Below, piece after piece: positions 1-64,000 of a DNA stretch of 64,000 nucleotides. The position numbers and the translations under genes were made by a program. Origin of the DNA: Protula sp. h YS-2021 (Eukaryota > Annelida > Polychaeta > Sabellida > Serpulidae); the NCBI GenBank assembly GCA_949752745.1, contig OX457030.1, positions 72,124,686 to 72,188,685 of the forward strand. The letters are read 5' to 3'. The notes under the pieces are model-generated. The model saw only the letters and a list, made by a program, of their open reading frames with translations, had not been told where the DNA came from and made no database searches. Position 1 is the first letter of the stretch, and every line of letters starts with the position of its first letter.

Positions 1-221
1 TGGTGGCCAAAAATAGTGAGCACAGCCCCCAATTAAAATTTAAAAATTCAAGATGGCGGCCAAAAATAGTGAGCACAGCCCCCAACCAAAAATTTAAAAA
101 TCCAAGATGGTGGCCAAAAATAGTGAGCACAGCCCCCAATTAAAATCTAAAAATTCAAGATGGCGGCCAAAAATAGTGAGCACAGCCCCCAACCGAAATT
201 TAAAAATCCCAAGATGGCGGC
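1..221. repeat. Tandem repeat, 53-54 bp unit, about 4 copies
   Basis: Four head-to-tail units are seen. The block CCAAAAATAGTGAGCACAGC recurs at about 7, 60, 114 and 167, and the array closes with a fifth GATGGCGGCC at about 215. Each unit carries AAGATGGCGGCC or AAGATGGTGGCC at its junction. The array is cut by the left edge of the window, so its full length is unknown. It is not coding; the short reading frame across it is incidental. Confidence 0.9.
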
Positions 222-480
222 CATTCTAACCTTGAATTTGTGTCAAGCTCGAAATAACAATAACGTGTATTTACCCTCAATGATTGGTCATCTTTATATC
301 AAGTATACATATAAATGGATTATCAGGGTGAGTGAAACAGCTGGCGATGGATGGACGGACGGACAACACCCAAAACCTATGTCCGCACTCTGGGTCCTCA
401 AGCCAAGGTTGGGGGCAAATAAGATAAGAAGTGGAGTCAGTGGTATGTATTAGTGCGTATATAATGCACAGCCAGACAGC
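222..480. repeat. Dispersed repeat tail with GAC-rich stretch
   Basis: The stretch contains GATGGACGGACGGACAACAC followed by a short sequence with weak self-complementarity and an AAATAAG end. The same architecture (GAC-rich tail, then a structured end, then an A-rich end) occurs near 19890-19960, 21850-21905, 41920-41990 and 63025-63105. This resembles dispersed repeats common in mollusc genomes (inference). No coding potential was recognised, and 481-737 shows no other feature. Confidence 0.35.
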
Positions 481-737
481 GTCGACACCTAAGCCCGACA
501 TCTCACTGTTACGTCACACAAGAGACATGGGCATGGTAGAAAATGGCAGAAGAAAAACGCAGAAAATAAAAAGGACTTGCTAACACTGTATAAAAAAGTC
601 AAGTAATTGTCGAGACCAAAAAGAAGCGCAAAAAACGGGGACAGTTCTGACGTCTGCATGTAACGATCTGACGTCAGAGCTTGGCAACCCGTACGACAGC
701 GGGACGACACAGACGTGCTGGCTACGAGGTAACCAGT

Positions 738-935
738 CCCCTATCCCCACCTCCCCCCCCCCCCACCCCCTTCCCCCGCCTCCCCGAGTCCATTCACCAT
801 CTTATTCTTGTGTACTTCTTTTGTGTACTTCTTTTTTGTACTTCTCTTGTGTACTTCTTTAGTGTACTTCTTTTGTGTACTTTTTTTGTGTACTTCTTTT
901 GTGTACTTCCTTTGTGTACTTGTTCATCTACTCTG
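738..935. repeat. C-rich run and 12-13 bp minisatellite
   Basis: A polyC-rich stretch (about 738-780) is followed by about ten copies of a TTGTGTACTTCTT-like unit between about 808 and 930, with single-base length changes. The array lies downstream of the last exon seen for the minus-strand gene. Nothing else was recognised between 936 and 1183. Confidence 0.8.
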
Positions 936-1183
936 AGTACTTGATTTGCTCACACGTTATTATAAGAACAGCTCATCTCTGACGGGATCTGCTATGCATA
1001 AGCACAGAGCGGATGGATATTTCCAAAAGTAGTTCCTCTATTTTATGAATACTATTTACGCGGAATCATCAATGGGCCTGAGGTGTCAAAAGGCATACAC
1101 AAGAGACCGTTGAGGTTGGCTGTTGGACAACAACGGAGCTCGCAAACCGAAAGATAAACGACTGGACAAGAAGAGGACCTCAC

Positions 1184-1273
1184 CCTGCTGCCGGAGTGAC
1201 GTATTTTGCCGACGTAGCTCCAGACTTGTGGCGGAGACAGCCGACCAACAATAGCCAGGGTGCTGGGAAAGTC
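1184..1273 (-). CDS. DIDO1/PHF3-like: Exon 10 of 10 seen: middle of SPOC domain
   Basis: The 90-base exon (30 codons, phase 0 to 0) follows the acceptor GTGTTGCAG and ends at AGG before the donor GTGAGG. It encodes DFPSTLAIVGR followed by LSPPQVWSYVGKIRHSGSR. This matches the SPOC segment that in DIDO1/PHF3 reads roughly 'DLPD-I-GGRISP--VW-YV-KI' (from memory of the family). It continues directly from DISK at the end of the previous exon. The remaining SPOC strands (the part following the KI helix) are not visible down to position 1, so at least one further exon lies outside the window. Confidence 0.88.
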
Positions 1274-1316
1274 CTGCAACACATAGCCATAACTATCACA
1301 TTACCATACAATATTT

Positions 1317-1480
1317 CTCCCACCCTCTCCCCCTCCCTTCCCTTCCCTTCCCTTCCCTTCCCTTCTCTCTCTCCCTCCCTCCCTCCCTCCCACCCTCCTA
1401 CCATACTCTTCTCTCTCATCCCACCCCTCCTCCTCCCCCAACCCCCCTCCTCTTCCCTCTCAGTTCCTCACTTTCTCTTA
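1317..1480. repeat. Polypyrimidine tract with CCCTT and CCCT repeats
   Basis: An almost uninterrupted C/T strand, including (CCCTT)n and (CCCT)n runs, lies 44 bases upstream (in transcript sense) of the SPOC exon at 1184-1273. On the transcribed minus strand it is purine-rich, so it is not that exon's polypyrimidine tract. Between 1481 and 2327 the only notable items are a C-run near 1541-1556 and a G-rich, potentially quadruplex-forming stretch at 1939-1970. Confidence 0.85.
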
Positions 1481-2327
1481 TCTACAACAGAACATTAGGA
1501 TATCAATGGGATTCAACGTTGACACGGTGACTCCCATTCCACCCCCCCCCCCCCCCAACCTCGCTTTTACTACCTGGTGAGCTGCTATGTCGAACTAAAA
1601 CTGACTATAAATACGCTCGTGATTCTGAGAACAACTGTCTACTGGGTTATGACGTCACTATGCACATCAGACATCCTGAAGCGTGTTTTACTTTCTTTCA
1701 CAAGACCAGTTTCTCTTGCGATGCTTCGGCATCTGGATCCAGACCACTGCTTGTCTGAATGAGCCAGCCTCTTTTTAAAACCGTTCTGACCAATCACGTT
1801 ACTAAATTGAACAAGCCGCACTTGCTTCGCATCATGCTTAAATATAGTTCTTCAGTGGCATAGAAAACCGATCAAATTATATTAAATTATATTTATATAT
1901 AGGGATATAACAAGACCAGCTGCTAAAGAAATTCACCAGGGGGGTGGGGGGAGGGGGCGGGGGTGAGGGGAGCAGCACCGACTCGTTCAAAGAATGCGCG
2001 TATTTTTTTGTTCTTACATGCGATGATGGGAGTGTCTGTGGAAAAGATCACCGCAATTCGAAAATTCGAAACCCATAACTGTAATTTTCATACAAGTATT
2101 TTGTATATATCTTTTGTCAAAACCACATTACACGCACACATGGCTATTACGTATTCTAACTGTGTAGATATTCGCAACAATATTCGGAACTTTTTTTTAC
2201 TGCGGATAGACATTTTCTGTCTCTCTTTCTCCACCTCTCTGAGCGATTGTGTGCGTTTCTGCACGACCGCGGTAAGACATTTGATCACCGGATGCATCAG
2301 TATATGGTAAAAAAAAAATCCACTGAC

Positions 2328-2482
2328 CTTGCTGATGTCCTTGACCGTGTCCGTCTGCCCTGACACGTGCACGGCGAAACAGTGCATGTTACACATCTCC
2401 TGCACGTACATGTGGCCACACCAGACGCCACCTGGCGGCAGCGCCGGCGCACGTGACACGAGCGGGCCTTCCGCCACTGGTG
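2328..2482 (-). CDS. DIDO1/PHF3-like: Exon 9: N-terminal part of SPOC domain
   Basis: The 155-base exon has the acceptor ACATACAAG and the donor GTCAGTG (phase 1 to 0). It encodes a short proline-rich lead (PVAEGPLVSRAPALPPG) and then GVWCGHMYVQEMCNMHCFAV and HVSGQTDTVKDISK. The pattern 'W-G-----V-------V-VSG' is the opening of SPOC domains of the DIDO1/PHF3 type, in which a tryptophan-glycine strand is followed by the VSG turn. Its two leading bases complete the codon left by exon 8 after the 5.5-kb intron that holds the giant minisatellite. Two cysteines in the first strand are unusual but not disqualifying. Confidence 0.88.
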
Positions 2483-3245
2483 CTTGTATGTCTGTGTTAT
2501 ACGTAAAAAAAATGAATGAATTAAATACAAAATAGTTTTACTACACAGCAGTTTGGACACCATTATTATGTGACTGATTCTCGCTTCAAAAAAAAAAAAA
2601 AAAGAAAAAAAGAAAAAAGAAAAATGGCTACTTTCAGCAGCTTTTTAGATAAGGTTAAAGTAGACAAAAACTAAACCTCTACTAGATGTTATTATATGCC
2701 TAGCAAGCCGTACGCAAAGAAATGACAGGAAAAAAAAAAACAACACAGGTGCAGCATTTTCGAACACCTGTTGCACCCCGCCCCCTTTTAAGCATGTTTT
2801 CCTGACATCAGTTGTTCTATTCAGCCACTGACAAAACAACCTTCAAAGACAGGGCCAATGAAAACCTACCACCAGCAACGCAACTCGCACCGCGTCGCCC
2901 CAACTAAGCATACTCAGTTAACAAATAGTATATTGTAAACTAAACCAATTAGAACAGCAAAATAAATTACAGAAAAGCTGATAAATAAAATAGTAATACT
3001 TCATTCTGTATGTGCAGTGTTTTTTTTTTTTATTTTTGTTATTTTTTTTTGCCTGAAACGTAAGGGGTTCGTACGGGTCCGTAGGCTGAAGGCAAACAAT
3101 ATCATTCTCCACATACAGAATGAGGTTTTGCTTTTCTTACAAATCTCACTTCAAGAATACTTTTGTTCAAGTCACAACTATTTTATTAAAGCCGGGTATT
3201 CTATTTTTTATAAAAAAATCAGGAAAAAAGTTCTGGGGAAGGTCT

Positions 3246-6200
3246 GGGGAACCGTAAGTGTGGGGTACAGGAAGCATGGCGTACAGGAAGTGTGGGTACA
3301 GGAAGTGTGGGTACAGGAAGTGTGGGTACAGGAAGTGTGGGGTACAGGAAGTGTGGGGTACAGGAAGTGTGGGTACAGGAAGTGTAGGGTACAGGAAGTG
3401 TGGGGTACAGGAAGTGTGGGTACAGGAAGTGTGGGGTACAGGAAATGTGGGGTACAGAAGTGTGGGTACAGGAAGTGTGGGTACAGAAAGTGAGGGGTAC
3501 AGGAAATGTGGGGTACAGAAGTGTGGGTACAGGAAGTGTGGGTACAGAAAGTGAGGGGTACAGGAAGTGTGGGTACAGGAAGTGTGGGTATAGGAAGTGT
3601 AGGTTACAGGAAGTGTGGGTACAGGAAGTGTGGGGTACAGGAAGTGTAGGGTACAGGAAGTGTGGGTACAGGAAGTGTAGGTTACAGGAAGTGTGGGTAC
3701 AGGAAGTGTGGGCTACAGGAAGTGTGGGTACAGGAAGTGTGGGGTACAGGAAGTGTAGGGTACAGGAAGTGTGGGTACAGGAAGTGTAGGTTACAGGAAG
3801 TGTGGGTACAGGAAGTGTGGGGTACAGGAAATGTGGGGTACAGAAGTGTGGGTACAGGAAGTGTGGGGTACAGGAAGTGTGGGTACAGGAAGTGTGAGGT
3901 ACAGGAAGTGTGGGTACAGGAAGTGTGGGGTACAGGAAGTGTGGGTACAGGAAGTGTGGGTACAGGAAGTGTTGGGTACAGGAAGTGTAAGGTACAGGAA
4001 GTGTGGGTACAGAAGTGTGGGGTACAGGAAGTGTGTGGTACAGTAAGTGTGGGGTACAGGAAGTGTGGGGTACAGGAAGTGTGGGGTACAGGAAGTGTGG
4101 GTACAGAAGTGTGGGGTACAGGAAGTGTGGGGTACAGGAGGTGTGGGGTACAGGAAGTGTGGGTACAGAAGTGTGGGGTACAGGAAGTGTGTGGTACAGT
4201 AAGTGTGGGGTACAGGAAGTGTGGGGTACAGGAAGTATGGGTACAGGAAGTGTGGGGTACAGGAAGTGTGGGTACAGGAAGTGTGAGGTACAGGAAGTGT
4301 GGGGTACAGGAAGTGTGGGGTACAGGAAGTGTGAGGTACAGGAAGTGTGGGGTACAGGAAGTGTGAGGTACAGGAAGTGCGGGGTACAGGAAGTGTGGGA
4401 TACAGGAAGTATGGGTACAGGAAGTGTGGGGTACAGGAAGTGTGGGTACAGGAAGTGTGAGGTACAGGAAGTGTGGGGTACAGGAAGTGTGGGGTACAGG
4501 AAGTGTGAGGTACAGGAAGTGTGGGGTACAGGAAGTGTGAGGTACAGGAAGTGCGGGGTACAGGAAGTGTGAGGTACAGGAAGTGTGGGGTACAGGAAGT
4601 GTGCGGTACAGGAAGTGTGAGGTACAGGAAGTGTGGGGTACAGGAAGTGTGAGGTACAGGAAGTGTGAGGTACAGGAAGTGTGGGGTACAGGAAGTGTGA
4701 GGTACAGGAAGTGTGGGGTACAGGAAGTGTGAGGTACAGGAAGTGTGAGGTACAGGAAGTGTGGGGTACAGGAAGTGTGAGGTACAGGAAGTGTGGGGTA
4801 CAGGAAGTGTGAGGTACAGGAAGTGTTGGGGGTACAGGAAGTGTGCGGTACAGGAAGTGTGAGGTACAGGAAGTGTGAGGTACAGGAAGTGTGAGGTACA
4901 GGAAGTGTTGGGGGTACAGGAAGTGTGAGGTACAGGAAGTGTGCGGTACAGGAAGTGTGAGGTACAGGAAGTGTGGGGTACAGGAAGTGTGAGGTACAGG
5001 AAGTGTGAGGTACAGGAAGTGTGGGGTACAGGAAGTGTGCGGTACAGGAAGTGTGAGGTACAGGAAGTGTGGGGTACAGGAAGTGTGAGGTACAGGAAGT
5101 GTGGGGTACAGGAAGTGTGCGGTACAGGAAGTGTGGGTACAGGAAGTGTGGGCTACAGGAAGTGTGGGTACAGGAAGTGTGGGCTACAGGAAGTGTGGGT
5201 ACAGGAAGTGTGGGCTACAGGAAGTGTGGGCTACAGGAAGTGTGGGTACAGGAAATGTGGGTAAAGGAAATGTGGGTACAGGAAGTGTGGGTACAGGAAG
5301 TGTGGGGAACAGGAAGTGTGGGGTACAGGAAGTGTTGGGAACCGTATAGAAGTGTGGGTACAGGAAGTGTGGGGTACAGGAAGTGTGGGTACCGGAAGTA
5401 TGGGGTACAGAAGTGTGGGTACCGGAAGTGTGGGGTACAGGAAGTGTGGGTACCGGAAGTATGGGGTACAGGAAGTGTGGGAACAGAAAGTGTGGGGACA
5501 GGAAGTGTGGGTACAGGAAGTGTGCGGTACAGGAAGTGTTGGGGGTACAGGAAGTGTGCGGTACAGGAAGTGTGGGTACAGGAAGTGTGGGCTACAGGAA
5601 GTGTGGGTACAGGAAGTGTGGGCTACAGGAAGTGTGGGTACAGGAAGTGTGGGCTACAGGAAGTGTGGGCTACAGGAAGTGTGGGTACAGGAAATGTGGG
5701 TAAAGGAAATGTGGGTACAGGAAGTGTGGGTACAGGAAGTGTGGGGAACAGGAAGTGTGGGGTACAGGAAGTGTGGGGAACCGTATAGAAGTGTGGGTAC
5801 AGGAAGTGTGGGGTACAGGAAGTGTGGGTACCGGAAGTATGGGGTACAGAAGTGTGGGTACCGGAAGTGTGGGGTACAGGAAGTGTGGGTACCGGAAGTA
5901 TGGGGTACAGGAAGTGTGGGAACAGAAAGTGTGGGGACAGGAAGTGTGGAGAACAGGAAGTGTGGGTACAGGAAGTGTGGGTACCGGAAGTGTGGGGAAC
6001 AGGAAGTGTGGGAACAGGAAGTGTGGGGTACAGGAAGTGTGGGTACAGGAAGTGTGGGTACAGGAAGTGTGGGTACAGGAATTGTAGGTTACAGGAAGTG
6101 TGGGTACAGGAAGTGTGGGGTACAGGAAGTGTGGGTACATGAAGTGTGGGCACAGGAAATGTGGGTTACAGGCAATGTGGGTACCGGAAGTGTGGGGAAC

Positions 6201-8006
6201 AGGAAGTTTGGGGTACAGGAACTGTGGGTACAGGAAGTGTGGGGTACAGGAAGTGTGGGTACAGGAAGTGTGGGTATAGGAAGTGTAGGTTACAGGAAGT
6301 GTGGGTACAGGAAGTGTGGGGTACAGGAAGTGTGGGTACATGAAGTGTGGGTACAGGAAGTGTGGGTACAGAAGTGTGGGTACAGGAAGTGTGGGTATAG
6401 GAAGTGTAGGTTACAGGAAGTGTGGGTACAGGAAGTGTGGGGTACAGGAAGTGTGGGTTACAGGAAGTGTGGGTTACAGGAAGTGTGGGGTACAGGAAGT
6501 GTGGGTTACAGGAAGTGTGGGGTACAGGAAGTGTGGGGAACCGTACAGAAGTGTGGGTACAGGAAGCGTGGGGTACAGGAAGTGTGGGTTACAGGAAGTG
6601 TTGGGGGTACAGGAAGTGTGGGGTACAGGAAGTGATGGGTACAGGAAGTGTGGGTACAGGAAGTGTGGGTTACAGGAAGTGTGGGTACAGGAAGTGTGGG
6701 TTACAGGAAGTGTTGGGGGTACAGGAAGTGTGGGGTACAGGAAGTGTGGGGTACAGGAAGTGTGGGTACAGGAAGTGTGGGTTACAGGAAGTGTTGGGGG
6801 TACAGGAAGTGGGGAGTACAGGAAGTGTGGGTACCGGAAGTGGGGGGTACAGGAAGTGTGGGTACAGGAAGTGATGGGTACAGGAAGTGTGGGTACAGGA
6901 AGTGTGGGTACAGGAAGTGTGGGTTACAGGAAGTGTTGGGGGTACAGGAAGTGTGGGGTACAGGAAGTGTGGGTACAGGAAGTGATGGGTACAGGAAGTG
7001 TGGGTACAGGAAGTGTGGGTACAGGAAGTGTGGGTTACAGGAAGTGTTGGGGGTACAGGAAGTGTGGGGTACAGGAAGTGTGGGTACAGGAAGTGATGGG
7101 TACAGGAAGTGTGGGGTACAGGAAGTGTGGGTACAGGAAGTGTGGGTACAGGAAGTGTGGGTTACAGGAAGTGTTGGGGGTACAGGAAGTGTGGGGTACA
7201 GGAAGTGTGGGTACAGGAAGTGATGGGTACAGGAAGTGTGGGGTACAGGAAGTGTGGGTACAGGAAGTGATGGGTACAGGAAGTGTGGGTACAGGAAGTG
7301 TGGGTTACAGGAAGTGTTGGGGGTACAGGAAGTGTGGGGTACAGGAAGTGTTGGGTACAGGAAGTGTGGGGTACAGGAAGTGTGGGGTACAGGAAGTGTG
7401 GGGAACAGGAAGTGTGGGGTACAGGAAGTGTGGGGTACAGGAAGTGATGGGTACAGGAAGTGTGGGTACAGGAAGTGTGGGTTACAGGAAGTGTGGGGTA
7501 CAGGAAGTGTGGGGTACAGGAAGTGTTGGGTACAGGAAGTGTGGGTTACAGGAAGTGTTGGGGGTACAGGAAGTGTGGGGTACAGGAAGTGTTGGGTACA
7601 GGAAGTGTGGGGAACAGGAAGTGTGGGGTACAGGAAGTGATGGGTACAGGAAGTGTGGGTACAGGAAGTGTGGGTTACAGGAAGTGTTGGGGGTACAGGA
7701 AGTGTGGGGTACAGGAAGTGTTGGGTACAGGAAGTGTGGGGAACAGGAAGTGTGGGGTACAGGAAGTGTTGGGTACAGGAAGTGTGGGGAACAGGAAGTG
7801 TTGGGTACAGGAAGTGTGGGGTACAGGAAGTGTGGGGTACAGGAAGTGTGGGGTACAGGAAGTGTGGGTACAGGAAGTGTGGGGAACAGGAAGTGTGGGA
7901 TACAGGAAGTGTGGGTACAGGAAGTGTGGGGTACAGGAAGTGTGGGGTACAGGAAGTGTGGGATACAGGAAGTGTGGGTACAGGAAGTGTGGGTACAGGA
8001 AGTGTA
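3246..8006. repeat. 4.76-kb minisatellite, 14-17 bp unit (GGTACAGGAAGTGTG), about 300 copies
   Basis: Near-perfect copies of GGTACAGGAAGTGTG, with 0-2 extra G and point variants (GGAACAGG, GGTACCGG, GTGATGGG, GTTGGGGG), run without interruption. All three plus-strand frames stay largely open because the unit lacks stops, which gives spurious reading frames up to 568 codons. Variant order shows larger units: a block around 5115-5510 is repeated 439 bp later, and units of about 110-125 bp recur from about 6600 to 7330. The array fills most of the intron between exons 8 and 9 and begins directly at the exon 8 donor. It is non-coding. Confidence 0.97.
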
Positions 8007-8012
8007 AGGTAC

Positions 8013-8162
8013 CGTCCGATTCGCTCTCGGCGGTTTGTTTCTTGCGCGGGTCACGGCGGTTCGCCTCTTTCTTCATATCCCTCCGCTCAGCGTCCGTCTG
8101 CGCATGCGCCGCTCCGGGCTCGCTGTGACGCTCCCGGTCCACCTCGCTCTGCTTGTAAAACC
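8013..8162 (-). CDS. DIDO1/PHF3-like: Exon 8: charged linker before SPOC
   Basis: The 150-base exon follows a strong acceptor (TTTTTTCTTTCTCGTAG) and uses the donor GTACCT (phase 1 to 1). It encodes FYKQSEVDRERHSEPGAAHA followed by QTDAERRDMKKEANRRDPRK and KQTAESESD, a highly charged, probably disordered linker. I chose this acceptor over a second AG nine bases further in because only this one keeps phase with exon 7 and avoids a stop. The donor is the non-consensus GTACCT and is itself the first unit of the 4.76-kb minisatellite. Confidence 0.8.
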
Positions 8163-8989
8163 CTACGAGAAAGAAAAAAATCCATTAAATTAAAGTAAGA
8201 AAGTGAAGAAAGAAAGAAAACATCAATCATCATAATCATCATCATCTTTGCCTTCTCACCCCTCCAAAACAATATATAGGTATACATACAGTGCTTCCCC
8301 GATTGTGCGCCTCCCCCCCCCCCTAGTGTTTCGCCACCCTTGTCAAACGCCAGATATTCTCTGGAACGGACTTCCCTCCCATAGACGCTAATGTGATTTA
8401 TCCGTCACCTTCGCTATCCGCCATTTTCTGCCAACTCTATCGGCAAAAAAAAAACAAAACAAAAACAAAAAAAAAAACGGTCATTTCCTGTGTAAAATCC
8501 CACCCCCCCCCCCCCCCCGCCTAATTTTCTTCTAATGTAAAGACGGCACACAGATTCTTTCTATCATAACTAAACATGTTTGTTTCATGTGTATGTGGAA
8601 TCTGCCACTTAAACATACACAGGGGTTGTCAATTGTGTCTAATCAACTGTAACTGACGAGGTGGTCATGTCACATAAGCCTTAAACGGGAGATAAGTAAA
8701 CCCAGGCGGGGGGGGGGCGGAGGGGGGAGGGAAGGGGGGGCTTAAGTATGTAAAAAAAACCCTATGAGCTTAGTAACACTAGTGTTTGCGCCCTAAAAAC
8801 TGAAAAAAACTACAAATTGTGGACTTGTGTGTATATAAACGACGAACTTCGTAAAACTAGCCGTATGTCTTATTTGCGGTACACTGAATGTACAGATGCA
8901 TATATGCTGCATAGCTCTGCATAATTAAAAAGTAAGTTATATTTAAGTTGTTCATTTTTGTGCATTTTAACACACCTAACTGGATGGCA
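8163..8989. other. Intron sequence with low-complexity runs
   Basis: This is the intron between exons 7 and 8. It contains A-rich and C-rich runs (8443-8477 and 8503-8519), a G-rich run at 8707-8742 and a TATAAAC-like AT-rich part. Short copies of the TATCCGCC motif near 8395-8420 prefigure the array at 8995-9205. No exon was recognised. Confidence 0.7.
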
Positions 8990-8994
8990 AAACA

Positions 8995-9205
8995 TCATCC
9001 TCGATTATCCGCCACCTTCGCTATCGACACCCTCACTATCCGCCACCCTCGCTATCCGCCACCCTCGCTATCCCCACCCTCACTATCCGCCACCCTCATT
9101 ATACGTCACTCTCATTATCCGCCACTCTCGCTATCCGCTACCCTCATTATCCGCAACTCTCGCTATCCGCTACCATAATTATCCGCCACCGTCGCTATCC
9201 GCCAG
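8995..9205. repeat. Minisatellite, 17-18 bp unit (CGCTATCCGCCACCCT)
   Basis: About twelve copies of a CGCTATCCGCCACCCT-like unit with T/C variants are seen. The array lies in the intron between exons 7 and 8, its near end about 85 bases inside the exon 7 donor. It is non-coding in all frames. Confidence 0.9.
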
Positions 9206-9289
9206 GTTTTGCCTCGGTCCCGAAGTTGACAGATAATCGGAGGCGCACTGTATACATACAATAAGGGTGCTGGACGCGCAAACGTTTAC

Positions 9290-9430
9290 CTGCGTAAAAG
9301 GATGGGTTCGCGCCCGCGCCGAAGACGTCGTGGCGGACGTGCGGCGCGTCGGCAGCGACGGTAGGGTAGGCGGGCACCTGCGGGGACGTGGGGCTGGCGC
9401 CATAGTAATGCCCGCCGTAACCAAGGTAAC
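9290..9430 (-). CDS. DIDO1/PHF3-like: Exon 7: Gly/Tyr/Pro-rich linker
   Basis: The 141-base exon has the acceptor TCATCATCAG and a near-consensus donor GTAAACG (phase 1 to 1). It encodes GYLGYGGHYYGASPTSPQVP followed by AYPTVAADAPHVRHDVFGAG and ANPSFYA. The sequence is low in charge and rich in Gly, Tyr, Pro and Ala, as expected for a disordered segment between the CKIC motif and the SPOC domain. The fit of phases with both neighbours supports the exon, since homology alone would not identify it. Confidence 0.85.
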
Positions 9431-9773
9431 CTGATGATGACAGGAATACACACACAATAGAATGCCACGGAAGTAGAACAAATAAATAAATAAAAAATAA
9501 ATAGCAATAAATTAAGAAACTGTTTCTTTGTACAACCAAAGGAATTATTACTTCATAAGAAAATCAGACACTTCTTGTCCAAGGACATTGGGTCGCTTTC
9601 CCGCAGTGGGCTGTGTTTTCTCACTGAACTTGACTGGTCGTTTTCTTCCGTTTTTTATTTTTTATCTTTTTTTCCAACCAAAAAATGAAATGTTTTGGTT
9701 TGCAGGCTGTTTATTTCCGATAAAGCTGATCACTTTTCTTACTCACCACTTTGCTGCTGGTCCACTTTTACAC

Positions 9774-9983
9774 CTAGCGGTTTGTCCTTGTCGGCTCCTG
9801 GGCCTGGGGTGGCGGTGGTAGTGGCGGAGGAGGCGGGGCCAGGCTTGGGTCTGGCCGCCTCGCCATCCGTCTGCCGGCCCGTGCAGATCTTACAGTTGAC
9901 GTCGAAAGGTGCGAGCTATGACTCGTCGTCGTGTCGATAATGGACGACAGCAGGTTGGCGGCCGACTCGTACGGCTGGGCCGG
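9774..9983 (-). CDS. DIDO1/PHF3-like: Exon 6: FDVNCKICTGR motif, with a 1-base frameshift
   Basis: The 210-base exon has the acceptor TTTCGCGCCACCAG and the donor GTGTAA. It opens in phase 0 with PAQPYESAANLLSSIIDTTT then SHSSHL, and closes in a second frame with FDVNCKICTGRQTDGEAARP then KPGPAS...DKDKPL, ending in phase 1. DIDO1 and PHF3 carry a block of the form 'DTT-H--HLFDLNCKICTGR', so both halves belong to one conserved motif. The break falls at a T run (AAA at 9905-9907 on the plus strand) that is one base shorter than the motif requires. The entry phase from exon 5 and the exit phase into exon 7 independently require the same single-base gain. This is either an assembly or sequencing error at a homopolymer, or a real lesion in this allele. 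Confidence 0.88.
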   Translation of the reverse strand, partial: PAQPYESAANLLSSIIDTTTSHSSHLSTSTVRSARAGRRMARRPDPSLAPPPPPLPPPPQAQEPTRTNR

Positions 9984-10140
9984 CTGGTGGCGCGAAAATA
10001 ACAAACGCACAACTATCAATTATGTACGGTATGGTATACTATCCCAGCTGGTGACACAGAAATAACAAACACACCAGAATATCAATTGTGTACAACGAGT
10101 ATACTGGACCCGCTAATGGCGAGAAAATATCAAATATAGA
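9984..10140. repeat. Tandem duplication of the exon 6 acceptor region (about 65 bp, 2.5 copies)
   Basis: GCTGGTGGCGCGAAAATAAC at the exon 6 border (9983) is followed by GCTGGTGACACAGAAATAAC at about 10050 and GCTAATGGCGAGAAAATATC at about 10115. A TATCAATTRTGTAC segment is shared between the units. On the minus strand the second unit still ends in a pyrimidine-rich TTATTTCTGTGTCACCAG, a plausible decoy acceptor. Confidence 0.75.
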
Positions 10141-11021
10141 AGTATCAACTAGAGCGGCCCGTGCACAATATTAGTGTACCCGAACATATCGAACATTTTT
10201 ATTAGCCAGCCATTGCCGTTTTGGTTCGAGTCCCCGCCCCCCCCCCCCCCGACAGCCCCCTCTGCGCCCCCTTTTCCACCGCTTTCCCCCCACCTTCTCC
10301 ATTCCATAAGGATTTAAAAAACTTTTCAACCTGATTACACTCTCCTTTTTCTTTACAAAAAAGCTGATGTTTTTTTTTTGTTTTTTGTTTTTTTTGATAT
10401 TCCGAAAACTAAGAAACTTCTTTTGCCAGTTCAAAACCGTTCTAAAAAACCATAACTTTGCCACTTACTCCATGCAACGGCATCTCCCTTCCCTCACCCC
10501 ACACCCCATCCTTCCCCCCCCCCCATCACCCCACGAAGAACAGAACGTCGCTGAAGCTGATCATTTATATGAACATTCAGTGAACCTAAAATAACCACGT
10601 AAGAGTTTGCATGCACTCCATGGTCCGTTCCTATAAACTTTTTTTTTTTTTTTTTTGCTTCGCGTTTTGATCATGAAAATGAAACACAAAGGCAATAACA
10701 AAAAAAGCGAGGTGTACAACTTCAGATCCATTCTTACATATGTGCGACATTTGGGATCCCTAAGGCCACTACGCTCTCTGGCGTAGTTAAGGCATAATAA
10801 CGAACCAGTAAAGAGGGAAAAAAAAGATCAGAAACAATCGCCCCGTAAAACTTCAATATTAATCTTTGCAAGTCTTCGACCTGCTAAGTGTAAATCAGTC
10901 CGACACGTATTCTTCGGGTATTTGTAGCTAGGCGTTAAAACACGGTGCGAAAGGTTTATTCAAAAACAGCAGACACAGGAATGAATGCACAGGACAGGTG
11001 GGATCAAGCGCATTACACAGG
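10141..11021. other. Intron sequence, no exon seen
   Basis: This is part of the intron between exons 5 and 6. It holds C-runs (10233-10250, 10507-10524) and T-runs (10368-10396, 10639-10657) typical of the window, without reading frames or motifs that I can support. Confidence 0.6.
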
Positions 11022-11063
<42 letters not shown>

Positions 11064-11073
11064 ATATATATAT

Positions 11074-11107
<34 letters not shown>
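11022..11107. repeat. (AT)n / TATATATTA microsatellite
   Basis: About 86 bases of AT repeats with occasional TT breaks are followed directly by a G-rich run (GGGGGGTGGGGCAGTGGGC). Confidence 0.95.
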
Positions 11108-11108
<1 letters not shown>

Positions 11109-11271
11109 GGGGGGTGGGGCAGTGGGCAGGGGGGTAAAGAAATTATAGCAGACCTTTGGGAAGCTCTGCACGTCCTCTCTTGCGATCGCTTGCGTTTTGG
11201 GTAGCTGGACAGTCTGTTAATAAAACATAGTTACAGGGTTACTATGGCAACGGAAACACTGAAACACAGGG

Positions 11272-11747
11272 GAGCATGCGTCACATTCGTGTCATTCCGT
11301 TAGTCACACTCATATCATTCCGTGAGCCACACTCGTGTCATTCCGTGAGTCACACTCGTGTCATTTCGTGAGTCTAACTCGTGTCATTTCGTGAGTCACA
11401 CTCGTGTCATTCCGTGAGTCTCATTCGTGTCATTCCGTGAGTCACACTCGTATCATTCCGTGAGCCACTCTTTTCATTCCGTGAGTCTCATTCGTGTCAT
11501 TCCGTGACTCACACTCGTGTCATTCCGTGAGTCTCATTCGTGTCATTCCGTGAGTCACACTCGTATCATTCCGTGAGTCTTATTCGTGTCATTCCGTGAG
11601 CTCATTCGTGTCATTCCGTGAGTCACACTTCGTATCATTCGTGAGTCACACTCGTTTCATTCCGTGAGTCTCATTCGTGTCATTCCGTGAGTTTCATTCG
11701 TTTCATTCCATGAGTCACACTCATGTCATTCCGTGAGTCTCATTCGT
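11272..11747. repeat. Minisatellite, about 22 bp unit (CGTGTCATTCCGTGAGTCACACT), cut by assembly gap
   Basis: At least twenty copies of a TCGTGTCATTCCGTGAGTC-type unit alternate between CACAC and TCATT spacers. The array runs directly into the block of Ns at 11748, so its true length is unknown. It lies in the intron between exons 5 and 6. On the plus strand the unit contains GTGAGT, but the host gene is on the minus strand. Confidence 0.93.
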
Positions 11748-11947
11748 NNNNNNNNNNNNNNNNNNNNNNNNNNNNNNNNNNNNNNNNNNNNNNNNNNNNN
11801 NNNNNNNNNNNNNNNNNNNNNNNNNNNNNNNNNNNNNNNNNNNNNNNNNNNNNNNNNNNNNNNNNNNNNNNNNNNNNNNNNNNNNNNNNNNNNNNNNNNN
11901 NNNNNNNNNNNNNNNNNNNNNNNNNNNNNNNNNNNNNNNNNNNNNNN
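11748..11947. other. Assembly gap of 200 Ns
   Basis: Exactly 200 undefined bases fill the interval. A round number usually means a gap of unknown size. It is flanked on the left by the 22-bp array and on the right by a T-run and a G-rich stretch (11950-12020), so repeats probably caused the break. Confidence 0.99.
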
Positions 11948-12124
11948 GATTTTTTTTTTTTGGGGGGGGGAGGGGGGAGGGTGTGGGTGGGGGATGGTTG
12001 GGGGTTGGGGTGGGGGGTAGTAGTATCTGAAACCCCTCCCAAGTCGTCTTGATCAGAAAATGACTTTCTGTTATTCTGTCAGTCGGCATTCGTTTCCACA
12101 AATCTCGACAAAAGAACTGGGGCT

Positions 12125-14289
12125 TGCGCAAGTGCTCCGTCATTTCCTTCCTCTTTCTGACAGCCCTGGCACATTCGCTTGGTACTCACCTTGTCTCCGT
12201 AGCGGAGCTTGCGCTAGTCCTCCATCGCTTCCCTCCTCTCTGACAGCTCGGGCACATTCGCTTGGCACTCACCTTGTCTCCGTAGCGGAGCTTGCGCTAG
12301 TCCTCCATCGCTTCCCTCCTCTCTGACAGCCCTGGCATATTCGCTTGGCCCTCACCTTGTCTCCGTAGCGGAGCTTGCGCTAGTCCTCCATCGCTTCCCT
12401 CCTCTCTGACAGCCCTGGCATATTCGCTTGGCCCTCACCTTGTCTCCGTAGCGGAGCTTGCGCAAGTCCTCCATCGCTTCCCTCCGTCTCTGGCAGACCG
12501 GGCACATTCGCTTGGCACTCACCTTGTCTCCGTAGCGGAGCTTGCGCAAGTGTTCCATCGCTTCCCTCCTCTCTGGCAGACCGGGCACATTCGCTTGGCA
12601 CTCACCTTGTCTCCGTAGCGGAGCTTGCGCAAGTGTTCCATCGCTTCCCTCCGTCTCTGACAGCCCGGGCACATTCGCTTGGCACTCACCTTGTCTCCGT
12701 AGCGGAGCTTGCGCAAGTGTTCCATCGCTTCCCTCCGTCTCTGGCAGACCGGGCACATTCGCTTGGCACTCACCTTGTCTCCGTAGCGGAGCTTGCGCAA
12801 GTGTTCCATCGCTTCCCTCCGTCTCTGGCAGACCGGGCACATTCGCTTGGCACTCACCTTGTCTCCGTAGCGGAGCTTGCGCAAGTGTTCCATCGCTTCC
12901 CTCCGTCTCTGGCAGACCGGGCACATTCGCTTGGCACTCACCTTGTCTCCGTAGCGGAGCTTGCGCAAGTGTTCCATCGCTTCCCTCCTCTCTGGCAGAC
13001 CGGGCACATTCGCTTGGCACTCACCTTGTCTCCGTAGCGGAGCTTGCGCAAGTGTTCCATCGCTTCCCTCCGTCTCTGGCAGACCGGGCACATTCGCTTG
13101 GCACTCACCTTGTCTCCGTAGCGGAGCTTGCGCAAGTGTTCCATCGCTTCCCTCCTCTCTGGCAGACCGGGCACATTCGTTTGGCACTCACCTTGTCTCC
13201 GTAGCGGAGCTTGCGCAAGTCCTCCGTCGCTTCCCTCCGTCTCTGGCAGACCGGGCACATTCGCTTGGCACTCACCTTGTCTCCGTAGCGGAGCTTGCGC
13301 AAGTGTTCCATCGCTTCCCTCCTCTCTGACAGCCCTGGCATATTCGCTTGGCACTCACCTTGTCTCCGTAGCGGAGCTTGCGCAAGTCCTCCGTCGCTTC
13401 CCTCCTCTTTCAGACAGCCCTGGCACATTCGCTTGGCACTCACCTTGTCTCCGTAGCGGAGCTTGCGCAAGTGTTCCATCGCTTCCCTCCTCTCTGACAG
13501 CCCTGGCACATTCGCTTGGCACTCACCTTGTCTCCGTAGCGGAGCTTGCGCAAGTCCTCCGTCGCTTCCCTCCTCTTTCTGACAGCCCTGGCACATTCGC
13601 TTGGCACTCACCTTGTCTCCGTAGCGGAGCTTGCGCAAGTCCTCCGTCGCTTCCCTCCTCTTTCAGACAGCCCTGGCACATTCGCTTGGCACTCACCTTG
13701 TCTCCGTAGCGGAGCTTGCGCAAGTGTTCCATCGCTTCCCTCCTCTCTGACAGCCCTGGCACATTCGCTTGGCACTCACCTTGTCTCCGTAGCGGAGCTT
13801 GCGCAAGTCCTCCGTCGCTTCCCTCCTCTTTCTGACAGCCCTGGCACATTCGCTTGGCACTCACCTTGTCTCCGTAGCGGAGCTTGCGCAAGTCCTCCGT
13901 CGCTTCCCTCCTCTTTCTGACAGCCCTGGCACATTCGCTTGGCACTCACCTTGTCTCCGTAGCGGAGCTTGCGCAAGTCCTCCGTCGCTTCCCTCCTCTT
14001 TCAGACAGCCCTGGCACATTCGCTTGGCACTCACCTTGTCTCCGTAGCGGAGCTTGCGCAAGTCCTCCGTCGCTTCCCTCCTCTTTCTGACAGCCCTGGC
14101 ACATTCGCTTGGCACTCACCTTGTCTCCGTAGCGGAGCTTGCGCAAGTCCTCCGTCGCTTCCCTCCTCTTTCTGACAGCCCTGGCACATTCGCTTGGCAC
14201 TCACCTTGTCTCCGTAGCGGAGCTTGCGCAAGTCCTCCGTCGCTTCCCTCCTCTTTCAGACAGCCCTGGCACATTCGCTTGGCACTCAC
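12125..14289 (-). repeat. 83-85 bp array of an exon end plus its 5' splice site, 25 copies
   Basis: On the minus strand each unit reads GGAAGCGATGGAACACTTGC, then GCAAGCTCCGCTACGGAGAC, then AAG followed by GTGAGTGCCAAGCGAATGTG and a short spacer. The first ~43 bases equal the 3' end of exon 5 (14290-14332) and the rest equals the start of its intron. The core CGTAGCGG on the plus strand occurs at 12198, 12281, 12364, 12447, 12531 and so on, up to 14213, with 14298 being the exon itself. Spacing is 83 to 85 bases, with 85 dominant near the exon and 83-84 further away. The GTGAG of the donor is retained in all copies. A partial unit lies at about 12117-12160. Long reading frames through the array are artefacts of the unit. 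Confidence 0.96.
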
Positions 14290-14410
14290 CTTGTCTCCGT
14301 AGCGGAGCTTGCGCAAGTGTTCCATCGCTTCCTGTTCTTTCTTCTGATTCTCCTCCATGATCTTCTGGGCTTCCTGCCTCTGTGTAATGTCCTGGACACG
14401 GCTCGAACGT
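14290..14410 (-). CDS. DIDO1/PHF3-like: Exon 5: Gln/Glu-rich helical segment
   Basis: The 121-base exon has the acceptor TTACTGCAG and the consensus donor GTGAGT (phase 2 to 0). It encodes RSSRVQDITQRQEAQKIMEE followed by NQKKEQEAMEHLRKLRYGDK, a strongly helical, possibly coiled-coil stretch. It is the parent of the array at 12125-14289: the sequence from EAMEHLRKLRYGDK through the donor is what was amplified, while the upstream half (MEENQKKEQ) is unique to the real exon. This makes the real copy easy to tell from the decoys. Confidence 0.9.
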
Positions 14411-14499
14411 CTGCAGTAACAACATGACAGTGTCCCTTTTTTTCTTAGTTGGTTATTTGAACTTTACATCCGTTTTTTTTTTTTTTACCCCAACATACA

Positions 14500-14797
14500 C
14501 TGCTTGCGTTACAAATCTGTGGGACTGTTTGCGCGATTCACTTGTGTTACATTGCTTGCGTTACACTTGTGTTACAGTACTTGGTCTTAAGCTCTGCGAT
14601 ACCGCTTGTTTTACTGCACGTGACAGTTACATAACACTGCGCGCGTTTGACTGTGCGTTACACTGCTTGCGTTACACTTGTGTTACATTGCTTGCGTTAC
14701 ACTTGCGTTACATCGCTTGTGTTGCACTAGCGGCACACTGCGCGCGTCCCACTTTGTTACACCTGTGTTACACCGCGTTACACCTGTGTTACACTAC
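14500..14797. repeat. Degenerate 10-12 bp array (GTTACACTTGCG / GTGTTACACT) at the exon 4 donor
   Basis: Some twenty degenerate copies of TTGCGTTACACTTGTGTTAC-type units are seen. On the minus strand the intron starts GTAGTGTAACACAGGTGTAA, so the array begins inside the donor of exon 4 and runs about 300 bases into the intron. The copies become more divergent away from the exon. The interval 14411-14499 shows nothing else except a T-run. Confidence 0.8.
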
Positions 14798-15039
14798 CTC
14801 TTGGGCTCCACGACACTCCGCCGGCCCCGGCCTCTTCCTCGTCCCCTCCCCCTCTCTCCCCTCTCCTCCTCCCTTTCCTCCTCCTCCTCATCCTCCTCCT
14901 CCTCCTCCTCCTCCGCGTCTTTCGGCTGTGACATCGCGGAACGCGCCTGCGCGCGGGCGTCGCCCTGGGCGCGCTCCACATACGTGTGGTCGGAGAAGGC
15001 GGACGCTATGGCTGCCAGATTGCCGCCTTGCATGCTCTC
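14798..15039 (-). CDS. DIDO1/PHF3-like: Exon 4: acidic / Arg-Gly low-complexity segment
   Basis: The 242-base exon has the acceptor GATTTGACAG and the donor GTAGTG (phase 0 to 2). It encodes ESMQGGNLAAIASAFSDHTY, then VERAQGDARAQARSAMSQPK and DAE. A run of about 16 Glu/Asp follows, then an RG-rich stretch (RGERGRGRGRGRGR) and RSVVEPKR. The acidic run comes from a GAG/GGA triplet tract (TCC on the plus strand, 14870-14930) and may vary in length between individuals. No enzymatic motif is present; a disordered or charged interaction region is the likely role. Confidence 0.82.
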
Positions 15040-15284
15040 CTGTCAAATCAAACAGCTTTTTCTCGTTTTATCCAACTTTAAGATACATTTCCTCGCTTTA
15101 ACTAACTTTAAGATACATCAAGGTTTGCCAGATGGACTATAAAAATTTTAAAAACTTATATTTTATTGGAGAACTTCAAACAGAATAAATCAAAATCCAA
15201 AGCTTCTACTTTGCTGTGAAAAAACTCTTGTGAAAATACATTACCCCGGTAACAGCATGACATTACCCTTGCAAAACCACTACA
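15040..15284. other. Short intron part, no further feature
   Basis: This is the acceptor-side part of the intron between exons 3 and 4. It includes a two-copy direct repeat of ACTTTAAGATACAT (about 15076 and 15104). No exon was seen. Confidence 0.6.
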
Positions 15285-15688
15285 TTACCTTGATGAAATC
15301 TGCCATAACCCTAATAAGACTTTGATTCTAACCTAATGAGATTGCTACATTACCCTAATGGGATTGCGACATTACCCTGAGATTGCGACATTACCCTGAG
15401 ATTGCGACATTACCCTGATGAGATTGCGACATTACCCTAATGAGATTGCGACATTAATGAGATTGCGATATTATCCTGATGAGACTCCGACATCACCCCG
15501 AGATTGAAACATTACATTGAATGGTTTACATCATTGCCCCGAAGAAATTGTGACATTACTCTGATGATATTGCGTTGTGACCATGACGAAACTGCGATAT
15601 TACAGCGATGAGATTGCGACATTACCCCGGCGAGATTACATTACTCTGATGATATTACGACATTACCCTGTGGATATTACGACATTAC
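15285..15688. repeat. 22-bp array seeded on the exon 3 donor (CATTACCCTGATGAGATTGCGA)
   Basis: About eighteen copies of CATTACCCTGATGAGATTGC plus GA are present, increasingly degenerate away from the exon. On the minus strand the unit is CAATCTCATCAGG followed by GTAATGTCG. The first 13 bases equal the last codons of exon 3 (NLIR) and the following GTAATG is its donor. Each intact copy therefore carries an exon tail plus a donor. Confidence 0.88.
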
Positions 15689-15799
15689 CCTGATGAGATT
15701 GTCGTCTATCTCGAAGGGCTCGGCCTCGGGCTGCTCTATGTCGCTGGCATCGCTCTCGTCGATCTTCAGCGAGACGTCCCCAGACGTGTCCATCAGCGC
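15689..15799 (-). CDS. DIDO1/PHF3-like: Exon 3: acidic segment
   Basis: The 111-base exon (37 codons, phase 0 to 0) has the acceptor GTGTTGACAG and the donor GTAATG. It encodes ALMDTSGDVSLKIDESDASD followed by IEQPEAEPFEIDDNLIR. It is acidic and serine-bearing, with possible casein-kinase-type sites (inference). The exon is bounded on both sides by tandem arrays: a 28-bp array starts at its acceptor and a 22-bp array starts at its donor. Confidence 0.85.
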
Positions 15800-17275
15800 C
15801 TGTCAACACGCACACGGCACCAAGGACATGTCAACATGCACGCGTCACCAAGGACATGTCAACATGCACGCGGCACCAAGTACATGTCAACATGCACGCG
15901 GCACCAGGTACATGTCAACACGCACACGGCACCAAGTACATGTCAACATGCTCACGGCACCAGGTACATGTCAACACCACACGGCACCAAGTACATGTCA
16001 ACACGCACACGACACCAGGTACATGTCAACATGCACACGGCATCAAGTACATGTCAACATGCACACGGCATCAAGTACATGTCAACATGCACAGGGTACC
16101 AAGTACATGTCAACATGCACAGGGAACCAAGTACATGTCAACAGGCACACGGCACCAAGTACATGTCAACAGGTACACGGCACCAAGTACATGTCAACAT
16201 GCATACGGCACCAAGTACATGTCAATATGCACAGGGCACCAAGTACATGTCAACAGGCACACGGCACCAAGTACATGTCAACATGCACACGGCACCAAGT
16301 ACATGTCAACAGGCACACGGCACCAAGTACGTACCAAGTACATGTCAACAGGCACACGGCACCAAGTACATGTCAACATGCACACGGCACCAAGTACATG
16401 TCAACATGCACACGCCACCAGGTACATGTCAACATGCACACGGCACCAAGTACATATCAACACGCACACGGCACCAAGTACGTACTAAGTACATGTCAAC
16501 AGGCACACGGCACCAAGTACATGTCAACATGCACACGGCACCAAGTACATGTCAACATGCACACGGCACCAGGTACATGTCAACATGCACACGGCACCAA
16601 GTACATGTCAACATGCACACGGCACCAGGTACATGTCAACACGCACATGGCACCAAGTACATGTCAACATGCACACGGCACCAAGTACATGTCAACACGC
16701 ACACGGCACCAGGTACATGTCAACACGCACATGGCACCAAGTACATGTCAACATGCACACGGCACCAGGTACATGTCAACATGCACACGACACCAAGGAC
16801 ATGTCAACATGCACGCGGCACCAAGTACATGTCAACACAAACACGGCACCAGGTACATGTCAACATGCACACGGCACCAAGTACATGCCAACATGCACAC
16901 GGCACCAGGTACATGTCAACATGCTCACGGCACCAGGTACATGTCAACATGCACACGGCACCAAGTACATGTCAACATGCACACGGCACCAAGTACATGT
17001 CAACATGCACACGGCACCAGGTACATGTCAACACGCACATGGCACCAAGTACATGTCAACATGCTCACGTCACCAGGTACATGTCAACATGCACACGGCA
17101 TCAAGTACATGTCTACATGCACACGGCACCACGTACATGTCAACATGCACACGGCACCAGGTACATGTCAACACGCACACGGCACCAAGTACATGTCAAC
17201 ATGCTCACGGCACCAGGTACATGTCAACATGCACAGGGCACCAAGTAGATACCAAGTACATGTCAACTTTTATAC
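15800..17275. repeat. 28-bp array ending at the exon 3 acceptor (ACATGTCAACATGCACACGG), about 52 copies
   Basis: Units ACATGTCAACATGCACACGG plus CACCAAGT run for 1.47 kb with scattered substitutions (ATGC/ACGC/AGGC, AAGT/AGGT). On the minus strand a unit ends ...GCATGTTGACATG, while the true acceptor reads ...GCGTGTTGACAG. The functional splice site is thus a unit in which AT is replaced by AG. All plus-strand frames are open (up to 550 codons), but this is a unit artefact. Confidence 0.95.
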
Positions 17276-17590
17276 GGCACCAAGTACTACGACGCAGTAT
17301 CTTAATGACATAGTGAGTACCTTGGCAGCTCCGCCAGTACCTTAACAATTCACTGAGTATCTTATATCATCTAACGTTAACGGCTTAAGCAAAGACCTGA
17401 GGGCTCAGCCAGTACTAACGACATAGTACCTTAACAACTCAAGGAGTACCTTAACAGCTCAGGGAATATCTTAAGAGTTAACTAAGTACCTTAACACGTA
17501 AGAGACTTAACGGCTTGAGGAGTATCTTTATGTTGACGGCACAGCGAGTACTTTTACAAGTCTCAGCGAAGAGCTTAATGGCTCCGTGAG
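17276..17590. repeat. Degenerate 20-26 bp array (AGTACCTTAACAACTCAG)
   Basis: About twelve loosely conserved copies of a GAGTACCTTAACAGCTCAGG-like unit lie between the 28-bp array and the CACCGACA array. They belong to the intron between exons 2 and 3. No coding feature was seen. Confidence 0.65.
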
Positions 17591-17639
17591 CACGGGCAAA
17601 ATAACACAGAATCGACCACACAGACAGACATGCGACCAT

Positions 17640-18330
17640 ACATACACCGACAGGCCCCCCCCCACAAACACCGACACCCCCGCCCCCCCCCCTCAAACAC
17701 GGACAACCCCGCCCCCGCCCCCAAAAACACCGACACCCCCCCCCCGCCCCACAAACCCCGACTCCCCCGCCCACCCTCCACAAACACCGACACCCCCGCC
17801 CCCCCCCCGCCCCACAAACACCGACACCCCCGCTCCCCCCCACAAACACCGACACCCCCTCCCCCCACAAACGACACCCCCTCCCTCCCCCCCACAAACA
17901 CCGACACCACCCGCCCACCCCCCACAAGCACCGACAACCCCGCCCCCGCCCCCAAAAACACCGACACCCCCCCGCCCCACAAACACCGACACTCCCTCCC
18001 TCCCCCCACAAACACCGACACCCCCCGCCCCCCCACAAACACCGACACCCCTCGCCCCCCCGCCCCACAAACACCGACACCCCCTCCCCCCCCACAAACA
18101 TCGACACCCCTCCCTCCCCCCTCCACAAACACCGACACCCCCCGCCCCCCACCCACCCCCCCACAAACACCGACACCCCCGACGCCCCACAAACACCGAC
18201 ACCCCCTCCTACAAACACCGACACCCCCTCCCCCAACAAACACCGACACCCCTCGCCCCCCCCCCAAACATCGACACCCTCTCCCTCCCCCCCCCCCCCC
18301 CCACAAACACCGACACACGGACACACGGAC
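17640..18330. repeat. C-rich / G-rich minisatellite (CACAAACACCGACACCCCC)
   Basis: About thirty copies of CACAAACACCGACACCCCC with variable C runs are seen. The transcribed strand (minus) is GGGGGTGTCGGTGTTTGTGG, which is strongly G-rich and capable of quadruplex formation. The array ends about 45 bases inside the exon 2 donor, linked by ACACACGGACACACGGACAC. Long proline/threonine or glycine/valine reading frames across it are artefacts. Confidence 0.95.
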
Positions 18331-18377
18331 ACAGACATGAACATACACGGCCCGCTGCCAAGCATCATATGACTCAC

Positions 18378-18506
18378 TTGTTTCGGGGTCTCTTCAATCT
18401 GCCCTATTCCCTGACTCAATATTTTCTGACCCTCGGGAGTGGATTGAAGAACTTCGTCCAGTTTCGCTATGGCGTCCTGTCCCAAGGCACTAAACAAGTT
18501 CTTCTC
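18378..18506 (-). CDS. DIDO1/PHF3-like: Exon 2: helical segment
   Basis: The 129-base exon (43 codons, phase 0 to 0) has the acceptor TTTTTTTGAAG and the consensus donor GTGAGT. It encodes EKNLFSALGQDAIAKLDEVL followed by QSTPEGQKILSQGIGQIEET and PKQ. The amphipathic pattern suggests one or two helices. I do not recognise a named domain; the exon is placed in the gene by splice-phase continuity and strand. Confidence 0.82.
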
Positions 18507-18850
18507 CTTCAAAAAAAAAAAAAAGAAACGGAAAATAAAATCCTTGATACTACATACTCTAGTGGGTGGAGGGGAGGGGGTGGGGCAGTGAAGCTATACA
18601 GAGATTTTTTAAGATTCGAGTTTGTTGACTTTTGAATTCTTGCTCCCGCTTTCCCCCACCCACCTGCTCCAATCTTTCTTTGAGTAAGAAAATATTTAAA
18701 ATAGTATCTTTTTCATCCCTCACTAGTCCCACCGCCCCCTCGGGTACCACTGTGAAATCTTGGATCCGCAACCCAAGCTCCCCCCACCCCCCACCACCCC
18801 ATCCCCCTCCCCACCATAGTATTGCGAAGCAGCTTCCGTCACATACGCAC

Positions 18851-19205
18851 CTCCAGTGGAGTTTCTATAGCGGTGTAGTTCCAAGCTGTGCTGGAGCCCT
18901 GTGGAACACCAGATGCTTGTGGAACACAGGAGCCTTTCGGAGGCGAACGCTCAGCAGTGGGCACCTGCAGCTCTGTCCGCCGGATATCAGCCGGTGGCGT
19001 GCTGGCGTCCACGGGTGGCGGCGGCGGGGTGGCGTGTGCGCTAGAGTGAGGCGAGGACACGCGCTGTACGACACCGACATGTGACGGCAGCGACAGGCGT
19101 TCGATGGAGACGGTGACGTGGGAGGTGACGTTTGAGGTGACGCTGGAGGTGATGTTAGCGGTGGTAGGTAGAGGGGAATCAGATTTGCAAGAAGTCATAG
19201 TTTTC
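18851..19205 (-). CDS. DIDO1/PHF3-like: Exon 1 of those seen: Ser/Thr/Pro-rich segment
   Basis: The 355-base exon follows the pyrimidine-rich acceptor TTTTTTTCTTTGTGTGGAAG and ends at the donor GTGCGT (phase 2 to 0). It encodes KTMTSCKSDSPLPTTANITS, then SVTSNVTSHVTVSIERLSLP, and later HATPPPPPVDASTPPADIRR and STAWNYTAIETPLE. It is a disordered Ser/Thr/Pro-rich region with a short internal VTS repeat. Because it enters in phase 2, at least one more exon lies at higher coordinates. The acceptor choice is the least certain part. Confidence 0.72.
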
Positions 19206-19589
19206 CTTCCACACAAAGAAAAAAATTATAAGACACGCTGCATCGAGATTTTCATGCAAGATTCAACAGCAAGCATGCTGACGTCAGCATCTTCGGATAG
19301 AGAAAAACTGCTCGCTGGATATTTATTTTCTTATGATTTTATTCTCTCTCTATATATATTCCGTGCCCGGTTGATGTCTGTTCTGTGCTCGGCCGCCGTA
19401 TGCTCTGTGCTCGGCCGCCGTATGGTCTGAGAACGGGCCAGCGTGTATATATATATTTATATCCCTTATATATCCCTTATATATATCTTTCACACTTCGC
19501 TGTAGATGATTTTATCTGAAAATAAACACACACATGAAAAAGCGCATTACAACAAGCAGGAGTCAACTATGATACTGCACATTCAAAAA
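19206..19589. other. Intron or flank, no feature recognised
   Basis: AT-rich sequence with a two-copy TGTGCTCGGCCGCCGTATG direct repeat (about 19384 and 19407) and short TATATA runs. No exon or RNA gene was recognised. Confidence 0.55.
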
Positions 19590-19962
19590 AAAAAAAAAAA
19601 TAAACAAGACAATCGTTGATTGCACATCCACATAGCCTGATGTTGCACAACTGCACTTTATATACTTTGTACCTGTAGGGTTTCATTGGTCTACGATGAA
19701 TAGTAACAAAGATACAGCCCGGACAAACTTGTTCTGAAAAAAGTCCAAATTTTCAAAAAATCGCCAAAATTACATTTTTTTTGAAAACATCGAAAAATAG
19801 CCTGACACTGCACAACTACACGTTATATACTTTCTTGCTGTAGGGTTTTATTAATCTCTGAGGAATACAGATACAGCCTGGACAAAGAGGATTGCGGACG
19901 GATGGAGTGACGGACACGAGGCGTGTCTATATCCCCAGCCCCCAACTGGGGCGGCGAGTGCG
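19590..19962. repeat. Dispersed repeat of two ~190-bp units ending in a GAC tail and hairpin
   Basis: The unit from CACATAGCCTGATGTTGCAC at about 19632 recurs at about 19796 as AATAGCCTGACACTGCAC; both contain TATATACTTTSTWSCTGTAG and GATACAGCCYGGACAAA. It ends with GACGGATGGAGTGACGGACA and then CCCCAGCCCCCAACTGGGG, a 6-bp stem hairpin. Confidence 0.6.
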
Positions 19963-20690
19963 GTGAGGGATAACTCATTAATTAAAACTGAATTGAAAAA
20001 GAGTGTTTCGACATGTTTTCGGCGAAATATTTCACGGCACTGCCAAACAATTGCTGATGGATCAGACTTATATTATTCTAGTTTTGAATTCACGGGCCTT
20101 GCTCCCTTAGGGATTATTTACTTTCAAATGATCACCACAGCGTCGGCCTTTAGATTTTATTTATTTGGAACTGTTGTGACATGACCGTGTCATCTTTTTA
20201 TATTTTTATATTTGTGACTTTCTAGTGACTTAGTCGGGGGACATGGAAAGTTTTTATTCCCATATTTGTGTTTTTCTTCTAATTTTGCGCAGCTGATTCA
20301 GGACCGGGGGAGAGAGGGGGAGGGGGCGCCGCAGTAAGTTCCCTGTATTACCACAAATATAATTGAGCCCCCCCCCCCACCCCTAACCATCCTCCCGTAG
20401 CCACAGAATGACCACCAGGCCACGGCATCCCTTCCCCTATGTTTAAAGCGTTCCAAGGCTTTCAGAAGGATGACTCAGCATCCTATTGTTCAAAATAAGA
20501 ATTGTCAAGCACATTAGATTTTGGATATTCTTTCCCCAAATCTGTCAAAGTATTACATACATAGCCTCACCGACAAAAAAATAGACATCATCTGGGGATG
20601 GGAGGGGCACTTCGTACCTAGGGGTAATATGCGGCCATACGCGGAGTGCCAATTTTGTTTGGTTAAAAAGAGGTATTGCTATAAATTAGC
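19963..20690. other. No feature recognised
   Basis: AT-rich sequence with a G-rich run (20297-20331) and a C-run (20365-20380). The short reading frames here have no recognisable similarity. Confidence 0.5.
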
Positions 20691-20694
20691 GTAA

Positions 20695-21060
20695 ATAAGT
20701 TGTTCCAAACAGTTCTGGACAAGCATGGTAACCACTTAGTACATGAGTACCTCCCCCCCCCCCCGCCCCCCCCCCGGGGTCATAGACACGCATGGTGACC
20801 AGTTGGTACATGGGTACCCCCCCCCCCCACCCCTTCGGGTCCTGGACACGCACGGGAACCAGTTGGTACATGAGTACCCTCCCCCCCCCCTTCCTCCGGG
20901 TCATGGACAGGCATGGATAAAGGTTGATACGCGAGTACCCCCCCCCCCCCGATCATGGACATGCATGGAAACCATTTCGCATACGAGTACCCTTCCCCCT
21001 CCCCCCTCCGCGCATGGTCATGGACCGCATGGTAATCCGGTTGGTACATGAGTGGCCCCT
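20695..21060. repeat. Tandem repeat, about 60-70 bp unit with C runs, 5 copies
   Basis: The unit is GTTGGTACATGAGTACC, then a C run of 8-20, then GGGTCATGGACACGCATGG with variants. Copies begin near 20734, 20799, 20862, 20923 and 20978. The C runs differ in length between copies. It is non-coding. Confidence 0.85.
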
Positions 21061-21379
21061 CAGGAGAGCATCACAAAGAGAGCATCACAGAAGCCGAGTT
21101 GCCGTTAATCTATTCCAAACTAGAAATGTGTCCGTTGGAGCACGTATGGTCCGTCTAAACCATTACATTCTGAGACATATCTATATATAAATATTAAAGA
21201 TGTTAGGCCAAGCAATTTATCCCATCGACGGACAGTCACAACATATCAAGCGATCCATAAAAATGCAAATAAATCTCAACGAAACTACATCCAAACTACA
21301 GAGAAATCTACCATATAACTTAACATTATACAAGGCCTCTTATACAGGCATTATACTAGGTCACATAAGCATTCTTTCC

Positions 21380-21835
21380 ATACAGGTTTCAGGTTGATCG
21401 AAGCAAAATCCATGAATCAAGCAAAATATGCGTTTTGCGGCATTTCAGGTTGATCGAAGCAAAATCCATAAATCAAGCAAAATATGCGTTTTGCGGCATT
21501 TCAGGTTGATCGAAGCAAAATCCATAAATCAAGCAAAATATGCGTTTTGCGGCATTTCAGGTTGATCGAAGCAAAATCCATAAATCAAGCAAAATATGCG
21601 TTTTGCGGCATTTCAGGTTGATCGAAGCAAAATCCATAAATCAAGCAAAATATGCGTTTTGCGGCATTTCAGGTTGATCGAAGCAAAATCCATGAATCAA
21701 GCAAAATATGCGTTTTGCGGCATTTCAGGTTGATCGAAGCAAAATCCATAAATCAAGCAAAATATGCGTTTTGCGGCATTTCAGGTTGATCGAAGCACAA
21801 TCCATAAATCAAGCAAAATACGCGTTTTGCGGCTA
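21380..21835. repeat. 56-bp tandem repeat, 8 copies
   Basis: Units run from CAGGTTGATCGAAGCAAAAT to CAAGCAAAATATGCGTTTTG at an exact 56-bp period (for example 21440, 21496, 21552). The copies are nearly identical (CATAAATC versus CATGAATC), which suggests recent expansion. The array is flanked by related copies of TAGGTCMCATAAGCWTTC at about 21358 and 21900, so it sits inside a larger dispersed repeat with a GAC-rich tail (21855-21880). Confidence 0.93.
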
Positions 21836-22109
21836 TGTTCAGACCTCTCTCACAGACCGACGGACCGACCGACGCAGGCCCAAAGGGGAGGTGCATAACT
21901 AGGTCCCATAAGCTTTCAATCCATATTGGATTCATTTTGATCGAAGCATTGTGCACGCACGCACGCGCAAAGGGCGAAAAAAAATTTTTTTGCTCAAGAT
22001 CATCTTATTTCATCATAGAAACACGTTTCCAGACATTACCTTAAATTTCGATTTTGGTCATGCAAGCACAGACAATTACTATAAAAATACACTACCTTTG
22101 AGTGTAATG

Positions 22110-22500
22110 ACACTTTTAACAAGCATGTCCAAGGACATGACCCAGCCGAGTTACCAAACAAGGAAAAGAGAAAACCCCTGAAACGAATACTGTTGGGCCA
22201 AAAAATGAAGAACTTTGCTTCTGAACGTAACTTTTTCATAATTTTAACACACAAAAACGAGCTTTCCCGGGTAAAATCTTAAAAAAAAAAAAACAAAAAG
22301 AAAAACAAAAACAAAAAAAAAATAAAAATAAAAAAACAAGACATGTCCAAGGAAATGACCCAGCCGAGTAACCAAACAAGGAAAGAGAGAAAATCTCTGA
22401 AACGAATACTGTTAGGCCAAAAAATGAAGAACTTTGTTTCTGAACGTAACATTTTCATAATTTTAATACACAAAAACGAGTTTTCCTGGGTGAAAAAGGA
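22110..22500. repeat. Direct duplication of a ~160-bp segment
   Basis: Segment 22124-22280 (CATGTCCAAGGACATGACCC ... AAAACGAGCTTTCCCGGGT) recurs at 22341-22497 with few changes. The copies are separated by an A-rich stretch at 22281-22335. A long T-run follows at 22608-22644. Confidence 0.85.
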
Positions 22501-22609
22501 ATGTTGGAGCGGTTGGGTTTTGACGATTTACGTATTTACCGACATTCACACAATTTTACAAAATTTTTAAAATTCCACCACTTCGACATTTTTTTTCTTT
22601 TTCTTTATT

Positions 22610-22645
<36 letters not shown>

Positions 22646-22659
22646 TCATTTGCGAAAAA

Positions 22660-23145
22660 AAAAACCAAGTCCAGGTGGAGAAGCACCTAAGAAACTTTCG
22701 ATTAAAATTTTATAACTATTTGAGAAATAAATGGTTTGACAATTCAGTTATTTACTACCATTTATTCCAGTTTTTGCCTAACTTCAAAGTTCCGCCATTT
22801 CGGCAGTTTTGGGCGAACCGGGAAAAAAATAAAAGTCTGGTAGGAGAACCCCTGGGAAACATCCAAACGATTGGAGTAAAACTGTAGGAGTAGCATTTTA
22901 AAAACGGGTCAAAACGGGCACAAAAAGCGCCGCCATTTTGTCCGTTTTTCGTCAATCGTCAAAAAAAGTAATAGACAGGTGGGAGACCACCCAGGGAACA
23001 TTCCTGCTTAATATCAAAACGATTGGAGCAAAACTGTAGGTGGAGTAGCATTTTAAAGACAAAGTTAACCATACGCAAATACGCACATATATTCAAGCCC
23101 TCTATAGTGATACGACTAACCCAGTCCGACAAAGTCGGCTGGGTT
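22660..23145 (+). repeat. Dispersed repeat ending in a conserved hairpin (copy 1)
   Basis: Two related units (about 22660-22890 and 22915-23050) share GGTGGAG...CC, AAACGATTGGAG and AAAACTGTAGG. The 3' end is a hairpin at 23118-23145, AACCCAGTCCGAC / AAA / GTCGGCTGGGTT. A diverged copy with a compensated hairpin lies at 35010-35394. Confidence 0.7.
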
Positions 23146-23159
23146 AAAAACGAGATAAT

Positions 23160-24470
23160 TTTACTTGGGTTAGTTTTGTTGAAGAGTTGCTTCATACAGT
23201 CAGCTCTGAAATGTCTTGAGCGTATCTCGTCGAAATCAATAGTCTATCAGAATATGTTTTACAATAAAACGTTCTTGACACCCAAGGCACTTGGGTGTCT
23301 CTTAAGAAGGTGCTTGTGAGAGATATATGTATGTCCTATTCTGGCCCTGTGATAAACCACTTCATCTCGCACACTGTCTAGTTGCGGGGGTTTTTGTCCA
23401 ACCTAGGGGGATAGTTTGATACAGCTTATTGTTTCTTTGTTTGTTCCATCTTTCTTGCCAGTCTTTTTGTGTATCTTGTGTTTTTGGTATTTAAAATATC
23501 AGTACAATTATTACTTATAGCATTTTTTGCAGCTTTGTCGGCTATCTGGTTTCCTCGGATTCCCATGTGACTTAAAACCCAAGCAGAACACTATGTCTTT
23601 ACCAGCTTAGGCGGCATCGTCATGCCTTTCCAGCAGATCAAGGATAAGAGGGTTTGATATTTGTAGGTTTTCAATTGATTGCAGGACGGACATCGAGTCC
23701 ACGAATAACATAAACTTTTTGTATCGGCCGATCTTCATTATCTGGATACGTGATGGATAGCTTTAATTTCCGCTGAGAAAATATAGGATCCATCTGGAAG
23801 TCTTGTTTTCAAGGTGTTGTTTTCAGTTATAACCGATTTATTGTCGAGCTTTGAGCTGTCCGTGTGGACGAAATGATAGCCTTTAAATTCTTCCTTGAGC
23901 TCTGCAGTTTGATCAAAATAGAAAAGGGCTAGTTGTTTCCTTTGCATAGACGAAAGGTTCTATACCACAGGTTTGGTGAGCTCCCACTGTGGTACTTTGG
24001 TACTCTGTATTTTGCGAATGACTCTGTGGGATTGCCAGTATTATCGAGGTGAGGCAGAACCCTCGCTCCGAATGGAGGTATTAGGGTTGGGCTTCTTTCG
24101 TGGAAGCGGGAAAAATCAGATGCAAAGAAGGAGTTGTACGTGAGATTCTTATTTGCATCAAGTTTTGTTGCGTACTGCATGGCGAGTTTAATTCGACGAA
24201 CGCTAAGAGGTTGCTCATTTTCCCCCACATGCAGACTTTCCCCTGATGATGTTCTAAAATCATTTAGACACAGTCGTAAACTCTGATTTTGTATCGGGTC
24301 GAGCATTTTTAGGTATGACGGTCTTGCTGATCTATACCCAATGCTGCCATAGTCTACTTTGGACCGTATCAAGGCTCGGTAAAGCATACGTTCTGTATCC
24401 CGATCTGCCTTCCAAAGTGAATTATATAACAAGATAGCAAAAAGAAAGAAAAAAACAAACAAACAAAACA
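23160..24470 (-). mobile_element. LINE (I-group type), decayed ORF2 3' end: RT C-terminus, RNase H, tail
   Basis: At 24410-23930 (minus) the reading frame has WKADRDTERMLYRALIRSKV, DYGSIGYRSARPSYLKMLDP and later ENEQPLSVRRIKLAMQYATK. This is the conserved region just downstream of the reverse transcriptase palm in jockey/I-like LINEs. RNase H follows in other frames: FVHTDSSK, RLPDGSYIFSAEIKAI, then CWVLSHMGIRGNQIADKAAK at about 23590-23520. A non-LTR element with RNase H fits the I superclade (I, Nimb, R1, LOA). Frameshifts and stops show that it is dead. Endonuclease and most of the palm are missing. Confidence 0.8.
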
Positions 24471-24479
24471 AAATTCATA

Positions 24480-25265
24480 TCTCCAGTGTACATTCTTATC
24501 TGAACAAATAGTGTATTATTAAGCAATTTTGAGCAGCAGGCAGTTACCATTGGTAATGATATTCCTTTAATGCCAATAACACGACACACTTGCTTCAACG
24601 TTCACTATCAACCCTCAGTTTAGAACTGATAGGTAAAACGATCTTAATAATATAAAAAGATTACATATAGTAGTTTGTTTGTGTTGTACAATTTGAGTAA
24701 AACATTACTTAACTGGTGATTAATCGAAAGGAAACAAGAACGTCCGGGTACAATGTGACAAGACGAGACCTGCTTGATGTAACATTGATAAGTCACCTTC
24801 TAGAGATCATCTGCCCATATCAATAGAATAACTGGACCGAAGTCCAAGATTTGGCGAAATTGGTCATAACAAAATAAACAAAGAAAAAAAAAAAACACAA
24901 ATAATATTTACAGTTGTACTGTGTGGAGTTGGTAAATGAGGCCTAAAACGCTGTATCTCTAACAATTTTTTTTCTTTATTTATGAAAAAATGAGACAATT
25001 TGGCCGAATTTGCCAATAATAAATTTTGTTTTATTTTCAACGTGTATAATGGGTAGTTCGAAAATCAGGGCTATATCGCCGTTTTCCTTACAGTTTCCGT
25101 TATAAACTACCTTCTTCTCGAAATTAGGCCGTGTTAGCAAATTTGGCGAAGCTGGTCACAATCAAAATTTGTACCTCGCGTACTCTGTTACACTATGTAA
25201 CGTTCCTATCACCCTCGCATTCGGTTTTCTTTCTATCATTGCTTATTGACGGTCCTATTTCTATT
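24480..25265. other. No feature recognised
   Basis: AT-rich DNA between the two LINE parts. It lacks the expected ORF2 endonuclease and palm sequence. No gene or repeat was recognised. Confidence 0.5.
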
Positions 25266-25269
25266 AATA

Positions 25270-26420
25270 GTTACTTTGTGCGGTTTAGATTGCGGAGGTC
25301 AAGACACGTGTTGGGCGCATCTGTTTCACTGTCCTTATCTATTAACGTGGAAAAACGGTCATCGATTGCTTCCTCTTGGGATGTGGCCCGCAGTCTCTCT
25401 TTTGCCTGTCGCACTCGATCTTTGCCTCGAGATCCTGTTTCAACATCCAGTCCTGTTGGTGGAGAGCTAGGTGATTTTGCCAGGCATATCGCTTTTCGCG
25501 ATGTATCCTGTTCTGATGGCTTACTCGGTGATGAAGTGCGATGAACGTGCGTGGTCAACTGCGTCTCCTGGGAAGACTTCCTCACTGCAGTATTACAGCC
25601 AGTCGAGTCAGCATACGTGCCCGTCCAAACCTTCGACTTTTTGGGGGTTGGTTCGACACGAAATGGTGTTTCAGTTGTGACCAACGTAATGTCAGTCTGG
25701 CATGAAGCTTCTCAGGTACAAATCTTCGCAGTGTGGCAGCGTACGGGGTGGACTCTTCGTGCTTTAATTTTTGCATTTCCGGTGAGCAACACTGGGCAAT
25801 CCTTAGAGGACGCTGGGTGGTTTCCCTTGCAGTTACTGCACTTGGTATCACCAGTACAAGATTTGTAATCATGAAAGTCCTCACCGCAATTTGTCCATCT
25901 TACCTTATGCCTTTTATACTTGCCGCTACTATGTCCATATCCCTCCCAGTTGTAGCACAGCACAGGGTTAGGGATGCAGGGCTTGATGCCTACTTTAAGG
26001 TAGCCAACTCCCACATCTGATGGCCACGATGACCTCCGGAATGTAAATGGGAAAGCCGAGTCCACGGCATCCTGTGACTCCTTACTTGTCGAGCTCGAGT
26101 TCCTCCTCTGTACTGAAATTTAGTTCAGGGTGAATAACAACTCCTTTGGTGTAGTTCAATGTGTGATGAGGGGTGCTTTTCACTGGCATATTTACAAAGG
26201 TTTTCATTTTCAGAAGATTTTTACTCTGTTGAGTACTTTTATTAAAATATCGCCTGAAAGGTGTCTTTTGACATCTTTTTGAACTGCAAATAGTAAAAGT
26301 TTGAAAGAAACTTGCTGTGGCGAAACAACGATGTAATTATTGCAGGAGGTACACTCATGTCTTAAGTACGGACGCTTGTTAGCGCCTTTTGGTGTTTGCA
26401 AATCGGTGTGTTCATAATTC
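25270..26420 (-). mobile_element. LINE ORF1 (gag-like) remnant with CCHC knuckles
   Basis: Read on the minus strand from about 26400 down, fragments resemble LINE ORF1: KMKTFVNMPVKSTPHHTLNY then TKGVVIHPELNFSTEEELE, followed by CYNWEGYGHSSGKYKR, CGEDFHDYKSC and CSNCKGNHPASSKDCPV. The last two fit CX2CX4HX4C-type knuckles. A charged region, SRGKDRVRQAKERLRATSQE, follows at about 25430. Stops and frame changes occur between the blocks. It lies upstream, in the same orientation, of the ORF2 remnant at 23160-24470, so both may be one internally deleted insertion. Confidence 0.75.
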
Positions 26421-27140
26421 TATTCTCCATATGTGTCTATTTTAATTTTTTAATTTTGCAAGTCCCGGCCTTACTTACCACCTCTTAGCAGTGGGAGTTT
26501 CCCACTGGGACTAAGGGAATTGGGATAGCCATAACATGTGTACATGTTGAGACTTGCTCTTAAGCCGCAGTATGGTTTACCCAAAGCGACCAGCCGTTCA
26601 CTGCCATGCGGGGCCACCATGACTACCCCTCTTTGGTTGAAGATTAGCCCCAAAACCGTATGTTGACGATGGATCTCGAGGTCACAAGACAGAAAAGCTC
26701 AATGACCAGGATTCAGGTCTTCCCCGGTAAAGGTCGCAAAGTATGCTTGTATTGGACTGGAGTACTAACACTTCAGCAGACCGCAGCAGCTGGAGACCAT
26801 GGAAAAGCACACCACAGACTGCCACGCTGTAATTCGATAAACGGGCGAACGCTTCGACAAGGTATTTGATCGTGAGCAAAATCATAGCAGAATGGTCAGA
26901 ACACTGGAGTACTTGCAATTAAGAAAAGCCCAGGGGAATGCGTTTAACATGAAACAGTTTTAATGCTATTATTACTGGAAAATATATTATTATGTTTTAC
27001 TTTTGTAGGAATGTTTTTGAGAGGTAGAGGTGGTGAAGATTGTTGTCATCATTCAAGTAGTGATTTCTAGACAAGGTGTGCGGGGTGGTTGGGGGCGAGA
27101 TATCAGCTGAACTGCCGTGAGGCAGTAAAACCGGTACCCC
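26421..27140. other. No feature recognised
   Basis: No coding, RNA or repeat signature could be supported. A short palindromic GTGGGAGTTTCCCAC lies at about 26491-26505. Confidence 0.5.
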
Positions 27141-27155
27141 GAGGAAGGTTGGTAT

Positions 27156-27391
27156 TGTATTGTTCTTTAGATCCCTTTCAACTGCTATGGTCATGTCGCG
27201 ATCCCCCTGCCACAATATACTGAAATGGGGCATTCCAGCCCTCCTTCTAACCCTTACATGTGGAGTGCCTCACAGGGTAGCAAGGAGGAGTCCCAATTTT
27301 AAAGTCTTAGGTATGACCCGACCGGGGTTTGAACCCACGATCTTCCAGTCTCGAGGCGGACACTCTAACCACTAGGCCACCGAGGCTGGTC
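27156..27391 (-). mobile_element. tRNA-derived SINE, copy 1
   Basis: On the minus strand the element opens with a tRNA-like head. A perfect A box, TGGCCTAGTGG (27379-27369), and a perfect B box, GGTTCAAACCC (27335-27325), are spaced as in RNA polymerase III promoters. The tail ends in AATACA. It is flanked by a 14-bp perfect target duplication, AGGAAGGTTGGTAT, at 27142-27155 and 27392-27405. The internal body is shared with the copy at 34151-34389. SINEs of this kind are non-coding and are mobilised by LINE machinery. Confidence 0.92.
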
Positions 27392-27409
27392 AGGAAGGTT
27401 GGTATCTAT

Positions 27410-28189
27410 GAGATCCGACCCTCCATAGCGTCAAGGGGCTCCTTTAAAATTTAAAGGGATAGACCCTGTCTCGGGTCTAAGGGATCATGAAATGGTATGA
27501 TAGCCACCAGCGAACCAATAGACAGGTTAGTAAAACTTTGGAGGATTTTATCAAAGTCTATTCCAATTTGTAGTGGAATGCTTATTTTGTTATTATCTTT
27601 TTTTTTTTTTTTTTTAATTCTCTGACACACCGCTATCAGAACTAAGTCACTGATTTCAAATACGAAAATCTGCTTTTATGCTGCTGCACTAAGCTGTTTG
27701 AATTGCTATCCCATCATTTTATATTTCCATTCTTGACAATTTCGCTTCTACTATTAAGCTGATGTTGATATTTATTTTTCGCTCCTGAAATATAACAGTT
27801 TGTGGTTTGTGTGATTCAGTATCTCGTATTCAGTCAAGTATTTCAGAGACTGCACCGTGCATCTTTGTGAAATCATTATTATAGGAAGTTGAACAAGGCC
27901 AGGCGGAAAACGCAGTTCAAGCAATAACAGGTAACATATCGATATTTGTTATTAAACATCAGGCTTTTTATCTAAAAGTATTTTCAAACGCAATCGACGC
28001 TATTTGGGGTGGCGTAGTAAATCTTTGAAAACGTTCTTCGATACTTCAAATGAGAACTTCCTAATGAGTAAATAAACAAACATAAAAAACATTAATAAAG
28101 AAACATAAAAATATAGGTATATAAAGTTCGTGACATTTAAATAAAAACATGTTACTTCACTACATTAACCATCAAAGGAAGGGCTTTGC
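27410..28189. other. No feature recognised
   Basis: AT-rich sequence with a T-run at 27599-27616. No gene was recognised. Confidence 0.5.

Positions 28190-28232
<43 letters not shown>
28190..28232. repeat. (AAT)n microsatellite
   Basis: About fourteen uninterrupted ATA/AAT triplets. Confidence 0.97.
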
Positions 28233-28233
<1 letters not shown>

Positions 28234-29720
28234 CAGCAGATTAACAAAGATTGCGAATGCCAGTGTCGGTTACATCCCAACAAAATTTGCTAGTTTCCTG
28301 CACGTACGCTTCCACGACCCTTTTTTGGCCATGCCAATCAAACTTGGCGTTTTCCCATGAGCCTAAACAAATTGCACAACAGCACAAAACGTTTCCCTTT
28401 ATAAGTTATGGTTTACCATTATCTAAGGTACTTAATTGTAAGGGTCAAAACACAGAATAAACAAATTGGCTGTGTAAATAATCACGCAACAGAAGCATCC
28501 AAAATAGAGCTACCTGCTCTAATTCCAAAGGGCTTTTGCATTGACAGGTGCCAATTTACCATCAAGTGAGGTACAAATTTTCAAATGCAAAATACTCTAA
28601 AAGTCTATTTTTTTACATTTATTTTTATTTGTTTTTTTTTCTATCAAAAACATTGAAATGTTTTAAAATCGAAGCAAACTATATATCTTTGATTTAAACG
28701 TATTATCTTTAGTATAAATGTGTTGGATTTTGTTAATTTCTTGAAAAATATTATTAGAGACGCGGAACATTTCGATGTTTACTGGTCAGGCAGTTCAATA
28801 GTAATGATAGTAGCCTCGCCTTGGATCTGCTTTACATAGACCACACTAGCGTTTCATGTTGCTTTGTTGAAAGGCTTGCCCTAAAGTTCCGTGTTCGTGT
28901 AGCTTATTCGTCGGTTTACTGGCAAGCTAGAAGTTGTTGACTAGAAGCTAAAATACTGCAATCGTGTATGCGCACTAAAATTTAACATTTGACATGTATA
29001 CTAGAAATTTTGACACATATTGGTTTCTGTAATAAATGCATGTCTGTATTTCATTGAACTCTGTCATATATTTGTCAATAGAATCACAGCACTTCTTTAC
29101 TGAAAGACGACAAGGCACGTAATGTCAAATAGTGAAATGCTTCAAACAGGTTTCAGTCAATAATATTTTAATCGTGCCTTTGGCTAAATCAAACACATGA
29201 TCCTCCACTGCATTACTGTATGTCATTCTTGAAAGTCTGGCGTAACTAGGTGTGTGTGATAGGAGTAAGATATGTGCTGTGCCGCGGCACAAAAAAAACG
29301 GCGGCAAAGACAGTGACTTTGTTTGCTTAGAGTGTATCTACCTTGCATAAATGTATCCCAGTTCAAGTCGTAACAGTGCTGCACGCTACCCTCAAATCCG
29401 CTTCAAATGTAGGATGGTTTATTCGTCATTCAAGGAACATAGTCTTGTTACTTATCCTAATACTTTTTTTAAAGACCCAATCGGCCGTCGATTTTAATTT
29501 AGTTTTAAGAAGTTTTAACATGGCTGCGGTCAAATTAGTTTCATTTTCAAAATATGCACTACCCGGTATTTGCCACAATTCTCGCTTTTTTCTTCACAAA
29601 ATATAGTTTATTAGTGTTGTAAAATTTTAATGGTGTTTTGAACGACAAAATGTAAAAAAAAAACATGTAACTTTTCAATTTATGAATTACTATTTGAAGA
29701 GTTTTAATTGATAATGAACG
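28233..29720. other. No feature recognised
   Basis: Unique-looking AT-rich DNA. Short open frames at 28251 and 29343 have no recognisable similarity or splice context. Confidence 0.5.
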
Positions 29721-29721
29721 C

Positions 29722-30215
29722 GAAGGCGCTGTGTTTGATATGTTTTAAGGTTATTGGCAAATGCAACTTATATGGAACGATAAGCTATAACGATAAGCCA
29801 CTGAACTCAGTTATTTAAAACTGCATAATGTGTCCTTATAAAAGCTTACATTTGTAACATTCCTTGAACAGGAATATGAATAGACATGTCCGTTTTATAT
29901 TTTTGACTAGACATTTTTCTCTTTTTTAATCGAAAATTTCTAATTTTCTTTAAAGAAAATGACCCGTCGAGCAATCTCGTTACATTTCACAGTGAACAAA
30001 AAACGAACATCGCTTTCAGCGCTGTGTTTGATATGCTTTCAGGTTATTGGCAAATGCAACTTATATGGATCGGATAACGATAAACCAGTAAAACGCAGTT
30101 ATTTTAAACTGCAAAATGTGTCTTTGTAAATGCTTACATTTGTAATATTCCTTGAATGAGAATGGGAATACGCACAGATATCTTCGTTTTACATCTTTAG
30201 ATTTTACTCTTATCT
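29722..30215. repeat. Direct duplication of a ~190-bp segment, about 295 bp apart
   Basis: GGCGCTGTGTTTGATATGTT at about 29726 recurs as AGCGCTGTGTTTGATATGCT at about 30018. Similarity continues through GTTATTGGCAAATGCAACTT and TGCTTACATTTGTAAYATTC to about 29920 and 30210. A T-run follows at 30232-30261. Confidence 0.85.
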
Positions 30216-30230
30216 GAAAGGTCTTAATAC

Positions 30231-30261
<31 letters not shown>

Positions 30262-33170
30262 CTTTTATCAAACAGACGGTCGACATGATAAGACTGGCGC
30301 ATTTCTGGTCTAATCTGATCTAATAAAATCTTAAAAATATGCAAAACGCTAAGTTAGAAAATTAACCTCTGATTATATCCGGTACATCCGGTTGACTACT
30401 CAATATTCGCCAGGAGGTTGAAATCTGAAGCAAATGTTTCTCAATTTCAGCATCTCAACTCATAAAACTGAAGCTATAAAATACCTTAATCTAAAATCAC
30501 CCAAATGAAGAGTGTTTCATTTCACGACTTTTTAATAAATGTATCACTTGACAACGAATGTGCTACATATATGGCTAACTGAACTGCATCCAGTGCTGAT
30601 TTGGTTATATTCGCGGTCGGCGTGTTTTTCAGTGGTACGAAAGCTTCTTCAGGCAAATCCGCTTTCATTTACTAATTACCGTTAAATTTGTGAAATCAGT
30701 TTTTGGTATAATACAAAAAATGCATATAAGGCGGAAGAGAAATATCACACTTTTGAAAAGTTACGTCTTTAGTTTTGTTCCTGATTCTAATTAATAAAAA
30801 AATTGGAATCCACCCTTATTTTGTCTGTGTACAGTGTACAGCAAACACAACACCATTATTTTGTATTATTAAGTATCGTTCTATTCCAACTTTCAACTGT
30901 TAAATTAGGCTATTCCATCAATTTCTTGAAAGAAATTAATATATATCTTGAAAAACCTACCCACGTCGACTTATTGTAGCGTTGTCAAACAATTTCTACC
31001 AATAACGGTTTAGTGCAAGGTATCAGTAAAACATTGCAAAAAGAGAACATCTGGTCAGTGTGGAAAATGTCCAAATTTTCAACACGCCAGTAAACTTTCA
31101 TTAAGGTGTGCTTTTTAAGGTAATTTGTGCAACAGCCGTTTCCTTAATATTACAGTAAATACTATATTCATGTAATCGTACATTAGCAGATGTTACGCAC
31201 TATACTAAGTATGTGATAAAAGACGTAAATATTACGTTAGAATTTATTTTATGGACTTCAAAAGACATTTAACTATGTGTGACATCGGCCAATCTAACGT
31301 GAGACCTCCGTGAAAATATTCAGAAAGATTTGCCACATGCATTTTACCTCGCAAATGATAGACTTGTTATAAATCTATTATAAATGTAAATGAAGTGAAG
31401 TATATCAACAGTTTTAAAACTTCGCCAAAAATCACATATATCAAAACACTCTATTTAAATTAAAAATTCCAAGAACAACAAGTAGATGTGTTGCGGATCT
31501 CAATCTAAAGCCAGCTCTGGAACTTGTTCTGTCATCCCAATTTCCGAGTCTGGATTTGGAGCTCTAGCAGCACTGTCTGATGACTTCAGGTACCAGGCGA
31601 GTATTTGAGTTATTCGCGTAAAATACACTTTGGGTTACTGGTGTATCACCAACAAGTACAGCAATATACTTGCTTTCTGTTGCTGTGTAAAATTCTGTTG
31701 ATTCGCCTGTAGTTTCTATGTGAACTATAAGAAATCATTTTTTGAAACAAGGCCGACCCTTAGCCGGTTAGACTTTGTCAGTAAATGGTGAGTGACCAGA
31801 AAGAAAGAGATAAAACAGAAATGCACTACAACGCTTCGAGGAACTATACTACAACATGTAATCTATGTTAGATAGGCTGTTTTAATGTCAAGATGTATGC
31901 GTGCTATGTAATATGATTGTGATATGTATTTTGTGTTGTTGTCAAGTATCACTCCAGTACGGCACACATGTGTACTCCCTTGCGGTATTGCATATTTTAA
32001 TGGCATATATTACACTTTCCTTAAGATATGTGTAGGGATGGGGGAAATATGGAGGGGATTTACCATATTTGTAAAAGAATATAGAGTGGCTTATATGTAT
32101 TCATATGCTGCTTACAGTCCTGTCCTTAGAAAGAATTGCAACATTTTCTTGGAAAAAACATAATAGGTATTGCTCACTTTAAATTTGGTGTCCAAAGAAA
32201 TAATGGAATCATGTTGACTTTTAAAGTGGTAATTCCCAATTTTATTTCATTTTTTTTTTGGCAAATGCTAGAAAAGGCAGCATTTTGCAGTTTTATTCTC
32301 TTCCAATTGCCACCTTACATCACTTTGATGGATTTCGACAGATGGCAAAAAACAAGCTGTGATGTGAATAATGCGACGAGCGTATAGGCTAAGTTTCCAC
32401 CATTCTTCGCTTTCTGGTGGGTCTCCAGAAAGAGTCCTATAAAAATTCAAAACAATCCGAACTGTACAATGAGATGAAACTGCGACTCACGATTGCCACA
32501 ATTTAACAAATGTGCATAGGGTGCACAAGTACCAGGATAAAACAAATGCCATAAGAATACTATATTGCCTAGGCAGAAGCACAGGAAAACGCGATCTTAA
32601 GCCAAATGTGTATTTTGACAGCTTTTAATATTCTACTGACGCGTTGTTACTGAAAGTAAATATACACATTGTTAGTTTTCTTAAGTAATAACTGTATGCA
32701 ACACTAACAGCTTAAAACTGCTATGCTTTATTAAAGAGTTCTGATTGGCATAGTTCTCAGCAGTAAGTGTTCGATTACTTTAAATTATGTTATCATGATT
32801 AAATATCCTTTGAGTACTTTTATGTAGAGAGGTTTGGAGAAAAGTGGCTGAATAAGATATTCTGAGTCTATTTGCACAGCTTCGTTTTGAGCTTTTGAAG
32901 AACAGAATTTTCATGTCAGTCAATGAAACTGTGTAGTAAAGAAGCCTGTGGTGCGGTAATGTTGGATATGTGAAAGTTAAAATTTGTCAGAAAGCAAAAC
33001 AGTACTAGCTTAGGCGCAACTAAAAATATATATGTGGTACAATTGCTATATTTCATTCATTTAATTCTTCTATTAGAAAAGAGTAGTATTGCAGTTAAAA
33101 TTCAGCTTGAGCTAAAATTGTGCATATTCTAAAATAAGAAAGTCAACAGAGCTTCTAGAAACACTGATAC
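30262..33170. other. No feature recognised
   Basis: Nearly 3 kb of AT-rich DNA. I found no homology-bearing frame, RNA gene or obvious repeat in it. A reading frame at 31924-32163 lacks recognisable similarity. Confidence 0.5.
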
Positions 33171-33179
33171 AGGTTGACT

Positions 33180-33690
33180 TCTTGTACAAATTGCTTAATT
33201 TTGCTACGTTCTACTTCATCAAACAGCTGCCCCGGGGCGTCGGCTCTGAAGTGCCGTGTCCGGATACCTCGGAAATCGATAGAGTCCATTAAAATATGTT
33301 TCACTGATAACGTTCCTGACACCCGACACATTCGAGTGTAGGTACAGTTCTTAAAAGCTGCTCATGACTGACAAATGTATGCCCTAACCTTGCCCTGTGT
33401 TTAACCATATCGTTCCGGACACTAATTAGAGAGGGCAATTTACGCCCAACAATAGGACTGATGTCAAACAGCCGGTTATTCTTTTATCTGCTTCACTGTC
33501 GTTGCCATAAGTATTTTTTTTATCACAGACATGGTATTTAAAGTCTTGTATGGGATCACGAAATCGGAACAGTTCTCGTTTAGCGCCTCCTTAGCCGCTC
33601 TATCAGCTATCGCGTTTCCTCGAATTCCAACATGACTTGGAACCCAACAGAAAATGTTTAAAAGCCTTGATGACACAGTAAAATTTTTCT
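33180..33690 (-). mobile_element. LINE 3' fragment (RNase H end plus tail), second copy
   Basis: The minus strand encodes FCWVPSHVGIRGNAIADRAA then KEALNENCSDFVIPYKTLN, the end of a LINE RNase H domain. It is followed in transcript sense by RLGHTFVSHEQLL and a CVGC motif and then by stops. The tail (33240-33450) aligns with 23215-23390 of the first LINE, so both come from one family. It is 5'-truncated, as is usual for LINEs. Confidence 0.8.
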
Positions 33691-33699
33691 TTACGTAGT

Positions 33700-34135
33700 A
33701 GGAATAACACTCTGTTAGACGTCTCTCGAAATTTATCTTAGCATCTCTTTATGCATGTTATTTATTACTCATCTTGACTGTGAAGTACTTTTCCTGAGTG
33801 AAGCTGTGCGCTGTGTAGTTATTTAAGTGCGTGCAGAGGCCTGTATGACCTCCTAGCAAATCTAAGACTGTGTTAGTTTGCGTGTTGCAATGAACTTTAT
33901 GTTTATAAACGTTTTTCAATGTGTGCAACTGCCTGTTAAGAGGTGAATAGTTTAGTGTGTTGCAGAATGCTCCAGAGTATAACTTTCGTGTATTATATAA
34001 ATAACACAATTTTTACTCTAATCAGTGTTCTTCCGAAAAGCCAAGAACACACAGCTGAAAGGGACACAAAAGGACTAAGAGCTTGTAGCTATCTGACGCG
34101 CTTCAAGGAAGCAGCAAAACTCATTTGGTCATTAC
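33700..34135. other. No feature recognised
   Basis: No gene or repeat signature was supported. Confidence 0.5.
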
Positions 34136-34150
34136 GAATCATGTTGTATT

Positions 34151-34389
34151 GTATTGTATCGTTCTTTAGAGCCCTATCAACTGCTATGGTCATATCGGGA
34201 TCCCCCTGCCACATTATACTGAAATGGGGCATTCTAGCTCTCTTTCTAACCCTTACACGTGGAGTGCTTCACAGGATAGCAAGGAGGAATTACAATTTTA
34301 AAGTGTAAGGTATGACCCTACCGGGGTTTGAGCCCACGATCTTCCAGTCTCGAGGCGGACACTCTAACCACTAGGCCACCGAGGCTGGT
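34151..34389 (-). mobile_element. tRNA-derived SINE, copy 2
   Basis: This is the same element as 27156-27391, with A box TGGCCTAGTGG (34378-34368) intact and B box GGCTCAAACCC (34334-34324) differing by one base. It is flanked by a 15-bp target duplication with one mismatch: GAATCATGTTGTATT (34136-34150) and GAATGATGTTGTATT (34390-34404). The tail carries an extra TATTG step relative to copy 1. Confidence 0.92.
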
Positions 34390-34404
34390 GAATGATGTTG
34401 TATT

Positions 34405-35009
34405 AACATTTGATGTTGTAAATAAATGAGCCTTCACATATCGAATATTGATTATTTTAAACAAGAACGGTCAGGGACATTGCAACTGGTCGAGCCCAAC
34501 GCAACGAGAGTAAACGACTTTACTATCTCATTGTTGCTTACAAAATCATACATTCAGCTGTTGCAAAAATAAAATATGACTACATCAAAGATGTTTTTCG
34601 GTAAGATGGACCGCTGTCTGAATATATTACCCTCCCTAACATCCCCCAACAACAAAATCGGTCAAAAACCAGTTAATTTAATCACTAGGCCGGAATTTTT
34701 TTTATTTATTTTTGTTTTATTTATTTATCTTTTTGGGAAATGGAGATACTTGTGTTAATGGTCTAATGGTCACTTGTTCTATTTTATTGCAAAGAATTCA
34801 CCACGACTAACGCACTACCAAAGGAACTGTCATATTTTTATAGTTCAAATTTACCAAACAATGAAGGCAGACATAGCTTTCTCATTATGGCTTTTAATTG
34901 TGACCCGTCACACAAAGGGGGAAAGGAAATGCGACAAAGAGATGTTAAATTCAACTACGCCCCACAGATATTGTAGATATATGTAAAAAATATATACCAA
35001 AATACACAA
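34405..35009. other. No feature recognised
   Basis: AT-rich DNA with T-rich runs (34699-34735). No gene was recognised. Confidence 0.5.
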
Positions 35010-35394
35010 ATTTCTGACAATTTTCAAAGTCCCGTCATTAAGGCTCCTTTTGACCGATCGCGAAAAAAGTAACCTTCCTGTAGGGGGCCAACTAGAGATT
35101 CTACATGTGCAATACCAAGAGGATCCAACCAAAACTGTAGGAGGAGATGCACTTTGAAAGAAAAAAGTTTAAATTTTTTTCGAAATCCCGTCGTTTGGCC
35201 TATTTTCGGCCGATCGCGAAAAAAAAGTAATTTTCCGGTAGAGAACCACATGGAGATTAAACATGTACAATTTCAAGAAGATCCGATCAATACTGTAGGA
35301 GGAGATGCATTTTGAAATAAGGCTAACATACACACACACACACACTTTTTTCAAAAGTGATTGCACAAGACCACCCGACAGAGTCGGCTGGTCT
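35010..35394 (+). repeat. Dispersed repeat ending in a conserved hairpin (copy 2)
   Basis: Two tandem units (about 35020-35155 and 35175-35325) share CCGATCGCGAAAAAARTAA, GTAG, GATCC and ACTGTAGGAGGAGATGCA. A CA microsatellite precedes the end. The terminal hairpin at 35368-35394, AGACCACCCGAC / AGA / GTCGGCTGGTCT, corresponds to the one at 23118-23145. Confidence 0.75.
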
Positions 35395-36083
35395 AAAAAG
35401 TAGCACTTGTGGATATGCGCAGCAGATTAGATATGTATCTCGACAATAAATCCGTGAACTCAACAAAACGTTAACCTGTAAAACCGTATGATTATTTCAA
35501 CTGCGATTCGCACCAAGAGGGCAAACCTGTTCTAAATGCAAGAAACGGCGATAATTTCCATAACGTTAACTGTATTTTTTTTATTTTTCAGAAATATCCT
35601 TTCAGCGACATTAACGGATATTGGGATGGACCTACTAAAGGAACAAGTGGAGAAAATAGTATGACGGATGAAGAAATAATAACAAAAAAAAATAAAGAAT
35701 TGTAAAGTAATTCCGATTAGTCAATTCCTACGACATGTGCGTGGACTGAATGTGACAAGTAATTGTGAATCTTTGAATAACAAGCGTTAACAAGATTTTA
35801 CGATCTGAATCTGTGCGTAAAATTGATATTTCTAGTACTTTTTCATATTTGGGACAGAAAGTCAAACAAATGCACGCGTATACGGAGGATGGACTACCAA
35901 CACGAAGATATGGTTGACCAATTACGAAAATGTTGATCTGAGTTCAACATTTCCTTACTGGTCAACAACATGACAGAGACTCGAAACAAAGCCAACATCT
36001 GCTAATGTTGTGACGTTGTGGATTCGGAACGAAACAGTTTTATGTGTCATACAAACATATTGATGCAATTGTTATTTTTGTTA
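35395..36083. other. No feature recognised
   Basis: AT-rich DNA, no supported gene. Confidence 0.5.
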
Positions 36084-36085
36084 TA

Positions 36086-36263
36086 CAGTAAAATCTCCAT
36101 ATGAGGAACACCTTCCGGACCGCGAAAAGTGTTACTTCTATCGAGGTTGTTCCCTATTTAGAGGTTTTATTTGCATAAATATTACCAACTTTGGCCCAAA
36201 TTTCTGTTCCTTAAACGGAGGATGTTCCTTAATGAGAGGTGTTCCCTAACGGAGGTTTTACTG
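36086..36263. mobile_element. MITE, pogo/Tc1-mariner type, 178 bp
   Basis: The left end CAGTAAAATCTCCATATGAG and the right end, read in reverse complement, CAGTAAAACCTCCGTTAGGG form ~28-bp inverted repeats continuing into GGAACACC. TA dinucleotides flank both ends (36084-36085 and 36264-36265), as expected for Tc1/mariner-pogo targets. It has no coding capacity. A lone similar left end (CAGTAAAACTTCTTTATAAC) lies at about 37687. Confidence 0.88.
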
Positions 36264-36796
36264 TACTGTGTTGTACTGGTTCTGGCTTGAACATGAGCGT
36301 AGCCTTAAACACCCCGCCTCAAACACACACCCCCCCCCCCTCCCCCTCCCCTTCCTAGTTGCAGTAAGGCTCCCTTGTCATCAACATCTGTTGACACAAT
36401 TTTGTGCATCGCTTGTCATTTCCCAGCAATGCCAGATATTCCCCCAAGTGCTTTGCACATCGAGACGGAATATGAATTCTTGGCTCCCTTACTTTATACA
36501 GTCACACCTCATGTCCACTTCGTCAATATACACCCCCACCCCCCCCCCCCCCCCCAACACTCCCAGAAATACCGTCCGATAAGGACATTTTGTATCTGCA
36601 CATGCTCTAAATGAAATACGCATTTCTCAAGGCGAAACATTCCTGCATCTGATTTTTTTTCCTTCCTTTTTTTTTTTCATTCTATGTAAAATGTCAGATA
36701 AAAAGAGTAAACTGTATACAGATTGCGAATATTAGCCTGGTTTAATCTCGCGAGATCCCGGAAGCGTACTTCCTCTTGATTGCTAAACTCAGCCCT

Positions 36797-36989
36797 GGAG
36801 TGGTATTCTGCTCTGTCCTTATATTTAAGGACGTCCTTATTCTTGAGATTAGATGGTTCATCCTTAATTTTTATCCTTATTTTTTCAAAAACTTTGTTAA
36901 GTTTGAGGATAGAGCAGAATAGCTTTTTTATCCTTATTTTTAAAAATAAGGACATCCTTAAAAATAAGGACAGAGCAGAATACCACTCC
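36797..36989. mobile_element. Inverted-repeat element (MITE-like), 193 bp
   Basis: GGAGTGGTATTCTGCTCTGT followed by CCTTATATTTAAGGA at the left is mirrored by the reverse complement of TCCTTAAAAATAAGGACAGA plus GCAGAATACCACTCC at the right. The inner part repeats CCTTATTTTT. A diverged relative lies at 63609-63742. No clear target duplication was identified. Confidence 0.8.
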
Positions 36990-39340
36990 TGTACTGTAAA
37001 TACTATCAGTGTTCGCAAATACTTATTGTTTATCTTTTCAACTGCCAAAAACTCCTTGCATTTTTTTTATAAATTCTACTACCGACACCCGCTATGTTTT
37101 TTGTTGTTGTTTTTTTTTTTTGGGAGGGGGGGGGGGGCAAAGAATATGAAAAGAACAGAAAATAAACCGAAATCAAAAAGCACCTTTACAAGCCCCCCCC
37201 CCCCCTCCCTCACAAATCTTATATTTATTCCCTCTCGACTTCTCACCCCCCCCCCCCCTTTTTTTAAATTGCAAGTAGAGAAGAGCTGAACCCCACAACA
37301 GGACCTAATAGCACGGCTGACGACTCCACCTGGAGGGCGGGGGCAAAGGGGACAGCAAGAAGTTCGCTTCACACAGTTTGTCTGTCTGCCTGTCTGTCTG
37401 TTACTATTTCTCCCATGATACCGGTGCACAGAAATCCTCGGTTCAATCGGTGTTCTTGTGAACCAACACTAATAATTACGCAATGGAACATAAAATAAAC
37501 GGAAAATTCAACCCCCCCCCCCCCCCAACCCCTTTTTCTTTTAAGGGTAGACAGGAGGCCACAGTGGTGCAATATTTACATAATGATATACCATCGGTTG
37601 TGAGTCTGCCTGTAACTATGCTTGGAACTTTTCCGCAAGATGATTTATGCATGTAGTTTGTTGTTGATTTTCTTTTAAAGAAACACAGTAAAACTTCTTT
37701 ATAACGAATCGGCTGTGACCGAAAAAACTATTGCCCTACCGGTATATCCGCTGTGCCGCTATAACAGGTTCTAAACTCGGCCTTAAAAAATAGTCGGACT
37801 GGTTTCTCAACTATTTCCCTCTCTCCCCCTCCCCCCCCCCCCTTTTTTTTAACATGACACGGACGGCGAGCCTTCTTTCTTGAAAAAACTACACTAGATT
37901 TATTTATTCTTTTAAACTTTTTTTTTAAGGTTACTTTTTTCTTGGGCCGTATGCCGTTACTAGCCCTGCCATCCCAGTCGATGCCGTTACAACGATATTA
38001 TTCTGTACCGAAACTATGCCGCACTGACGTCAGCGTGGAGCACTTGAGGCAAGATACGAGATTGGACAAAATGGACGCAAGAAAAATCAATACTGTACCC
38101 CCAACACTGAAAACTTCCGTGACACTTCAGCACTTGTCAATTCCACTAAAGTATAAACAAATGCCAAATATGGCACGTTACAAAGTCAATACAAGCACAC
38201 ACAGACGGATTATAGATTTGCACCCTTAACGCACATTTCACCATTTTAAATATATCTGAGGTTGCTCCATCAGAGCCTGCAAGATTCAACAAAATAAAAA
38301 CAAAAATGTATTTAGTATAGGTGAACTTACGCGCGTACGGGCGAACGAGAAACTGGTCATACCCTCCCGTTCCGACTTACTCAGACTTTGGACTGGTTCC
38401 CAGTCAATTCGAAAAAGAACCAGCAAATTCATGCACAGCGATGATACCGATATATTAATGTGCAATGCCAATGTCTACCCCCCGTCCCCTCCACCACCCC
38501 CCCCCCCCCACTACTCTCATCTTGAAATTTGTCTTTTCATCCTCCTTAAAAGTTTCAAGAAACTGATTTGCTCAATGGTTTTTAATCTTTTCTCAGAAAA
38601 AAAAAAACATAGACATAAGCAGGACATTTTTTTTTAACAGTTGCGTTTTTTTTCTACATATGCATGACGATGCGATATGAAAAGCATGTCACTGTCAGGA
38701 CTCCCGTTCATGGCACGTATAAATAGCAATATAATTTTCACTGCAACATGTACGACTTCAGACCAGGATTTTCGTCGTTATACCTGATGTCCTGGACAGC
38801 CGAAAAACTTAGGTGGCTACCAAGTTGAACTACTGAGCCCTCCTCCCCTCCCCACAGTTCTGAACCAAAAGTACGAGCCACCCTCCCCCTCCTTCGCCCC
38901 CCTAACAGTGAAGAACTACAAGTAGGATTCTTTCACAAAAATGCGCGTGCTTCAGATATCTTTGATGTCACGACTCTTTCGAATTTATCTGATGTCACTG
39001 TTGTGGGATGGATACTAATGCATCGGGTAAGCCGGGATCTCGACATAAATTTGCATTAGTAACAACAAGTGGATATGAATATTTTATAATTATTATTATT
39101 TAGAGCAATAAATTCGAAAATTGACATTAACATTTTGTGATTGAGGATGGTGTGGCAAATATTCCCTTGATGTATTGTGCGTTTGGTGAATTCTTATGTA
39201 AAGATAAATCTAGACTAGACAAGCTGGCAGCACAACTGGCTTAGTCCCTCGCCGAATATGTCCGGGGAGTTCACAAACTCCCCGTGCTTAAAACACCGTG
39301 GGCTTAACCGTGCAAACTCAAGGACTGCGTCAATTTGTGG
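36990..39340. other. Low-complexity and unassigned DNA
   Basis: Several C runs (37195-37206, 37246-37258, 37511-37526, 37828-37841, 38492-38510) alternate with T runs. A 95-codon frame at 37942-38229 has no recognisable family and no clear splice or promoter context, so I do not call it a gene. Confidence 0.5.
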
Positions 39341-39455
39341 AGCCAGGCAACTGTCCTTGGGCCGACCTGGCTCATTTACATACCGGCCCTGATTGGTTCC
39401 CCGGGGCCGACCTTGCTCATTTACATACCGGCCCTGGTTGGTTCCCCGTACTGCC
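39341..39455. repeat. Two-copy direct repeat, about 49 bp
   Basis: GGCCGACCTGGCTCATTTAC followed by ATACCGGCCCTGATTGGTTC at 39360 recurs at about 39408. The core resembles AACCTGGCCCATTTACAATA in the dispersed repeats at 40737-41986 and 62366-63097, so it is likely a fragment of that family. Confidence 0.7.
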
Positions 39456-40289
39456 TAAGGTCCGTTGGTCTCAAACTGATGCCTTATATTTGGGCTTTAT
39501 TAGCGCCATTACACATGCACAATAGAACCTTTTGTTTTGCAGCACCACCAATATACGAGGTTTTCTTTAACGAACCCTGGGACAGGCATCGCCGCAATGA
39601 AAACCACAACGACCGGAGCACAGAAAACATTACACATTTTACGTAATGACGTCATACGACGTACTGTTTCGTTCTACTCGCGACAAAATTTGACAGATTC
39701 TTTCGGATTTCAGCGGCTGAGAAATTTTTGCGCATACGATTTTTGCACAGTAACGCCATCGCCTTCCCTAATATTGCAGCAGAGTAGGGTTTATACTCAT
39801 ATCTAGACGAAGAGAATTGATTGGAGCATATTAAGAACAGTTTTGTAAAAAAAATTTGCAGAATTCTGAAGCACATTTAATTTTAAAATAACGAAGTGTA
39901 TATTTAAAATATTTAATTCAACAACAACTTAAGAGCGTGTTAACAAAGTGTCGACAGACGGACAGACCAAAAAGCAGTTCCCTGCTCTGAGCCGGGACAC
40001 AATAAGTCAAGGACGGACAGTCTGCTGTTCTGGTGTTTTGTGTGCAGTTATTCCGAGAGTGGGGGGGGGGGGGGAATCTCATCCCAAACGAAAATAGGAG
40101 ATAAAAGTTCTCAGAAAAGAAAAAAAAATCTGACGACCAAGCAACCAAGTCTTGCCGCCACCAGGGCCGTACCCAATAAGTATAAGCGGTGTCTGCATAT
40201 ATATTGATACAAATATTTTTCGAACGGGAGCAAATTAAAAATACGAAATTAAACATCTTTCACGTGGTGATACATTTTTATTGGGACAG

Positions 40290-40645
40290 AGAAGAAAGGT
40301 TGTTGATGTTGGGTTCTGTAATTAACACTTGACAAGTGTCGGGGCTTATATAAATTTGTGCGGGCAACCGTTGGGCTATTTTTTTTCTTGAAAGTAAAAA
40401 TTCATTATCTTGTCTCAGCTTCTTCTCTGACACTGCAGGCCCTTGGACCACAAAACTTCGTACTTGTGTAGAACTTGATCTGAGGTTGTGCATCCCGCCT
40501 TTTTTCGTCTACGGTCTCGTTTTCATGCTTACAACGCCATGCAAACACCGCTGATTTTAAAATAAATACAGCGCATTTAAAAGCAAAGTAACGGTTGAGC
40601 AAAACAACACAGCTTATGGGCGTTACGCGAGCTCTGCCTGCATAC
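40290..40645. repeat. Dispersed repeat Y, left part
   Basis: CTTGACAAGTGTCGGGGCTT, CTTCTTCTCTGACACT, ACGCCATG and GCGAGCTCT occur in the same order as at 43463-43775. The corresponding right part resumes at about 42045-42245, so this copy appears split by the material between. Confidence 0.6.
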
Positions 40646-40659
40646 AGAACTAGAGCAGT

Positions 40660-41986
40660 GTGCGTAGCCCACATATTCCCCACAGCCCCCCCCCCCCCCC
40701 CCCATCAGCTAAAACACGGCCATCAATAGTAAATCAAGAGCTGAAATTTTCGAAGTCCAGTTGGTGCATTTTCCTTACACGAACCTGACCCATTTACGAT
40801 ACCGATCTGTGTTTGTTCCCATAGAAGCTGCATACCAAGTTTCATTAAAATCTCCGAAGTTGTTCTTCAGATGTCGTGTAAAAAAAAACTCATTCCGAAG
40901 CTGAAAAAAAAACAGGATTCGGTAAATTTCGAAGTCCATTTGGTTCATTTTCCTTGGTCCAACCTAACTCATTTACACTACCGATCCTTGTTAGTGCCCA
41001 CAGAAGGTACACACCAAGTTTCTTTAAAATCCTTGCAGTTGTTCTTGAGGGGTCTAGGACAGAACCCCCCGGGACTAAACCCCCCGGAACTAAACCCCCC
41101 GCGCGCATAACCCCCCGGGCCAAAGCCCCCCGATCGGACCGAACCCCCCTCTCAAAAAGCCAATATAATATGTCAAATTTAACCACACGGTTATTGAATC
41201 ATGATTTTATAACTTGAGATGTAGTTCATTTGTACAACATTTTGCAAAAGCTGTTTTATTACGATGACTACAACTGACTAATGTCAACATTCACTGTTGG
41301 TTTAAAACTGAATATTGTGAGCTAATCCTCTGAGAAAATCTAAGATGTTTCTGTTGCGAAAGTCACGAACAATGTGCGCTATCCTATTTCCTGTTTGGAC
41401 ACTTTGCTGTCGTCGTGGTTCTGGAAGGTGACCTATAATTTGGTTTAGGGTGACATTGTTCAGGCTCTGTTCTCGTCCTGTGATTGTAAGATGACAGAAC
41501 CGGACACCGCAGAAGCTCTGCAATTACCTTTCATAATAAATAATCATAACGATTACGGAATATCCGATACTGCTTAAAAGTTTTTTATCATTGTTGGAGT
41601 GGGGAGGGGGGGTTTGGTCCTCTCCATATGGGGGGGGGGGGTTTGGCATGGGGGGTTATGCGCGCGGGGGGTTCGGTCCCGGGGGGTTTGGTCGGGGGGG
41701 TTCGGTCCCGGGGGTTCTGTCCGGAACCCGTTCTTGAGATATCGTGTTAACTATAGTCAATCAAGAGCTGAAATTGTCTAGGTCCAGCTGGTCCATTTTC
41801 CCTGGACGAACCTGGCCCATTTACAATACCGATCTGTGTTTGTTCCCACAGAAGCTACATACCAAGTTTCCTGGAAATCCTTGCAGGAATTTTTAAGTTA
41901 TTGTGTTAACAAACTTTTGAGGACAGACCGACCAACAGACATGCGGTCGATCGCATATATTCCACACAGGTTCTACCTGTGGGGAA
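40660..41986 (+). repeat. Dispersed repeat A (~180-bp tandem units) with terminal hairpin, interrupted copy
   Basis: Units carrying CCATTTACRATACCGATCTG, then TTTGTTCCCA, GAAGC, ACCAAGTTTC and CTTGCAGTTGTTCTTGAG begin near 40737, 40925 and 41765. The end has a GAC-rich tail (41925-41945) and the hairpin TTCCACACAGGT / TCT / ACCTGTGGGGAA (41960-41986), then TAAA. The element is interrupted at 41050-41729 by a separate insertion. A second, uninterrupted copy is at 62295-63097. Confidence 0.75.
41050..41729. mobile_element. 680-bp TIR element with 9-bp target duplication, inserted in repeat A
   Basis: The left end is GGGTCTAGGACAGAACCCCC and the right end in reverse complement is GGGTTCCGGACAGAACCCCC. 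The inverted repeats extend about 80-110 bp as strings of GGGACCGAACCCCCC-like sub-units and share CGCGCGCATAACCCCCC. GTTCTTGAG flanks both sides perfectly (41041-41049, 41730-41738), and removing the insert restores the repeat consensus CTTGAGATATCGTGTTAAC. A 9-bp duplication and long inverted repeats fit Mutator-like elements best (inference). The 430-bp centre contains a 73-codon minus-strand frame (41523-41302) with no family I recognise, and no transposase. Confidence 0.85.
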
Positions 41987-42044
41987 TAAAAAGTGTCCGC
42001 CTAATCAATAAAGCCGATGAGCCAACATAACCAAGCAGATGAAC

Positions 42045-42245
42045 CTTATAAACCTCATATGTGCTGCGCCATAAGCTCTCTACTAAGTTGTATTACAGAC
42101 TATGCGGCTTGTAAAAAAAAAACTTCATGTTGTTCAAGAAATAATAAGCCGTTCAAAGAAATATTTTTAACTTTTCATGTTTGTCAAGTGTTGAAGATTT
42201 CGCTTGCGAAATGCGATTCTAGTTACTTAATTGCCACCGTCAATA
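42045..42245. repeat. Dispersed repeat Y, right part
   Basis: GTGCTGCGCCATAAGCTCTC, TTCAAGAAATAAT and TTTGTCAAGTGTTGAAGATTTCGC match 43955-44115 in order. This continues the repeat that begins at 40290. Confidence 0.65.
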
Positions 42246-43454
42246 AATAACTTTCGCGGAACATTAAAAAGTGGGATGAGTAACAAGGTGGAAAAACAAA
42301 CGTACAACTTATCAACAAACAAAATATGATCACGTGATAACCAGAGTAAACATTCTCTGCTTAGACAACCACCAAAAGGACAACTTTTCTTCACGAGTGA
42401 CGCCTTGGAAAACCACACTGCGGCTTCGGCTTGGAGACCAAAACTTTTGAACAAAATTCCAGCAGTAGCACCTCCTGGTGACAGTATTTCAGTCAGGGAA
42501 GACCGTCACGTTGCCAATATCACGACTGGCAGAGGAAAGCACATTTTTTCGGATTTTTATTTGATAGGCACACTTGTATGCGAGAAATAGTATCGTTAAA
42601 ATGATTTGGGTGAAGTGATGTAATCTGATTGGTTGACTTCCACGACAATAATGTTGACTATAACGCAAAAGTCGATGAGTATTGTAATTAATTGTATATA
42701 AAACGAAAGTAATGCCATCTAAGAACAAAACATATATTGACTTCTAATGAACGTGAAGATATTATTGACCAAATACGAAAATGTTAACTGAAGAACACTA
42801 TCTGTGAAGGTCAATAATACTTAAAATAAAATAAGTCGGCATCTGTTGATTCACATTTTTCTCCTGATTATTTTTATTTGTGCGAATCTTTCCTGATTTT
42901 GGTAAACCAGACAAAACGTAAAGTACAATATAATGGAATGTATTAATATACCAGAAATCGGTGACTTTGCTTACATGCTTTTGTAACAACTGTTTGGGAG
43001 ATATATGGGTATATAACAAATATTATGAGCTCTAGCTAATTCCGTCCCCGCCAGAAAACCAGTCTCCCTTCTTCCCTCACCTTTTCACTTAAAAAATGCA
43101 TTGGTTTATATCAAAATTCCCCATCAACGAATTCGAAAACTTTGTACGACAAAAATATCAAATAATTTACATAAAGAACATCTTGATCATTTTCACTTTA
43201 AAAAACCGTGAAGGACACAGACAAATGACGCTTTCACACTTCTGAAGAATTTTCAATTTCATCTCGAGGATAAGCTAAAAAAGCCATTCATAGCATTCAC
43301 ACACAGTTGAGACATGCCAAAGATTCTGTTTGTCCTCGTGGTATTATGCTGACAGCTTTGAGCAATATTCAGGGATTTCAATTCATTCGGTTCATTAGAA
43401 AAGATGAAAAATATTGGTTTTCGATCTATATCAGGTAACTCTTTATTATTATTA
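42246..43454. other. No feature recognised
   Basis: AT-rich DNA with no supported gene or repeat. (ATT)n-like triplets occur at 43444-43460. Confidence 0.45.
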
Positions 43455-43459
43455 TTATT

Positions 43460-44125
43460 AACACTTGACAAGCTGTTAGTTTACAAGGGCTATATGAATT
43501 TGTGCGAGCAGCCGTTCGTCCTTTTTTTCTTCTTGACAGTTTTTCCGATTTTTTGTGTCTTCTTCTTCTCTGACACTATGGGCCCTAGGACCATGAAACT
43601 TGGGAATTATGAAGAGCTTGATCTGAACGTCTGCATGTCACTTTTTATTTTCGTGTTCGATTTCGTTTTCTTTGTTAAAACGCCATGTGAAAAGAGTGTA
43701 TTTTTTGCAAGTAAATGCGGAGCATTTAACGTACAGCACAGAACACAGTTGCTCAGCTTTGTGCGAGCTCTCACCGCGTAGATAACACAGCCTAGTGAAT
43801 AAAACCTTAAGCCAACAAAAACCAAACACTACTCGGCTTATAAGACGTATTCAAGCTCTGTTGTTTGCTAAAATATTTAGCTGGTATTAAGTTATCAACC
43901 TATGAGGTTTATTTCTTGTAAGTGGTCTGATTTTTTTAAATATTATAAGCCGCATACATGCTGTGCCATAAGCTCTGTACATAGTTGTATGACACACTGT
44001 ATGCATGTTGAAAAATACTTTATATTATTCAAGAAATAATCCATTGAAAGAAGTATTTTTGGGTTTTAATTTTTGTCAAGTGTTTAACATTTCGCTAGCG
44101 AAATACAGTTCTAGTTACTATTAGT
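43460..44125. repeat. Dispersed repeat Y, apparently uninterrupted copy
   Basis: This is the homologue of 40290-40645 plus 42045-42245, present here as one continuous stretch of about 665 bp. It holds no conserved protein. The frame at 43404-43781 is not conserved in the other copy. Confidence 0.65.
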
Positions 44126-45871
44126 GCGTGAGTGTGTGCCATTGTGCTACTTCCAGGTGTTTCTAGTAAGAACTTTTGAACGACGAAAACGCAAAAGCTA
44201 AAGTTTTATCATAAAGACGTCTTCGGAGAGTCCACGCTCAGCATTCGTAGATCACAGGTTTATTTATATTTTTAACGCCCAGCATTCAGGGCCGATAAGG
44301 TCCTTGGCTGTCTCCCTTGCACCGTGTATCTTGCATTTTGAATTTAATCCTCAAGAGAAGGTACAGGACATTGTAATAGGGGCGGATGGGGGAGGGGGGG
44401 GGTGGGAGGCAGGGGCTAGGAAGTATCTGCTAAATATCTGTAATAGTGTTAGTGTGTTTACGTGTCTTTGTATGGGTCTAAGTACATATGTATGCCACAA
44501 ACAGTAACGGCACAGCACTACTGTGCTAAAAACCATAGAAATAACTTTGTACATAACTTTTCTTTCAATTCCCAATTGATCACACCCCACCCCCAATTGG
44601 GAACAAAAAAAAAACTTTACAACCGGAACATTATTTGCACCATACAAACACAAGTGACTGAGAAGGAGGACGCTCTACACCAAGGCTTTGTTGTCATACC
44701 AGTTATAGGCTACTGGGGAAATTTGCTCCCGATTATTTTTGGACCAGGTTTGGCTTGCCTTTTTTTTTTTCTTTTTTTGTTATTATAATATAATAAACTC
44801 ACCTAAGGATTACAAACACGGTTAATTTTTCTCTAGCCTTACGTAATTCTACAGAACCACGAAACTTTGCTTTAAATTTTATCACCATGTTACTTTCTTT
44901 TTTTTTTCTTTTTTTTTTTTTTGTTTGTGTGAAAGCACATTAGAAAATCGGGTTACAGCGCTAACCCCCTACCCCTCACAAAAAAAAAAACACTTCTCAG
45001 TCCGGCTTCCGGTAGTCTGAGATGGAATGAAATAGCTAAGACAAGCAAAAGGCGACTTTTTCAAACGTCTTTAAGGGAAATGTTGGTATCTGCGCCATCT
45101 AGCGACCAAAATCCGCATTACATTGAATATCGCTGAATTGAATCCATGTTTACACAGCATAAATAACTACTAAATCCGTCTAGATCGAAAATTCTTTTCA
45201 AAGACAAATAGGGCTGTGTCCAGAAATCGTCTGTATTGATATTTTGTTCCTAGAAGGGCCTGTGTTGATATATTTCCATTAATATAATATTAGACTGTTT
45301 TCACAATTTATCCCTCGAGTCGATGGGATTCTGTCAAAAAGACTGTATAATCCTCTTATTGATACGGCCATATTTTTTATTTGCTTAAAACATTTCGTAT
45401 GACGTGTTCTTCAAACAGGGAAATAATGACGCAATTGTTAATTGTGATTATGTGTGAATTTTGCATTTTTATTGAAATTTCTTGATTTTCCCAATGGTTT
45501 CTATGGTAAAAGTACGCGACCTTTCAGTGTCTTTTATTTCCCTTATAACATCGGTGACCCCCCCTTTTTATTTTCAATTTTTTAATTCATACCCTGAAAG
45601 CATCAAACTGTGAACGTACGGAGGAAATGTCAATTGTTGGTGAGATACCCGCATTTAACTTTAAGTACACCCAAAGAGTGTAATGTATTAGAAGTGCTTT
45701 AAAAAAAAAAAGACACATTACTATCATAAACAAATGTTTCCATTGTACGCAGAAACATGTTCTTCTTTTAAGAGGCCCCATGTAGTGTTTTTGTGAATTT
45801 CTTTAAAGGTTATAAAACAGCAACTAGCGTAGTGAGAGTTACTACAGCTCCAGCTTGTTTTTATTCTGTAG
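44126..45871. other. No feature recognised
   Basis: The stretch contains a G-rich run (44382-44410), T-runs (44759-44778, 44897-44922) and a 10-bp inverted repeat TTCCCAATTG / CAATTGGGAA at 44569-44603. No coding feature was supported. Confidence 0.45.
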
Positions 45872-45920
45872 ATATCCAGCTTACTATGTTCAAGCTATGG
45901 CGCTCGTACGGGCTCAGCAC
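45872..45920 (+). CDS. Tentative 49-base exon (unidentified)
   Basis: A pyrimidine-rich acceptor (CTTGTTTTTATTCTGTAG) and a consensus donor (GTAAGTG) enclose 49 bases. Read in phase 0 it gives ISSLLCSSYGARTGSA and exits in phase 1, matching the entry phase of the candidate exon at 46681. Another open frame gives YPAYYVQAMALVRAQH. No protein family was recognised. The support is splice-site quality only. Confidence 0.22.
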
Positions 45921-46680
45921 GTAAGTGTTAACTTTTTGTGTTCTGTGGTTCGAATTCTGTGTACAAACATTATTTAAATGTCCCCGTGCAATATGCTTCT
46001 TTTCCTAGGATATCTCGTATTTCTTTGTTAAAGTGGAGAAAAGTGAGTAAAAATTTAAATAAAGGGATAGTGCATTGTCTATAAAAACTAAACTCAGTAA
46101 GATTAGGCCAGGAGGAAAAATGGTCTTGTTTCTCAACCCAGTTTTTTGTTGAATGACCTGGCTGGCGATATTCTACTTGGAAAATTAGATCCAACCGGGG
46201 CTTTTCTTTCTTTTTTTTTTTTTTTGAAAATTTCGATGACCCTGCATGGGCAAATGGTTTTATAGGGTTTCATAAAACATTTATGACACAATTTAAGCAT
46301 TATAAATTCACAAGTTGTTACTTTGAAGCAAAGGCACGACCGCAAAATTTTACTGATCCGATCGGAGGGTGAGAAACAAAGTTATTTTCCCCATCGCCCA
46401 ACTGCTAGATGCAGAAATATGCACAAATTTTCCCGTATAGCCGTCAAATTTAGTTTGTACATTCTTCCATTCTTTTTCAAATGTCAAATTAGCGGGCTGC
46501 AAGTGGGACATTTAATTTTAAATTGTTACGCAACAAAGCAAGTTTTGTGTAATAAAGATGCTTCCCGTATGTAAACAACTTGCCCCTGTATTTAAACAAA
46601 TATTAGTTATTGTAGAGATTTTAAAAGAACGGAGCATAGAAATTGTGTATAGTTGTCTTGTTACTTTTGAATGAACACAG

Positions 46681-46784
46681 CAAACGTTACTAAAGATGTT
46701 CGTTCAATCCTTCACAACATCGCCAACCCTAAAAAACGAGTGATGCCGACTTGTATAGCCGTTGCAATGCGAAGAATTGAAGCG
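46681..46784 (+). CDS. Tentative 104-base exon (unidentified)
   Basis: It lies between the acceptor AATGAACACAG and the donor GTGAGC. In phase 1 it encodes ANVTKDVRSILHNIANPKKR followed by VMPTCIAVAMRRIEA, a basic, helix-prone sequence. The phase agrees with the candidate exon at 45872-45920. I do not recognise a family, and no flanking exons were found. It could be chance or part of an unrecognised element. Confidence 0.25.
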
Positions 46785-48067
46785 GTGAGCCGATCCAGCA
46801 GTAGTGATCCGCATCTTGGAACTACGAGTAACTATTTTGTCACAACTTCAATAACTCACGAGTGTATTTAGTGCGTGTCGTTTGTAGAAACCCCTTAAAC
46901 TGTAATACTTAAGTCGCGCCCGAGAATTTTTTTTCATTTCTTAGATTCTAAAATAGGTCTGAACACTTGGTTGTGTTCGCCTCCCCCCAAACTGTTCTAT
47001 GTGGTGTAATTCAGTTCGTTGAAAGTTTATTACCGTTAAGGATACAAAGATGTCTTCTCATACACCACCACGGTAACCTAACGCTTAAATTGATAATTCA
47101 GAGCAGCTCCACACAGCCCTTATCACCATTTTGCGAAGAGTTAGGGTCAGTTATACTGAATCTACTTTCTTGGATTAAAGAATTGACAAAACGTGGAAAT
47201 GATAAAATATGAGTACCGATTGTGTCTTCGTTGCAACTGAAGCAATAAAATAAGAAAATATTCTGGAAAACTTGTCTGTTTTGGTTCTTCTGCCTCACAA
47301 TGACGCCAGCTTTGGACCACCATGCCTTCTTTCTTTTACCAGACGTGTCGCACAGCAAACTGAAAGTTCTAATAATACACTCATATCGTCTTTACTACAG
47401 AGTTTTTGCAAATAATCTCTTTCTTAGACAGAATAAACATTCTTGAAGGTCAAGTTCGCAACATTTTTCGTCCTGTGCACCATAAAATTTTAGCTTTACA
47501 TTTTTCACCGTCGCTTCCGGAGTGCCGGCCATTTTAAGTCTAAGATTTGGAGATGCCGATCGCGCTCGAAATGGAGCACACATCACATTCCACATATATA
47601 TTTTTTGGCAAAAATTATTCTTACTCCAAATATACTATGAGCAAGTTCACAAAAAGGGAACCCTCACCGACCGTTACTTAGAGAAATCAGATAAATACTA
47701 ATCTATATATCTATATTAATAGTTGTTTGGATTGAAATTCATTCAATCATTGAATATTAGAAGGGCACGGCTGAAAGTTTTCACTTATTTCAGAGCCCTC
47801 CTTTCAACATACAAATTAAGAGTGGCATTATTCAAAATATATTACGACCAAAACAACGGAGGCCAAGGCATTTCTTTCATTTCTTTAACTCACTTCTTGA
47901 CATGTTTATATTAAAAATTAATGATAGATATTTTATTAATTTGTTCAAGAAATTTGGTCCAATAAGTGAGATATATTGATCTTTCAACTTAGTTTTGTAC
48001 ATTCTAATCTTCAAAATCATTCTAAATACGTCATGTTGAGCAGTAGACTAATGGGGTTTTACATGCT
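46785..48067. other. No confident feature
   Basis: A minus-strand frame from ATG at 47532 starts MAGTPEATVKNVKLKFYGAQ and continues DEKCCELDLQECLFCL. It has protein-like composition, but no splice donor or homology that I can support. Nothing else was seen. Confidence 0.3.
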
Positions 48068-48265
48068 TTACTTTAGCCATTCTTCGTATATGACTTGGAA
48101 ATGATTCATCATATGCTTATACATAACAACAGCTGCATCGAGCTCAAATAAATCAAACAATCTTAGGATAGTCGCCTCCCTAAAGAGATTACCATTGTGA
48201 GCAAAGTTTTGTGTGTTGCAAATTATACGAACTGACCTCTTCTGCATCATAATTTTGGCTTGCAC
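48068..48265 (-). mobile_element. LINE reverse transcriptase C-terminal fragment (different family)
   Basis: The minus strand reads MQKRSVRIICNTQNFAHNGN followed by LFREATILRLFDLFELDAAV and VMYKHM. It resembles the common LINE block 'LQKRAIRIIT---Y-AHT-PLFK-L-IL---DLY', which lies downstream of the polymerase palm. It is short, truncated on both sides, and clearly different from the RNase-H-bearing LINE at 23-26 kb. Confidence 0.7.
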
Positions 48266-48694
48266 TCAAAACTTGTGTGTGTTGGTCAGATATCTAACAA
48301 TAATTTCAATACGTTAAGAAAAGGGGATGATACAAATCAATCAGCGCGTTAAAGATAATTAATTGTTTGGCAAGTTGGGTAATTTACTGACACATTTGTT
48401 TATTTGCCCTGTTCTAGAAAAGTTGTCGTCAATTAAAACGGATAAGAACTTGAAGAAATTTATAAAGTTTTCATTGGCCCCCTCAAGGAGAAGGTAAAAG
48501 TGCTCTTCTCGTCTCGAAATACCTGGCTAAATCTATGACTTAAGAAAATTCATCAAAAACTGAAAATTATTATGACATAGCAGTGCATCACAACTACCCC
48601 CACATACAGAACCCATGACTTTTCTTGATCATAGACGATATCAATTGGGAAAAATGATATAGTATGCCATTAATCAATAACATCAGACAACAAA

Positions 48695-48699
48695 CTCCC
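48695..48699. repeat. Target-site duplication, left (CTCCC)
   Basis: CTCCC directly precedes the 5' LTR and recurs at 56945-56949 after the 3' LTR. Five bases is typical for BEL/Pao integration. Confidence 0.93.
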
Positions 48700-49819
48700 T
48701 GTAAACGCCTCCCGCGTTTATTTTTTGTTACGTTAGCGTTTGTCTAAAGTTCTACTGCTGTCTCTTATTTATTTATTGTCTTTATTTTAATGCACAGAAA
48801 GTGTGCGTGTGTATTCAATGTATAAGTGTCAGGCTAAAGCCCAAACTTCCCATCTTAATTGCAATTAGCGGCAGGGTCAGCGTACTGTGGCTATTGTGTG
48901 TGGCTCCGCTCTAGCCCTTGCTCTAGCACTTATGGTAGATGCCTCGTGAGCATCTGAGGTTATCGGCTTATATAGCAGGCCGAAACGTTTCGAGGGGAGC
49001 GAAAGTTGTCCAGTCAGAATGCAGCTTTTTGTCAATCACGTGGTTTAATCCCTGTGCATTCGAGTACTTAATCCGGGTCAAATCGCACTGTTCCTCATCA
49101 TTCACTGAAGCATCGAAGTATTAACAGCTGGAGTATCGCGGAATTAAGAAGATTAGGAATACAAGGAAGAGCAGTGCGGCACGGATTGGTCTGTGAATAC
49201 TGAAGAATTTGGATATTATTGCGCTAGTTTAATTTTTGAAGATCGTGAATTTGAAGTGTTTTAAACAGTGTTTGTTTCCATATTGACGTTGTCGTCGGTA
49301 ATTATTTCAAGGGATATTGTACAATTGTGAAAATAACGGATAATGAGTGCGTTTCTGAACGCCTTTCAATAGGATAACAGCATTTAAATGAGTGAGTAAT
49401 TCCATGTTTTTATATGTCAGTTTTCTGTTTTTAAACGTCAGGTATTTTGTTTCTCTGCTTGCAGAGAATCGTCGAAAGTGATCCTCGAAAGTTTGTACGT
49501 CGCCGATCAGCTGTATCAGACGTATACGAGGACCTTTAAGAGCTCTCTATTGTTAGTTAGAAAGCCATAGCGACGCATTCCTCGCCTTGCTAGCTCTGTT
49601 TCTGTTTTCTGTCTGCGTTACGAACGATATCTAGTTGTTATTTTTCTGTACGCTCTTTGTTGTTAAAGCGTGTGAGCAGTAAATTACATAAAGGTTATTT
49701 CGTCAATAAAAGACTAAACGTAAACTTCCGTGTTCATTAATTCTTTACGTCCCAACAGTAACTACGCGTCTTTGCTCTCAAATAGTATACCCGGCCATCG
49801 GCGGCCCCGGTTATTTACA
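48700..49819 (+). repeat. 5' LTR of the BEL/Pao element
   Basis: It begins TGTAAA and ends TTTACA, a perfect 6-bp terminal inverted repeat. A TATATAG box sits at 48969-48975 and an AATAAA signal at 49705-49710. Near the start TAAACGC / CTCCC / GCGTTTA (48702-48720) forms a 7-bp stem. The 61-codon frame inside the LTR (48939-49124) occurs in both LTRs and is probably not a protein. Confidence 0.96.
48969..48975 (+). promoter_or_regulatory. Probable TATA box in 5' LTR
   Basis: TATATAG within GGCTTATATAGCAGGCC is the only strong TATA-like element in the first half of the LTR. It would drive the genomic transcript. The same site is at 56094-56100 in the 3' LTR. Confidence 0.55.
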
Positions 49820-49976
49820 ATTCTCAATCCAGTCACCTTGTAGACGCGCAGTTTTTCGCACGCTCATGCACCTAACTCCTTTTCGTTTGCGTTTCGTTTA
49901 CGTTTTCGTTAGTCTTTGTACTTTACGTTTCTCTCATCTTCCCACTTCTCGCGTTGCTTTGGCTTAACTTCTGGCA
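49820..49976 (+). other. Leader between 5' LTR and Gag-Pol
   Basis: The 157-base leader starts ATTCTCAATCCAGTCACCTT. A normal primer-binding site would begin TGG within a few bases of the LTR, complementary to a tRNA 3' CCA; none is seen here until close to the start codon. The element may prime from an internal tRNA segment, or the site may be unusual. Confidence 0.6.
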
Positions 49977-52900
49977 ATGGCAGCAAGAGCTCGTACCAAG
50001 CAGCTTGACGCCGTGAGTAAGTGGTGTCAGGAATTAGAGATGGCCATGGAGGGGGAGCCTGGTGAGCAGGCACAGGCCGTCCACAACAAGCTCCAGGAAC
50101 ACCTCCTGAAGCTCGCCAAGGCTCAGGAAGAGTGCTTGGCATCTGCTCCGGAGGAAGAGCAGAGAAAGCTCAAAAGGCAGTGCGACGCCGTGACGTCCTC
50201 AGCGAAGGACGTCCAAGAACGCTACCAGCGGTGGGTGGCGTCAGAGGGCGCAGCACTCGAAGAAGACGAGGAGGAGGGTGTAGAGGCAGAACAACCACCA
50301 GTCGCTACTCCACCCCGTTCAACCGCGAAGGCCCGGGGCACAAGTAGTAGGAAAACGATGGTTCCAGACCACACCATTGGTGAAGTTGTGAGTTTTCAGC
50401 CTTCCGATCCCAAGGCTGAGATGAGGAAGGCAGCGATCCGGTTGCGCCTAATGAAGCAGGAGAAAGCCTATGAACGCGAGCAACTGAGGGCGCGCCAGGA
50501 GGTGGAGCTTGCCAGGGCGAGGGCCGAGTACCAGCTCGCCCGGGTCGAGGCCGGTGAAGACCCGGAGTCTTCAGATGACGAACAGACCACGCCTCCCCCA
50601 CCGAAGCCGAGCACCAGCAGACGTCACAGACCACAGCGGCCGGCTACGGACCCAAAGGTGCGGGCTACTCCGACCCCGCCGCCCAGACTTTCTCTGTTTC
50701 AGGCCGAAGACAGTGATTCGTCCCCCGAGCGCGGTGTTTTCGGTTGCAGGGTGCCGAAGTTTGAAGGGACAGTCCTAGACTACGCGGAATTTATCCATCA
50801 TTTTGAGACTGTTGTGCACCCCCGCACCCGCAGCAACCGGAAGCGCCTCAATTACTTGATTGAGGCCTGTGAGGGAGAAGCCTGGCGGACCATCAAGGCT
50901 TGCCGCATCTTGCCAGCCAGCCAAGGGTACATGGAGGCGCGTCAGCTGCTGGAAGAAAGCTTCGGCAGACCCCACCTGGTGGCCCAAGCAAGCCTCGATA
51001 CGTTGACCAATGGACCCACCATCAGGTCTGGTGACGGTGAGGCGCTTATGAAGCTTGGACGACGTATGACCGAATCCATCACCATCCTGACGGCCATGGG
51101 GTGTGAGGATCTGGCCAACACCACTGACGTACTGGTGAAGGTGGCGCAGCGGCTCCCATCGTACCTGCGCACAGAGTGGGTCAGGCTGACGGGGGCCATA
51201 TTCAAGCGGGGTGAGCGACCTACTTTCCGCGATTTGATGCGGCTGGTGAAGGAGACCGCAGAGACGGCCTGCAACGTCTACGCCCACTTCCTTCTGGAGA
51301 AGAAGCCAGACAGGCAGGCCGAGAAGCGACACCCGCCCAGTTACAAGCCCCGGGCGACGACAATGACGACGGCAGCAGAAGGTCAACCGGTTCCACCACC
51401 CAGACCGCAGCCAAGACCGCGTTCCCGACCGCAGCCCGGGCCCCAGCAGATGAAGCCGCAGCATTATCCACCGCCCCAGCAGCAGGAGACCCATCAGCCC
51501 AAGCCGAAGCGTTGCGCAGCCTGTGACGGCGGTTGTGCGGTGGTATCAGACTGCTTGCGATTTCAGGCGATGTCACTGGAGGAAAGACAGGAATGCTGCA
51601 GACGAGGTCGCCTATGCAACAACTGCTTGCGGCCGGGGCACTTCGCTAAGGACTGCAGGATGCAACAGCGATGTCAAGTCCAGCAGTGCAACGGAAAGCA
51701 CCATCAGCTCCTGCACCAGCACACCTCAGTGGTCAGTTGTTCGGCCATGGCCGAGCCAGGACTGAATTTTTTAGGTGTCCTGCCCGTGGTTGTGCAAGTC
51801 GGAGGCGCCAGCGTACCCACCTACGCCCTGTTGGACAACGGCAGCTCCAAGACGCTGTGCAGTGAAGAGCTTCTGGAAGAGCTAGGAGTGCAAGGTAGAC
51901 CGGTCCACTTCAGTGTGAGTACTGTCACCACTGGCCAGGCCTCCTACGCAGGTACAGAAGTCGACTTGTCTGTGCGGGCGTTTTCAGGCGGTCCGGACAT
52001 CCCGCTCAACAGAGTCTGGTCCGTGAAGAAGCTGCCAGACTTGGTGGGATACGTGCCCTGTGAACAAGATCTACGCCGATGGGTGCACCTGCAAGACGTA
52101 GTGGCACCAGCCAAGCTCAGAAGAGCCCGCGTGACACTCCTAATCGGCATTGACGCTCCCCAGGCCCACCGACCGCTGGAAATAAGGACGTCCAACAAGT
52201 ACGAGCCATACGCAGTGCGCAGCGAGCTGGGATGGGCAGTCTGGGGGCCGAGCGACAAGACACCAGCAACGCCGGAAGCAAGAGCCCACGTCAACTTCAC
52301 CCACGCAAGCGGTACCTTGTTGCAGGAAAAACTCAACCTGATGTGGCAGACGGATTTTAGCGAGCTGAGAGGGGGCCCATCGGCGATGTCGAGGGACGAC
52401 GTGAAAGCGCTGCAGAAGATGGAAGACACAGCCAAACTCGACGCTGACGGTCGTTACCAGGTCGGGTTGCCATGGCGACAGTCGGACCCACAGCTGCCAT
52501 ACAACAAAGGAATGGCGGTACGAAGACTGGCGTCCCTACGAGCCAAGCTGCAGAAGGACGAGGAGCTGAAGCAGCGCTACACCGAAGTGATGCAGGGGTA
52601 CCTGAACCAAGGGCACGCCGAGTTAGCGCCCCCCGAATGCCAGTCCGGCAAGACGTGGTATCTCCCGCACCACGGAGTACTACATCCCCAGAAGCAAAAA
52701 CTGAGGGTGGTGTTCGACGGGGCAGCACAGACCGCCGGGGTATCGCTCAACAACAGATTACTCCGGGGTCCCGACCTGGTAAACGACCTGGTAGGCGTCT
52801 TGTTACGGTTTAGACAGGAGAAGATCGCGCTGTCAGCAGACGTGGAACAGATGTTCCACCAGGTCAGGGTCGCCCCCGACGATCGTGACGCTCTACGCTT

Positions 52901-55640
52901 CCTCTGGTGGCCAGACGGAGATATCGAACAGCCAGCTCGCGACTACCGGATGAACGTTCACATATTCGGAGCCACGTCCAGCCCCAGCTGTACGGCCTAC
53001 GCCCTCAGGAGAGCCGCCAAGGACCAATCGAACGACTTCCCCACCAACGCAGTAGATACCGTCCTACGGAACTTCTACGTCGGCGATTGCCTGAAGTCCG
53101 TGGCTAGCCCAAAAGAAGCCGTCGACCTCTGTCGTGACGTCACCGAACTGTTGAGCCGCAGGGGTTTCAATTTGACAAAGTGGATAAGTACCGACGGCTC
53201 GGTAATTGAGTCTGTACCTGAAGACAAAAGAGCCAAAAGTGTGAAACATTTCCGTCAGGGGGACGAACTACCTCAGGAACGCGCTCTGGGACTAGTGTGG
53301 GAGGTAGAGAGTGACGTTTTCCGGTTCGAGGTTAATCAGTTAAACAAGCCCCTCACCCGCCGGGGAGTGCTTTCGGAAGTCTGCTCGCTGTTCGACCCGC
53401 TGGGATTAGTGGCCCCGGTTTTGCTCCCAGCCCGCAGACTGCTACAAGCGATGTGCCGAGAGGGACTGGGCTGGGATGACACGCTCTCGCAATTGACCGC
53501 TGAGAAGTGGACCGCGTGGCGGAGTCAGCTTCCGGCATTGCGGCAACTGAAGATCCCCAGATGCGTGAAAACAGACGTTGGCGAAGCCAGAGACATACAG
53601 CTGCACGTGTTCAGTGACGCCAGTGAGGTCGGCTACGGCGCCTGCGCCTACCTACGTTTCGTAGACGACCAAGGCAACGTGACCTGCGCGCTCGTACAGG
53701 GAAAGTCCCGGGTAGCTCCGATTAAGACTCAGACGTTGCCCCGCCTGGAATTGACAGCTGCCCTGGTTGGAGCCCGCTTAGCTCGCCACGTCCAAGACGA
53801 ATTAGACTGGACCCTGAACAGCGTAACGTTATGGACCGATTCGATGATCGTATACGGGTACATACAAAACGAAAACAAGAGGTTTAAAACGTTCGTGGCG
53901 AACCGGCTAGCCGAGATATTGGAACTGACGTCCCCAGACCAGTGGCGGCACGTAGAAGGCCGTTCGAATCCCGCTGACGTGGCGTCGAGAGGCCTGCGCG
54001 CAGACGACCTATCCGGATTACGCACGTGGCTGTCCGGTCCGGAATTCCTGAGACAACCCGAAGCAGAATGGCCCAAGACCCCGCGCCATATCGTCGAGCC
54101 CGAGGGCGATCCGGAGGTGAAGACGAAACAAGCTATCTGCCTGGCGACCCAAGAGCATCGGGGCCTCGACGCCCTGATTAACCACTATAGCGACTGGCGG
54201 CGCCTACGGCGTGCCGCTGCTTATTTCTTGCTTTTTAGGAAGATGCTCCAGGCCAAAACCAGAGGCGATCCAACGCCGACTCAGACGTTCCTCACTCCCG
54301 ATGACGTCAGCCAGGCTGAGAAATCACTCGTCAGGCACGTTCAAAGGGGCTGTTTCCGTGAAGAATGGGATCGTCTGGCGAGAGGTGAAGCCGTCCTGGC
54401 CCGGAGCCGCCTAGCCCAGCTGAACCCGAGAATACAAGACGGCTGGATGACCGTGGGGGGACGATTACAATCGGCAGACCTACCTGGCAGAGCCAAGCAG
54501 CCCCCGGTGCTCCCAGAGCAGCACCCCCTTACCAATCTGATTGTAGGTGCAGCCCACACCGAGAGCGGTCACGCCGGAACTAACCAGGTGCTGAGCAACG
54601 TGAGGGAGAAGTTCTGGCCTCTCCGCGGACGAGCGACGGTCAAAAGGGTTCTACGCCAGTGCGCGGGGTGCCGTAGGCAGAGGGCGACGCCATGTAGACA
54701 ACAGATGGCGCCCCTACGAGAGGAGCAAGTGACGCCCGATCGCCCCCCATTTACCTTTACCGCTGTGGACCTTTTTGGACCCTTTAACGTAAAATTCAGA
54801 AGAGGCACGGCAAAACGATACGGCTGCGTGTTCACCTGCCTGACGTCCAGGGCGATACACCTCGAGATAACTCATTCGCTAACCGCTTCGAGCTTTGTGT
54901 CTGCGTGCGTACGGTTTTTCGGTCGACGTGGCCGACCAGAAAAGATGTTCAGCGACAACGGCACGAACATCGTTGGCGGCGAACGCGAGATGAGAGAGGA
55001 GCTGCAGCTATGGAACACGCAGCTACTGAATCAGGCCTTCCTCCAACGTGATATCGAGTGGCATTTCAACCCGCCCCACGCCAGCCACATGAACGGAGCG
55101 GTAGAACGTATGATACGCACAGTGAGGCGCGTGATGACGTCGGTCGTCAACTCGCAGCTGTTGACGGACGAGCAGCTGTTGACCGTTATGACCGAAGTGG
55201 AACGTATCGTAAACGACCGCCCGCTCACAGCTGTTGGGGACGACCCGAGTGACCCGGAAATCCTGACGCCAGCCAAACTGTTACTGCTTCGGACGAATAC
55301 GTGTTTGCCGGCAGCGTCGACGGCCAGAGACGATAATTACACTGTGAGAAGATGGCGACAAGCGCAGTACTTGGCAGACGTTTTTTGGCGTCGCTGGGTC
55401 AAAGAGTACTTGCCGAGCCTGCAGGAACGGCAGAAGTGGCGTATGCCGGAACGTGACGTCAAGATCGATGACGTCGTCCTGATGGTTGAAGACGCTCCGA
55501 GAGGTCAGTGGCCCCTTGCTCGGGTCACGGAAGTGCACGAAAGCCGTGACGGACTGATCAGAAGCGTAGAAGTGACCAGCCGCGGGCGCACGTACAGACG
55601 TCCGGTGACCAAGTTGTGCCTGCTTGAGGCGGCGCCATAA
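49977..55640 (+). CDS. BEL/Pao Gag-Pol polyprotein, 1887 aa
   Basis: Domains in order are as follows. Residues ~1-250 are charged and partly coiled-coil Gag. A DUF1759-like block starts VPKFEGTVLDYAEF (259 to ~400). A proline-rich linker (~455-525) precedes the CX2CX4HX4C knuckle CNNCLRPGHFAKDC (547-560). The aspartic protease motif is LLDNGSS (D620). The RT first aspartate is in SADVEQMFHQV (D955), and the second box is YVGD (1034-1037), where the family norm is YVDD. RNase H residues are D1214 (FSDAS), E1258, D1288 (WTDSM) and D1334 (NPADVASRG). The integrase has an H-X4-H (1527, 1532) / C-X2-C (1562, 1565) finger and a D1598, D1660, E1710 triad. A DUF5641-like C-terminus (DVFWRRWVKEYLPSLQ...) spans ~1795-1885. 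Gag and Pol share one frame with no frameshift. The start is the first ATG after the leader. It would act in reverse transcription and integration, but the RT change may disable it. Confidence 0.95.
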   Translation: MAARARTKQLDAVSKWCQELEMAMEGEPGEQAQAVHNKLQEHLLKLAKAQEECLASAPEEEQRKLKRQCDAVTSSAKDVQERYQRWVASEGAALEEDEEEGVEAEQPPVATPPRSTAKARGTSSRKTMVPDHTIGEVVSFQPSDPKAEMRKAAIRLRLMKQEKAYEREQLRARQEVELARARAEYQLARVEAGEDPESSDDEQTTPPPPKPSTSRRHRPQRPATDPKVRATPTPPPRLSLFQAEDSDSSPERGVFGCRVPKFEGTVLDYAEFIHHFETVVHPRTRSNRKRLNYLIEACEGEAWRTIKACRILPASQGYMEARQLLEESFGRPHLVAQASLDTLTNGPTIRSGDGEALMKLGRRMTESITILTAMGCEDLANTTDVLVKVAQRLPSYLRTEWVRLTGAIFKRGERPTFRDLMRLVKETAETACNVYAHFLLEKKPDRQAEKRHPPSYKPRATTMTTAAEGQPVPPPRPQPRPRSRPQPGPQQMKPQHYPPPQQQETHQPKPKRCAACDGGCAVVSDCLRFQAMSLEERQECCRRGRLCNNCLRPGHFAKDCRMQQRCQVQQCNGKHHQLLHQHTSVVSCSAMAEPGLNFLGVLPVVVQVGGASVPTYALLDNGSSKTLCSEELLEELGVQGRPVHFSVSTVTTGQASYAGTEVDLSVRAFSGGPDIPLNRVWSVKKLPDLVGYVPCEQDLRRWVHLQDVVAPAKLRRARVTLLIGIDAPQAHRPLEIRTSNKYEPYAVRSELGWAVWGPSDKTPATPEARAHVNFTHASGTLLQEKLNLMWQTDFSELRGGPSAMSRDDVKALQKMEDTAKLDADGRYQVGLPWRQSDPQLPYNKGMAVRRLASLRAKLQKDEELKQRYTEVMQGYLNQGHAELAPPECQSGKTWYLPHHGVLHPQKQKLRVVFDGAAQTAGVSLNNRLLRGPDLVNDLVGVLLRFRQEKIALSADVEQMFHQVRVAPDDRDALRFLWWPDGDIEQPARDYRMNVHIFGATSSPSCTAYALRRAAKDQSNDFPTNAVDTVLRNFYVGDCLKSVASPKEAVDLCRDVTELLSRRGFNLTKWISTDGSVIESVPEDKRAKSVKHFRQGDELPQERALGLVWEVESDVFRFEVNQLNKPLTRRGVLSEVCSLFDPLGLVAPVLLPARRLLQAMCREGLGWDDTLSQLTAEKWTAWRSQLPALRQLKIPRCVKTDVGEARDIQLHVFSDASEVGYGACAYLRFVDDQGNVTCALVQGKSRVAPIKTQTLPRLELTAALVGARLARHVQDELDWTLNSVTLWTDSMIVYGYIQNENKRFKTFVANRLAEILELTSPDQWRHVEGRSNPADVASRGLRADDLSGLRTWLSGPEFLRQPEAEWPKTPRHIVEPEGDPEVKTKQAICLATQEHRGLDALINHYSDWRRLRRAAAYFLLFRKMLQAKTRGDPTPTQTFLTPDDVSQAEKSLVRHVQRGCFREEWDRLARGEAVLARSRLAQLNPRIQDGWMTVGGRLQSADLPGRAKQPPVLPEQHPLTNLIVGAAHTESGHAGTNQVLSNVREKFWPLRGRATVKRVLRQCAGCRRQRATPCRQQMAPLREEQVTPDRPPFTFTAVDLFGPFNVKFRRGTAKRYGCVFTCLTSRAIHLEITHSLTASSFVSACVRFFGRRGRPEKMFSDNGTNIVGGEREMREELQLWNTQLLNQAFLQRDIEWHFNPPHASHMNGAVERMIRTVRRVMTSVVNSQLLTDEQLLTVMTEVERIVNDRPLTAVGDDPSDPEILTPAKLLLLRTNTCLPAASTARDDNYTVRRWRQAQYLADVFWRRWVKEYLPSLQERQKWRMPERDVKIDDVVLMVEDAPRGQWPLARVTEVHESRDGLIRSVEVTSRGRTYRRPVTKLCLLEAAP

Positions 55641-55809
55641 ACCGTCGAACTAACTTGCTTATATATAAATGTTTTCTGTATTTGAGTAATTGTAACGGTA
55701 TATTCACATGTCTGTATCTGGATCGTGTATTACGGTATTAGTTCGGGCCGAGTGTATGATGTAATTTTTAAGGGCCCGTTGTGTTCATTCAAGTTCAGGC
55801 ACTATCGCG

Positions 55810-55824
55810 GCCAGGGAGGGGGAG
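55810..55824 (+). promoter_or_regulatory. Polypurine tract
   Basis: GCCAGGGAGGGGGAG immediately precedes the 3' LTR (TGTAAA at 55825). This purine run is where plus-strand DNA synthesis is expected to start. Confidence 0.92.
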
Positions 55825-56944
55825 TGTAAACGCCTCCCGCGTTTATTTTTTGTTACGTTAGCGTTTGTCTAAAGTTCTACTGCTGTCTCTTATTTATTTA
55901 TTGTCTTTATTTTAATGCACAGAAAGTGTGCGTGTGTATTCAATGTATAAGTGTCAGGCTAAAGCCCAAACTTCCCATCTTAATTGCAATTAGCGGCAGG
56001 GTCAGCGTACTGTGGCTATTGTGTGTGGCTCCGCTCTAGCCCTTGCTCTAGCACTTATGGTAGATGCCTCGTGAGCATCTGAGGTTATCGGCTTATATAG
56101 CAGGCCGAAACGTTTCGAGGGGAGCGAAAGTTGTCCAGTCAGAATGCAGCTTTTTGTCAATCACGTGGTTTAATCCCTGTGCATTCGAGTACTTAATCCG
56201 GGTCAAATCGCACTGTTCCTCATCATTCACTGAAGCATCGAAGTATTAACAGCTGGAGTATCGCGGAATTAAGAAGATTAGGAATACAAGGAAGAGCAGT
56301 GCGGCACGGATTGGTCTGTGAATACTGAAGAATTTGGATATTATTGCGCTAGTTTAATTTTTGAAGATCGTGAATTTGAAGTGTTTTAAACAGTGTTTGT
56401 TTCCATATTGACGTTGTCGTCGGTAATTATTTCAAGGGATATTGTACAATTGTGAAAATAACGGATAATGAGTGCGTTTCTGAACGCCTTTCAATAGGAT
56501 AACAGCATTTAAATGAGTGAGTAATTCCATGTTTTTATATGTCAGTTTTCTGTTTTTAAACGTCAGGTATTTTGTTTCTCTGCTTGCAGAGAATCGTCGA
56601 AAGTGATCCTCGAAAGTTTGTACGTCGCCGATCAGCTGTATCAGACGTATACGAGGACCTTTAAGAGCTCTCTATTGTTAGTTAGAAAGCCATAGCGACG
56701 CATTCCTCGCCTTGCTAGCTCTGTTTCTGTTTTCTGTCTGCGTTACGAACGATATCTAGTTGTTATTTTTCTGTACGCTCTTTGTTGTTAAAGCGTGTGA
56801 GCAGTAAATTACATAAAGGTTATTTCGTCAATAAAAGACTAAACGTAAACTTCCGTGTTCATTAATTCTTTACGTCCCAACAGTAACTACGCGTCTTTGC
56901 TCTCAAATAGTATACCCGGCCATCGGCGGCCCCGGTTATTTACA
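55825..56944 (+). repeat. 3' LTR of the BEL/Pao element
   Basis: It is 1120 bp, the same length as the 5' LTR at an offset of exactly 7125, with no difference found by eye in the stretches compared. The polyadenylation signal AATAAA is at 56830-56835. It is followed by the target duplication CTCCC (56945-56949). Confidence 0.96.
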
Positions 56945-56949
56945 CTCCC
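56945..56949. repeat. Target-site duplication, right (CTCCC)
   Basis: It matches 48695-48699 exactly. Confidence 0.93.
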
Positions 56950-58964
56950 CAAAGACTACTCTAAAGACTATGTTAATAAAATTAATAGATTAATAAAAAA
57001 ACTGAAAAATGCTTTTAGTAATAACATGGTTCTGAAGAATAAAAACTGCAAATCCGTGGGATCATTGCTTTGCAGGTCAATGCATTGCGTACAATTACCC
57101 ACAGAATATTACTCAACTATAGATTTGTCATCGGAGTCAAGATGGTTATATTACTCAAATCATAACTGTGGTCGGGGTGAACGTGTACAAAATGGCAATA
57201 TTCTGTCCAGCAGTAAAACTTTTTATGTGGTTCTAGCCAAGTAAGCATTCTATGACCCATATTGATTGTTCTCTACACAGCCCACTTAGGGAACATTGTT
57301 AAGAAGGAAGAAGTCCGGCATTATTTCTACTCCGATAACTCATAGTTCTACAACAGCAAAGCTTGACAGTCAAAACAACTATCGTTTTATCATCCAAGTT
57401 GTACAGTACTCTGACTCAAGGAATTTGTTAGAGATTGATTCAAAAAGTTCCATTATATCTTTTCTCCAGTTAATATTGTAAACTTATTGTAATATCTTTT
57501 GTCTGATTTGTTTTGATAAACATAACCTTGTTTCTCATCTCAATGCCGAATAACTAAAAAAACACAAAAAAAACAAGCGAATCGACTGACGGGGTTCATA
57601 AATTTTAAAGGATAAAAAATTTAGCCGAAAGGCAAAAAAAGCACAATCTGAGATGGACTTTCGGAGGAGAAAGTGTTACTAACATTTTACGTTGACGATT
57701 TCAAGGAAAAACACATCAAACGGTCCAAAGTAGCAACTTTGCATTTTATTCTCTAAGTGTTACGTCATACAAATGTTTAGAAAATCCACTATTCCATATT
57801 TTTTTTTAATTGCAAATGCTTGGTTGCGCAGATTTTCAGCAACAAACAGTTCATCTCCGATTAGATCTACTGGGTCAACATTATTAAAAAAATGTGATTT
57901 TAAACAGAATTGGATTGTTGATAGCCTTAATTCTAATTATTGAGGTAATCTTTTTGAAAAAATGGCTTAACCAAAGTATACCTCAGATTTACTAGAGCTG
58001 TGAAGTTTTGCAGTAAGAAATGCAGAATTTCTTCGAACCAAATTGTAACCTCAGTACTGTTTAAGTGACGCGGTGGTTACTGGAATCAATTCACAAGCTG
58101 TATTGCACATACAGCAATCCATTAAGGAATTCATCAAGCGGCATACTAGTTATATGATCCATCACTTCATTTGATTTAAATAATGAAATAATAATTGCTT
58201 GTAGCAATTGCTTTTATATCAATCACAATTTTGTATTAATGTGGTTTTAATATTGACCATTTTGTCCATAAAAAATACTCCGGAGTCGATAGATAGCAGT
58301 ATTTTCAAATTTAACAGTGTTTTAGTTAGTCTGAGCAGTTTTGTTCTATCATCATATTTCTGACCATTTTATTTGATAAAAATTAGAAACGCAATGTTTC
58401 AAACTTTGGCTTAAAATAATAATCGGTAAACTTTAGAGAGAAGTTTGTTGCTATATCGCTCATGTCGGTCCTTTTAGTCTTCTTTCCCACACAGTAAGTT
58501 AATTATCGAGTATTTAGTTGCAGAATAATGGTTCTGTTTTATCTCGATACCTGCTCATGAAACAGGTTTTTTGTGATATTCTGAAGTTAGATCGTTGACA
58601 GCGAAAAGTAATATGAGTATTTAAAGTTGTAGCGGCCAGTTCTGTCTTGTCTATTTGTTAATTTATGTTCAATTAAATTTTAAAAAAATGACAAAAAATG
58701 AAATCTAAGCGATTATTTAAACTGAGCCGATAAAATTCGAAGTCCTGAAGTTTGCACTGATACAGTGAGCAATTTTGTAACGACAGATGCCATCGATGAA
58801 GTGAAATACTAGATCCTCTTTGATTTGTTTTCCAAATTTACCATGCTGTACAAAATAGCGCTTTAACAAGCTCACGCAACTTAAAATCCATGTTGTTCAA
58901 ATGCAAAATTAAGCAAAGACGATAAATTTAAAATAGCAATTTTAAAGTCAGTGATATTCGACAG
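56950..58964. other. No feature recognised
   Basis: AT-rich DNA without a supported gene. The frame that begins in the 3' LTR (56855-57244) continues by chance into the flank. Confidence 0.5.
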
Positions 58965-59263
58965 TTTTGTGCTTTATCACTCGAAATGATATCAAAAACC
59001 AGGTAAACGCACTACCAATCAAGCTCTTGTGCAATCCATCGTGTGGCAAGGGTGCCCTCTTACCCTTAGGCGAATATTCCGTTCATGGAGAGACACGTTT
59101 GCGCAATATTCAATTAAAAAGGTATCAGTGCAGACAGCCAACTACTCTCATGAGTAATCGCCAAACTGTCTTTTGCTACAAGACTATGATGACAAGATGC
59201 CTCAGTTAATCAGCAGCTAGATGAAGTCTTATTTATTACCATTTCGAGTGATAAAACACAAAA
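58965..59263. mobile_element. Inverted-repeat element (MITE-like), ~299 bp
   Basis: TTTTGTGCTTTATCACTCGA plus AATG (58965-58988) is mirrored by the reverse complement of 59240-59263 with a single mismatch over 24 bp. The interior is richer in G+C than the flanks and carries an 80-codon plus-strand frame (58967-59209) of unknown nature that starts inside the left inverted repeat. No flanking target duplication was identified. Confidence 0.72.
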
Positions 59264-60140
59264 ATTTACCTCTGGAATAATAGTGATCGAACAAAAATTT
59301 CTTAAATGTTAAGACTGGAAGAAAAATAATTGCAAATAAAAAGTCAATTGAAAATCTCATAGAAAACCCTTGTCATATTGAACCTAAGGTTTTTTCACAT
59401 TCCAAGCAAATTTTAATCAGTTATGTACACAATCACGTATATTGTTCATATATGTTACCGTAATAAACCTAGACATATAATTAAGAAACTGATTCAAAGC
59501 GACAATTTCGCTCTTCAGCTGGCCGCGCATTTTGCACCAGACTGATAGCAAATCAATTAAAATTTCAACATCGCAGGACTTAAAGTAAGGTCAAATGTGA
59601 AAGGCAGGACGCTAGTCTATACCGAATCTGAAATACGCATAATTTTATTTCACTGACGACATCCTTCACAAGAAATTGTTCTAGTTTATCGATAAGAGCA
59701 AACTACTGCAATGTCAAGTGCTTCTGGAGAAACCTGTACCATGAGGTTTTAATACAGCGGGAAAGTGGCTAATAAGGACACTTCTCTGTTGCGGACAGGG
59801 TTTGTCAAAAAAATTTGAATTTAATGTATGAATAATCTTTCTTATTCGGACAAGGTAGTGGAGCGAATTTTAGTGTTGCCTGCGTGTCTAACCAAGAGAA
59901 TTTGAATGTGTAAATATGACTGCTCCTTTAACTCTGAAAAGCTTGGCCAGATCAGCAAGTTTGTTTTTTTTAGCTTAACCGAGAGAACGATTTTTGGGAT
60001 AATAGAAGTGGCGGATGAAAAGATCTAGTAAGGAATCCTGCCCGAAAACAATAATCGACCTATAATTTCCTCTTCACCTGAGACATCAGTTTATGCATAC
60101 TGTGGAAGTGTGTCTAAAATCGCTTACTCTCAACATCGCT
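59264..60140. other. No feature recognised
   Basis: AT-rich DNA, no supported feature. Confidence 0.5.
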
Positions 60141-60144
60141 GGTA

Positions 60145-60345
60145 TACGCACAAACCCATTTCACAAACAAATGGCTCACGCACAAACTCACTTCAAAGCA
60201 AAAGGTCTCACATACAGACTCACTTCACAGACAAAGGCCTCATACACACATCCTCACACACAAACTCACCTTGCACACAAACGCCACACACACAAACTCA
60301 CTTCACATACAAATGCCTCACGGACAAACTCACTTTACAGACACC
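60145..60345. repeat. Degenerate ~32-36 bp tandem repeat (CACAAACTCACTTCACANAC)
   Basis: Six copies of a CACAAACTCACTTCACAAAC plus AAATGGCTCACG-like unit are seen with substitutions. The reading frame across it is an artefact. Confidence 0.85.
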
Positions 60346-60484
60346 CCTAAGTCTCGAAATTGCTGAACGGACAGATGCCACTAACACAGCAAGAGGCCCC
60401 AGAAATAAACTGATTTCACAGACAACAGATTAACGCCCTTAAAAGTTAACACGAGCTACAAACAAACTTCAAGCAATGACTGTG

Positions 60485-60705
60485 AAATGGTAGCATCGTG
60501 TCCGCCAAAGAGTAACGTTGTTCGTCAACTGGTAATGCATTGCTCGTCAAATGGTAACATTTTGTCTGTCAAATGGTAACGCACTGCCTATCAAGCGGTA
60601 ACGCATTGTTCGTCAAAAGTTTATGAACTGCCCGTCAAATGGCAATGTATTGTCCGTTAAATAGCAAAACATTGTCCGTCACTAACGTGTGCATTTCAGT
60701 GTCAA
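60485..60705. repeat. Degenerate ~23-26 bp tandem repeat (CGTCAAATGGTAACGCATTG)
   Basis: About eight copies of TGTCCGTCAAATGGTAACGC-type units are present, with decay toward the right end. Between 60706 and 61389 only scattered CACGTGA-type motifs (61130-61160) were noted. Confidence 0.85.
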
Positions 60706-61389
60706 AATCTCCGTCAAACAGAGTTATCTGGGAATATATCCTACAAACATCATATGTAAAAAATACTCCTCGTATATCAGAGCAAAATGTCGGTGTCACA
60801 ATAAAGAAAATAAAAAGAAATGTCTCACAAGAATATTGAAAAAAGAGCTTCAAAACACGAGTTTATTCCACAGAAATAAGTCATTAGAAAATGGACTACA
60901 TTAAACATGTAAACCCATATCGACGCATTTCAATGAAACAACCCAACACACGAAGTCATAGCGTAGCACAATGAGTGGGAAGCACGGCTCTAGCCCAAAG
61001 TTGTCCCACACATGAAAGAAAAGGTACTACACGGTAAAACTTAACACGTCATCTCAAGAGAAATTCAGCCGTGCACAGCATGTGAACCCGCTCAACCCAC
61101 ATGATATCGTACAAACAGGTGACTCTGCAAACAACACGTGAGGCTCTACACACCACGTGACCCCCTAAACTAGAGCTTCAGGGAGACACGATTCCCCGTG
61201 TAACGAGGGTAACTTGTGAAAGTCGGCCCTGAGGCAGAGACACGATTGCCCGCGCAGCACGGATAACCAACGAAATCGGTGCTGAAGTCGGTTTGCAAAG
61301 TGCCATTTTACTGCCAGTTTCACTGCGTTTTTCACACTTTTAACAGTTTTACATCTTTAACTTCGTTAAAAATTAAGTTTTATATTTAA

Positions 61390-62280
61390 GAAAAGACATT
61401 TTGGCAAAATTCAATATCTGTTTTATCCGTGTGTGAAATTTTAAAGAAATCAGAAAAATAGTTCTGGAGACCCAGCTTATAAGACAAGTGCAATTTTGCA
61501 GACAAAATTGTATCAAAACGAGAAGTTTTACCAAATTTCAAGATACTGTCATTTTGACAATTTTTCATGAATCAAAACAAAAATACGACGTAGCACACAT
61601 GCAATATGTGCTCTATCTGAGTGTAAGATTTTTTAATTATCGAAAAAAAGTCATTCATTTTGTAACTATATATATTTCATGAATCCCAATAAAAACACGA
61701 CGCAGCACACATTCCTTATGTGTTTCAACCGTGTGTAAAATTTAAAAACAATCCGACTTATAGTTTCGGAGATATAACTCACACTGCGTTCCATTATGCC
61801 GGCAAAATTATACAAACGCTAAGTTTTACCAAATTTTAAAATACTGTCATTTTGATACTTTTCATGACTTCGAACAAAAATATGACGTTGCACATGTTCA
61901 TATTTTTCATATGTGCTCTATCCGTGTGTGAAATTTCCAAACAATCCGACCTATAGTTTCGGAGATCTAGCCCGGACACCACGTTCCATTATGTGTACAA
62001 AATGAATGAATAATTGAATGCTAATTTTATCAAATTTCAAAATACTGTCATTTTCACAATTTGTCATGAATTGGAGTAAAAATACGACGTTGCACACCTG
62101 CAATTTGTGCTCTATCTGTAGGTCAAATTTTGAAACAATCAAATTAATAGTTTTGGAGATCAATCTTGGACACGACGTCGAAATGCTAAATTCCCATGAT
62201 CGAAAAAAAAAACTTTTATTTTGACAATTTTTTATGACTCCGAAGAAAAACATGACATTGTGCACCTTCATGTACTCCAT
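61390..62280. repeat. Composite of 4-5 diverged ~190-200 bp tandem units
   Basis: Each unit carries GTGCTCTATCYGTGTGTGAAATTT, AAACAATCCGAC, TAGTTTCGGAGATC, TTACCAAATTTCAARATACT and GTCATTTTGACAATTTTTCA. The units are considerably diverged, so this is an old array or a multi-unit dispersed repeat. No protein is conserved. Confidence 0.8.
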
Positions 62281-62294
62281 GAAAATTTAAAATC

Positions 62295-63097
62295 AGAGCA
62301 GTGTACATAGCCCACATATTCCCCACAGGTTCCCATCAGTTAAACACGTCCATCAATAATCAATCAAGAGCTGAAATTTTCCAAGTCCAGTTGGTGCATT
62401 TTGCTTGAACGAACCTGGCCCATTTACAATATCGATCTGTGTTTGTTCTCATAGAAGCTACACACCAAGATTCATTAAAAACCCTGCAGTTGTTCTTGAG
62501 ATAACGTATTAACAAACTCATTCCGATGCTGTATAATTTATAGGATTTGGCAAATTTCAAAGTCAATTTGGTTGACTTTCAATGGGCCAACCTAACTCAT
62601 TTACAATACCGATCCTTATTAGTGCCCACAGAAGCTACACACCAAGTTCGATTAAAATCCTTGTAGTTGTTCTTGAGATAACGTGTTAACAAACTCATTC
62701 CGATGCTGAATAATTTCCAGGATTTGGTAAATTTCAAGGTCCATTTGGTTCATTTTCCTTGAGCCAACCTAACTCATTTACAATACCGATCCTTGTTAGT
62801 GCCCACAGAAGCTACACACCAAGTTTCATTAAAATGATTGCAGTTCTTCTTGAGATATCGTGCAAACAAAGTCAATCAGTTTTTCTAAATCCAGCTGGTT
62901 CATTTTCCTTGGATGAACCTGGCCCATTTACAATACCGGTCTGCGTTTGTTCCCATTGAAGCTACATACCACGTTTCATTAAAATCCTTGCAGCAGTTTT
63001 TAAGTTATCGTGTTAACAAGCTCGTGATGACAGACCGACAAACCGACCGACACGCGGTCGATCGCATATATTCCCCGCAGGTTCTACCTGTGGGGAA
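62295..63097 (+). repeat. Dispersed repeat A, uninterrupted copy, with terminal hairpin
   Basis: The start AGAGCAGTGTACATAGCCCA plus CATATTCCCCACAG matches 40652-40690. Four units with CATTTACAATACCGATC (about 62420, 62600, 62775, 62925) are followed by the GAC-rich tail (63028-63052) and the hairpin TTCCCCGCAGGT / TCT / ACCTGTGGGGAA at 63071-63097, then TAAA. Compared with 40660-41986, this copy lacks the 680-bp insertion. Confidence 0.82.
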
Positions 63098-63164
63098 TAA
63101 ACAATTTGGTCTCTAGTTTCGGAGCTCTAACCGTATCCCTCCGTTACGCGGAAGACAACAAGAC

Positions 63165-63345
63165 GTGATTCTCACCACAGCACGTGACCTCGAGAACACG
63201 TGACCGCACTCAAAACACATGTCCTCGTTCACAAGTGACCCTTACACAACACGTGGAGCTCTACACAGCACGTCACCCCGTGCTCAATCCGTGACCCCGT
63301 GCTCAATCTGTGACCCCGTGCTCAACCCGTGACTCCGTTAATAAA
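63165..63345. repeat. Degenerate array (CGTGACCCCGTGCTCAATC)
   Basis: At 63268-63340 a 19-bp unit, GTGACCCCGTGCTCAATCY, repeats about four times. Upstream, diverged GTGAC/CACGTGA motifs continue back to about 63165. Confidence 0.75.
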
Positions 63346-63604
63346 TAAAAACCACACCACATAATTACATCATTGCTTTCCTGGGAAATTTTATTTTGAC
63401 GCCACAAATAATTTTCTTTACTTTTATTCTTATCTCGGCAATTTCCGGAGATTCTGTGAAACCGGTTATGAGAGACTTCGGAGAATTGTTTTCGTTATAT
63501 CACCAAAAAAGCGAGCGACCCTGAATACTTGAGGAAGACCATATTGTACTAAGTAGGCCAGACGTACAGGATTCTCTGCTGCTGCTGCTGCAGCTGCTGA
63601 GGGC
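63346..63604. other. No feature recognised
   Basis: No gene was recognised. A short (CTG)n/(CTGCTG) stretch lies at 63580-63600. Confidence 0.5.
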
Positions 63605-63608
63605 TGGA

Positions 63609-63742
63609 GTCCCATTCTAGTCTGCCCTTATTTTCAAGGATGCTCTTAAAACATGCATAATGATAGAATTTCAGACTGGAGATATAAAAAAAGAAAAAAT
63701 AGGAACATCGTAGAAAATAAGAACAAAGCAGAATAGGACTCG
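63609..63742. mobile_element. Diverged relative of the 36797 inverted-repeat element
   Basis: GAGTCCCATTCTAGTCTGCC plus CTTATTTTC at the left pairs with the reverse complement of GAAAATAAGAACAAAGCAGA plus ATAGGACTC at the right. The pattern of 'GGAGTNNNATTCTGCTCTGTCCTTATTTTT' ends is shared with 36797-36989. Confidence 0.65.
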
Positions 63743-63818
63743 TGCTGTATACAGAATACGACTCGTGCTCTATACAGAATACGACTCGTGCTGTATACAG
63801 AATATGACTCGTGCTGTC
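63735..63818. repeat. ~25-bp tandem repeat (ATACAGAATACGACTCGTGC), 4 copies
   Basis: Four copies of ACTCGTGCTGTATACAGAAT plus ACG start in the right end of the preceding inverted-repeat element. 63819-64000 shows no further feature. Confidence 0.88.
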
Positions 63819-64000
63819 ACAGGGCCTTATATGTCTGCGAGTCTTGGGTAGAACCTTACAAACACGTCCAGAAACGACTCATAACTTAGCTTATATTAAA
63901 AACACAACAATATAAAACGAACACACAGGCTTCCAAAAAACTGCCGATGTCTACTAAAAATTTAGCTAAATGTTTTTTATTTTTACAGAAGCAAACAGGT

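Follow-up and report, generated by a model that had tools for sequence, protein, structure and literature searches.

Tandem arrays of unrelated sequence lie at several splice junctions of a single gene in a 64,000-nucleotide stretch of Protula sp. h YS-2021 DNA (contig OX457030.1, positions 72,124,686 to 72,188,685), referred to here as the window. Are such arrays started by a process aimed at junctions, as the initial annotation proposed, or do junctions come to lie within them by chance? We favor the second answer, and give a probability of roughly 70% to a reading in which the arrays are minisatellites that span junctions, like the so-called 'mirages', and arise from ordinary local repeat growth tolerated by splicing.

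A SPOC-domain gene and its predicted exons

Judging by its predicted product, the minus-strand gene is of the SPOC-domain, PHF3/DIDO1 type, in agreement with its earlier description as DIDO1/PHF3-like. A profile search identified a SPOC domain (PF07744, E 2.1e-7), and the best PDB match of this region is PHF3 (6ic8, E 4.2e-5). No PHD or TFIIS motifs were found in the window by regular expression, and a homologue search gave no match at E≤10 among the 8,000 scored candidates. A SPOC search of the same genome listed two places (L001 and L002), the latter judged by eye to be Spen-like.

The nine predicted exon joins are all phase-compatible. Donors were scored with a position weight matrix of general donor-site base frequencies. 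Exon 1 (18851..19205, minus strand, as for all features below) is an open frame with donor GAG|GTGCGT (score 8.2); it is the first exon found within the window, and the gene may start farther upstream. Phase-compatible frames follow in exon 2 (18378..18506, donor 9.0), exon 3 (15689..15799, weak donor AGG|GTAATG, 5.6), exon 4 (14798..15039, donor 4.5, with an uncertain 3' end), exon 5 (14290..14410, donor AAG|GTGAGT, 12.2), and exon 7 (9290..9430, donor 7.6). Predicted exon 6 (9747..9983) has a one-base frameshift inside, and its acceptor fits better at 9983 than at 9974. Exon 8 (8013..8162) ends in the weak donor ACG|GTACCT (3.1), and exons 9 (2328..2491) and 10 (1184..1273) encode the first and next parts of the SPOC domain.

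Array-contacted exons 3, 4, and 8 thus have low donor scores and exon 5 a high one; the six donors free of array contact score 7.6–9.4. Since exons 3, 4, and 8 end in weak donors situated at array edges, there is some circularity in the placing of these donors. For exon 4, an alternative donor of the same phase is present at 14983 (score 5.3), 186 bp upstream of the predicted one. In the open frames of exons 3 and 8, no phase-compatible donor other than the chosen one scores >2.

Arrays in the gene

The clearest case of junction copying in the gene is the 83–85 bp array at the exon 5 donor (12122..14332), which consists of 26 units over 2.2 kb as determined by TRF and unit alignment. Each unit comprises 43 bp of the exon 5 end, the donor, and ~41 bp of intron, and the donor reads GTGAGT in 24 of the 26 units and GTGAGG in the other 2. 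A degenerate 22-bp array found by TRF (15332..15701) holds the exon 3 donor along with 13 bp of exon, and AGG|GTAATG is present in several of its units. The claim that exon sequence lies inside the unit at these two donors is thereby borne out.

Other arrays abut predicted exon ends, and here too the contacts described initially were recovered. The largest, a 15–16 bp array of ~300 units and 4.8 kb (3237..8012, TRF), begins at the first base of intron 8 with a gap of 0 to the exon end; its first unit holds the donor GTACCT, and its commonest units carry GTACCC, a poor donor. At the exon 3 acceptor, a 28-bp array (15801..17286, TRF and sequence) stops 1 bp short of the exon, with its last unit supplying TTGACA and the flank supplying the G of the AG. 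An 11/25-bp array (14634..14794, TRF) ends 3 bp short of the donor predicted for exon 4.

The remaining repeats do not contact junctions or are not arrays in the same sense. A 28–29 bp array that is C-rich on the plus strand (17655..18316) and a 16-bp array (9006..9204), both found by TRF, lie 61 bp from the exon 2 donor and 85 bp from the exon 7 donor, respectively, as had been stated. TRF also identified a 30-bp repeat of two copies (15058..15118) located 18 bp away from the acceptor of exon 4 and absent from the initial annotation, and a 23-bp array (11280..11747) inside intron 5, away from junctions, which runs into a 200-N gap (11748–11947). TRF confirmed arrays at the listed sites except at exon 6, where the supposed 65-bp array was not reported by TRF and is instead three diverged copies (9980..10170; 31-nt core, 81% and 71% identity, spacing 64–65). 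Copies 1 and 2 carry a pyrimidine tract and CAG, and the first copy likely includes the exon 6 acceptor (9983).

Repeats occupy 54% of the window from 1 to 22 kb as compared to 1.1% from 22 to 60 kb, and the sampled loci described below are far less repetitive than the gene region (6.6% in the first 32 loci, 9.3% in the 30 kinesin loci). This excess counts against our preferred model, which does not account for it.

Array edges and junctions in the gene and the genome

Within the gene, array edges lie nearer predicted junctions than random placement in introns allows, which counts against our preferred model. When arrays were shuffled within their own introns, 0.33 contacts (≤5 bp) were expected among 18 sites and 5 were observed, a number reached in 0 of 200,000 shuffles; omission of the exon 4 donor gave P 8e-5, and omission of the weak donors of exons 3, 4, and 8 gave P 0.02. 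Randomizing the arrays across the entire gene would let them cover exons, and this null was rejected on that ground.

A functional junction copied within an array is necessarily no more than one unit from the array's edge. The array therefore appears seeded at the junction, and apparent seeding requires a null matched for coverage. By such a null (at least 14 of 18 bases matching nearby), there was no excess in the gene: intron-edge 18-mers recurred nearby in 6 of 18 cases, as compared to 53 of 150 for interior intronic 18-mers. Downstream exons of the same gene (L053) give support for a link that is weak at best. None of their six predicted ends, which belong to three exons placed by eye without a homology anchor, is ≤5 bp from a TRF array; the nearest arrays are 13, 21, 30, 67, 173, and 249 bp away.

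The comparison of array edges with splice sites that had been called for was carried out on 184 exon sides in the same 863-Mb genome, using exons fixed by the conserved domains of SNF transporters and kinesins. The examined set comprised 90 SNF matches (from a total of 104) and 30 kinesin matches (from 139). A side was excluded if it coincided with a domain end (SNF query start ≤20 or end ≥500; kinesin ≤5 or ≥322) or if a stop lay within 12 residues of it. This yielded 91 acceptors (67 SNF, 24 kinesin) and 93 donors (74 SNF, 19 kinesin). Some SNF exons are neighbors or paralogues, and so the sides are not fully independent. Boundaries in the sample are the ends of domain matches, which can extend beyond the splice site (L016 and L095 being examples).

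The outcome was mixed. Donors showed no excess of array edges in the interval from -15 to +60 (3 observed vs 3.38 expected, one of the 3, at L016, being an A-rich repeat at which the domain match extends past the splice site). Acceptors showed a modest excess (9 vs 3.12, P 0.005), with L066 (+62) and L104 (+63) falling just outside the interval, and the pooled count was 12 vs 6.5 (P 0.034). A bias of arrays towards acceptors is thus possible.

Exon ends themselves are copied in this sample. Exon-edge 18-mers recurred in the adjoining 300 bp of intron (at least 15 of 18 bases) at 7 of the 91 acceptors and 2 of the 93 donors, from which L095 was removed on viewing, its 18-mer being intronic. The resulting 8 of 184 sides, as compared to 0 of 184 for the far edges of the same exons (P 0.0036), show that exon-end-copying arrays recur in this one genome at exons fixed by domains. 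One far-edge control recurred at 14 of 18 bases, below the threshold. Intronic 18-mers recurred at least as often as exon edges (153/1,678, made up of 101/847 and 52/831). With exon edges copied no more than intronic sequence and donors showing no excess, junctions thus seem to be caught up in general duplication.

The loci with exon-end copies include SNF acceptors within arrays of 113 bp x4.6 (L066), 114 bp x2.6 (L067), 43 bp x4.8 (L061), and 47 bp x6.3 (L062); kinesin acceptors within arrays of 74 bp x11.0 (L104) and 41 bp x3.0 (L114); and an SNF donor within an array of 78 bp x2.6 (L083). An SNF donor (L070) and an SNF acceptor (L055) are each present in two copies, which TRF did not report at score 40. 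The paralogues L066 and L067 have a common unit and differ in copy number within the one assembly. At kinesin L095, a 68 bp x7.8 array holds the acceptor and hardly any exon, and at SNF L004 the units of a 32-bp array end by eye at the acceptor AG, with TRF placing the edge 11 bases inside the exon. Units holding an exon end and a splice site are therefore found at more than one junction of the gene and in other genes, as had been claimed.

Origin of the arrays and relation to known systems

Had a recurrent process such as R-loop breaks near 5' splice sites or nascent-RNA repair started arrays at junctions, one would look for unrelated arrays at several junctions of one gene, which are present, and for contacts in excess of the within-intron shuffles and an excess on the acceptor side of the sample, both seen above. 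Amplification aimed at junctions is nonetheless improbable, given the 93 domain-anchored donor sides without excess and intronic sequence copied at least as often as exon edges in both sample and gene. R-loops near 5' splice sites predict a G-rich RNA-like strand. Such a strand is seen in the two noncontacting arrays that neighbor the donors of exons 2 and 7 (coding-strand GC skew +0.81 and +0.66), whereas the skew of the six junction-linked arrays has no common sign, extending from -0.73 (exon 8, the largest array) to +0.25. The R-loop mechanism put forward for these arrays was rejected on this account.

It is likewise unlikely that the coincidence is partly an artefact of reading, with exon ends set at array edges where coding-like sequence stops. 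The weak donors of exons 3, 4, and 8, the alternative donor of exon 4, and the P of only 0.02 once the three weak donors are omitted agree with misplacement. Against it are the strong exon 5 donor, whose unit contains coding sequence, the lack of other suitable donors for exons 3 and 8, and the same anatomy in domain-anchored SNF and kinesin exons. Least probable is that spare donors and acceptors were retained to protect or regulate splicing: the intact GTGAGT of the exon 5 units and the repeated donor of the exon 3 units would fit, but recent homogenization accounts for such intactness, a poor donor is what the commonest units at exon 8 carry, and in lancelets no interference with splicing was found (PMC3087553, section 16).

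In our preferred reading of ordinary repeat growth, local tandem duplication would copy short segments throughout the introns of the genome without regard to where exons end, and a segment would sometimes include a splice junction by chance. We infer that the exon-proximal copy (the first donor or last acceptor) would then be spliced to give normal mRNA, with the remaining copies becoming intron. Wholly intronic arrays would expand and homogenize as far as the edge of the exon, at which point selection would halt them, and in places might swap the original splice signal for a weaker one derived from the array. The weak donors at exons 3, 4, and 8 coincide with abutting arrays, in line with such replacement.

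Minisatellite-like tandem duplications of exon-intron boundaries have been published for lancelets (amphioxus) as 'mirages', and the class is thus not new. Mirages are reported in Adh3 and the globins BflGb6 and BflGb9 (PMC3087553) and in PGBD5 and troponin C (PMC3902484), the original Adh report dating from 2002. As in the lancelet, tandem units of minisatellite size hold exon end, splice site, and intron; donor and acceptor types both occur; arrays evolve in concert; and some arrays abut a 5' splice site, as in PGBD5. Unit lengths overlap, with 10–72 bp in Adh3 and 150–160 bp in the globins as compared to 43–114 bp for exon-copying arrays here and ~15–32 bp for those that abut a junction or hold 13 bp of exon. 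The exon 5 and exon 3 donor arrays and those of the SNF and kinesin exons span boundaries as mirages do, whereas the arrays at the exon 8 and exon 4 donors and at the exon 3 acceptor only abut them. The present arrays differ in being larger, in occurring several to a gene, in being known from the sequence of one assembly, and in belonging to an 863-Mb genome, with contigs of up to 114 Mb, that exceeds lancelet genomes in size.

A limited literature search, short on subscription journals, found the term in print only for lancelets, found comparable repeats at exon-intron boundaries of human gene duplicates, and found no such structures in molluscs or other non-chordates. The new part is probably the occurrence in a lineage beyond lancelets. 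That junction-spanning minisatellites are common and continuing in animal genomes far outside lancelets, with a real mutational bias at acceptor ends, is a tentative idea that we regard as doubtful; if true, exon ends would evolve in concert with dozens of copies in introns, and array units would replace splice signals. The system offers material on how splicing selects one among many near-identical sites, and allows intron growth and the turnover of splice signals to be followed.

Internal tandem repeats of recently duplicated human genes similarly place minisatellite units across exon-intron boundaries and can add splice sites (PMC2812944). The human repeats differ among recent paralogues and give rise to new introns, whereas here existing introns are enlarged. 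Intron gain through tandem genomic duplication (PMC4974935; Rogers 1989 and Zhuo 2007, both cited in PMC3087553) also copies splice signals. No intron of the gene was found to have both ends from one duplication. Intron 5 alone is flanked on both sides by linked arrays, whose 83–85 bp and 65-bp units look unrelated; in every other array-linked intron, just one end is linked.

Arrays at predicted splice junctions of a SPOC-domain gene

The window (C7:72124686–72188685 of the 863-Mb assembly) includes a SPOC-domain gene for which ten exons are predicted on the minus strand between 1 and 19.2 kb. The domain was identified as PF07744 by a domain search of the gene's protein, and the closest solved structure was that of PHF3. 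All nine predicted exon joins are phase-compatible; no homologue for checking the exon ends was found at E ≤ 10 among the 8,000 candidates scored. Exon 6 (9747–9983) has two reading frames and looks to have lost or gained one base; this frameshift could reflect either misassembly or a genuine lesion. A 12/24-bp tandem repeat occurs at 19112–19163, within predicted coding sequence of exon 1.

The arrays placed at these junctions by the initial annotation were confirmed by TRF, except that the 65-bp "array" of exon 6 consists of three diverged copies and lacks such confirmation. The exon 5 array (12122–14332, minus strand) has 26 units of 83–85 bp, as determined by TRF and unit alignment. Each unit contains the exon 5 end followed by the donor and ~41 bp of intron, and the array takes in 43 bp of exon 5. 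Of the 26 units, 24 have the donor GTGAGT and two have GTGAGG. The exon tail occurs in three versions (EAMEHL in 12 units, including the exon copy, EATEDL in 10, and EAMEDL in four), and the coding sequence of exon 5 seems to have been homogenised together with the non-coding copies. The exon 3 array similarly holds the exon 3 donor along with 13 bp of exon. At exon 8, the array (~300 units) begins at the first base of the intron, and thus the exon 8 donor is located within its first unit. At the exon 3 acceptor, the A of the AG comes from the last unit of the array and the G from the flank. The predicted exon 4 donor, itself doubtful, lies 3 bp from the end of the exon 4 array, and the exon 6 acceptor has a better fit at 9983, within the first 65-bp copy.

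Contact between arrays and junctions (within 5 bp) was observed at five of 18 sites, which was equalled in none of 200,000 shuffles of the arrays within their own introns. The P value was 8e-5 with exon 4 omitted, and 0.02 with the three weak donors (exons 3, 4, and 8) omitted. These donors scored 5.6, 4.5, and 3.1, respectively, as compared to 7.6–9.4 for the six donors lacking array contact and 12.2 for exon 5, all scored with a position weight matrix. The weak scores fit either misplaced exon ends or donors whose original sequence has given way to that of the array. A coverage null, which asks a different question from the shuffle, gave no excess: 18-mers were repeated nearby at 6/18 intron edges and 53/150 interior positions. 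Array edges in this gene do sit near junctions, but the sequence beside junctions recurs no more often than other sequence of the same introns. Beyond the window, none of six predicted exon ends of the gene had an array within 5 bp.

Junction-copying repeats in SNF transporters and kinesins

The search was extended to two many-exon families of this genome: of 104 SNF transporter matches 90 were examined, and of 139 kinesin matches 30. Exon positions were set by the domain match, which does not depend on repeats, although it may extend a few bases past a splice site. The SNF paralogues L066 and L067 have 113/114-bp units containing the acceptor and ~50 bp of conserved exon. Junction-copying units were also seen at the acceptors of SNF loci L061 (43 bp) and L062 (47 bp) and the donor of L083 (78 bp), and as two copies each at the L070 donor and L055 acceptor. 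By eye, the units of a 32-bp array in SNF locus L004 end at the acceptor AG. Among kinesins, L104 has 11 copies of a 74-bp unit with the acceptor and ~44 bp of exon, L114 has a 41-bp unit that copies its acceptor, and L095 has a 68-bp unit that includes the acceptor and hardly any exon.

The same acceptor and exon head, at SNF domain position ~325, are copied in four genes (L055, L061, L066, and L067) with three repeat architectures; this junction may be a hotspot. The kinesin exon at L114 (1401–2023 in exon orientation) is flanked by arrays on both sides: one spans the acceptor, and the other, a C-rich 28-bp array, begins 5 bp past the exon match.

Frequency and origin of junction arrays

Recurrence of exon-edge 18-mers (≥15/18 bases within the neighbouring 300 bp of intron) was found for 7/91 acceptor sides and 2/93 donor sides, or 8/184 sides with L095 dropped, and for 0/184 controls taken from the opposite edge of each exon (P 0.0036; one control reached 14/18). 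Intronic 18-mers recurred at 101/847 and 52/831. The comparison with exon edges gave P values of 0.16 and 0.11 (calculated with 101/846 and 54/834), both towards fewer at exon edges. Exon edges are truly copied, yet not above the intronic rate.

The observed picture is most likely explained by within-one-unit geometry, selection, and array growth to exon borders. Local duplication would ignore these borders. For a unit containing a junction, the exon-proximal copy would keep the mRNA normal and the remaining copies would become intron, such that the functional junction would always lie at most one unit from the array edge. Selection would disfavour repeats deeper in exons, and arrays would grow as far as the borders. 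That splicing uses the exon-proximal copy, and that selection takes part, are both inferences.

Array edges were counted between 15 bp outside an exon and 60 bp within it. The donor result, three edges observed versus 3.38 expected, speaks against amplification aimed at junctions, as initially proposed. The apparent excess at acceptors (9 versus 3.12, P 0.005; 12 versus 6.5 for both combined, P 0.034) leaves room for a bias to acceptors. The proposed R-loop origin is disfavoured, as coding-strand GC skew shares no sign among the six linked arrays, ranging from −0.73 (exon 8) through +0.03 (exon 3 donor), +0.04 (exon 6), +0.13 (exon 4), and +0.24 (exon 3 acceptor) to +0.25 (exon 5); the two arrays close to the exon 2 and 7 donors have skews of +0.81 and +0.66.

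Arrays of this kind, named mirages, have been published for lancelets, with reported examples including the globins BflGb6 and BflGb9 and Adh3 (PMC3087553), and PGBD5 and troponin C (PMC3902484). The mechanism is described as unclear and regular splicing as seemingly undisturbed in PMC3087553. Human repeats at exon-intron boundaries have also been reported (PMC2812944). The present assembly is larger than lancelet genomes, so the mirage class probably extends here to a further lineage.

Other elements in the window

Tandem repeats cover 54% of positions 1–22000, 1.1% of 22001–60000, and 28% of 60001–64000. An open frame of 1,890 amino acids (49968–55637) resembles, by eye, a BEL/Pao-type retrotransposon polyprotein. 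A 21-bp tandem repeat shared by positions 49405 and 56530, within the region 49405–56577, is suggestive of two long terminal repeats. Fragments at 23900–26100 and 33479–33748 resemble, by reading, non-LTR retrotransposon and RNase H pieces.
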